Below the pieces are notes generated by a model that was not told the DNA's origin, did not search any database, and was given only the letters and a program-made list of their open reading frames with translations. The translations under genes and the position numbers were made by a program. A stretch of DNA of 45,791 nucleotides from Salisapilia sapeloensis (taxonomy: Eukaryota > Oomycota > Peronosporomycetes > Peronosporales > Salisapiliaceae). Position 1 is the first letter of the stretch. Every line of letters begins with the position of its first letter. The DNA lies in the NCBI GenBank assembly GCA_023334545.1, contig JAADVB010000155.1, positions 1 to 45,791 on the forward strand, in the 5' to 3' direction. Shown here piece by piece: positions 1-45,791 of the stretch.

Positions 1-540
1 AACTGCACGTTTGATCCCTTCGGCGGTCCAGGCAGCGACTGTGCTGACCGTGAAAGGGGTCCGAATGCTTTCGGTAGGCGGTTACCAGATGGCCAAATAC
101 TTGTGGTGTCCAGCATCTTCATCGTACGACCTCACCGTTTAGCAGTTATGGTTGAGATGTACTTCATTTTCTTATTTGTTTCAAGTTCATTTCATTTGTA
201 TGCTTTGGACATGAATGAAGCATAGAACGAGTAGCGCTTTGAATTCTTAAATTCCCAAGGAAGGATAGTGGTCAACTTGTTTTATATTAGATTTTGCTGA
301 TAGTCCATATCGATGTCTGTTATCATGGAGAGGGCAGTAAATTGGGCAGTATAACTATGTTGATTTCTGAAATGCTTGTACGATGTATTTCATGTCTACT
401 AGGCAGCCTAGGACATTCATGTTTAGACTGTTTCTAGACCGGCTGCAAAGTACTTTTGTAGAAATTACGATTAAGGTAGTGCCTTAATCAACTAATGACA
501 ACTGCTTTGATCTCATAAAACCAAGTCGTTGTTGCCATTA
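1..540. other. Left-edge region, no firm gene
   Basis: This is the sequence downstream of the NUP88 stop. Plus frame 1 is open from base 1 to a stop near 222, and the first hundred or so bases are richer in G+C than the rest. That could be the end of an exon of a gene starting outside the window, but the last 25 or so codons are AT-rich and give an unconvincing hydrophobic tail. One minus-strand frame is open over the same bases. From about 225 to 540 I see only AT-rich intergenic sequence. Confidence 0.3.
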
Positions 541-3060
541 TTATGCTTTCAACTGGTGCATGTTGGAATTCAGCTGCTCTACCATGGCCTTGGTTTCCTC
601 GATGAGCTGCTCCTCTGCCTTGAGCACGTCATGGCAGATACGTTTCTTTTCCTGAGGCAGGTGCGACGGCGACTTGGTCGTAATGTTCTTGGCCTCTCGC
701 GTGTCTCTTGTCTGCTTCAGTGCCTCTATCTGCAGTTGGGAGATCCGTGGCTGCAGTCTACGCATCTGCACAGCCATCCTTTCCAAGTCGGACCGATACT
801 GTCTCTCAGCTCTCGAAAGTCGTGGCTGGTTCTCCTTTAGGGCCTGGAGCACAGCCGCCGCTCTCTTGCGCAGGTTGCCCTGGATGGTCTGCGCCTTGGC
901 CACTTTCTCGTCCAGTTTCGTCATGTTGGTATGTAGCTGGCGTACTTGCGTCTGGAGATACGTGGCATTCTTCTTGTGGTTCTGGAGCATCTCTTGGTGG
1001 AGTTTGGATCTGTCCGACAGGATCTGGTCAAGCTCCTCCACGTACGCCACGTCTTCGTACAGAGCCTTGACTCTCTCTAAAATGAACTCTAAGATGCGAT
1101 CATCCACTTCATGCATCTTGGTCGATCCTTTCACTCGAATGCCTCGAGGTGCCAAGGCACTGGCCTTGTCCTCGACCACGTCCTCCAGACGCGTCAGTTC
1201 GTTCTTGGCGGAAGAAGACGGAGGAGGGGAGCTCTTGACTGGTCGAGAGAAGGTGGAGGTTCCTAGTGGACTCTTGTGTTCGTCCGCAGATCCGAAGAGG
1301 ACGCTACGGAGGAGGTTGCTGGAGGTGGCGCTGATGTTGAGAATGTCAAAGCTGCCAGAGTCGAGACGGAGGACCAAGAGATGGCCAAAGTCTACATTCT
1401 TAATGACGCTGGCGCCCACGACGCGACTGTCGACGGCAGGAGAGACGCTGAAGATGTGTCGGACGGGGCTCTTGGGAAGACTGGAAAAGTTTTTCCCGGC
1501 ACAGAGCTCCAGCGCCCAGCCGACGTTCAAGACGTGTATGCCAGAAGCGTAGGAGACGTAGACGAGTCTAGGGTCAGCAGGGTCTCTCATGAGCGTCGGG
1601 CTAGTGCCTTCCTGTGCTTCAAGTCCCAGGTCGATGGACTCGAGCAGCAGTCCAGAGACTTTGGACGAGATGCCGAGCTTGGACTGCTGCTCACTCTTCC
1701 ACTGGGGCTGGATAGGAGCGTCAGGAAGCACGAGTTCCACTAGGCCAGAGGAAAAGCTTCGGATGAGGACTGGAGGCAGGATGGCAGGCGACTGGCCCAA
1801 GAGACCAGGAGGCATGGCTAAAAGAGAGGTAGCAACTCCACTCCTCTGCTTGTCGTACTTGACAGACACATCGGACGTGTCGATAGGTCCTTGGATAGCC
1901 ACAGGCCAGGACTCGGCACTCACGCCCGTCTCGTGGGACGGCAGGAGCTTTGCCAAGCCCTTGGGTGTCGTCCGCCACGCCTCCTGCAGCCAGAACTTGT
2001 GCGACTTGAGCTTGGCGATGGACGCTCGAAGCGTCTTCTCCGACGTGGACGGACGCTGGGTGGACCTCTTGCTCTGGACACCGACCAAGGCTCCGCCTGT
2101 CGTGGACGTGTGGCGGAGGTCGGATATGGCCTGCTCCTCCTCGAGCTTCGCGCGTTGGATAGCCAGCTGGGCAGACACTTCGGAGCGCAGAGAGGAGAGT
2201 ACGTTGGCCTGGATGTGGCAGCCGGATGGGACGATGGGACAGAGAGCGTAGATGGTGCCGTCGGACCTGAGGACGTAGCAGGTGAAGATCTCCCAGAGAC
2301 CCAGCTGATGCTGTTTGGTGGAGAACGCAGATGGGTGGAAGCAAAAGGAGGTGGCGGCAGGACGATAGCGAGAGGAAGAGTTAGCGTCGGCGTCGTCAAA
2401 GTCGAGCGCATAGGTCTGCTCTGGCGTAGACGGATCCTCCTGGACGTTGAAGAGAAGCAGCTCGTCTCCATCAGTCAGGACCATGGCGTGATGTGGAGAG
2501 AGTGGGTGCCATGCGACGTGGTTGACGCCTCCAAAGTAGCCCACTTGATCCAGACTACTAGAGCCCATTTCTTTCGATACAGCAGCAACCTTCTTGGACG
2601 TAGAGAGACCTTTAGCGCCTAGTACCTGCATCACTTGGTCATTGGGAGGAGTGCTAGAGTATGCTGTTTCTGTCGTAAAGGCCTGGACACTTCCGTCGTC
2701 CAAGTGAGCTGCAAAGGCGGTGGTTGGCGTGGAGGCCGAAGGAGGCAGTTGGACTGCACGGACGCGCTGTCGGCTCTGGAGTAAGACATAGGATCCAGAG
2801 GCGTTGACTCGGATGCTCTCGATCTGCGATAGCTCGTCGGGCGAGAGAGGTGGCTGGAGAGACACGTGCTCCAACGATTGCGTGCTCTGGAAGAGTGGCA
2901 CGAGGTACAGGCGACTCGGGTCGTTGCCTAGGAGCACCATTCTGCCGGAGCTGTCCATGTCAAAGGTTCTGTAGTGTTGCTTGGGGCCAGCAGAAGGCGG
3001 CAGGACGGCTCCTGCGAGCTGCAAAGCCTTCTCGAGCTCCCACTCGCCTTCCTTGCTCAT
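541..3060 (-). CDS. NUP88: Nucleoporin NUP88 homologue
   Basis: Predicted 839-residue nuclear pore protein. In animals Nup88 sits on the cytoplasmic face with Nup214/Nup62 and supports export and mRNP remodelling. The N-terminal two thirds look like a beta-propeller with Nup88-style strands (GGVNHVAWHP, then a LTDGDELLLFNV strand near residue 200; a SDGTIYALCP strand further on). The last 200 or so residues are highly charged heptad-like coiled coil containing an NQPRLSRAE segment that aligns by eye with the human Nup88 C-terminal coil. It is longer than the 741-residue human protein, mainly through Ser/Pro-rich inserts. I chose the ATG at 3060 (MSKEGEWEL); the frame stays open upstream but without an ATG. 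No introns are seen. Family assignment rests on architecture and scattered motifs. Confidence 0.8.
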   Translation of the reverse strand: MSKEGEWELEKALQLAGAVLPPSAGPKQHYRTFDMDSSGRMVLLGNDPSRLYLVPLFQSTQSLEHVSLQPPLSPDELSQIESIRVNASGSYVLLQSRQRVRAVQLPPSASTPTTAFAAHLDDGSVQAFTTETAYSSTPPNDQVMQVLGAKGLSTSKKVAAVSKEMGSSSLDQVGYFGGVNHVAWHPLSPHHAMVLTDGDELLLFNVQEDPSTPEQTYALDFDDADANSSSRYRPAATSFCFHPSAFSTKQHQLGLWEIFTCYVLRSDGTIYALCPIVPSGCHIQANVLSSLRSEVSAQLAIQRAKLEEEQAISDLRHTSTTGGALVGVQSKRSTQRPSTSEKTLRASIAKLKSHKFWLQEAWRTTPKGLAKLLPSHETGVSAESWPVAIQGPIDTSDVSVKYDKQRSGVATSLLAMPPGLLGQSPAILPPVLIRSFSSGLVELVLPDAPIQPQWKSEQQSKLGISSKVSGLLLESIDLGLEAQEGTSPTLMRDPADPRLVYVSYASGIHVLNVGWALELCAGKNFSSLPKSPVRHIFSVSPAVDSRVVGASVIKNVDFGHLLVLRLDSGSFDILNISATSSNLLRSVLFGSADEHKSPLGTSTFSRPVKSSPPPSSSAKNELTRLEDVVEDKASALAPRGIRVKGSTKMHEVDDRILEFILERVKALYEDVAYVEELDQILSDRSKLHQEMLQNHKKNATYLQTQVRQLHTNMTKLDEKVAKAQTIQGNLRKRAAAVLQALKENQPRLSRAERQYRSDLERMAVQMRRLQPRISQLQIEALKQTRDTREAKNITTKSPSHLPQEKKRICHDVLKAEEQLIEETKAMVEQLNSNMHQLKA

Positions 3061-5399
3061 GCTTGTGCGTTTGATCGGTCTGGTGTGAAGTGACAACGAT
3101 TGGTGCAAAGTACTGTTTTTGCACGATTTTGATCGAATCGGAGCGGAGTGGAAACTTGGGCGAGATACTTGTCATGGACGCGAGTACTCTTCAAGGCTAT
3201 CTGCCTTATTGATCTAAAGCTAGGTGTGTGGAAGATCATATCGTTTGGATGGTGTGTTGGATTCTAGTGTTGACGACGTTTGTCGAGCTATCAGGCTACT
3301 CCGATCTCTTTCTTTTATTAGACTCGGATGTGAAGAGACGAGCTGCAGTCTTGAAAGTCTCTTTAAGAGTATTCGCACTGCATATGTCTAAACAGAGCCT
3401 TCACACGTCAGGATGGCTTTCATAACCGGTAGCTACTACTGTGAGGAAATAGCCCCGCTAAGCTACAGCAAAGTCACTTTTTAAAAGCATCAAGCATCAT
3501 TCATAGTAGCTACAGATGTCAACGAGTACTCAAGTATGTAGCTATATCGTCTTATACTGCGAAAGATTTGTATTTGTTGCGCAGATAGGCAAGTCGCATT
3601 CTATAAATACAAGCTTTAAAAAGACTCACCCATAGTGCCAGTTTCTACTTTCTAAGCAAGACTTGCTGTATTATGATTCTTTGTTTTGCTGAAGAGATAG
3701 TATAGAGCTAGATTTGTTGCTGTAAGAGGAGCTTCTCTGATAAAATACAGCCTAGTTCAAGCTCTACCATCTTTCCGCCTTTGGTAAGCAAAATAGTCGA
3801 ATCGCTATGAAGTACTTGTTACATTCGATAATTCCTAGGGAAACATGGCATTATGCTATATTCATGGGGTACGCAACGTTCATATTGGATTATGTGAGAG
3901 GCTTTCATGTAGACTTCCAGCATCTACCAAATGATTCCAATTTCATTTACATGGATAAAGTTACTTTCTTTGAAGTGTACGCTGAAGATCTGAAGGCCTG
4001 TACAAAGCAGATATTAACAAAGACTCCGGTCATTTATGTCAGCATCAGAGTTCTCTTGTCTGTCATGCTTTATGTAGAGGTCTTCAAGCTATTTGCGCTA
4101 GAGAGTAGTTGAGTCGCTGAATGTGCATTGCCGACCTACTTTTAGAACAAAGGCTTATCTCGATTTATTTTCAGATAGACACGCTTGGGCTACATGATGG
4201 GAATGCTCGAGACGATGAGGTGTACAATCACATACATTAGTTTTGTGCCAACATGGCTAAGGAATATCGATTTTCATTTCGTACAAGCTCCTATGTCTCA
4301 CTACGGTAGTAGCTTGATCATTAACAACTAGTTTGCGAATTATGAAAGCATTGGAGAGCTTTAGCAGCCTCTAGGGTAGATCAAAATATCCAAGTGTATT
4401 GAATGTAGATCAACAACTTGGCACTTCTACCCATGCTCGACTTAGGATATATTACCATCGGCAGAAATAGCGAATACCGTGATGTACATCACACATCGTG
4501 AGTAACCCGAGTAAATGTTTCATCTCCAAACAAACAAGCTAGTATCAGTAGCATTACATGAACACTCAGCGCAGCAAATTTTCCGCATTGCACGATGTAC
4601 GTATTGTTCGCATCACGACGAATTTCAAGTGTCTGCTAAAAGTGATATCGTTGAGGCAGAAGAGGACATGGAAAGGGTCGCTTAAAAGAATCTGCTTGTA
4701 CTATTTCATGCGTCTAGCCAGGTTCGGCGAGCGAACAGATCTTTTATCTGTTTGTGCTGCCGAAGATGTAACATGCTTGTTTATGCCACTCAACCGTGTA
4801 ATGAACAAACTCCAAGTAAATGCTCGCTTGCATTTCCATACGATTGCATGTAAGTTATCGGGTACTACGAATACATCAACCGATTTCGTTTTCAAGCTAC
4901 ATGCAGTTTAAAGCAACGATTTTTGTAGCACCTACATGGATCACAATCAACCTCTAGCGAGGTACGAGCAAAGATTACTCAGCTCTAGACCTGCTTCCTT
5001 ACGGATGTCTTGACGCTTTTGACGCGAGAGCATTCGGTGTAAATACACATTCATCTGTCCATCGACGCTCCCCTGATGTTAACAAAGTGAAGCCGAATGA
5101 TATCCATCCAATTTCTGCTTCTCTACGCTTCTCATTCCATGATCTCATCGGTTTCATTCGGATCTTGTGGAAGCGCGAGGATGAGCATGTCCCAAGTTCC
5201 CGCGAAATGACGCCGCTAGTACGCAAACGAATGACGATTAAGTCCTTATCCCACACAAGAGTTCCTTCAAGAACCTCGTCTGAACCAAATGGAAACTTGG
5301 AGACAATTACAAGAGCCCGTTATCTCGACTACTACCTTTTACCCTCAACTCAATACACAACGCGAGACTCTTGACTGCATGTCATTGTCACATTAGAAA
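3061..5399. other. 2.3 kb AT-rich intergenic gap
   Basis: This stretch separates the 5' end of NUP88 from the 3' end of VPS41. It is clearly richer in A+T than the flanking genes. ORFs of 101 codons (3807-4112) and 117 codons (4558-4911) occur, but their codon use is unlike that of the window's genes and their products resemble no family I know. I see no tRNA, transposase, long terminal repeat or tandem array. Words such as 'gtagctac' recur around 3430-3540 without regular spacing. It may be decayed mobile DNA, but nothing here proves that. Confidence 0.5.
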
Positions 5400-8300
5400 C
5401 TAAACAGGTAGCGACAAGTGGTCTTTGGCTCTCTGGAGCTGTTCTTGCGAGACGCCTCGTGGGACCATGGCACTGTCGAGTAGCGCAGCAGCATCATAGG
5501 AGCCTCCTTCCGCAAACGTCCGTGTCGAGTGGTCGCACACAAAGCAGCCAAGACTCTTTTCCACTGCGCTCAGGTCGCCCATGTCCACGACCTCTGCCTT
5601 CTTCCACATCCGCAGTCTCTCCGACAGACACGACAGGTGGTACGTATGCCCACACTCAAAGACAGCGGCATGACTCGCATGCGCCACTTGCGATCCGGAC
5701 GGCGCCGTGGGTTTCAGTGGTTCGAGACACAGGCAGCAGACGGCGCGTGCCTGGACATGCCTAGCGCGTCTATTCCTCTGCACTTGTTTCCGCAGCAAGT
5801 CGTTGCGATCATGCTGCAGCACCTTGGTCGCACCGTCACATAGATGCTGTTGGATGCGGTAGTTGGACAGGAGATCCAGGAGTTTGGTCTTGAGGTCGTC
5901 GATCTCGATGTTCGAAGGGAGTTTCTTAAGCAGTTGGATCGGATCGATCTGGTGCTCCAGAGCGAATTGGAACAGGACGTGGACATTGTCCTTGTTCGTG
6001 AGACTGGCGTCGAGAAGGTAGTCCCATAGACTCGGGTCGTGGTCCTGCACGAACTGGATGGCTTGCTGGATGTCCTGCTTTTGCGTCAGTATGAGATCCA
6101 CGGCCTTCTTCTTCTCTCCCAAGCGTCCTAGGATGTAGATCATAGCTTCCCACTGCGGAGGCTCTTGCTTCGAGCAGAGATCGTAGGCTTCCTGCAGCGG
6201 GACGACCGTGCTCGTCTGGAGGAAGTGCAGCAGGTTGTCCGGATCGAACTGCGCATACAGCTGCACCTGTCTAGCGTGCAGAGGCGCGTGCACTTCCGTG
6301 TTGTACATTTTAAAGTGGTGGAGGAAGACCTGGTGCAGGTATAAGTGCATCGCTTCTAGGTCGTCTTCCAGTTGCTGCACGACGTCTCGTATCGGCAGCT
6401 GCTCCGTCTGGTTGCTCAGCATCCGGATGGCTGCGTGTCGGTCCAGCTGGAGGAGACTTGGGACCTTGTGCTTGACGAGTGTCCAAAGCTGGTGCTCTGA
6501 GATGAGGCGGAAGGCCTTGTCTTTTTGCGTGCAGAGGGGGCCTTGGCTCAAGTAGATGCGCAAAGCTTGGTCCGGCTGGTCTGTTGCGGCGTAGAGCTCT
6601 GCCAGTGCCTCGAGCAGACACGACGTCTCCATACTCGGACTGGTCGCCTCGGACGTCCTCCTCCGCCGGATGCTCAGCTGCAGCTTGTCGATCCACTTGG
6701 CCGGGTCGTACAGAGGCTCAAAAACGTGTGTCTGGCCATCAGTGTACTCTGTCCGGACGACCTGCGTCTCGTCCTGTGCCCTCGGCGTCGGCCACTTTTG
6801 GATCAGGTCGAGGAGAGTGGACGGGTCGGCGTCGAGGAAGTGGGAGAGCACCATCTCGTAGACGGCGACTGGGAGCCGCGGACTGGCCGTCGGGATCTGC
6901 CTCGCGATGGCGCCGAGCTGGTTCTTCTGACTGAAGACGTACACATACTTTTCCCACATCTCTCCGTATTCGTCTCCTACGAGCAGTCGCTTGATCTCGT
7001 CCGCAGCCTTCTGGAAGTGCTTGCTGCCGATCAAGTCGGCAATGTACTTTTCCATTAGGTCTTGCAGCGAAGTCGAGTGGAGAGACGACGGGTCTCTCAA
7101 CGCCAAGTCCAGCGCCTGGCTAAAGTCCTGTCGGTCGAGCGCGTACTGGACTCTGTCGTCGACGTCTCTCGTGCGACACAAGACGACGTCCTTGGGGGTA
7201 CACAGATAGGCCAGTCGCCCGATGCCAGACTCCTCTAGCCTCGTGTAGTTCGAGAGAGCACTGTCGGGGAGATACTGGAGACTCGGCATCTTATAGTCCG
7301 ATGCACGGAGGCGCTGGTAGCCCTTGAGCCGCAGTAAGTCCGCTGCGAGCTGCTTGCCGTCGAGTCCGACGACGTGGACCTCTGGCAGCGGCATCTCGGC
7401 GCTCTCGCCCTCTCCTTCGACCTGTCGCTGGTCTCTGGAAGAGTTCACGGACGTCGAACCAGGAGGACGGAAGGCGAGGAGGCAGACGGCGTGGTCTCCC
7501 CACGGACTCAGGCCGGACAGAAAGAAATCAAAGGAAAGCAACGCGCCGATCTCTGCCTTGATACTAGAACTTTCACTCGAGCTAAAGTCTTGCGGCGTGT
7601 CGAGTGTCGTGGGGGACACGGGCGTGTCGACTGAGCTAAAGGTCACGACGCGGAGCGTATGCGCCCACCCGATGAGCAAGACGCCGGGCTTGTGCCAGAC
7701 TAAATGACATCGACAGAGCTCGATCGGAGGGCAGTTCGGAGGCTTTTCGAGGTACGTCACGCGCTGTTCTCGCACCGTGTCGTAGACCTTGACGCCAAAG
7801 TCGTTGGCCCAGGCCAAGAGTCCGTTCTTCCACGCGATGCTTTGGATCGGCCCCTCTCCTTCATGCAGCGTCGTCTCTCGGTCGATGATCCACCCTCGAC
7901 GATTCAGCATCAACTGCCCAGACACGCCGCCGCAGCAAAAGTTCCGCTCGCGCTTGACGGCGTACTCGTCTTCGAGCTGGACGCTGTAGATGGCGCTAAA
8001 GTAGTTGTACACGTTCACTTCTCCACCGGAGGAGAGGTGAGAGCTGCGTGAACTGACAGCGTCTGGAGGCTGAGCAGGAGACGACGCGTGGGGGCGGAGG
8101 GCCGACGGCGTCTCGGCCGCTGGTGCGAGTGAGATGGACGCGACGGTGCCGTCATCCGAGCACGAGGCAATGTGCTTTCCCGTCTCGTCGATGTAGACGT
8201 GGTTGACCTTTTTATAGTGCTGATGCAAGCGACGTAGGAAGCGTCCATCGAGCTCTAGGAGCAGGACGCTCCCCTTGTAGGTCCCGACGCAGCAGAAGTC

Positions 8301-8458
8301 GACATGGAGAGCGATGCAGCTGAGAGAATCGTCTTTGAAGATGGCTTGGAAGTGTCCTCCGACACGTTCGTACTTGAGCAGCGGCTCTACTTCTGTCTAG
8401 GGCACAGGTGAGGCATGGATAGGGAGGTGGAGGGGGAAGGAGGTACCTCTTCCGTCAT
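5400..8458 (-). CDS. VPS41: VPS41, HOPS complex subunit
   Basis: HOPS tethers late endosomes and vacuoles before SNARE-mediated fusion; VPS41 is the subunit that binds the Rab7-type GTPase in yeast. The predicted protein has 1002 residues (human 854). The N-terminal WD40 region carries hallmark VPS41 segments: LLKYERVGGHF, HYKKVNHVYIDETGKHIASC and LHEGEGPIQSIAWKNGLLAW. Helical clathrin-heavy-chain-type repeats follow, then a C-terminal RING-like zinc site (about 891-958: CCLC, ECGHTYHLSC, CFVC). The main exon runs 5400-8396 and its frame closes upstream at a TAG. A 50-nt intron (8397-8446, GTACCT...CCCTAG) joins it to a four-codon first exon, ATG at 8458, giving MTEE-TEVEPLLKY. That join restores the normal family N-terminus, so I trust it; the tiny exon would be missed by most gene finders. 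Confidence 0.93.
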
Positions 8459-8706
8459 GCTGATTCGTATCTGAGTCCGAGGGTATTAATTACAGACTGC
8501 CATGCGCATCTTGAGCAGGCGGAAGGGCGATGCGGCTGGGAGCATGTTCGTGGCGTAGGTTCAGTCGACAGCAGATGGAAAGAGCTCCTGGCGTGCTCTG
8601 CTTCGGCGAAGGCGCCGCGATCCTTGAGCCTTGCGCGACATGTTGAAGGTCCTGGCATACTGAGTCCAAGTCTATTTATAGCATCGGGAGCTGGCTGGCC
8701 ACTCGA

Positions 8707-8721
8707 TCATTTCTGTTTTTC
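8707..8721 (+). promoter_or_regulatory. Oomycete Inr/FPR-like core promoter
   Basis: TCATTTCTGTTTTTC contains a perfect oomycete initiator (YCATTYY) followed, at normal spacing, by a T-rich flanking promoter region. It lies about 25-31 nt before the ATG at 8738, the usual 5' UTR size for such promoters. A TATA-like stretch (tctatttata) is about 35 nt further up. Oomycete Inr/FPR elements mark transcription starts in Phytophthora genes; the assignment here is by motif only. Confidence 0.45.
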
Positions 8722-8737
8722 CAACAAAGACTGCAGC

Positions 8738-9055
8738 ATGCGCCGGAACTTTGGCTCCTTGAATCTCCACGCGCTCGACTCGGAGCATGTGGACGGACCT
8801 GTTGTGGACACCTCGGATGCCGGATGTCCGATGGAGGAGATGGTGGTCGCACCGGAAAACGATTTGCTCCAGCGACTGGAAATCCAGCTCGTACTCCAGG
8901 ACCAACAGCCTCTCCTCAGGTCGTACACATTCGCAAATGACGTAGAAGACTGTCATCGGATGAAAATGGCGGTCACGAGAAAACATGTACCCGTCGCAGC
9001 GCCGAGGCCACTGCATCTGGACAGATTATGCCTCCGAAGTGTCCAGAGCGTCTAG
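8738..9055 (+). CDS. Small hypothetical protein, possibly spliced
   Basis: A 105-codon ORF with a gene-like third-position G+C bias and a charged product; I do not recognise it. Support comes from the Inr/FPR-like motif just upstream and the divergent position relative to VPS41 (279 bp between ATGs). The 3' end is uncertain. A possible intron (8987-9055, GTACCC...TCTAG) followed by a typical 52-nt intron (9143-9194, GTACGA, pyrimidine tract, TGCAG) would extend it in frame to a stop near 9270. A minus-strand ORF of 114 codons (8672-9016, true ATG) lies antisense and also looks protein-like, with alternating hydrophobic beta-strand patterns. I prefer the plus strand because of the promoter motif, but the choice is open. 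Confidence 0.4.
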   Translation: MRRNFGSLNLHALDSEHVDGPVVDTSDAGCPMEEMVVAPENDLLQRLEIQLVLQDQQPLLRSYTFANDVEDCHRMKMAVTRKHVPVAAPRPLHLDRLCLRSVQSV

Positions 9056-9310
9056 CTGACTCTAATTTACCAATGCATGCATCTTCATTATCTATCTCCG
9101 TGCCGCATCCACTTCCGAAGCGAAGGGGCATGTACCAGATGGGTACGACTTTTCTCTTTTCTTTTTCTTTTGACAAACTCCGTCTCTTCTGCAGAAACAT
9201 CCCCATTCTACACCAACTCTTTTTTACACTACAGCTGAATACTGCAGAATGACAGAGAATAGGAAGAACAGGGTGTAAAATATACAAGGACAATCGAGCG
9301 CTGGCACGTC

Positions 9311-10204
9311 ATGGCGGAGGTCCAGAGGCGCTTGGACATGGACATGGCCATGGCCTTGCAGGACGGAGAGAACGGGCTGGCGGATGAGGATGTGCCGAGC
9401 GTGGAAGAGCTGCTGCTAGAGGTCGGCCGACTACATGAAACAGTGCAGTCGCTGAATGGAGGCGACCAAACGTTCTCGGATCCATTGTCTGACGACTTTG
9501 GTCGGCACCTTCGCCCGACCTTGTCGCTCACGAGCATCGGGTCCAATGATCGTGACAGCGTTCTCTCGTCTCCGCTCAAGGACGACATGTCCGACACGTC
9601 CAGCTTTGGACTGCGGACGCCACCTCGAGCTCGACACCCGGCAGCACTCCGACACTCGAACACAGCGCCAAGGGGCATGCGTGTGGGAGCCTTGACGAAA
9701 GAGAATATATCGCTCTTGCCCCGTCCGCTTCCTCGGAGCACACCAAACCGACCTGGGTCTACGGCTGGGTCGCAAAAGTCTCGGACATCTGCTAGGACGG
9801 ACGGCGGCGCCGTGTTCTCCAGGTTGTATCAGCCAGATTACTACAAGAAGAGAGAAGCGAAGATGCAGACGATTCGAGACCGACGAGAGAGCTTGCAGGG
9901 GAACGCGAGTCTCCCTCGGACTGCATCGCACCGACGCAACTCGATCGAGTCGAGAGGGTCCATGGGGTCCATGGACTCTGCCAAGACCGACTCTGCAGGC
10001 GTCTCCAGTCGACTGTATGACCCAGACTACGTTCGGAAGCGGAATGCGAAATTGAGTCGGATGAAAGAGCAGCGTGATCTGCGCGACTGTACCTTTACGC
10101 CGGACATTGGCTCCTCTTCCCGTCGTCAGTCAGACTTTGGAACTATATCTCGTCGCCAGTCGGACATTGGCACTATCAATCGCTCTATCCGTAAGAACAC
10201 GTAG
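9311..10204 (+). CDS. Basic protein with duplicated RLY-PDY motif
   Basis: Single-exon gene for 297 residues, ATG at 9311. The N-terminus is acidic and probably helical; the middle is Ser/Pro/Arg-rich and likely disordered. The C-terminal third holds two copies of one motif: RLYQPDYYKKREAKMQTIRD (about residue 175) and RLYDPDYVRKRNAKLSRMKE (about 235), the second followed by DCTFTPDI. RLY...R..K...TF.P-type motifs occur in many basic protist proteins, some cytoskeletal, but I cannot name a family. It ends with SRRQSD repeats. A TAG at 9260 blocks in-frame extension upstream. Codon use matches the confident genes nearby, so I think it is real; function is unknown. Confidence 0.75.
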   Translation: MAEVQRRLDMDMAMALQDGENGLADEDVPSVEELLLEVGRLHETVQSLNGGDQTFSDPLSDDFGRHLRPTLSLTSIGSNDRDSVLSSPLKDDMSDTSSFGLRTPPRARHPAALRHSNTAPRGMRVGALTKENISLLPRPLPRSTPNRPGSTAGSQKSRTSARTDGGAVFSRLYQPDYYKKREAKMQTIRDRRESLQGNASLPRTASHRRNSIESRGSMGSMDSAKTDSAGVSSRLYDPDYVRKRNAKLSRMKEQRDLRDCTFTPDIGSSSRRQSDFGTISRRQSDIGTINRSIRKNT

Positions 10205-10489
10205 CAGAGGAGACACTAAGCGAAGACAAGTACAGGATGGACTTGCATGCGTACCACTATTGTACCATTTATATGTACCAGTGTCCCTATTCTAGTTTCT
10301 TGCTCGTCCTTTGCCTCCTGCTTCCACCAAAGTTGTCTCTATCGATGTATCAGATACTTTTATCTACAGGATGCTTGTGGTAGTGTACGAGGTAAAAATG
10401 TATGCTTGATGATAAGCTGTTGCGCCTTAGTCTATCCGACTAAACCTACTCCCTTGACATAATCTGCACCAAGCCATCGGTCGGACGAG

Positions 10490-12524
10490 ATGGACGGGAA
10501 CGATGACGAGGGCGCTGTGCAAGGCCGCGTGACGGGTATCATCTACCCTCCGCCAGACGTACGAGCTCGAGCGGACATGACAGCCAAGTTCGTAGCTCGA
10601 AACGGCCGTAGCTTTGAGAATCGTATCGCCGGGGAGGCATCGTCAGCCAAATTCTCCTTTCTACGCGATGCTGACCCGTATCACGCGTACTATGAGCACA
10701 TGATCGAAGAGTACTTGAAGCAGCTACAAGAAGAGGCTTCGAATCCACCTCAAGCGAAAGAATCTGCTGGTTCAGAAGCGCCAGAAGCACCCAAGGAGCC
10801 TGCATCCGCCGAAGCAGACAAGACGCAGGATGTGGTGGCCGAGAAGGAGGCAGTGGAAGACGCGACTGCACGTGCGGCTAAAAAGGTCAAGGCCCAAGGT
10901 CCTTCGTTAGAAAAGCCGGCGGATGATATATACCGTCTGCAGCACCCGAAGCTCAGTGCGATGGACCAGGAGATCATGTACTTGACAGCTCAGTACACTG
11001 CATTAAACGGTAAGACGTTTCTGGCCGGCCTGGCCACACGAGAGCAGCGGAATCCTCAGTTTGACTTTCTAAAGCCATCGAATGCTCTGTTTGCGTACTT
11101 TACAGCGTTAGTCGAAAGCTACGTGCATGTGATTCAGAAAGAATCGACGCAGTTGGACAAAGTGACGAAAGGGATGGAGCGGATGCACGTGCTAGACAGG
11201 TGTGTCCATCGGATGGAGTGGGAGCGAGCGGAGGAAGAGCGCAAGGAGCGGGAGAAGGCGGAGAACGACGCGGAGCACGTGGCACAGGCGCAGATCGACT
11301 GGCAGGACTTTGTCGTGGTGGAGACGATTACGTTGGAGGATGACAAGGAGGAGGAGGTGATGCCTGTGACAGAGGATACGCAGATGGAAGATGTGCAGGA
11401 GCAGGAGGAGGAGCAGGATGCACAGGTCAAGGTCGTAGAGGACTACACTCCCCAGGCGTCTTCTTCCAACCACACCGCTCAGACAGTGACAGTCGACGGC
11501 CGGACGATCCCTGCGACGGACATTAATGAGCACATGCGCATCTTACTCATGAATCCTAAGTGGAGGGAAGAGCAGCAGCGGCATTTAGATAAGCAAAAAG
11601 AGAGTTCGTATGCTGCTGGGTCTGCTATTGCCGACTCCTTACGTCGATTCGCGACCAAGCGAACGGATATCTTTGGTAGGGCAGAGCAAGACACGTCGAA
11701 ACAAACGCAAGCCCAAGGTGCGTACGGTCCGACTATCCCGGTGGAAGAGCAGGAAAAGTATGAAGAAATGAAGGAAGAGGCATACTTTCCTCCGCCCATG
11801 GAAAACCCTCCTCCTCCGCCACCTCATTCCATGCACATGCACATGCCGCCAGGGATGCCTCCAGGCCCCCCAGGTCCTCCAGGTCCTCCGGGTATGATGC
11901 CTCCTGGACCTCCTGGACCTCCTGGACCTCCTGGACCTCCTGGTATGGCTCCAGGACCTCCGGGTATGGCTCCTGGTCCGCCTGGCATGCCTCCGTCTGC
12001 CCCTGGTCCGCCTGGGGTGAGTGGTCCACCGGGTGTGGGTGGTCCGTCTGCGCCTGGTACGGAAGGAGAGCCTCCGTCGAAGAAGCAGCGTACGGACGGC
12101 GCGGCGTTGCTTCCGGAAGAAGAGTTTGCAGCACTGCACCCTGTATGTATCTTTATGATAGGAACGTAGGAGGTTTGCTGACTTATGTGTGCAACAGGGC
12201 TCTGTGCGCTTCGTCGTCAAGGTTCCGCACGACACGAACAACAGTCAGTGGAAGCTGCTCGGCCAGACGCTGACGGTCGACATTGACGTCAAGGATCCGA
12301 TGCGCGTCATCAAGGACAAGCTATCGGTAACTATATGTGTAGATACTGGAGGAGAGGAAGCTCATGTGTGCTTATAGGAAAAGTTGGAGGGGATGCCACC
12401 GAGCAAACAGCAATTGAAGGCGTCGATGGGATTCATCAAGGACGGTCGGTCGGCTGCGCACTACAACTTTATTAACGGAACGACGTTGGAGCTGAGCGTT
12501 CGGTCGAGAGGAGGACGGCGTTAA
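10490..12524 (+). CDS. SF3A1: Splicing factor 3A subunit 1
   Basis: SF3a is part of the U2 snRNP and helps position U2 at the branch point. The predicted 642-residue protein starts with GIIYPPPDVRA, followed by two SURP modules (about 30-76 and 163-213, each with the F..R.G..F pattern and a PY-type aromatic end), a helical Prp21-type region with charged stretches, a Pro/Gly-rich linker and a C-terminal ubiquitin-like domain (about 552-642) ending in SRGGRR. Three exons: 10490-12142, 12198-12326 and 12378-12524. Introns of 55 nt (GTATGT...ACAG) and 51 nt (GTAACT...ATAG) both fall inside the ubiquitin-like domain and are phase 0. Human SF3A1 is 793 residues. The stop lies 33 bp from the HSCB stop on the opposite strand. 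Confidence 0.93.
11846..12051 (+). repeat. Collagen-like PPG codon repeats in SF3A1
   Basis: Imperfect 9-nt repeats of the type 'cctggacct' encode runs of PGPPGPPG, PGMAPGPPG and similar triplets between the SF3A1 helical region and its ubiquitin-like domain. SF3A1 is proline-rich here in other eukaryotes too, but the near-perfect Gly-X-Y register gives a collagen-like look. Repeats of this kind tend to vary in length between strains. Confidence 0.8.
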
Positions 12525-12557
12525 GCTTTTCAAAAGAAAAAGGATCTCACTCGTATT

Positions 12558-13383
12558 TTATGCCTTGTGTTCGAGCTCCTCTTCCTTGTCATCGATCTCT
12601 TCTAGACACTTCATCATGTACTTTAGCTCGACAGCACGTTGCTGCGTCGCATCGAGGTCTTGCTGCGTGTCGTAGACGTCCGTCAGTGCTTGGAGGAGGC
12701 TGTCGATGCGACTCGAGAGCTCCTGCTGGATGGAAGACACTTGGTCTAGCGATGAGGCCGACTCGATGTTCTCTCTAGAGCAGTGTTAGAGTGGAATAGG
12801 GACGATGGGATGGAATGACGTACCGGATCTCCATGGTTTCCATCAATAGCTCGGGGTCCACGTCCGTGGAGGCAGACTCGCCTAAAGCGTCGATGCCATG
12901 CAGGTCCAGCTACATGTATTCTTAGAGCTAGTAAGATGGTATGGAATAGATGAGACTGTACGAGGTACTTGGCGCGACTCATGGGTGCCTTGAGGATGTT
13001 GTAGGCGTCGTTGATGATGGCGCTGTTCTTGGCGGACAGCTCCTTTTCGTACTAGTTGAAAGAGGTGTGAGGTGGACGAAGAGAATGAATGATATAGAAC
13101 GAATACGTCTGACTTGGAGCCGTAGAGGTCTGGATGCAGACGCTTCTGGATGCCCCAGTAGGTCTGTTCCATCTCGCGAACCTCTAGCTTAAAGCTCTTG
13201 GGCCTACGAGTATGGTCAGACACGAGGATCGTTCTTACAATTGTATAAGATGCACATGTCAAAGAGGTCAAAGTAGTCACATCGAGAGGAAGTGTCCAGT
13301 GGTTGGATAGTCTTGCAGCTATCACAGAAGATGGCACAGCAATGATTGTCATGCTGACAGCTCCAGCATTCCTCTATAGCCAT
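12558..13383 (-). CDS. HSCB: HSC20/HSCB J-type Fe-S co-chaperone
   Basis: HSC20 delivers the scaffold-bound Fe-S cluster to an HSP70 and stimulates its ATPase. My five-exon model (13383-13256, 13203-13107, 13051-12962, 12909-12824, 12774-12558) gives 205 residues. It has an N-terminal zinc site as in human HSCB (C6-x2-C9 ... C20-x2-C23), DYFDLFDMPKSFKLE, the J-domain HPD at 66-68 in QKRLHPDLY, the AYNILKAPMSRAKYL segment and the C-terminal helical HSP70/scaffold-binding region. Introns are 52, 55, 52 and 49 nt. The first uses an unusual GTGCAT donor, chosen because it alone restores the family spacing. An in-frame ATG at 13416 would add 11 residues that might help mitochondrial targeting. The frame closes exactly over all five exons. 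Confidence 0.9.
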
Positions 13384-13654
13384 CGTCACTACCGTCAATC
13401 GTCCACTCTTGTTCATAGTATTGTACTTGATTCATTGGCAGACGAGCTAAAGGCTTTTGATAGCAACGTCGATTGTTTCAAGCTACGGCGGGTGCCAGTA
13501 GCAAGGTGGAAGCGAGGAACAAGTCGACGGAGCATCGTGGTTCGTTAAATGTCCAAAGAGAATGTCAGGCGCATACAATTTGCAAATGAAAAGTGAGACG
13601 GAGCAGTATCCCCTCGAGTGTATTGAAAAGGAATGGCGAGACGAATGGAAAGAG

Positions 13655-14465
13655 CTAGACACGATCCATGCCTTGGTTCATGGGTGCCGTGTACTTGTCC
13701 TGGTGCTGCATTTCCACGTTCACTTGGGCCTAGTATATGTACAGGATAAGTGTCTGGAAGTGGGAGATCGAGGCAGAGACGTACGGTCATGCAGCCTTGG
13801 GTCGTCGCGTACGTGCACTGGGCGATGCATTCCACGCAGTCGGCCATGTCGCCTGCTTCTGGGACGCAAAGAGCTGCTAGGTGGCAAATGACACTGGCGC
13901 ATTGGATGCAATTGTTGAAGCGCTAGGAATAGTATGTGAAAAGGAGATCGACTTGAATGGATCAAATGGACGAATACGATAATGCGGTTGTCCCACTCGT
14001 CCGGCTGGAGGTTATGGCGGTCCATGACGACGGCTCTCGTGGCGGAGACGGCACATCCGTTGCAGCAAAAGGACTAGACGTGATACTAGTGTAAGCGGAT
14101 GGAAGAGAGAGTAGGATGGATATAATACCTCGAAACAGAGACACAAGTTTGGGCATGAGCTTTCTCCACAGCTACCTGATTTGACGCAAGGGACGATGCC
14201 GTCCATGTACCCCTGGCAGCAGACGTACTTGGACATGTCTCCATGCAGCACCTTGCGCCGCATGTGCACTTGGGCGCAGCATGGACAGAGACAAGCTCCG
14301 AGGCAGCCTACATGTGTCTAAATAATCTGCTCGTACTCTTATACATGTAAAAGCTGTACATAAAGGATCAGCTGCAGGGGCTTGCATCATGCCGACATGG
14401 AAGGTGTTGGGGTTGTCCTTGCGGACATCGTTTTCGACGGGTTCTCCGGAGCACAGGAAGCACAT
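13655..14465 (-). CDS. Cysteine-rich PLAC8-like protein
   Basis: Five-exon model: 14465-14360, 14307-14129, 14073-13978, 13922-13785 and 13729-13655, giving 197 residues. Introns are 52, 55, 55 and 55 nt with GTA donors and TAG acceptors. The product is packed with cysteines (CCLGACLCPCC, YVCCQGYMDG, CPNLCLCFESFCC) and ends in a QGCMTAQVNVEMQHQDKY segment. It resembles plant cysteine-rich proteins annotated as PLAC8 family, which carry an ICCQGY-like segment, an FCLCLE segment and a CACMQTQHK tail; that comparison is from memory. Function is unclear. The start is uncertain: MCFLCSGEP at 14465 is the first clean ATG, but a CTAG acceptor 18-21 nt upstream allows a further 5' exon beginning at the ATG at 14613. 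No long membrane helix is obvious. Confidence 0.75.
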
Positions 14466-15047
14466 GAGTGGGTTCGAGCTGACTAGGTCGCAAGCGTCCG
14501 CGATGGCACGACATGAACAATGGGTGGCATCCCAAGAAAGACGAAAAACGCTTTCGAACGATCGTGCCAAAACGTGGTGTGCATTCCGCTTGAAGTTGCG
14601 TGACGAAAGTCATTAGGGAGAGAGTTTTCGTTCGTGTCCGACGTCTTGTCGATCGATGTCATGTAGCAAGGCACTTGTGCATATCAGTCCGCTTCTCTCG
14701 ATCGAGCTCGCACAAGCGGAGAGAATAATTTTCGAGCGTTCTTTTCGCCCAATCATATCGCAGAGACGCCATCTGTGGCGCATCGGATTTGGTAAAACTC
14801 GCAACTCAAGTCGATCGATCCCCGAGTCGGTACCATCTCGCGTGCGTCGGTCCAAGGGGGTTCGCATTCGCTTACGACATCTAGGTTGTACGCACTCGTT
14901 GAATACGTTTAGAGTTTCTACTATCCCTTCTATCCCAATCGGTTTCACGTGGCTCTTTGCCCCACACGCACTGATCGAAAGCAGGTGGGATAGGACCATT
15001 TTTTTCATCCTAGCTCCTAGTGCGTTTGAATTTGTCATTTGCCTCGA
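14466..15047. promoter_or_regulatory. Divergent intergenic region, PLAC8-like/formin
   Basis: This 582-bp stretch separates two divergent genes and must hold both promoters, plus any extra 5' exon of the PLAC8-like gene. On the plus strand an Inr-like CCATTTTTTTCATC lies near 14996-15009, and TCATTTG sits only about a dozen bases before the formin ATG. Long overlapping ORFs on both strands (about 14613-15437) look like frame shadows of the formin start rather than a gene. Confidence 0.4.
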
Positions 15048-18000
15048 ATGTGGCGAAGGAGAGGCTCGTTCAGTGGCTTCCTCGCTCGCAACAATAATAA
15101 TAGTGAAGACTCGCCCGTCCTGCGCACATCCATCTCGTCTTCCGGTCGATCCAGCACGTTTTATGGGCACGACGACCAGGATCGCTCGCTCGTCTTTTCG
15201 CTCGAAGTCCCGACGCCAGGACCGCTCGGGCTCGACCTTCGTGCGAGGCATGTCGAGCGAGATAAACCGCAGAGAGGGGCGTACGTCAAGGGGTTCCGGC
15301 GGCTCGCAGGAGACGAGAAGGGATATGTGGAGCAAACAGGTCGCGTCAAGGTCGGCGACATCCTCGAGACCATCCATACGACAAAAGTAGACGATATGCC
15401 GTTCGACCAGATCGTCAAGCTCGCCAGTCAGTTGCAAAAGGACGAGACGGCGTGGCCGCTTCGGCTCGAGTTCTGTCGACAGCCGGCGGAATACGGCGAT
15501 AAGTCGAGCAGGAGAGCGCGTAGTTCGAGTTTCTTCCGCGCTGCATCGAGTCTAAACCCAGCGCAAGACAAGTCATTTAATGAAAAGCTCCAGTACTTTC
15601 GCGGGTTCTTTGCGAGCCGCCTTCCGACGGGCGGAACGACCCCGAAGGAGCATGATAAGGACAAGGTGCCGTCTATGCCTGCCGCGGAGACGGTGAATGA
15701 GATGTATAGAGACTTGCTCGTCAAGCGCGACGTACCGGAGGATGTGCTGGAAGAGCTCGTGCGCATCGAGACGCTAGAGACCAAGTGGCACGTCGTGTGG
15801 TACGGCCAGGTACACGAAAACAATAGTGCTTCGAAGAACCAGGCAGATAGCGCCGAAGCAGGTCGCATGGCCGAGGCTTTAGTAGAGCTCAAGTGGGACG
15901 GCCGAGGGCTCAAGGTGCTGGACAAGCTGCGCAGTAAGATGTCTGTGGCATCGACCGAGTGGATCGAGTCCTTCTTGGCGAACTTTGGTCTGGACTACTT
16001 GTCCATGAAACTGCCAGACCCGTCTCCTTTTTCCATCGAACAGCACAGGTATGACCGAGCGACACGCATCTGCGAAGTGATTCTCCGGACGCTCCGAACG
16101 ATCACACACTTTCCAGAAGGCGTGGAAGCCTTGACCCGTATGCCAGGTCTCGTGAACCGCGTCGCCCTTTGCTTCCACACGGAGAGTGGGGACTTGAAGA
16201 AGTGTGCGCTGCAGCTGCTCGGGATCGTCTGCTACAACAGTGCAGAAGGCCATCAGACCGTGATCGCCGCGTTTGACCACTATAAAGAAGCCAAGGGCGA
16301 GCAAGTCCGCTTCGGGTGTCTCCGGGACGCGCTCAAGTCGACTCGATACTCGCTCGTGTTCAAGGAAGAGGTCCTGAGCTTTGTCAATGTCATCGTGAAC
16401 AAGGCGATTCGACTCGAAGACCGTCTCGAGATCCGAGCAGACTTTATGGCGCTCAAGATGCCAGAGTACTTTGAAGAGATTCGGGCGAAGAGCCTCGCCG
16501 TGCAGCGGAAGCAGTCCGAGATGAGCGACTCGCCGCTCGAGAACTCGTCTCCGATGGCCATGGCGAGGTTGACGCCGCAGGAGTCTCCGGAAGTCCGAGC
16601 GTCGGCCAAGACGCTGCTGTCTCCTGTGCCCGTGGCGAATGGCGGGAGTCCTCCTGTCGGTCGAGCCGCCACGCCGTCGCCTCGTCCGGGGAAGAGCCAG
16701 CGACTACGGAGACGGAGGGTGCAGAGCAGCGACTATGGTGCGTTAGTCCGTTCGTCGAGCAAGAGCGCTCCTGCGTCTCCTGCGGATTCGCTCGACTCTG
16801 TTCCGTCGTCTCCTGCGCCGTCGATTTGCCGATCATCCTTGGCATCGAACTTTGATCGGCCGAGTACACCGTATAGCTACAGCAACACTGCGTCCCAGCT
16901 GCGTAGTCAGTTGGACAACATGGAGAAGCAGATCGACGTGTTCGAGCGGTTCATGGAGGACGACCGGAAGGACACGATCTACGACGAAACGGATCTGTCG
17001 GACGTCGAGAGCGTCTTCCGGTCGCTCCGCCGAAGCGTCTCGAATGACGCCGAGGTAGAAGCTGCGTTTCTCTCTCTCTTACAGCAGCTTTTATTAATCC
17101 CGGCGGATCGAGTGATTGGGAAGGAGATGTGGGGGCTGAGTGAGAAGCTGATGAAGCAAGTGGCGCACTTGACGCCAGTGGAAGAGGTGCGGAACTTTGA
17201 GCTGGGCTACGACGACCGTAAGGCTCTGTTGCAGATGCGAGACCGATATACGCGCTTCTTGGAGAAATGCGCGGAGGAAGACCCGTCATTCCGGTATCGC
17301 ATGGGGACGATCATTGTCCTGGACAACCAGCGGCCGGAGGATGAGCTGACGCCGTCGGAAGACACGGCAGAAGAGACGGATGAAGAGGACTTGCCGCCAG
17401 ACTCGATCATGGCGAAAGACCATCCGGACCTGAGCAAGTACTTTAAGCTGCTCAAGATGGGGACGCCCAAGGCGCAGGTGCAGGAGCGGATGAAGCACGA
17501 GACGAGAGGCTTTGACGTTGCCATCTTGGACACGCCGGAGCGGACGGTGCCTGTGGGGGAGATCATGGATATTACATCGACGCCGGTGAGCGTTTCATCC
17601 GAGCCGCAGGCCAAGGTCGAAGAGGTCAAGGTGAAGGGGACGAGAGCAGAGGAGCATGACAAGTATAAAAAGTTCTTCAAGCTGTTAAAGATGGGGATGC
17701 CGACGGAGCATGTGGAGCTCAAGATGTCGTCGGAAGGGCTGGATGGTGCGATTTTGAGTACGCCGGACGTCTTGTTGGATGAGGAGGGGCAGGAGGTGAA
17801 GGAAGAGGAGGGGAAGAAGGTAGAGGAAGAGCGGAAGGAGGAGGGCGTGTGTGTCAAGGACCATCCAAAGTTCTCCAAGTTCTTTAAGCTGCTCAAGATG
17901 GGGATGCCGATGGAGCACGTCAAGCTCAAGGCTTCTTCCGAAGGGTTGAATACAGATCTACTGGATGCTCCTGATACTCGTCTAGATGAAGAAGGGAATG

Positions 18001-20981
18001 TCTATGAAGAGAAGGAAGACAAACAAGGTACGCCTGTCAAGGACCATGCAAAGTTCTCCAAGTTCTTCAAGCTGCTCAAGATGGGGATGCCGATGGAGCA
18101 TGTGAAGCTCAAGGCATCGTCGGAGGGGTTGAATACAGATCTACTGGATACGCCGGATGCTCTTTTGGATGAAGAAGGGAATCCTGTCGGGAGTAAAAAG
18201 GAAGAAGCAAAGGGAGTTCCTGTGAAAGAGCATGAAAAGTTTGCTAAATTCTTTAAGTTAATGAAGATGGGGATGCCTCTAGAACAAGTCAAACTCAAGG
18301 CATCGGCAGAAGGGTTCGACGCGAGTCTCTTGGACTCTCCGGATACGCTTCTGGATGAAGAAGGCAAGCCTGTTACGAGTGGAAAAGAGGTAGCGACTGG
18401 GACGCCTGTCAAGGAGCATGAGAAGTTCGCCAAGTTCTTCAAGCTGATGAAGATGGGGATGCCTTTAGAACAAGTCAAGCTGAAAGCTTCGGCGGAAGGG
18501 TTCGACGCGAATCTCTTGGATACGCCTGACACGTTGCTGGATGAAGAAGGCAAGCCAGTGGGTGCTTCAGAGGAGGCACCCAAGGGGACTCGAGTAAAAG
18601 AGCATGAAAAGTTCGCCAAGTTCTTCAAACTGCTCAAGATGGGGATGCCGACGGAGCAAGTTAAACTCAAGGCGTCTGCAGAAGGTCTGAATGCGGATCT
18701 TATCGATACGCCAGATGCTCTGGTGGATGAGGACGGCAAGCCAGTCGAAGCGTCTAGTGACAAGCCCAAGGGCACGCCTGTCAAGGAGCATGAAAAGTTC
18801 ACCAAGTTCTTTAAACTGATGAAGATGGGGATGCCTTTAGAACAAGTCAAGCTGAAAGCATCTGCAGAAGGTCTGAATGCCGATCTGCTGGACACGCCGG
18901 ATAAACTAGTGGATGAGGAAGGCAAGCCAGTCGAAGCGTCGAGTGAAGAGGTCAAGGGGACGCCTGCCAAGGAGCATGAAAAGTTTGCCAAGTTCTTCAA
19001 GTTGATGAAGATGGGGATGCCTCTGGAGCAGGCCAAGCTCAAGGCGTCTGCTGCTGGACTAGATGAGAGTATCCTCGAGACGCCGGACAAGCTCCTGGAT
19101 GAAGACGGAAAGCCGGCGGGAGGAGCCAAGGTCCAGGTGAAGGACCACCCGTCGTACGCCAAGTACTTTAAACTGATGAAAATGGGCATGCCGCTGGAAC
19201 AAGCCAAGCTCAAGGCGTCGGCAGAAGGTCTGGACGGAGCGCTTCTCGAGACGCCAGACAAGATGATTGCAGAGGACGGAGGGAGTGGGCCGAAGGAGTC
19301 TGCTGGTCCTCCGAAGCCGAAAGCGCCGCCCAAGCCCAAGCTCCGGAACTTGTACTGGGAAGCAGTCAAGGAGGAGGAGGTGGGCGGCACGATCTGGGAC
19401 GAGGTGGTGGACCCGCGGAAGAGTGAGGAAGAGGACAAGGAGGATGCTGCGCCCGTGAACCCGTTGTTTGCGCAGCTCAAGGCCAAGAAGACGGAGGAGG
19501 AGGAGGAGGAAAAGCCGGAGAGCAAGCTGCTCGAGACGTACGTGAAGAAGCTGGAGGAGGTGTTTGTGAACAAGCCTCCGAAAGCCAAGGCGAGCGAAGG
19601 GAAGAAGAGCACTAAGAAGAAGACGCCGGCGAGAGTGGCGCTCATCGACGTCAAGCGAGCGAACAACATTGGCATCATGCTCGCGCGCTTCCGTCTGCCG
19701 TACCACAAGGTTAGGAATGCGGTCTTGACGGTCGACAAGGAGATCCTATCGTCGGAACGCGTGTCGTCGCTCATCCAGTTCTGTCCGGAGAAGGAGGAGC
19801 TGGAGACGGTGCAGGCGTATACGGGCGACCCGAAGCTTTTGGGCGACGCCGAGCAGTTCTTCCGCGAGCTCTTGTACGTGCCTCGATTGGAGACGCGGCT
19901 CAAGGCGATCCACGCGACGTGGCAGTTCGATTCGTACGTGTCGGAGCAGAAGAAGCTGATGGAGAGCATCTCGAGTGCTTGTCAGGAGCTGCAGAACTGT
20001 GGTCACTTGAAGGAGATCTTCAAGGTCGTGCTGTCGCTCGGGAATGCCTTGAACGATGGGACGGCAAGAGGCGGCGCGAAAGGCTTTCGACTGAGTATCT
20101 TGTTAAAGCTGAATCAAGTCAAGGCGAGTGATAACTCGACGACCTTGTTGAATTACGTCGCCAAGGTCTTGAGGGAGAAGGATCCGGCGATTCTAGAGTT
20201 TGATAAAGAGCTTCCGTCGATCGAGAGTGCTAGTCGAGTGACGCAGCAAGTGCTTACGGCGGGAGAAGCGGCCGTTCGGAAGGCTGCGACGGCGATTATC
20301 GGTGAGTTGGATGCGCACGCGAAGCTCACGGACAAAGACTATGTGTCTCCTCCCACGCCTGCGACGGAAGAGGAGAAGACAGAGGAGGATGAGGACGAGG
20401 AGAAGAAGGTCGCGAGCGATCGGTTCCAGGCCGAGATTGGTCCGTTTGCCCAGCGAGCAAAAGAAGTGTCGGAGGAAGTCGCGCAGGAGCTCGAGACGAC
20501 CAACAAACAATTTGAGGACACGGCCAGGTTCTTCAGTGAAGACCCGACGAGCAAAGAATGCGGTCCCGATGCGTTCTTTAACATCTTTTACTCGTTCGCA
20601 AAGGTGCTGCAGACGGCCGATCGGGATAATGAACGGAAGCGCATCGCGGAAGAGCGGCGGATCCGGAGAGAAGAAGAGACCAAGAAGCGGCTGGAGAAGC
20701 TTAAGAACAAGAAGAAGCAGAATAGCTACGCGGCGCTCAAGACGGGCGACGTGGACGATATTGTCAAGCAGATTCGGAGCAAGCGGACGGCCGAGAAGCG
20801 GCAGGGTCTTGCGAGCGACGCGAAGAAGGCGGAGGAGAAGGAGCAAGCATCTCCGGCCAAGTCGCCGACGCAGGCAAGAGAGAGTGACCCGACGTCCACG
20901 GCGCTCGTCCGGTCGAACCCGAATCGAGCTGTTGGCAACCTGAAGCGGCAGAACGGCAACTCGGCACTTGCGTCAAGCTGA
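15048..20981 (+). CDS. Formin: PDZ, FH3, ten WASHC3-like repeats, FH2
   Basis: Single-exon actin nucleator/elongator of 1977 residues. In order: a basic Ser-rich N-terminus; a PDZ-like domain (about 46-136); a GBD/FH3-type helical regulatory region (about 175-480, helical again at 620-760 after a Ser/Pro linker); ten repeats (791-1412); a very short proline segment (PPKPKAPPKPK) in place of a real FH1; an FH2 domain (about 1420-1870, starting LRNLYWEAV...GTIWDEVVDP, with LGNALNDGTARGGAKGF as the FH2 core motif); a basic coiled coil; and a DAD-like tail (about 1900-1925, GDVDDIVKQIRSKRTAEKRQ). FH3 plus DAD suggests Rho-type autoinhibition. The start is the ATG at 15048 (MWRRRGSFSG). The near-absence of FH1, normally the profilin-binding feeder, and the repeat array are unusual. 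Formin identity is firm; the roles of the PDZ and repeats are inferred. Confidence 0.95.
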   Translation: MWRRRGSFSGFLARNNNNSEDSPVLRTSISSSGRSSTFYGHDDQDRSLVFSLEVPTPGPLGLDLRARHVERDKPQRGAYVKGFRRLAGDEKGYVEQTGRVKVGDILETIHTTKVDDMPFDQIVKLASQLQKDETAWPLRLEFCRQPAEYGDKSSRRARSSSFFRAASSLNPAQDKSFNEKLQYFRGFFASRLPTGGTTPKEHDKDKVPSMPAAETVNEMYRDLLVKRDVPEDVLEELVRIETLETKWHVVWYGQVHENNSASKNQADSAEAGRMAEALVELKWDGRGLKVLDKLRSKMSVASTEWIESFLANFGLDYLSMKLPDPSPFSIEQHRYDRATRICEVILRTLRTITHFPEGVEALTRMPGLVNRVALCFHTESGDLKKCALQLLGIVCYNSAEGHQTVIAAFDHYKEAKGEQVRFGCLRDALKSTRYSLVFKEEVLSFVNVIVNKAIRLEDRLEIRADFMALKMPEYFEEIRAKSLAVQRKQSEMSDSPLENSSPMAMARLTPQESPEVRASAKTLLSPVPVANGGSPPVGRAATPSPRPGKSQRLRRRRVQSSDYGALVRSSSKSAPASPADSLDSVPSSPAPSICRSSLASNFDRPSTPYSYSNTASQLRSQLDNMEKQIDVFERFMEDDRKDTIYDETDLSDVESVFRSLRRSVSNDAEVEAAFLSLLQQLLLIPADRVIGKEMWGLSEKLMKQVAHLTPVEEVRNFELGYDDRKALLQMRDRYTRFLEKCAEEDPSFRYRMGTIIVLDNQRPEDELTPSEDTAEETDEEDLPPDSIMAKDHPDLSKYFKLLKMGTPKAQVQERMKHETRGFDVAILDTPERTVPVGEIMDITSTPVSVSSEPQAKVEEVKVKGTRAEEHDKYKKFFKLLKMGMPTEHVELKMSSEGLDGAILSTPDVLLDEEGQEVKEEEGKKVEEERKEEGVCVKDHPKFSKFFKLLKMGMPMEHVKLKASSEGLNTDLLDAPDTRLDEEGNVYEEKEDKQGTPVKDHAKFSKFFKLLKMGMPMEHVKLKASSEGLNTDLLDTPDALLDEEGNPVGSKKEEAKGVPVKEHEKFAKFFKLMKMGMPLEQVKLKASAEGFDASLLDSPDTLLDEEGKPVTSGKEVATGTPVKEHEKFAKFFKLMKMGMPLEQVKLKASAEGFDANLLDTPDTLLDEEGKPVGASEEAPKGTRVKEHEKFAKFFKLLKMGMPTEQVKLKASAEGLNADLIDTPDALVDEDGKPVEASSDKPKGTPVKEHEKFTKFFKLMKMGMPLEQVKLKASAEGLNADLLDTPDKLVDEEGKPVEASSEEVKGTPAKEHEKFAKFFKLMKMGMPLEQAKLKASAAGLDESILETPDKLLDEDGKPAGGAKVQVKDHPSYAKYFKLMKMGMPLEQAKLKASAEGLDGALLETPDKMIAEDGGSGPKESAGPPKPKAPPKPKLRNLYWEAVKEEEVGGTIWDEVVDPRKSEEEDKEDAAPVNPLFAQLKAKKTEEEEEEKPESKLLETYVKKLEEVFVNKPPKAKASEGKKSTKKKTPARVALIDVKRANNIGIMLARFRLPYHKVRNAVLTVDKEILSSERVSSLIQFCPEKEELETVQAYTGDPKLLGDAEQFFRELLYVPRLETRLKAIHATWQFDSYVSEQKKLMESISSACQELQNCGHLKEIFKVVLSLGNALNDGTARGGAKGFRLSILLKLNQVKASDNSTTLLNYVAKVLREKDPAILEFDKELPSIESASRVTQQVLTAGEAAVRKAATAIIGELDAHAKLTDKDYVSPPTPATEEEKTEEDEDEEKKVASDRFQAEIGPFAQRAKEVSEEVAQELETTNKQFEDTARFFSEDPTSKECGPDAFFNIFYSFAKVLQTADRDNERKRIAEERRIRREEETKKRLEKLKNKKKQNSYAALKTGDVDDIVKQIRSKRTAEKRQGLASDAKKAEEKEQASPAKSPTQARESDPTSTALVRSNPNRAVGNLKRQNGNSALASS
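17418..19283 (+). repeat. Ten tandem WASHC3/CCDC53-like motifs
   Basis: Ten copies of a segment with the core KFxKFFKLxKMGMP, then E-x-V/A-KLKAS-x-EGL-x3-L-L-D/E-TPD, and usually LDEEGKP. Copies start at about 17418, 17649, 17856, 18039, 18225, 18411, 18597, 18783, 18969 and 19140. The five steps from 18039 to 18969 are exactly 186 nt (62 codons). Copies 3-4 and 5-6 are almost identical, so duplication or conversion is recent; the first copy is the most diverged. The pattern (Y/F-K-L-KMGMP, EGL, LLD-TPD) matches the conserved motif of the WASH-complex subunit WASHC3/CCDC53 as I remember it (KMVQVGVP...EGLDPDLL). Confidence 0.9.
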
Positions 20982-21185
20982 TCGTTTTCCCTTCTTCCTG
21001 CCATGCGTGTGTCCATACTCCTTTCTCACCTACAGAAGCAGCCTGCGGGAAACAGTACTAAGCGTAGTCGTAGAAAACATTGCGAAGCAACAATATATGA
21101 GCATTTCGCCAACGAAAACCTAGCTCGTTGTCCATATTTATTTATACGACCAGGAGTTTCAAAGTCAAAAGAGCCTTGCTGCTGG

Positions 21186-21192
21186 TCATTTC
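21186..21192 (+). promoter_or_regulatory. Inr-like TCATTTC
   Basis: A perfect YCATTYY initiator lies 23 nt before the ATG at 21215 and is followed by GAGATTC, a weak flanking region. The short predicted 5' UTR fits other oomycete-type starts in this window and supports the choice of that small gene. Confidence 0.4.
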
Positions 21193-21214
21193 GAGATTCA
21201 AGGCTTAAGAAGAC

Positions 21215-21616
21215 ATGCCCGTGTCTCCGCGTCTACCGGCCTTTGAGGCCAAGCCAGACATCAGTAACCAGTCGGACCACCAACCAGCGACGAGAGGAAG
21301 GAGCAATAGTTCGTCCATCGGATCTCTGCTCTTTGGCGGTGAAAACGCGTCCAGATCGAACTCGACGTCGTACATTGATGAGCGAAAGGCTCGACGACAT
21401 TTCCAGCAGAGCGGACAGCCAGAGTCGAACTCGGATGAAAGTGCGTCGAAAGCGCGTGGGAAGCTGCATCGACCGGAGAGAGAAAGCGAGACGACTAAGT
21501 CTTCCGAGTACTTCGCCAATGGACTTGCTGGGCAGGATGGAGAAGACCAACAGCGCACGTCGAAGCGTTTCTGCGGTGGAGCGCGCGGAAGAGCTTCGAG
21601 TATCAAGCTCGGCTAG
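21215..21616 (+). CDS. Small Ser-rich hypothetical protein
   Basis: 133-codon ORF with gene-like third-position bias. The product is polar, rich in Ser/Arg/Gly and probably disordered; it includes GRSNSSSIGSLLFGGENAS and a Y-IDERKARRHF-type segment. I recognise no domain. A second plus frame (21003-21620) and minus frames overlap it; the 21215 frame is preferred because of the Inr-like motif 23 nt upstream and its codon use. The alternative plus frame has a plausible tail (MDLLGRMEKTNSARRS), so a spliced model switching frames cannot be excluded. It lies 233 bp downstream of the formin stop, on the same strand. Confidence 0.5.
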   Translation: MPVSPRLPAFEAKPDISNQSDHQPATRGRSNSSSIGSLLFGGENASRSNSTSYIDERKARRHFQQSGQPESNSDESASKARGKLHRPERESETTKSSEYFANGLAGQDGEDQQRTSKRFCGGARGRASSIKLG

Positions 21617-21848
21617 ATGAGGTCGGGATACGCTTATGAGCGCTTGCATGATTGCCGAGTCAGGTTACCACTGAGGTGGAAGGCACGAGTAGGAAGAATG
21701 AACTGCTTAAGTGCCTTGTAATCTACACGCACGAATATTCATTGATTATCCATTATCTCCGCCTTTCATGTCGCTGTATCAACTCCAGTCAAGTATATCC
21801 TTCTTATGTCTATTTTCGTCTTTGCTCCTTCACTTCATAACTTGTAGA

Positions 21849-23186
21849 ATGGGCGCCAATGGGTCTCGCAATAGCGTTACGCCGCAATTACCACTGTCCG
21901 TCGTGACCACAGAGTGTAGTGGGTCGTACAAAAGACCTTGGTCCATTTGGATGGGTACGAAAGAGCGGTTGCTTGGACAGCATCGAACAAACACTGCACT
22001 TGCTCCAGAACCCGGACCTCTAGCTTTCCCAAGAGCTCCAAGAAACACCGCAACCGCGCGAAACGATGATAGACATCCCCCTACTGGACCTACGGCACAG
22101 ATCATCCAGGAAAGCAAGCACTCGAAGGTCGACACGCAGTTACCGATTGAACAGCTTCCAATACAGTTCTTGAAAGCAGTGAAGAGAGGAGACACGGATA
22201 AAATAATGGAGTTGTTTCAAACAGCTACAGATCAAGGTTTCGACGACATCATTAATGTGCGTGGGATGTGGGAAAGCACTCCGTTGATATATGCGTGTCA
22301 ATACGGCCACGCAACGGTGGCGATGTGGCTCCTGCATCACGAAGCCGACCCGAACGCGTATAATGAAAAAGGAGTTACACCGCTCCTTCTTGCGAGTCTC
22401 GAAGGGTTGATCGAAGTCGTCGACTACCTTCTCCACCTCCACGTTTCGAATACGGCGGCAAGAGCTGAAGATCTAGATGTCCAAGTAGGTGTTGTCTACA
22501 ACTCGGTAGTGGATCTCAATGTCTATGTAAACCCAGTCGTAGTTGCGAGCATGAACGGCCATCTTAATGTGGTCAAGTCCTTGTTGATATCGGGTGCATG
22601 CCCTGATGGCTGCCCTAACACAAGCGAGTATGTGTCAGAACCTTGCTATGCTTTGTTGGCAGCAGCAAAATATGGACACCTTGATGTGCTCAAGACATTG
22701 CTGTTCTTCGGTGCTGATACGGAAGTGGTGGATTCGAATGGAAATCATGCTTTGCTAATGGCATGTGAAGCTGGACACGAACAATGTGCGCTACGGCTAC
22801 TAGCAGAACTGCATGGTCGATCGGTTGCAGGCCACGTATGGAAACGTAGCAACGCCCATGGTTTCACAGCACTTCATCATGCTGCTGCGCATGGACTCGT
22901 ATCTGTGTGCCAGGCTATCATACAATCGCTTCTCGCAGGCTCTGACAAAGAGTTTATTAACCGGCCGACTATAAGTCGTCAAGAAACTGCACTACTGATG
23001 GTGTGTCGAAAGAAACGGAGCACGGAAGCGATTGGAAGTCTGCTGCTGAAAGCAGGTGCAGATGCAGAGTTACCCGATCGGGGAGGTACGACTGCAAAGC
23101 AGGTGCTCGAGCGTAGTGAACAAACAGCATTGTTAGAGCTATGGCAATCGTGCAGTGGGAAAAAACGATGTGAAGGGACGGAGTGA
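21849..23186 (+). CDS. Ankyrin-repeat protein with N-myristoylation signal
   Basis: 445-residue protein. Residues 1-90 are polar and probably disordered; the rest holds about seven ankyrin repeats (TPLIYACQYGHATVAMWLL, TPLLLASLEGLIEVVDYLL, NPVVVASMNGHLNVVKSLL, YALLAAAKYGHLDVLKTLL, ALLMACEAGHEQCALRLL, TALHHAAAHGLVSVCQAII and one or two degenerate ones). I chose the ATG at 21849 because the frame upstream has no earlier ATG and is hydrophobic and AT-rich. The chosen N-terminus, MGANGSRNS, fits the myristoylation consensus (Gly2, Ser6), so membrane attachment is likely. No catalytic domain is attached. A tract ending in TTGTAG directly before the ATG could be the 3' end of a 5' UTR intron. Convergent with CFAP298, 91 bp apart. 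Confidence 0.85.
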   Translation: MGANGSRNSVTPQLPLSVVTTECSGSYKRPWSIWMGTKERLLGQHRTNTALAPEPGPLAFPRAPRNTATARNDDRHPPTGPTAQIIQESKHSKVDTQLPIEQLPIQFLKAVKRGDTDKIMELFQTATDQGFDDIINVRGMWESTPLIYACQYGHATVAMWLLHHEADPNAYNEKGVTPLLLASLEGLIEVVDYLLHLHVSNTAARAEDLDVQVGVVYNSVVDLNVYVNPVVVASMNGHLNVVKSLLISGACPDGCPNTSEYVSEPCYALLAAAKYGHLDVLKTLLFFGADTEVVDSNGNHALLMACEAGHEQCALRLLAELHGRSVAGHVWKRSNAHGFTALHHAAAHGLVSVCQAIIQSLLAGSDKEFINRPTISRQETALLMVCRKKRSTEAIGSLLLKAGADAELPDRGGTTAKQVLERSEQTALLELWQSCSGKKRCEGTE

Positions 23187-23277
23187 TTTGCAATCGATGA
23201 GGCTGCTCTACTTGCAGCAGAAGAGTGATGATAGACTTATTTTGGCAACGGCGTATCTACCGTCTATTTCGAAATTA

Positions 23278-24126
23278 CTAGAATGGTCGAATGTTTTGAG
23301 TACCTCGCAGTGAGTTTTGCAACGCTCGTGGGTCCGCCCACGTCGACGTGAGGTAGTCCTCGTCATCGTTTTCCGCCGCCTTTTTCTGCTCTTCCTGCTT
23401 TTTAAAATAGAACGCCATCATAGCCTTCCGTTCATCTTCGCTCACGGCTGGTTCTCGACCTGGCATCCCTCCTCCTTTCTTCTGTAGCTTGCAAATTATC
23501 TTTGTCTTTTCATTCTTCCCCACGAGGTCTTTGACGAACTGATCGGGGAAGAATTGTTTCCCAGCCCACCAGAGCTCGGTGGAGTCCTCTGGCGCGACTT
23601 CCAGACTCGCAGAACTGTTTGCCAGTGCCTCTTCGACGCTTTTGCTCTCGATCAACTGTTTGACCGGATCATGGGGTGGTAGCCCTTGTGGAAACGCCAT
23701 GGTTATGGCTCCTTGGATATTCAAGAGCTTATCTCGTAGCTCATTCAAATCCATACACGTTTTGCTCTGCATCTGCTGCTTACTGTCTATGTAGCTCTTT
23801 GCATCGTCAGCGACGCGTTGGAGCACCTGCGTCAAGTGAGGTCCGACTCCTTCACCAGTTCGTTTCCCGAGCGGATCGGCATCGTAATATTCTCCACGTT
23901 GTTTCTGGTTGTTGTCTTCCTGGTACTCGTCAAGCCCTTCTTCACCAGGTTTTTTCGCGACACCGTGTTTTGCGAGATGCGGCAGTGCATCGACTAGTGC
24001 AGCAAGACGAAGTCGTTCATTATGGACTTGGCACAAGGTCCGAATGAGCTGCTCGTTAGGTGTATTCACACTCGTTTCAAATAGAAATTCATTCTTGTCT
24101 CCGCGTTTAACGTGCACGAATACCAT
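23278..24126 (-). CDS. CFAP298: CFAP298 (C21orf59/Kurly) ciliary protein
   Basis: 282 residues (human 290), single exon, ATG at 24126. Matches to the family, by memory: MVFVHVKRGD at the N-terminus; FPQGLPPHDPVK in the middle; LWWAGKQF; the signature VGKNEKTKIICKLQKKG; PGREPAVSEDE; and ENDDEDYLTSTWADPRAL near the C-terminus. CFAP298 is a cytoplasmic factor needed for ciliary dynein-arm assembly and motility in animals and algae. Its intact presence argues that the organism makes motile flagellated zoospores. It is thought to be lost from eukaryotes without motile cilia, so this is also a lifestyle marker. Confidence 0.95.
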   Translation of the reverse strand: MVFVHVKRGDKNEFLFETSVNTPNEQLIRTLCQVHNERLRLAALVDALPHLAKHGVAKKPGEEGLDEYQEDNNQKQRGEYYDADPLGKRTGEGVGPHLTQVLQRVADDAKSYIDSKQQMQSKTCMDLNELRDKLLNIQGAITMAFPQGLPPHDPVKQLIESKSVEEALANSSASLEVAPEDSTELWWAGKQFFPDQFVKDLVGKNEKTKIICKLQKKGGGMPGREPAVSEDERKAMMAFYFKKQEEQKKAAENDDEDYLTSTWADPRALQNSLRGTQNIRPF

Positions 24127-26653
24127 CGTCTTTGGGAATATGAAGCGACACTAGGAAGCGTCGTTTCCAGATCTTAGATATGCACTACTTTGCCAAGAGA
24201 TAGGACGAACAGACATGCTCTTCGAAAGATTGACTGCCATTGGTGGCTATTCCTAGTGCTCTTTAAGCTACAACATAAGGCACTCGAGACTATACTGTGC
24301 TTATGACAGACCACTTGACGTTTCTACCAGTGACTCGAACCTAGTGGTGAACATTGTGGATCCGCCAAGCTGTAATCAGGTACATGTTCACTTTCGGCTT
24401 ATCATAGACCGACTGTTGGTCACATCTACTCTTTAATATGAAGGCGGACGCCATCGATATCATTCTCTACTACTTTTACACCGATGGAAATTGCACATAT
24501 TGAAAGCTAAGCAGTCAACATTCTCTATAGCTCCGTTGACGCTTGCTATTGCCTCCACCAAAAGCTCGATTTATCGAAAGAACTTTGTGTCATCCACTTC
24601 TATTGTTTGACCTTGCTACTTGTGCATCATGCTCATCATCTTGTATCTGCACAAGATGTATATCTAGCTTTCCGTACCATAGTCAATTGAACAAGTATTT
24701 ATCTATTCCACTAGTATCATGTAGACACTAGCTCGTCAAGATGTAATCCATGTTTCTCGTGCTAGTATCGATACCGTCAAAGCTCAGGCTCTAGAATTTA
24801 TGCCCATGAATATGCTATCGTGCATTCCAATATGACATGCCATCCGTGACAGCTTTGGAATAGTGATCCACTTGAATATACGCATTCAAGATCCTATCAG
24901 CTGATGGAACGAGTATTCGACAACAAACGGATGGTCTGCTCATCGAAAAGGTTTCACAGTGATATATTGTTAGTTTGGCGACAGCCTTGCTTAAGCCTAT
25001 CATTATGAACAAGCAGCAAATCGTTCCAAAGGGCGCAACGTCCGACGCGTATGCCTTCAGCGTCAACAGGAGCGAATTAAAAAGGCACTCTTTGAACTGA
25101 AAAGCCCAGAAAAACGCTTCTGCGTTGAGAGATACTCAGTATTGATGATAATGAGTAGATCATGGTTTGTCATAGTCGCGTGATTGGATTGGTAGAAGAG
25201 CCATGAAATATAAAATGAAGTAGTCTTACAACTTGCGAGATTACCTTGAGTTTGCAAACAGGATATACTGCTTAAATGCATAGATACGCCTACAGATTGT
25301 GCTCTGTCGCTACAGCTAATCTATCATTGAGATGTACATACACCGACAGACCTGGAGGTTGATGGCGTACGACCATCGGAGAAACAACTACTCCTTTCAG
25401 TAGCTGGAACTATATAAAGGTACCAACAGCATCATATTTGAGCGAGAAGAAATTTCATATACAATCACATGAGACATTGTCACGCTTCAGAAGGTAGAGT
25501 AGCATGAACTTGTACTAATCGACAAATCGCTCGTGAAGATAAGCGATCCACGGCAATGTAAAAGAAAGCGAAACCGAATGCCTATACAACCAGCAACATT
25601 GCATACCACTGTCTCTTGGATTGCTTAGGAGCGAGTGCAACTTATTTGGTGACTGCTTGCTTGTCCATTCTGCCATTGAACTTCGTTAAACACTTGTGTA
25701 GGTACGATAGCAAGAAGACTGATAGAGCAAACTATACCACGTACAAAGTCAGCCTCGAGTAGGGTGAGGTTCCATACAATATATACGGTGTTGAAACTTT
25801 GGTCGGACAAGGTACACGCCTTTGTATCTCCGGACGCCTCGCGCATTCTTTACAGACAAAAGTAAGACTACCATAGATCTTGCAGCGGCGGGCCAGAAGG
25901 GTTGTGAAATAATAGACAGAGTGTGCTGACGATAGCACTCTCCATGCTGGAAAAGGAGCAACTTTGGGCCATGAATGCAACACTATTGAGCCTTCCAAAC
26001 GCAAAACGGAGGCAATTTCGAATGCGCGTGCACTATTGCGTAAGAACTACACCTTTACAACATAGTGTACAAGTTCATTGCATCTTTGAAGTTGGAAAAG
26101 TAAAACACATGCATATAGTGCTTCAAGGGTGTCTGACACCTTCAAGGTATGGTTGCTATAGAGCGAGCATAAGTACATTTGATTCCTTTCGTTTCATGGT
26201 CATGTAGAGCTATGACCATGCCAAACACGGAGACATTGCGTCTAGAAGCGGGTCGTCCGTGCGGAGAAATTATTTAAGGCAGTCTAATAATGGGACTGCT
26301 TCAGCTAAATGGAGAAGCATACATGATGGCGTGTATTGATACCATGTGGCTGACAAGATGATGACCCGTCCAGTGTGATTAAAGGCGATGGGTCGATTTC
26401 TGCCACGCAGTATTCCACAGTTGACTATACAACGTGCCATGCATGGAGTGTGTTTTGAGCTTCGAAGAACAAGCATCCGTCAGTGATGGCCAACACTGAG
26501 TTCATGCGCCATGCGGCTGTGCCATCCACAGTCTGATCGCTATACTTTTTGCTTGCGGTATGCGACTATCCTGAACCTCTTGAACCCACTTCTTTTCCTT
26601 CTGAAGCTCATATCTGAGACATAGGCGGCTTATACGATCGACACGAATGAAAG
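24127..26653. other. 2.5 kb gene-poor AT-rich stretch
   Basis: This is the upstream side of CFAP298. All ORFs are under 100 codons, mostly without gene-like codon use, and none resembles a known family. I found no tRNA: a GGTTCGAGTC word on the minus strand near 24340 cannot form a T-stem. I see no transposon ends, tandem repeat or effector-type signal-peptide ORF. The first 100-200 bp should hold the CFAP298 promoter, though no Inr motif stands out there. Confidence 0.5.
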
Positions 26654-27082
26654 TTATTTTCGGATCACTGCGTTTTCACCACTCTTAATAAACACCGCGA
26701 TAAGTTCATCCTTGATTTGTGTCTGCTTGCTACTACCACTGTTTGCTGTCTTTGGAATTATTTCGGTGATCGTTTGCTCTGTCCTACCAAAATCCCTGGA
26801 CCTTATCCGTGAGAAGCAAACGCTACACTCTATGTCTTCGAAACGAGCGCAGTGATCATCGTATCCAAAGTTACGTTCAGCAAGTAGGTCAATGACATCC
26901 ATCATCCACAAGATTTCGTGCTGTCTACTGTAGCTCGGCATCTCTCTCACCCAGTAAGGGACCTTTGTAATGCAGTAGTCATTGCGCCTTGCGTACAAAC
27001 TTGCGTATGTCCCACCCGTCCCGGCTAGACAAGATCCACTGATCACGATGCGTCTCTGCGCCCGACCATGCCCATAATCCAT
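26654..27082 (-). CDS. Doubtful 142-codon hypothetical ORF
   Basis: An ORF from a true ATG at 27082 to TAA at 26654. The composition is protein-like (WMMDVIDLLAERNFGYDDH, ECSVCFSRIRSRDFGR) with no low complexity, but third-position G+C is weaker than in the confident genes. It begins about 200 bp from the FYVE-like gene and runs divergently from it. I recognise no family. It could be a short lineage-specific gene, the remnant of a longer one, or chance. The ECSVC pair alone does not make a RING. Confidence 0.3.
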   Translation of the reverse strand: MDYGHGRAQRRIVISGSCLAGTGGTYASLYARRNDYCITKVPYWVREMPSYSRQHEILWMMDVIDLLAERNFGYDDHCARFEDIECSVCFSRIRSRDFGRTEQTITEIIPKTANSGSSKQTQIKDELIAVFIKSGENAVIRK

Positions 27083-27287
27083 GGACCTAAAGGAATATGT
27101 ACTGCTCTCTCGCTGCTATCCCTACGAAACTTGTGGAGACCAAGCGAGTAATCTAATGCAAGCCAAGGATATCTCGTGCACCGACCCCGCGAGTCACAAA
27201 GTAAAGCGACAAGGGTTGAAGTTCTAACGAGTGGGTTCAGCCACGCACTTGCTGATTTGATTCGATCGGTAGTCAGAAATTCGCAAC

Positions 27288-28901
27288 ATGTCGAGGAGTG
27301 GCTATTCGGACGCGCCTTTACCCAAGATCAAGGTGTCCACGGCGGACAAGCAGCACTGGAGCCGAATCATAACGCACGCACTCAACCATGCTATGTGGGA
27401 GCTCGAACGTAACGATGGGCATGTCGACAAACACGTATGGAAGTGTACTCGGAAGAAGGAGAGATTTGCAATCTACAAAAGCACGGCCAAGCAGCCGAGC
27501 GACCTAGATGCGGTTATTGAAGACCCTGCAATGTGGCACAACGCGTCCATGATGATCATCGGCTCCGTCGAAGGCTCGCTCGAAGATGTGCTCTTGGGGA
27601 TCGCTCATCCGGACGAAGCCTTTCCTTCCGTTCGACGACCACAGGATGAGGTATCGAGTGGACGTCGAGGCTCAGTCGTGAAAATACTACAGTCTCCGTC
27701 CAAGAAAGATCCGTTCAGCTACCGTTGTATCAAATGGGTCATTCTTCCCTCCGGCTCGAGGCTCCAGCAGCCACGCGACTTTGTCTACATCGAAGCAGTT
27801 GGGTGCGTCACGCGGTCCAATGGGCAACCTGTCGGATACTGCATACGGCATTCGATCCAGTTGTCAGCATTGAGAGAGCTTCACGATCAAAACGTGACAC
27901 GCGGATGGGGAGCGGCGACCACGCTTTTCACGCCGTCATCGAATGCGAACGAGGTGGATGTCCGCACCCTTGGTCACTTTAGTGCTGGCAGAGGGCACAA
28001 AATGGCGGACAAACTAAGCATGCGCTTCGCCTCGCAGCTGTTACTGCAGTTTGTCGATGCGGATTATAGCGCATTGCAGAAGAAGCTCGCGTGGCTGTGT
28101 GTGCAGCATCGAGCGTCAACGAGAGTGGAGGCGGCGAGTACTCGTTCTCTAAATAATTACGCAGCGCCCGTTGTTCCGACGGTCAAGATGACTTCATCCG
28201 CATATGGCTGTGGCGTATGCGGGAAGAAGTTTGGTACATTTTCAGCCGTGCTCTCTTGCTACGTGTGCATGCGGCTGACATGCTCCCGCTGCCACATTGA
28301 GATGGCACTGGAAGTGGCACGAACATCACGCGGTCATGGAAGTGAGGGCGGAAGCGATGACTCGTTTAGCATGCAGCGTATAGCGACCGTCTTTTGCAAG
28401 ACGTGTGTGGCTACGGCCAACCGAGCGGATGCGTTTCAGGTAGCGTCGTCGTCTGTACATTCGCACATGTCGGAGCAACAGGTGAAGGAAGAGCCTAAGA
28501 TAGAGCAGCCTCAAGCTCACCGGAGCAGAAGTGCGGCTGTCGTGTCGCGAGGCAAAGGCTCGGACGAGGGCACTAGTTTACCGATTCCGGAGGTGGACGC
28601 GAGTAAGACAAACATCTCCGATCGAATGATTGCACGACTGAGAGAACAGCAAAGTATGGTGTCGATCGACAGCTCGGACGATGAGGTAGAGAGATCGCCT
28701 CGAGTGAGGCAAGAGAGTAACTTAGCGAGAAGGCACCGTGATCAAGGAAAACCAATGCCGACGGTGGCGTATCAGCAGCAGTTGTGGGAGCAAATGGCCT
28801 CTCTCCGGTTTACTGCAGAGTCGACGTATCAGATCGCGAGGCAAAACTCTGCAATGATGTTTGGTAGTCAGTCGACTGAAAGGCCTGTGGAGCTTGATTG
28901 A
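27288..28901 (+). CDS. START-like/FYVE-type zinc-finger protein
   Basis: 537 residues, single exon, ATG at 27288. Residues 1-270 have the layout of the START-like lipid-binding modules that precede FYVE fingers in large oomycete families (MWHNASMMIIGSVEGSLEDV, then RCIKWVILP, DFVYIEAVG and YCIRHSIQL beta-strand pieces). A zinc finger follows at about 309-376 (CGVCGKKF, CYVCMRLTCSRC, VFCKTC), giving four CxxC pairs. It lacks the full R(R/K)HHCR signature of PI3P-binding FYVE domains (RLTCSRCH instead), so PI3P binding is doubtful. The C-terminus is Ser/Arg-rich and disordered, with one short helix. A role at endosomes is inferred only from the family. Confidence 0.8.
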   Translation: MSRSGYSDAPLPKIKVSTADKQHWSRIITHALNHAMWELERNDGHVDKHVWKCTRKKERFAIYKSTAKQPSDLDAVIEDPAMWHNASMMIIGSVEGSLEDVLLGIAHPDEAFPSVRRPQDEVSSGRRGSVVKILQSPSKKDPFSYRCIKWVILPSGSRLQQPRDFVYIEAVGCVTRSNGQPVGYCIRHSIQLSALRELHDQNVTRGWGAATTLFTPSSNANEVDVRTLGHFSAGRGHKMADKLSMRFASQLLLQFVDADYSALQKKLAWLCVQHRASTRVEAASTRSLNNYAAPVVPTVKMTSSAYGCGVCGKKFGTFSAVLSCYVCMRLTCSRCHIEMALEVARTSRGHGSEGGSDDSFSMQRIATVFCKTCVATANRADAFQVASSSVHSHMSEQQVKEEPKIEQPQAHRSRSAAVVSRGKGSDEGTSLPIPEVDASKTNISDRMIARLREQQSMVSIDSSDDEVERSPRVRQESNLARRHRDQGKPMPTVAYQQQLWEQMASLRFTAESTYQIARQNSAMMFGSQSTERPVELD

Positions 28902-30428
28902 CGGGGGCCCGGATGGCACATTGGAATCGTTTCTCCAAAGTCTTCCTTGTGCTATGAAGTTGGTACAGTCGTACCAGGTGCAAGGCGTAAGCGAATGTTC
29001 AAAGTGTATAGCGCACATGCATGAAGGGAGTGTATGTGGACTTTTCAATTTTTAATAACCCGCTTGTCAATCGACAAGTTTTTGTGAAAACCGTTTGGAC
29101 TTGTCTATCGTTTGCTATTTGGTTATTGTAGAGCTCACTTCTTTCCTTTGCTTACCTGCATGAGTTCGATCAGATGCGCAAGATCAAGATTTTCTCGCGG
29201 GCAGACAATTTCCATTTCAGTCTTTATGTCAGTTTCTAGTGGTAACATAGATGGATCGACAGTTCATTTCATCAAATGACTTTCTGTAGCAAAAATCATA
29301 TAGACGGATGTTCCCGTAGAATGCCATAGGAAGTACGGAGTGAGTCTGAGCGCTAGGTTAATGTGCAACAGCGGAGTAAGCAGGAAAATGACACCTGTCG
29401 AAATCGTGAGCAAATTCGTGGGTGGGACTTCATTTTAGCCACGCGATGGAGCACCTTGATCCCACCTACACACCGATCCATCATTTGCCTAACTTGGTTG
29501 TATCACAAGTACTTTTGAACCCCTGCTACATGTCCGTGAGCACGCGCAAAGCTCCGTGGCTTTCTTAGGAGGACAGGAATCGTAGACTTGATCTACATTC
29601 ATTAATTTTCGTAGCATTTATTCATCGTTTCCGATCGTCTATGCATTGTCGAGAGTGGAATCGAGCCATTTGATGATCTCGCTGCAATTACACTCCCTGG
29701 GTTACCGTAGTGATCTGGCGCTTTCGAGCTCTTTCGCTGTTTCTGATAGCTTGTATGTGCTATAGCCATCTATGGTATGCCGACTGACTGAGGATTCCTT
29801 CCTCTGCTACGCTGCGCAAATGTGCCTTTTATTAATCGCGGAGACCGTTTCATTAGTGCTAGCTAGAATATGATATAAGTCTAAACTAATGACTGTAGAC
29901 ACTTTGAAATTGGTATCCCAAGTCTTTTATGGATGAAAGCTTGAAAAGTGAGGTGGCAAAGGCAGCAGGATATGCATATTGCTCTTTTAGTCGCATCCAG
30001 CTCTCATGTCAGTGTACATCAGAGTACCCAAGAAAAGACCTACGTACTCACTACCACATTTCGTCCATTAAAACCAAACCCGAAATTTGTCTATTCGAGC
30101 ACACATATGCCGAAGGACACGTGGATGTGTCGTACAGGTTGATACTACGCGTGACGGATAAGAAATGATCTGTCATTCTCTTAGCTATGCCCTTTACCAC
30201 ATACGTGCATAAATGCACTAGTGACGTGTCATTGCTCAACTTTTATCATTGACAGCGTGGCACGTGAAGTGGACTCCGAGTAGCTGGAATACCTATCGTC
30301 ATGGGGGCAAATGGTACTCATGCCACGTCAGCCACTTTCTACCCACTTCCGTAGAATTTATTCCGAGCGATATCAAGGAGTCCTGACAACCATTTACAAA
30401 TTTGACTCTGGAAACCCAGAAGGAAGGC
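28902..30428. other. 1.5 kb intergenic region
   Basis: Between the FYVE-like gene and the large secreted-protein gene. Only short, AT-rich ORFs are present and none is convincing. A small hairpin, CTTGTC-AATC-GACAAG, followed by TTTTT lies at 29063-29083, about 160 bp after the FYVE-like stop; it may be chance or an RNA 3' end feature. No tRNA, transposon ends or tandem repeats are seen. Confidence 0.5.
30390..30403 (+). promoter_or_regulatory. Oomycete Inr/FPR-like motif
   Basis: CCATTTACAAATTT matches the oomycete core promoter consensus TCATTYYNCAWTTT at most positions with correct spacing. It ends 25 nt before the ATG at 30429. It supports both transcription of the secreted-protein gene and the use of the signal-peptide exon. 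Confidence 0.55.
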
Positions 30429-33400
30429 ATGAATCCAATGCGACTGTTGCTTGCAACATGTATGCTTGTATCGTGCATTGGAGCAGCGCTCGGTCAAAAT
30501 TCGACCGACACAAACAAAACTGACGCTGGCGGATCGCAAGACTTTGTATGTTCCGTATTCTTCATACTGACGAAGTTAAAACTTAGCATGGAAATAGGAT
30601 GGATGGAAGCACGCGTCGAGTGTGGAGGACCTGTCAGAGTTCAAAAACGGAAATGGTGGTTACACGTTTAACGTTCAACCATGCTTTTACGCGGTCTATA
30701 CTAGTGGAGGGACCGTGGCGGACTCTAAGTCCAACAAAGACGATGATCCCAAAGTGCACGTTGTCTCTAGTAAAAAGAACGATTCCAATTCGATGAATGT
30801 GAAGTTCGACTCTGGAAAAGCTGTCATTAGCGACAGTGATAAACACGTTTGGAAACTTGACAAGTCTGGAAATCTTCAGTGGACAGACAAGGACAAGGAC
30901 GCGACAAAGTTCGACGTGTTTGTAAATGAAGAGGAGCCGGACGTGCTCTTTTTCATGGCCGATGAGCAAGTACTCTCAATTGTCTCCGGAAGCGAAAAAG
31001 ATTTTCTTGGCGGATATTTTAAGAAAGATGTTGACATTTGGGCAGCGGGATTGCTCTCCCCATTTTCATTGTTCACATCAGCTTCCAAAGACGCTTCCAA
31101 GTGTGTAAGCGAAGTCGTGCTTAACCAACGACGTGAAGCACTTCGGAATAATCTAAAACCTTCGCCCCTCTTCCTCGCATACGACTATGGAGAGTCAGTT
31201 CCTTTGGGAATGAGCTTTTTTGACGTGAAAGACATGGTGCCAAGCACTATTCAAGACCTGTATGCTTTTATTCGTACGGTGGCATGGGTCGTCGTGGTCG
31301 GAGAGCCTGGCTACAAGGATACATACTATTCGCTTGGCTATGCGCTGCCGCAGGAGTTTGGAATTTACGACATAATCAAGAACTCGGGTCTAGATGATGA
31401 ATCGATGGGAAAGCTCGTACAATACATGCAACATGAAGTTCGCTGGGGTGGGTTTAGTACACCGCAAGACGAACTCGAGGTGATCATGTTTATGAGCTTA
31501 CTCCTGGAGTATGCTCTGAGGGAAGACATGGATGCAGACAAGCCTTTCTTTATGGATGATAGTAAGTCGCCGACAGATATCATGAAGAATTCCTTTAAGG
31601 CTTCTGCGACATTGGCATTCATGACGTCAAACAGTACGATTCTCGAAAAGCTCAAATATGTGGATCCGATGCAGATGGATAACAGTCAAGATGCGTACAT
31701 GGGCAAAGACAGTGACGGTCGGTATTGGTTTGCCGATTTAGTTGACAGCAACAACGACGATATCAACAATGAGAAGACGTTCGTGGAACTCGCACTCCTA
31801 AGGTACCTAAGGAAGACAAAATATGTTTCCGAGGTGGACGAAAGCAACACGGAAACGTCGGTAGGCTCTGGTGTCGCGAGTGCCGTCATGAAAGAGTTGA
31901 GTCCTCTGCTCTCCAACTTCAATGTGAGTGGATTGGCCGAGTACTCGTTGAAGCCCGGCTTTACTGGCGCTATAGATGTATCGAAGGAAGTGTGTTCAAA
32001 GGGTACGAGCCTTCCATTCTGTTTAATGACTGGTGCGATGAGCCAAGCAAACGGATTAGGAAGCGCGTACCGATCATCATTCATCGCGAATGCGACGACC
32101 CAAACGACTACAATGGGCTCGATCAAATTTCAAGAGTACATCTCGCGAATCTTGGAGCAACTCGATACCGAATCGGTCACCCAGATCGTTGTGAATGCGT
32201 CAACAGAGCTGCAGGAGTACATGAAGAAAAGTGTGTATGAGATTGCCGATACGATTGACAAGCGTACGTTGGAAGGGATCGAGAAACAGAACAAACTTGT
32301 CAGTGAAAACATCGTGGAACTGGGCAGCTATCTCGACGCGGTGAATAGTTTTGATTATGGGGTTCGCCAGGAAAAGTTCGATAAGCTACGGGAAGTGGCG
32401 CTAAAGGGCATGATGACGGCCATGACTCTTAAGGATGACTTGAGTGACCTGCTCGACGACCTTCTTAGCAAAGCACACGAGGAACAGAGTATTCAGGCTG
32501 TATTTAACTCGTTTGAAGCTGTTATTGGCATTGTTGCCATGTTAATACCAACGCAAAAGGTAGTGAGTGAGGTCGAAGGCGCCGCCGTAGATGCCACTTC
32601 CAAGATCGCCAAAGACATCTTCTCGGCTTCCCAAGAAACGAGTACAGGTGCCTCCACAGCGAGCGGTATCCAAGGAATAATAATGAATGCGTTCAATCTG
32701 AAGGATATCGGAGACGTTTCCAACTACATTGACAACGGACTTAACGATGAACTCGAGGACGCTTTTGGGAACGCTGGCAATGTGATTGATCGCCTGGTAG
32801 ACATTCGGAGCGCAATAAATCCCATTCTGAACGACGGCGAGAAGCTGGATGATGAAGCGCTTCAGCAACACTCGAACGCGTTCTTGAACGCATACAAGAG
32901 CTATTCTTCGCCCATCCTCCCGAGTACTGCAGACAAGATGGCTACTGCATATTCCTCGATCATCGATGGTCTCTGCACGCTGATCGACCGTGACGCATAT
33001 CCCCCGTGTGTGGTGGGCAAGCCATTGCCGTCGGAAGTGTTTGGTAACCTCGCAGAAGCCATCGAGTATGGTGAAAACGCTCTGTCCGTACTTGCTGATC
33101 TCGCGACGACTGCCGTGAGCAAGCAGCAGGCAAAGCAAATTAAAGACAACGCCGAGAACATGGATATAACTCCGGACAAGTCGGACATCGAAGAGAACAA
33201 AGAATCTCGTCAGAAGTTCTGGAGACAATGGCAGCGGCGCGCCAACTATTCGACTATCTTGAGCAAGTCCGTGGATATGTCGCAGCGTGTGCGCCTTCTC
33301 GAGGCGACGCTAGTGTACTGCAACTATGAGACGTACCAGGAAGGTGGTGAGCCGACCGACTTTTGCAAGGGTGTGTTCGCCGGTGAGACGCTAGATAAAG

Positions 33401-34614
33401 AAGACATTCGAAAGGCGGTCGACTACAAGTCGGACACGCAGATTTCGACAAAGGATATTACTGATGCATTGATTCCAACGCTACCAGAGGAGTCTGGACA
33501 GACAGCGTTCATAAACATTGGACGATTAATGGCTGGCGAAACGGTAACCTTCCGCTTGCCTGGGAACCAGACGTGGCTAAAGAAGCACAACTGGCTTCCG
33601 AATGATGTGGACATTGAAAAGGATATCATTACGATCCAAGACATCGACCTGTACCTCGTCCCACCGTACTCTACGTACATGGAGGAAGAAACCTCGCCGG
33701 AAGTCAAGTTGAAATTCACAGGCACATCGGACCTCGGTCCGGCCATGAAAAACAAGAAAGTGGTGATTCCGAGCTACACTTTCAGTACGAGCTATACGAT
33801 GGAGCCAGCGGATTCGGACGCTTGTGACGGCGGTACTATCAAGGATTGGAGTGCGGATCAATGTAAGGGTCTGCCTGTGGCATGCCAGCGTTCCAAGGGA
33901 GGTGGTCCGTACCCAGACATGTATCCTTCGCTCTTCAGTACATTTGAAGTCTCTGCGGTGCTTGAGGAGAACAGTGGCGGCTTAATGCAGTTCGGATCAC
34001 TCGCGACGCAATTGTACTTGCATGCTGATGCCAAGGTCCGCGTCATCAAGAATGTGAAGTATGAAAGCGTCGATGATCCATTGGCAGAAGCCTCTGAAGC
34101 TGGTTCGTGGGAGAAATATTCGAGCGATGAAGGTTCAGAGTCCATGGACATTGGGTCCCTAGCGAATGAAACGCTTCCGACTGATGATGGCTCCACGGCC
34201 GACTCCGTCGGTACTGGCAGTATTTCTGACGATGACAATTTTTCCGTTGGAGATGAAGATGGTGCTTCCAGCAGCGGAAACTCGTCCGTTGGAGACGGTG
34301 AAGAGGATGGTTCCGGCAGTGCAAGCATGTCCGTTGGAGACAAAGACGCTAGTTCATCGGCTTCTACATCGTCATCCGGTAGCTCCACAGGCTCTGCTAA
34401 CGAAACGGGGTCATCTACCAGTGTCGAGCGAAAGCTAGCGGAAAAAGCGGATGGTCGTTGCTGTGACGTGGGTCAGTACTATGACTTGTCAAGTAGCGAT
34501 TGCTTGGACTGTCCTCCTGGCTCGATATCTCAGATGGGCGGCTTGTACTGCATCTACGTGACGGAAGAAGACTTTAAAGCTTCTGTAAAAGGCGTTAAGA
34601 GCGACGAAGAGTAG
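30429..34614 (+). CDS. Large secreted protein of unknown function
   Basis: Two exons: 30429-30545 (39 codons) and 30598-34614, joined across a 52-nt intron (GTATGT...AATAG, phase 0). The 1377-residue product begins with a clear signal peptide (about 1-22, RLLLATCMLVSCIGAALG, then QNSTDTNKT). The long body mixes helical and beta segments with NxS/T sites and no internal membrane span that I can see. Near the C-terminus come an acidic Ser-rich SVGD-repeat linker and a small Cys-rich module (CCDVGQYYDL ... CLDCPPGS ... LYC). No RXLR or LFLAK motif is present near the N-terminus. The second exon alone has no early ATG, so the signal exon is needed. I recognise no catalytic domain. It ends 120 bp from the MCM4 stop, convergent. 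Confidence 0.85.
34240..34401 (+). repeat. SVGD-type acidic Ser-rich repeat
   Basis: Three copies of SVGD followed by acidic, Gly and Ser residues, at about 34243, 34285 and 34330 (spacing 42-45 nt), then a Ser/Thr/Gly run. It forms a flexible, probably glycosylated linker before the C-terminal Cys-rich module of the secreted protein. Confidence 0.7.
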
Positions 34615-34734
34615 ATGTGCAGGAGGAAACACTAATACGACGAAGAGCTCGGTTTATAATTCGTAATGAAAGCATCGTTTGGCAGTACGTTGAAGCTATT
34701 CCATCAACTATCGGCATCCAAAGTGTATACTTTA

Positions 34735-37620
34735 CTACTCTTCTACATCCCCTAGATACCGTACTTGACCATGAGCAACTTGGATAAGTCCATCGGCTTC
34801 CAGTGCTCGTAATGCTGCTTGGAATTCAGACGTCCCGACCTCCGATCCGTTCGCATTCTCCTCCACGAGCTTCCGTAACTCCGAGATAGTGATCGACGTC
34901 GAAGATCGTTTCACATGCTCCGTTAAAACGTTGCGTACATCCTCCAGGAGCGCCTGTGTCGCCTCTCGCTCTCGACCGCTATGACCAGTCTGGAGCAAGT
35001 CCATATCGATCGTCCCGGTGCGTGGATCCAGAGCTGAGCGCTGTGTCGCTACATTCATCAGCCGCAGCGCTTCATCGACATCTGCCCGCCCGACGCTCTC
35101 GGCTAGTTTCATCCGCGCTAACGCCTCGGACAATCGAATGAGCGACTCGAGTTGCCGCGGTGTCGCCGTGATCGTCTTCTTCGTCCGGCCTCCGAGTCTC
35201 CTCAGATCGAGATACGCACTCAACAGCGCTTCTCTCGCACCCGCCGACAGACGTGGATGCACCTGCTTCTTCGTGTATGCAATGTACTCTGTCAATGTCG
35301 CCATGGGAATGATCTCTTTCGTCTCTCCATCCGATCGACTGCCATTCGCTCGATCGTAGTAGAGCGACACAATGTGCTTCGCCAGGCGTCGATCGCTTTC
35401 TGGCTGTGGCTTGTCTAGTAGCAAGTAGATCAGATCGAAACGCGAGAGGAGTGTCGGGAGGACGTTGACGTTCTCAATCACCGACTTGTTCGGGTTATAT
35501 CTCGACTCGATCGGATTCGCGGATGCGAGGATCGATGCACGGGCGTTGAGAGAGCAGATGATGCCTGCCTTGGCGAGAGAGACCGTCTGCTGCTCCATGA
35601 CTTCATGCAATACACCACGTGCCGAGTCGGACATTTTATCGAACTCATCGATACAGCAGACACCTTCATCGGATAGAACGAGAGCGCCGGATTCAAGGAC
35701 CAAGTCGCCTGTTTCGGCGTCTCGAACGACACTTGCGGTGAGACCGACGGCTGAACTGCCTTTACCAGAGGTGTAGATCGATCGAGGCGATAGCTTATGG
35801 ACGTAGGAAAGGAGCTGGGACTTGGATGTACCTGGATCACCACACAACAAGACGTTCACGTCTGCTCTGGCGCCTGATTTACTAGCGAGAGGTCCAGACG
35901 CAGTGGATTCATCTCTTTCCGACGGGCGGATGGTGTTCCCATGTCGATCTTTCCGTGTGCCTCCGAAGAGCATGCACAAGATGCCTTTCTTAACGTCATC
36001 CATCTCCCAGATCGATGGCGCTAAGGACTCTGCTAGGTTCTGATAGACGTTCGGGTGTCGAGCAATACGTTCAAACTCTTGTACTTTGTACGGACTAAAG
36101 CCATGCCTACTTTCCATCGGTACATCCGAAGGTGATCCATCGACTGAAGCATGTGCCAAGGCATGCGTCACGTCAGTTGATGGTGTCTCATCCGCTCGAC
36201 TGAGTTCATCGACACGACGGAAGTGGACGACGTCGACATAGGTTTTAAAGACGCTCTTGACGACGCGCTGTCGACTGGAATTCCGCAGTGGGACGGCGCG
36301 ATAGATGCCAGTGACTTCGACTTTATCACCAGGACGCACGGCATCCACGAGGTCATCGAACGCAAAGAGCATGACCGTGTACGGCGTCTCACCTTCAGGA
36401 ATCGCATCCGGGGTCTCCTGCATCTTAATCAGTTGTTTATCAGTAAAGGCACATCGGTTATGGATCATCTCCATGCTCGCTCTCGAGTTACAACGTTCAC
36501 AGAAGCCAGGTTCATCAATCCGACCACGATCTAACGCGACAGTCGTCGAGTAGTGGCAGATACCACATCGGAAGAAGGCTTCTTTCAAGTCTGGGATCAA
36601 CGCACTGCATCGCGTGACCATGCCTTTAAGACGGACCAATTGGTCGATGTCGCTTGGGTTGAGACTTCGCATCGGGCTCTGGTCACGAAGGTTGAACGGA
36701 CGTACTTGCAGCCTCAAGCTCTCTTCTTCACTTTCCGAGGGTGCGAGAGTCCGGTATTCCTCTTGGATGACCATGTCGAGGATACGAATGAGTACTTGAG
36801 GGAAGAGAACGAGTTGGTTGTATAGTTTGCGTGTCGGAGGGTACTGGATCAAGTGCTGTGCATCGAGGTCTAGGACAGAAGATTGGGACATGGCTAGCTG
36901 TCGGAGCTGGTGCAAGTACTGTGTGTCGCCGTGGAAACCGGACGTGTCTCGACCACGGAAGGCGTGGACAAAGTCTCGGAAGAGCTGCATGGACTCAGCG
37001 ACACTGATGTTGGTGCCCCATACGACTGCGCCGTTGAAGGACTGCTCATTGTCTCTGGCAGTACGAGCAGAAGCGGAGAAGGATGGAGGCGAATGTGGTT
37101 CGGATGGAGCACTGCTGGTCGGTGATGCTGGTGGACGAGGCAGTGGCGCATCGCCACCGTCTGTCTGTTCATTTCCGTTCACCTCGGCGTTCATGTCGTC
37201 GTCTTGTCGACCGATCCGCCACTCGGAACGACCTAAATCACCTCGTGGAAGCTGTCGCTGAGCCATTCGCCGTAGCTCGGCCTCGACATCATCTTCATTC
37301 TCATCGTCATTAGCGTAGCGACTCAAGTAGCGAGGCGCAGAGGTGTTGTCGACGGAAGTGCTCATTTCAGCAAACATGGATGGGTTCTGATCGGTCGCCG
37401 AGACGGCGGACGCGGACACGGATTGTGCCGATGTCGGGGATGGAGGGCTCGGAGGCGTTGCTGGCAGCTCTGAGTCGCCATTGTTCATGGATGTGTTTGC
37501 TTCGATGGTGGACTGCGTGTTTTCACCTGTCGACGCAGTGTTCGTATTGTCTACGGATGAACTAGGAGACGGTGGTGTTGCTGGTGGAGCACCCATGTCG
37601 ACATCGTCATCTTGGTCCAT
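34735..37620 (-). CDS. MCM4: MCM4 replicative helicase subunit
   Basis: 961 residues, single exon, ATG at 37620 (MDQDDDVDMG). MCM4 is one of six subunits of the MCM2-7 helicase loaded at origins in G1. Visible: a disordered Ser/Thr/Pro-rich N-terminus, the usual target of DDK and CDK; the C4 zinc finger C352-x2-C355 ... C374-x2-C377; Walker A GDPGTSKSQ at 594-602; Walker B CCIDEFDKM; the EVMEQQT and LNARASILASANPIESRYNP segments; the arginine finger LLSRFD; and a C-terminal winged helix. ANPIESRYNP followed by ENVNVLPTLLSRFDLIYLLLD favours MCM4 over its paralogues. The TTG-initiated extension to 37653 overlaps the E2F-like site and is unlikely to be used. Confidence 0.96.
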   Translation of the reverse strand: MDQDDDVDMGAPPATPPSPSSSVDNTNTASTGENTQSTIEANTSMNNGDSELPATPPSPPSPTSAQSVSASAVSATDQNPSMFAEMSTSVDNTSAPRYLSRYANDDENEDDVEAELRRMAQRQLPRGDLGRSEWRIGRQDDDMNAEVNGNEQTDGGDAPLPRPPASPTSSAPSEPHSPPSFSASARTARDNEQSFNGAVVWGTNISVAESMQLFRDFVHAFRGRDTSGFHGDTQYLHQLRQLAMSQSSVLDLDAQHLIQYPPTRKLYNQLVLFPQVLIRILDMVIQEEYRTLAPSESEEESLRLQVRPFNLRDQSPMRSLNPSDIDQLVRLKGMVTRCSALIPDLKEAFFRCGICHYSTTVALDRGRIDEPGFCERCNSRASMEMIHNRCAFTDKQLIKMQETPDAIPEGETPYTVMLFAFDDLVDAVRPGDKVEVTGIYRAVPLRNSSRQRVVKSVFKTYVDVVHFRRVDELSRADETPSTDVTHALAHASVDGSPSDVPMESRHGFSPYKVQEFERIARHPNVYQNLAESLAPSIWEMDDVKKGILCMLFGGTRKDRHGNTIRPSERDESTASGPLASKSGARADVNVLLCGDPGTSKSQLLSYVHKLSPRSIYTSGKGSSAVGLTASVVRDAETGDLVLESGALVLSDEGVCCIDEFDKMSDSARGVLHEVMEQQTVSLAKAGIICSLNARASILASANPIESRYNPNKSVIENVNVLPTLLSRFDLIYLLLDKPQPESDRRLAKHIVSLYYDRANGSRSDGETKEIIPMATLTEYIAYTKKQVHPRLSAGAREALLSAYLDLRRLGGRTKKTITATPRQLESLIRLSEALARMKLAESVGRADVDEALRLMNVATQRSALDPRTGTIDMDLLQTGHSGREREATQALLEDVRNVLTEHVKRSSTSITISELRKLVEENANGSEVGTSEFQAALRALEADGLIQVAHGQVRYLGDVEE

Positions 37621-37642
37621 TTGAGCTGGAGGCGATCGATGG

Positions 37643-37673
37643 TTTCCCGCCAAATTTAAATGCGCGCATTTAA
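37643..37673 (-). promoter_or_regulatory. E2F-like site and 18-bp palindrome upstream of MCM4
   Basis: TTTCCCGCCAAA at 37643-37654 fits the E2F consensus TTTSSCGC and lies 23-34 bp before the MCM4 ATG. Two bases further on, TTAAATGCGCGCATTTAA (37656-37673) is a perfect 18-bp palindrome with a GCGCGC core. The minus strand here also reads GCATTTAAATTT, which could serve as a poor Inr/FPR. E2F control of MCM genes is well established in animals and plants; its use here is inferred from motif and position. Confidence 0.55.
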
Positions 37674-38590
37674 GACAAAGGTAGAGTACGAGGGATCGAG
37701 ATGGAGGTTGTCGAGAGAGAGTTGTTGAACGGAGAAGAAGTGGTAATAGGAGTAGAGATTAGAAAGTTATGCACTGGTTTTGGGTATGTTCGAAGCTGAG
37801 GAATTTAGCTGTTCATGATTATGGTTGCGGCACTGGTATCCTGTTTTCGATATGGGTAGTTGTAACTTGGGGAGGTTGATGCAATGGAAAGCGTTGCTTT
37901 GCTGCTGTGATTGATGCATGCGAAGCCGTTTGATAACCTGCTCTTCTCTTAGCATGTCTTGCTTTGAGAATATACGTGGATGCGACGCATTTATCCAGGC
38001 CCAGCACGCTTGAACCCAGCCTTTATTCACATCTTTATACATCAGAAAAGAAGAGCAGTAGACTTTTCCCTAGGTTTCCACTGTTCATACCTTGCAATTG
38101 AGTGGATCTAATTTCATCCAGAACAGTGCTAAGTTTGGGCTTTAGCCCCGAGTTCATATCACACACAACACAATCTTGTTAAACAAATGGTCTGGAAAGA
38201 TACTTGCAAATGGAAGCCCAGTACGACGTGCCTAGGCTTCACTAGCGCGAACACGTAGCATTCCAATCTAAAGAACCAAAGACAACAAGCTCGAATCAGT
38301 TCATAGCTTCCATATCTACAACGCGCATGTATCAGGGACTTCTTGACGGGAATCAAATAGCTCCACGCTCTGACGACATGGATACAAGACGGTTGAACCT
38401 GCTACATTCCATTTAAAGGCATCACACTCCAAGCCCAAATCTGATTGACTCTGAGTTCATAAGACTGCTAATGACAGAACTAGCTATGAGACTACCCCAA
38501 GACCAACAAGCACCACCTCTGTCGTGGCATCGTCCTTCAACACCGTGTCGCCATATCGTTGCCATGTTCTAATCTTTCTGTAATTCGTAC
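37674..38590. other. Divergent spacer, MCM4/cyclophilin
   Basis: About 0.9 kb between two divergent genes. ORFs up to 91 codons on the minus strand (37767-38042) have no family resemblance or gene-like codon use. No repeats or RNA genes are seen. It presumably holds upstream control sequence for both genes. Confidence 0.5.
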
Positions 38591-38597
38591 CTTTTAC

Positions 38598-38689
38598 CAT
38601 TCCTCGAATTTTCGATCTAAATTTTGGGTGTATACAAAGACCAAGTGCGATCTTTTGGTCGTCGCATCTCCTCTCATTTTGTGGATTCC
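38598..38689 (+). promoter_or_regulatory. Two Inr/FPR-like motifs of cyclophilin
   Basis: CCATTCCTCGAATTTT (38598-38613) is close to the oomycete Inr-FPR consensus apart from one extra base; a second candidate, TCATTTTGTGGATTCC, starts at 38674, 38 nt before the ATG. Two start sites are possible. The motif type fits a highly expressed housekeeping gene. Confidence 0.45.
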
Positions 38690-38711
38690 TCGATTCGAAG
38701 CAAGTACAAAG

Positions 38712-39227
38712 ATGTCCAACCCGACCGTGTTTTTCGACATGTCCATTGGCGGCGAGTCCGCTGGACGCATTAAGATGGAGCTCTTCGCCGACAAGGTCCC
38801 GAAGACGGCGGAGAACTTCCGCGCGCTTTGCACCGGCGAAAAGGGTGTTGGCAAGTCTGGCAAGCCGTTGCACTACAAGGGCAGCGCCTTCCACCGTGTG
38901 ATCCCGAACTTTATGTGCCAGGGCGGTGACTTTACGCGTGGCAACGGCACGGGCGGTGAGTCGATCTACGGCGAAAAGTTCCCGGACGAGAACTTTTCTC
39001 TCAAGCACAAGGGCGAAGGTATCTTGTCGATGGCCAACGCCGGCCCGAACACGAACGGTTCGCAATTCTTTATCTGCACCGTGGAGACGTCGTGGTTAGA
39101 TGGCAAGCACGTTGTCTTCGGCCGTGTCGTTGAAGGCATGGACGTCGTCAAGAAGATTGAGAGCTTCGGCTCTCAGTCCGGCAAGACGGCCAAGCCGGTC
39201 GTTGTCGAGGACTGTGGTGAGCTCTAA
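38712..39227 (+). CDS. Cytosolic cyclophilin A, divergent-loop type
   Basis: 171-residue peptidyl-prolyl cis-trans isomerase, ATG at 38712. Catalytic residues are intact: R62, F67 and Q70 in [15 protein letters not shown], and W128, the cyclosporin-contact Trp, in [13 protein letters not shown]. The divergent loop KSGKPLH (48-54) is present, with the Cys40/Cys168 pair that in plant divergent-loop cyclophilins forms a redox-sensitive disulfide. There is no signal peptide, so it is cytosolic or nuclear. Codon use is the most strongly C/G-ending in the window, consistent with high expression. Its stop is 74 bp from the stop of the SNF2 gene on the other strand. Confidence 0.97.
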
Positions 39228-39301
39228 GCTTTGTTCCCCTTCGGCACGAACCTTCCGATCGGATGCAGTTGAAAAAAGAAAATAAAAAACATTTCTTTCT
39301 C

Positions 39302-42076
39302 TTATATCCTCTCCTCTTTCATGGCGGTCATGGTCGGGAGTGTATCGACTACTGGTGTCGTATCCACTCTACGTCTAGTCCTTTTCGGCGTCGTCTCTTC
39401 CTCACTCTCCATCGTCAAGTCGAGGACATGTCCATGGTCTTGTGCTCGACTCACTCGTTGATTAATCAATTCATCCAGTGTCTGTGCCCCGACGATCTCG
39501 ACATCCTCTTCTTCCTCCACTTGTTGCATCGGTGGCTTCACTTCCATCCGTACGACACGCCGTGTCGGTTCATCAAGTCGACTCACAATATACGCATCTC
39601 CATCTCTTTTCTCCCCATCAAAAAACTTATCGTCCCGTACCAAGGCCTCTTGCTTCGCGTCATGCGTTTCATCGAACAAAACTGCTTCCATTGTGTCTTT
39701 CGCAACGAACCGAACGACTGAGACTTTCGAATGTTGCTGTCCCATCCGTAGGACACGTCCAATGGCTTGCATCTCTAACGTCGCTGCTTGCGTCGAAGAG
39801 TATCCGATCGGATCCATGAGGACGACATGCGATGCGACTTGAAGATTAATCCCCGACGCACTCGTCCGAGCATTTAGAAGTAGCACTTGAGTCGTGCCTT
39901 GTACGAAAGACGCGATGTGTGCGCTCTTGGTTTCCGACGATTGATGTGGGAGGAAGACTGCTGAGGTCATGCCAATGGACTTTAAAGCTCTTTCGATCGT
40001 CTTGAGCCCAGACGGCCACATGGAGAAGAGGACACACTTGACGTTATTCATGCGTTGGAGGAAGCGGAGGAGCGTCATGATCTTACTTCCGTAGAACGGG
40101 ATCTTGTCCATCGTTTGACTAGATGCTTCGACCGTGCGTTGGAGTTTGAGACAGTCTTGTAGCTGCTTCTCTTGATCCGAGATGAGTGCTTTCATACGCG
40201 GTAGTTTATACATCAAACTAGATGTCATGCGCGTATTGAAGGATGCGAGAGCGTCTCGACTGGATAAGTGTCGTCGGACAAACTCTTGAATTTCCGTTAG
40301 ATTATATAGTACGAGGTCACTAGCTTGTATCTCTGCTTTCGAGACGCCACTAATGGATGCTGCGTGTGCACGAGGAATACGAAATCCGTCTCGTGTTTCT
40401 TCCGCGAGATTGAAAAACGAGTGTAAACCGCTAGAATCGATATTCTCAAAGCAATCGTCGACGCTTGTGTAGACGTTGCTCAAGATGACATTGCACATGG
40501 CGACAGTGTTCTTCGTCGCTTTTTCCAGGAGCTTCATGTCACGTGCTTGGTGATGGACCATCCGGATTTGTCGATCTAGATGGCACTTTTGATTCCGATA
40601 GACGTCTTCAGGGCTTTGAACTGTCGCAGGAGGTTGTGTACCAGTTGCATTCGACTTTTTCTTCTGATAAGCACCACGTTCGAGGATACGATCGGAGATA
40701 CCGACATGGACGCAACTCTGCCTCGCGCAAGTAAAGTCATCGGACCAGAGGTTAATGGTCAGTTTATCTTTTTCGACAGACGTTGCGTCGTCTAGATCGA
40801 GAGACCGACAGGTCGCAAGTACTCGTTCGACTTTATAGAGAAAAAGTTCCTTCGGGTGCAGTGTGACCGTCACGTACGTTTCGTCGAGTTCGATTTGATT
40901 CGTAATTGCTTCTGCCTCTACTTGTGCACAGTTCCGAAGGTAGAGCTGTCGTTTGATAGTGTCAAAAGCAGGATGATTCGGACGAAGACGTAGACGTTTG
41001 AAGCCTAAGAGCTGGTTATTCGCGTAGATACTGTCTTCTCGATTCGGAAATGGCGTCGCAGTGATCAGCCAGACGTTCGTGCAGTTACGTGTGAGCTGGA
41101 TGAAACAGTTTTGGGGCTCACTACCGTCGACGACGAGGTCCTGGACCTCTTCAAAGATGACTCGACGCCATGTTTTAGTCGGGAAATGGAGTTTCGAGAC
41201 CCAGACTAGACCTTCGTAGGCTTTACTCACGTACTTGGCAGCATCTATATACGTCTCCATGGCTTCGGCATCGACACTCATGGCGGTGCCTTTGACACCA
41301 ACGTCACGTGGATAAAGTTTACGGTGGGAATAAAAATGCGCTTTGGACTGTAAAACTTCTTCTACACCTACGAGGACAAGCGTTCGATTCGATAGGTCTG
41401 ATGCGTCCATCGATAAGTACTTGCGGAGACCTACGACGACGGTCATTTCGCCTGGACGAATGAATTTATGCACTTCGCTCTTCCATTGTGCGAGTAAGTG
41501 GGATGGAGCGACGAGGAGATTCGCGCCTAAAGTAACGTTTATGGGTTCTGAGACGATGAGAGAGAGCAGTGTGGCTGTCTTGCCCATGCCTACTTTGTCT
41601 GCTAAGCACCCTCCAGACGTGTAATAGTCCTCTTTACCAAAGTTAAAGCATGCGACTGACTCGTCTTGAGCTTCAATCTGTAGCATACGATGGAGGGAAC
41701 GTCTCTGGTGTGCGTAGAGAGGTAGGTCTTGTCGAAATGCTTGTGGCGTTGGTTCTTCCGGTGCTGTGAGTGGTAGAAATGGGACCTTGTAGCATCGGTC
41801 TGACTCGACGTTGCCTTCCCAAGAGTTCAAAAAATTATCAAGAGATGTCTGTTGTCGAGTATCTTGGCTCTTTCGTTGTCGTTTCAATTGCTTCCGGCCG
41901 CGACGAGTGGACGAAGGAGACGACAGCTCGACCATTTTACCCCGCGTTTGGAATTTGTGTTGGTGTAGATAACTGGGATAAAGTATGTCTTTTAGAAGAG
42001 AGAGGATGCAGTATGTTTTCCCGCCTGATTCTGTTAGATCTTGAAGAGACAGACCAGTCGGCTGGTAAGTTGGCAT
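39302..42076 (-). CDS. SNF2-family helicase-like ATPase
   Basis: 924 residues from the ATG at 42076, or 877 from the alternative ATG at 41935 (MVELSSPSSTRRGRK). SNF2 motifs: Walker A KVGMGKT (161-167); motif II reads FEEVQD (308-313), with Glu where DExx boxes have Asp; motif III ITATPF; and a second lobe with SASGINLQ and QAIGRVLRMGQQ. The insert between lobes is long and helical, without an obvious RING. Near the N-terminus QTSLDNFL (76-83) resembles a PCNA-binding PIP box. The motif layout recalls Rad5/SHPRH-like repair remodelers, but it lacks HIRAN and RING parts. A perfect Inr lies 35 nt before the upstream ATG, supporting that start. Exact subfamily and substrate are unknown. Confidence 0.85.
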   Translation of the reverse strand: MPTYQPTGLSLQDLTESGGKTYCILSLLKDILYPSYLHQHKFQTRGKMVELSSPSSTRRGRKQLKRQRKSQDTRQQTSLDNFLNSWEGNVESDRCYKVPFLPLTAPEEPTPQAFRQDLPLYAHQRRSLHRMLQIEAQDESVACFNFGKEDYYTSGGCLADKVGMGKTATLLSLIVSEPINVTLGANLLVAPSHLLAQWKSEVHKFIRPGEMTVVVGLRKYLSMDASDLSNRTLVLVGVEEVLQSKAHFYSHRKLYPRDVGVKGTAMSVDAEAMETYIDAAKYVSKAYEGLVWVSKLHFPTKTWRRVIFEEVQDLVVDGSEPQNCFIQLTRNCTNVWLITATPFPNREDSIYANNQLLGFKRLRLRPNHPAFDTIKRQLYLRNCAQVEAEAITNQIELDETYVTVTLHPKELFLYKVERVLATCRSLDLDDATSVEKDKLTINLWSDDFTCARQSCVHVGISDRILERGAYQKKKSNATGTQPPATVQSPEDVYRNQKCHLDRQIRMVHHQARDMKLLEKATKNTVAMCNVILSNVYTSVDDCFENIDSSGLHSFFNLAEETRDGFRIPRAHAASISGVSKAEIQASDLVLYNLTEIQEFVRRHLSSRDALASFNTRMTSSLMYKLPRMKALISDQEKQLQDCLKLQRTVEASSQTMDKIPFYGSKIMTLLRFLQRMNNVKCVLFSMWPSGLKTIERALKSIGMTSAVFLPHQSSETKSAHIASFVQGTTQVLLLNARTSASGINLQVASHVVLMDPIGYSSTQAATLEMQAIGRVLRMGQQHSKVSVVRFVAKDTMEAVLFDETHDAKQEALVRDDKFFDGEKRDGDAYIVSRLDEPTRRVVRMEVKPPMQQVEEEEDVEIVGAQTLDELINQRVSRAQDHGHVLDLTMESEEETTPKRTRRRVDTTPVVDTLPTMTAMKEERI

Positions 42077-42110
42077 CGGAGGTTATGGATGTAGCTGTCT
42101 ACTATGCGTA

Positions 42111-42117
42111 GGAATGA
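42111..42117 (-). promoter_or_regulatory. Inr-like TCATTCC upstream of SNF2 gene
   Basis: A perfect YCATTYY initiator on the minus strand, 35 nt before the ATG at 42076. The distance fits a short oomycete 5' UTR and favours the longer protein over initiation at 41935. Confidence 0.4.
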
Positions 42118-42782
42118 TTAGGTAATTGCGTGCTTGTCGCTTGGATGTTGCCTTGATGAGTGTGGAAGATAGAAGATATGAAGAGTAGTAGAAATACAGG
42201 GAATCGAATATTAAGTTCCATGAACAACTTGAAAGTTGGCGAGTGACAACGGAAGCAACGTGGTACATGAAGAAAAATAGGCATTCAAGGTTGTGTCGCT
42301 AGAGATATTAACTAACATAACCTTGACTCAATGAGATAGATTATACATGCAAGTTACCAATGTCATTAAACAAGCGATAGAGCCTTGTAGCAGGAAGAGA
42401 GCTCGTGTGCACTTGCTACCCACACAAGAGAGTTTCCCCACAAGTGTTAAGCGCACTACGAGCTATACCCGCAGTATCCATTATATTAAGAAGATGCCAA
42501 GGACCTGAATGAGTTTCTCCAGAGCAGACAATGCTCTACAACTTACGTACGAGTCGGTATAAGACTCTAGTACAAGCATCAAAGATAATTTTCTTAACTC
42601 ACTCTAGTCTTCTTTACACATATACAACAACTATCCTGCCGACTATCCTAATAACTTTATCTATGTTGATACCAAGGATCGTATTCGAGCCATGACGACG
42701 GCACAATGTCATCCTTCGTGCCTTGGACAGACCCAGGTCGCTCTTGCCTACCTCCATTCATTAGCACGATATTAATACTCTT
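42118..42782. other. Intergenic, SNF2 upstream/SPRING1 downstream
   Basis: About 0.66 kb of AT-rich sequence between the SNF2 gene start and the SPRING1 stop, both minus strand. Only 60-codon shadow ORFs occur. I see no repeat or RNA gene. Confidence 0.5.
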
Positions 42783-43727
42783 TCATCCAAAAGCAGCGAA
42801 CCATTCTTCATGCAACCCATCGCTATTCACTGTCGGAAGCACTTTAAGCGGCCGATGGATTCCGTAGCAATGAGATCGATGCGATCGATACGAGTTCTGG
42901 TGCTGGACACTAGCAGAGGACGTTCGACATCGAAATTGACAGTACTGGAAGACTGTGAGTGCGCCCGGTAAACTGTAGACTGGATGCGAACCATCGGCTT
43001 TCGTCAAAAAGTCTCGACGTAGAGGCATGTTGAGCGGATGCATGCAGCACGACACGCAGTGCTCCAGGTCATCACAGCAATGGGGGGCATTCGTATCACA
43101 AGTTTCACAGGTGAATCGTTCCACACGAGGTAGTGTTAGGTCGGATGCATTGCAGCAGCCTTGGTTGCTTATAACTTGCCGATGAGAGCATACATGACCG
43201 TTTGAATCGGCTAGTAGAGACGGACTGAGCTTTGTGTTTTCACATCGAATGGATGTATTATCTACTTGCAATCCGTCTCCAACGTCTCGTAGGAGTGGTT
43301 TGGCTCGTTGCAACCAATATTCTGGTGGGAGCTCATCGTCATCGATCTCATCGAGGATACGAGAGCGAATGGCGACCTCGTCCATGTCTTCTGGTCTGGC
43401 AAAGGGTCGATGACTGCCTGTATAGAGCCCATTGATGGACATGGTAGCAATTCTGGACAGGGTGTAGGCAACTGAACTGAAGAGCAGTAGAAATAGAGAT
43501 AGACGCATGTAGCTGATGCGTTTATGCGGATGAATCCGACGGCCTAGCGTCGCGGTGAAGTAGTGAATAAGGACCATGTAGCGATAGATGGCACGTTCAA
43601 AACAATGTAGAGCTCTTCGGAAGAGGTCGACAAAGACACGTCCTAAAAAGACAAGTGCCTGGAAGAATTGGCGCTTGGAAAAGTGGAGAGACCCATTGCG
43701 ATGGGCAGGAATCTCTACTTCCTCCAT
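42783..43727 (-). CDS. SPRING1: SPRING1 (C12orf49, DUF2054) homologue
   Basis: 314 residues from the ATG at 43727. Human SPRING1 is a Golgi type II membrane protein that licenses the site-1 protease (MBTPS1) and so permits SREBP processing. Family hallmarks are clear: I-x-CENT near residue 160; NGHVCSHRQVISNQGCCN; the CCDD-x-EHCVSCCMHP segment; and CQFRCRTSSASVQHQNSYR ... HCYG. One hydrophobic span (about 71-95, YMRLSLFLLLFSSVAYTL) precedes the Cys-rich lumenal part, as in human. The cytosolic N-terminus is longer than in human (205 residues in all); an internal ATG at 43508 directly before the span would give a human-sized protein. A linker rich in Asp/Glu (DEIDDDELPPEYW) follows the span. 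Confidence 0.9.
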   Translation of the reverse strand: MEEVEIPAHRNGSLHFSKRQFFQALVFLGRVFVDLFRRALHCFERAIYRYMVLIHYFTATLGRRIHPHKRISYMRLSLFLLLFSSVAYTLSRIATMSINGLYTGSHRPFARPEDMDEVAIRSRILDEIDDDELPPEYWLQRAKPLLRDVGDGLQVDNTSIRCENTKLSPSLLADSNGHVCSHRQVISNQGCCNASDLTLPRVERFTCETCDTNAPHCCDDLEHCVSCCMHPLNMPLRRDFLTKADGSHPVYSLPGALTVFQYCQFRCRTSSASVQHQNSYRSHRSHCYGIHRPLKVLPTVNSDGLHEEWFAAFG

Positions 43728-43803
43728 AATCCTCCTCGATACTGAAATCAAGTGTTTTTCGCGAACAACAAAACACGACACGAGAAGGAATTCGGGATTT
43801 AGT
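43728..43803. promoter_or_regulatory. 76-bp bidirectional promoter SPRING1/VPS28
   Basis: Only 76 bp separate the predicted ATGs of the divergent SPRING1 and VPS28 genes, so transcripts must start from a shared promoter or overlap at their 5' ends. The stretch holds TTCGCGAA (43758-43765), an 8-bp palindrome within GTTTTTCGCGAAC. No Inr motif is visible. If SPRING1 starts at 43508 the shared region grows to 295 bp. Confidence 0.45.
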
Positions 43804-44676
43804 ATGAGTGAGGCATCGTTTTCGGCACATGGAGAGAGCTTTGCATCTTCTTCTACCTCTGTACTAGGCTATACATGTAGATTAGCTCATTGCCAAGATG
43901 CTGATAGTCGTTTGGTGCTTGTATAGACTTTTTCAGCGTCGCAAAATGGACAGGAAGTGAAGCTATGGAAGGACACAAAGGAACGACGCATGTATGAAGA
44001 CTTATCTGACCTCTACGCTATCATCAAGGTCGTCTGCTACCTCCATACAAGTCTGCACTACAGCTACTTATGCCATGGTAGACGACGGAGCATTTGGAGA
44101 CTGCTTATGTCCGTGACGCCATTACTCCGGAAGAAGTACCCTTCTCTACTTATTTTTCCATGCACATGCGTTTAACTCGTTCGACTATAGTACACCGAGT
44201 CCTGTACAAAGCTCATTTCTCAGTTTAAGACTGCCGAGACAGCACTGCGTCTAGGTGGTTTCTTAACGGACTTGAACACCTTCCTACAAGACTATCATCT
44301 CGACTGTCCTCGAGCCGTCGAGCGTCTCGTTCGTGTCGGTGTCCCAGCGACTGTCGTCCACAATACTACCAGCCGTCGTACGGACTCGGTGAACGTCGCG
44401 CAGACAGTGCAGAATTTCATTACGCTCATGGACGTTTTGAAGCTGAACATTCGAGCGGTGGACGAGATCCAGCCGCTCTTGAGCGAGATGATGAGCAGTC
44501 TGACACAAGTGAGTGGTCTTCCAGCAGACTTTGGTGGTCGAGAGAAGATGGAAGAGTGGTTACGTGTCATGAATGGCATGCGCGCGTCGGATGAATTGGA
44601 TGAAGAGCAAGCTCGACAGCTCTCGTTCGACCTCGAGCGATCATACTCTTCGTTCATGGCGTTCTTGAATAAGTAA
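43804..44676 (+). CDS. VPS28: VPS28, ESCRT-I subunit
   Basis: ESCRT-I sorts ubiquitinated cargo into multivesicular bodies; VPS28 bridges to ESCRT-II/III. Four exons, 43804-43860, 43927-44028, 44082-44135 and 44191-44676, give 232 residues (human 221). Introns are 66, 53 and 55 nt (donors GTACTA, GTCGTC, GTACCC; acceptors ATAG, GTAG, ATAG). Family matches: QEVKLWKDTKERRMYEDLSD; AYVRDAITPEEY across an exon junction; FLQDYHLDCPRAVERL; the C-terminal four-helix domain with LMDVLKLNIRAVDEIQPLL, LPADFGGREKMEEWL and MRASDELDEEQARQL. All joins are phase 0. The short Ser-rich first exon is the least certain part. It ends 72 bp from the convergent partial gene. Confidence 0.95.
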
Positions 44677-44748
44677 AAAGTGATTTTTCGTTTTATTCTT
44701 TCTCGTGTTTCGACTAGTATAATGGGAAGGTATGCAAACAAGTAGAAG

Positions 44749-45791
44749 TTATTCGAGGCAAGGCGTGCAAATGGTAGAAGTGAAACCTTCATCAGCGTCT
44801 AAATCCCGCCACTTGCCAGCGATCAAAGCACTTGCTTCCGCCATCATAGCATCGACTTCCGACAGCATAGTATATAGAGGAGAAGTCTCGCAGATTGTTG
44901 GTGCCATCGGCGTTGCGTCCACTTGGGCGGACGTCACGAGTTCCGTGAGCACAGGCATAGGCATCGGGACGTATGATGGAAAGCGTACTGGGGGTTTAAC
45001 CGGAGGTGGCGTTGCTACCTCCACTTCTTCTTCCAGTAGAGAGTCACAGAGAGGACTGCTATGGGCGAGACAGCGCTCCCATTTGTCCTGCATCGTCTCG
45101 AATGCCGGCGCGGGCTTGCACTCGATCTTGTGCGTCGCTAACGACTTGGCTTTCGGTAGGACGTTCGACTTTGCTGGAGGTGAGAAGACTAGTCGCGGTT
45201 GCGATTCCGGAATCAATTGCAATGGCTTCGTAGTAGACACGGTGGAGATGGGTCTCGTGGGCTTTAGCTTGGCAACTTGTGGCAGCATACTCGTCGGTTT
45301 CTTCTCGACTGGTGCTTTCGCTAGTGATGCAGGTACCACTGGTGCGACATTCGGTGTGCTCTTTCCTGGCAATGGGTCTGTATTCCTACGTTTCGTCGGC
45401 TCGTCCGCTGTGCTTTCCACAGTCTTTCGAGGTGGCGGCGTGTATACCTCTCCGAGGACCGAGACGACGCCCGGTGCGACCATGCGTACATTTGGCATGG
45501 GTGAGGACTTGCATCGATGCATTCTCGTGGCATGATTCACGGTCTTTGACTTGCTCTTTGTCTTTTTCTTGCTCTTCTTTGGTGGCTTGGGAGAGGAGAA
45601 CTTGGGCGTCGGTGCTTTTGGCGACCGAGTCTCGACTGCCTTGCATGGCGTATGCAGCTGCAGACGTTGTAGCAATAGATGCAAGAAAGTTGAGAGTCCC
45701 CACGGTCCGAACACATCGGCATCGAGCGACAATCGAGTACTCCAGCGTCCTGGTCGAGCAAACGCCGTTCGTTTCGAGTAGAGCTGGAGGA
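44749..45791 (-). CDS. Partial basic low-complexity protein (5' end outside)
   Basis: The frame is open from the right edge to TAA at 44749-44751, about 347 codons, with no start needed inside the window, so the gene is 5'-truncated by the window. The visible part begins LQLYSKRTAFARPGRWSTR and VFGPWGLSTFLHLLLQRLQL, which looks like a folded segment, then becomes Lys/Pro/Ser-rich (PKPPKKSKKKTKSKSK), with many Pro-Ser/Thr sites, and ends with a short acidic helix (YTMLSEVDAMMAEASALIAG). A second minus frame over 45386-45703 is also open and protein-like, so a splice junction near there is possible. No family is recognised. Confidence 0.55.
   Translation of the reverse strand, partial: LQLYSKRTAFARPGRWSTRLSLDADVFGPWGLSTFLHLLLQRLQLHTPCKAVETRSPKAPTPKFSSPKPPKKSKKKTKSKSKTVNHATRMHRCKSSPMPNVRMVAPGVVSVLGEVYTPPPRKTVESTADEPTKRRNTDPLPGKSTPNVAPVVPASLAKAPVEKKPTSMLPQVAKLKPTRPISTVSTTKPLQLIPESQPRLVFSPPAKSNVLPKAKSLATHKIECKPAPAFETMQDKWERCLAHSSPLCDSLLEEEVEVATPPPVKPPVRFPSYVPMPMPVLTELVTSAQVDATPMAPTICETSPLYTMLSEVDAMMAEASALIAGKWRDLDADEGFTSTICTPCLE

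What the first reader, a model, noticed from the sequence alone, without database searches (positions are those of the whole stretch)
15048..20981. Formin whose FH1 is replaced by a ten-copy WASHC3-like array
Seen: a GBD/FH3 region and an FH2 domain separated not by polyproline tracts but by ten repeats of a motif (KMGMP...EGL...LLDTPD) found once in WASHC3/CCDC53, the small WASH-complex subunit. Only an 11-residue proline segment remains before FH2. Known: FH1 recruits profilin-actin; WASHC3 belongs to an Arp2/3-activating endosomal complex. Inference: the array could be a multivalent docking or actin-monomer-feeding module joining formin and WASH-type machinery, a design I have not seen described.
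Basis: partly seen in the sequence, partly recalled or inferred. Interest (0 to 1): 0.85.

Follow-up and report, generated by a model that had tools for sequence, protein, structure and literature searches.

The report
Formin with WASH-motif array replacing FH1
This gene, from a likely oomycete (water mould), encodes a formin, a protein family that builds actin filaments, with ten copies of a small motif from the WASH endosomal actin complex where the usual proline-rich segment would be; similar arrays sit at the same place in formins from diatoms to water moulds, where they likely deliver actin or dock partners in place of that segment.

Summary
One 1,977-residue ORF (15048-20981, +) encodes GBD/FH3, ten copies of the C-terminal motif of WASHC3/CCDC53 (Pfam PF10152, E 1e-88) and FH2 (E 2e-85). 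Only PPKPKAPPKPK stands before FH2; the longest proline run in the protein is two. One motif from this genome's own coiled-coil WASHC3 scores 137.8 bits on the array, against 9.6 for the best of 2,000 shuffles. The design is not unique to this gene. All three FH2 loci found in this genome carry the motif, and so do 318 of 324 FH2 proteins from three similarity-biased searches, including oomycetes, diatoms, other ochrophytes, labyrinthulids and a bicosoecid (the other six: three animal proteins, three truncated entries). In the 318, no motif follows FH2, 308 lack a five-proline run, and copies lie about 61 residues apart. AlphaFold2 predicts each copy as a compact three-helix mini-domain with no PDB match. 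No profilin was found in this genome, and a 2015 survey found none in Pythium ultimum or two diatoms. I favour a stand-in for FH1 that brings actin monomers to FH2, probably without profilin. The ligand is untested; docking to WASHC3's partner is a close rival. My paper searches found no description.

The parts
15048..20981 (+). Formin gene, single ORF, 1,977 aa
15675..16235 (+). GTPase-binding domain (Drf_GBD, residues 210-396)
   Evidence: E 2.1e-08, 34.3 bits against cut-off 30.1
16251..16487 (+). FH3 (Drf_FH3, best stretch, residues 402-480)
   Evidence: E 5e-18; PDB chains of FMNL1/2, INF2 and mDia1 match in this region
17415..17540 (+). CCDC53 motif copy 1 (most divergent from its neighbour)
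17652..17768 (+). CCDC53 motif copy 2
17856..17975 (+). CCDC53 motif copy 3
18039..18161 (+). CCDC53 motif copy 4
18225..18344 (+). CCDC53 motif copy 5
18411..18530 (+). CCDC53 motif copy 6
18597..18719 (+). CCDC53 motif copy 7
18783..18905 (+). CCDC53 motif copy 8 (54-residue unit around it folded alone: pLDDT 89.9)
18969..19091 (+). CCDC53 motif copy 9
19140..19262 (+). CCDC53 motif copy 10
17852..19051 (+). DNA tandem repeat, period 186 nt, 6.5 copies
19308..19340 (+). Residual proline segment PPKPKAPPKPK, all that stands where FH1 would be
19314..20609 (+). FH2 domain (profile match; its first residues overlap the proline segment)
   Evidence: (E 2.1e-85); model matches mDia1 and DAAM1 FH2 structures
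20745..20807 (+). DAD-like C-terminal stretch (aligned with the mDia1 C-terminus; no Pfam DAD hit)
   Evidence: alignment; no Pfam DAD hit

Best explanation
This is a Diaphanous-type (GBD/FH3) formin with ten copies of the WASHC3/CCDC53 C-terminal motif where the polyproline FH1 would be, each predicted to fold as a small three-helix domain, and the array likely does FH1's job by binding actin monomers, directly or on a carrier other than profilin, and handing them to the adjoining FH2. Shown by sequence: the architecture, the lack of proline tracts, the placement N-terminal to FH2 in the related formins examined, the regular spacing of about 61 residues, and purifying selection on the copies. 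Predicted: the mini-domain fold. Inferred, untested: actin as the ligand, delivery to FH2, and the link to an absence of profilin.
For: Position: with a strict motif criterion, 1,659 motifs lie upstream of FH2, 0 downstream and 6 at the boundary, in 318 proteins with both (looser criterion 1,702, 0 and 7 in 321). No canonical FH1: 308 of the 318 have no run of five prolines from first motif to 150 residues past the estimated FH2 start, and 0 of 318 have a 40-residue stretch there with 40% proline; the three animal FH2 hits used as yardstick all have runs of five or more, with peak 40-residue proline fractions of 0.65, 0.33 and 0.55, against 0.23 in the window protein. Regular beads: 80% of 1,411 spacings lie in 55-70 residues, median 61. 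Compact domain: three repeats modelled with FH2 have mostly pLDDT over 90 in their helices, one unit alone pLDDT 89.9 and pTM 0.66. Selection: of 36 pairs among window copies 2-10 (copy 1 left out), 25 gave a synonymous distance and all have dN/dS at or below 0.32 (copies 5-6: dN 0.028, dS 2.2); 11 were saturated. Lysines at motif positions 8 (93%) and 11 (86%) hint at a common ligand. Profilin: none found in this genome, while cofilin and CAP were found by the same method; PMC4501334 (2015; [quoted passage not shown] In this genome's WASHC3 both motif copies follow runs of several prolines.
Against: No call shows actin binding. Single units do not match Pfam's WH2 model, and the predicted compact fold is unlike a WH2 peptide. 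The profilin absence is weak: the search is exon by exon in an assembly of unknown completeness, and no genome with a known profilin could serve as positive control; I also recall, unseen, a 2015 paper whose title names profilin in diatoms. In the same survey the brown alga Ectocarpus is among the species with profilin by exclusion, yet an Ectocarpus entry has a six-motif array, so array and profilin can coexist. Three Pythium insidiosum formins have an 8-proline run beside the array (P0027, P0029, P0030) and P. oligandrum a 5-proline run (P0013). WASHC3 carries the motif and has no FH2. The survey sample was chosen by similarity to such arrays.
Confidence: 0.4

Rival explanations
1. Docking array: the copies bind whatever the WASHC3 C-terminal motif binds, likely another WASH-complex subunit or an endosomal factor, and so would recruit or cluster formins where WASH works; monomer supply is by diffusion.
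For: The motif is shared with this genome's WASHC3. A second formin of this genome (C298) has a FYVE reading frame just upstream of its three-motif frame, and named relatives of that class carry FYVE and the motif in one protein, which points to endosomes. WASH and the Arp2/3 subunit ARPC2 are present.
Against: The window formin shows GBD/FH3 and no FYVE hit. A dock could sit anywhere, yet none of 1,665 strict motifs lies after FH2. Up to 11 copies at near-constant spacing look more like feeding than docking (judgement). The strumpellin search did not complete.
Confidence: 0.29
2. Profilin route kept: a profilin exists and PPKPKAPPKPK (or longer tracts in relatives) is a minimal FH1; the array does something else, such as autoinhibition or dimer spacing.
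For: Some Pythium entries keep 5-8 proline runs at this spot. cannot prove absence, and Ectocarpus appears to have both profilin and an array.
Against: The longest proline run in the window protein is 2, and in five Aphanomyces, Saprolegnia and Albugo relatives the link has only single prolines. PMC4501334 reports no profilin in P. ultimum.
Confidence: 0.14
3. Unknown regulatory ligand (for example Arp2/3 complex, or an internal FH2 or GBD contact) bound by the copies, used to switch the formin.
For: Conserved lysines; GBD and a DAD-like tail suggest regulation.
Against: No call identifies such a partner; ten copies are more than a switch needs (judgement).
Confidence: 0.12
4. Neutral spacer: an expandable repeat that only separates GBD/FH3 from FH2.
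For: Copy number varies (6 in an Albugo relative, 8 in most Phytophthora and Pythium entries, 10 here, up to 11).
Against: dN/dS at or below 0.32 in 25 of 25 computable pairs; 18 of 18 units still match PF10152; the motif recurs before FH2 in several stramenopile branches.
Confidence: 0.05

Closest known systems
Diaphanous-related formins (mDia1, DAAM1, FMNL, INF2)
   Same: GBD/FH3, FH2 and a DAD-like tail
   Different: No polyproline FH1; ten CCDC53 motifs stand in its place
WASHC3/CCDC53, WASH complex subunit
   Same: C-terminal motif of PF10152
   Different: No match to the N-terminal part of the profile; the motif is repeated tenfold and fused to FH2
FH1-less Dictyostelium ForC and stramenopile PTEN-formins (PMC2386819, passages and section 7 seen)
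   Same: Formins with a missing FH1, or with lineage-specific added domains
   Different: Table 1 of that paper scores stramenopile formins FH1 '+' as a group and lists PH, C2, PTEN, ANK and WW, not CCDC53
Tandem WH2 nucleators (Spire, Cobl; recalled, no call)
   Same: Works-like: several small modules in series near an actin nucleator
   Different: Units match PF10152, not WH2; predicted as compact three-helix domains

Membership tests
Formin | FH2 domain | tested here: met
   E 2.1e-85; model matches DAAM1 and mDia1 FH2 structures, E about 1e-16
Formin (canonical FH1-FH2) | Polyproline FH1 next to FH2 | tested here: not met
   Longest proline run 2; link is PPKPKAPPKPK; peak 40-residue proline fraction 0.23
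Diaphanous-related formin | GBD/FH3 | tested here: met
   Drf_FH3 66.1 bits, Drf_GBD 34.3 bits, both over cut-off
Diaphanous-related formin | DAD at the C-terminus | tested here: inconclusive
   Residues 1900-1920 align with the mDia1 C-terminus; no Pfam DAD hit
WASHC3/CCDC53 | C-terminal motif of PF10152 | tested here: met
   10 stretches; 18 of 18 single units; own WASHC3 motif against shuffles
WASHC3/CCDC53 | N-terminal coiled-coil part of PF10152 (profile positions 1 to about 85) | tested here: not met
   All ten window matches start at profile position 86 or later; the genome's own WASHC3 on C113 matches 3-120
WASHC3/CCDC53 | Assembly into the WASH complex | not testable with these tools
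   Needs biochemistry
WH2 | Match to the WH2 profile | tested here: not met
   No WH2 hit at E up to 10 in 18 single units; the own-genome WH2 search rang at two other places over cut-off and one weak place, not in the array
Known folds in the PDB | Structural match of the single unit | tested here: inconclusive

The most novel reading that the evidence does not exclude
Stramenopiles replaced the profilin-polyproline system of formins: the WASHC3/CCDC53 motif is a so far unrecognised actin-monomer-binding domain, arrayed in front of FH2 as a profilin-free feeding device from oomycetes to diatoms, labyrinthulids and bicosoecids, and its single copy gives WASHC3 in other eukaryotes the same undiscovered function inside the WASH complex.
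Probability: 0.24. Interest if true: 0.92.

Novelty: new variant of a known kind. Interest (0 to 1): 0.73.

Why it matters
FH1-profilin delivery is the textbook route for formins (recalled). Formins from several branches of one large eukaryotic group, the stramenopiles, carry a different module in that slot, conserved in position and spacing, and a published survey found no profilin in an oomycete and two diatoms. If the module binds actin monomers, it would answer how such organisms elongate filaments without profilin and give the C-terminal motif of WASHC3 a function. If it docks, it would show formins and WASH sharing a partner. One pull-down and one actin-assembly assay would tell these apart.

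Tried and rejected

Limits: the three protein searches were seeded with array-plus-FH2 or array sequence, so 318 of 324 is not an unbiased rate for stramenopile formins. Each scored only the 7,980-7,987 candidates sharing most words. One search listed all 117 hits, one search listed 120 of 426 and 120 of 215; only listed proteins were analysed (337, plus the window's own, 338). My first count (321 of 324) included P0138, P0139 and P0140, entries that begin inside a motif and that Pfam does not score as CCDC53; the strict recount sets these three aside, leaving 318, with three animal proteins as the other FH2 entries without motif. 14 of 338 carry the motif without a detected FH2; some are labelled partial. 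The estimated FH2 start can lie too far upstream in divergent proteins, so the proline count was repeated with a 150-residue margin; the result stayed at 10 exceptions. 25 of 318 have a five-proline run somewhere in the whole protein.

Full report
OBSERVATION. The ORF at 15048-20981 (+) encodes 1,977 residues without a frame break. Pfam finds Drf_GBD, Drf_FH3, ten stretches of PF10152 (CCDC53) and FH2. The ten copies are KFFKLxKMGMPxEQVKLKASAEGLDxxLLDTPD-like units; six of the nine spacings are 61-62 residues, the others 57, 68 and 79. At the DNA level a tandem repeat of period 186 spans 17852-19051. Between the last copy and the FH2 start lies GSGPKESAGPPKPKAPPKPK; the longest proline run in the whole protein is 2. 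The FH2 part of the model matches DAAM1 and mDia1 FH2 structures.

IS THE WASHC3 LIKENESS REAL? Pfam could be circular if oomycete formins helped to build the family. I therefore used a motif from this genome's own WASHC3, a protein on contig C113 that matches the N-terminal part of PF10152 (profile 3-120). It scores 137.8 bits on the array; the best of 2,000 shuffles reaches 9.6 (1,507 gave any score). Unit by unit it scores 17.3-25.5 bits against at most 10.9 for 1,000 shuffles each. All 18 single units tested (10 window, 8 from elsewhere in the genome) match PF10152 alone; none matches WH2 or UBA. [quoted passage not shown]

THE GENOME. The assembly holds 19.5 Mb in 452 contigs and has no name. 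Every hit with an organism name among the 114 motif-bearing hits is an oomycete, so the source is likely an oomycete. FH2 was found at three loci, and all three carry the motif: the window (10 copies), C298 (3, with a FYVE reading frame just upstream and ZNF598 PAH domains downstream) and C431 (1, with PHD- and phosphatase-like hits below cut-off upstream, and four short DPRxAMLSQLLAxR-like repeats). WASHC3 on C113 has two motif copies, each after runs of several prolines. C420 encodes a further protein with three motifs. WASH, ARPC2, cofilin, CAP and two clear WH2 matches are present. Profilin PF00235 gave no candidate, which is suggestive only. Strumpellin could not be searched.

RELATIVES. 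One search found 117 proteins, of which 114 carry the motif. Entries of the window's class in Phytophthora and Pythium have 8 copies (one partial entry 7), Aphanomyces and Saprolegnia 7-11, Albugo 6; the FYVE class has 3 (one entry 2). Searches extended this to diatoms (Cyclotella, Thalassiosira, Skeletonema, Seminavis, Nitzschia, Cylindrotheca), Triparma, Pinguiococcus, Chrysophaeum, Hondaea, Mucochytrium and Cafeteria; the lineages of Cafeteria, Hondaea, Chrysophaeum and Pinguiococcus were looked up and are stramenopile. An Ectocarpus entry, labelled partial, has six motifs and no FH2. One search was scored on the array alone, yet 110 of its 120 listed proteins (of 215 hits, length range 916-2,914) carry FH2. 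Over all 338 proteins (337 listed plus the window), with a strict motif criterion, 318 of 324 FH2 proteins carry the motif; the six others are three animal proteins and three entries cut off inside a motif. 1,659 motifs lie upstream of FH2, none downstream, 6 at the boundary; 80% of 1,411 spacings lie within 55-70 residues, median 61. 308 of 318 have no run of five prolines between first motif and FH2, and none has a 40-residue stretch with 40% proline there. Seven of the ten exceptions have their run within 150 residues after the last motif, three of them Pythium insidiosum with eight prolines. The sample is biased toward array-bearing formins.

STRUCTURE AND SELECTION. With repeats 8-10 plus FH2 as one chain and 52 sequences, AlphaFold2 gives mean pLDDT 84.4, with the helices of each repeat mostly above 90 and three short helices per repeat; stretches between repeats score lower. 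One unit alone gives pLDDT 89.9, pTM 0.66 and the same helices. No PDB fold matches. Across 1,638 distinct units, strongly conserved positions include two lysines (93% and 86%), two glycines (91% and 85%) and two prolines (91% each). Among window copies 2-10, 25 of 36 pairs have computable dS and all have dN/dS at or below 0.32; the other 11 are saturated. The copies are held by purifying selection, which argues against a mere spacer.

HOW IT MOST LIKELY WORKS. Canonical formins speed elongation because FH1 proline tracts catch profilin-actin and pass it to FH2 (established knowledge, recalled). Here that slot holds beads of a predicted folded motif on linkers that are net acidic over the sample. 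[quoted passage not shown] The reading I favour is that the array stands in for FH1 and brings actin monomers, directly or on a carrier such as cofilin or CAP, without profilin. Against certainty: there are no binding data, WASHC3 carries the motif without FH2, some Pythium keep a proline run, and Ectocarpus appears to have a profilin as well as an array. Docking to WASHC3's unknown partner is nearly as plausible, helped by the FYVE class of the same family. I lowered the main reading from 0.42 to 0.40 on recheck because of Ectocarpus.

WHAT IS KNOWN. PMC2386819 (2008; passages and section 7 seen) scores stramenopile formins FH1-positive as a group and lists PH, C2, PTEN, ANK and WW, not CCDC53; its additional files were not seen. 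PMC3298513 (2012; passages) describes WH2 patterns and mentions CCDC53 once. The WASH review PMC8047104 (2021; passages) describes CCDC53 as the BRK1-like subunit; the passages seen give its C-terminal motif no function. Searches for CCDC53 with formin and FH2 found 0 papers; CCDC53 with formin found 10, none on this by title (listing only); formin, stramenopile, FH1 and profilin found only PMC2386819. The library lacks most subscription papers. Databases do show the two Pfam domains together, one entry labelled 'Formin Homology 2 Domain/Subunit CCDC53 of WASH complex', so the pairing is annotated but, as far as these searches show, not described.

VERDICT. A real, conserved variant of a known family with a plausible and testable new mechanism; architecture near certain, mechanism about 0.4.

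Noticed in passing
L030 (G000:C431) 4612-8274, - strand: A third formin has four short repeats DPRxAMLSQLLAxR besides one CCDC53 motif before FH2; similar short repeats are seen in diatom-like formins (P0113, P0114, P0236 before FH2; P0185 after it). By eye they resemble the helix half of WH2 and may be a second monomer-binding module.
   Followed up: partly
P0129, P0130, P0137-P0140: Six formin entries close to the diatom-like P0113 carry a Costars domain (PF14705) after FH2; Costars is, from recall, an actin-binding fold.
   Followed up: no
L027 (G000:C113) 2498-4141: The WASHC3 of this genome alternates proline runs with two copies of the motif behind its coiled coil.
   Followed up: partly
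L028 (G000:C420) 3505-5267, - strand: An unnamed protein with three diverged copies of the motif and no FH2 seen in the frames read.
   Followed up: no
window 34738-37653 (-): An MCM helicase (MCM4 type) lies near the formin; in a Phytophthora kernoviae and a Peronosclerospora sorghi entry the formin model also holds MCM domains, which suggests conserved neighbourhood and merged annotation. The C298 formin also has an MCM-like neighbour by eye.
   Followed up: no
P0097: A Phytophthora cactorum FYVE-formin is labelled 'WASH complex, subunit CCDC53' in a public source, a misnaming likely caused by this motif.
   Followed up: no
window 15048-15647: The N-terminal 200 residues look PDZ-like by eye but have no Pfam support.
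   Followed up: partly
window 541-3168 (-), 5400-8225 (-), 10490-12166 (+): Other ORFs of the window match Nup88, Vps41 and SURP/PRP21.
   Followed up: no
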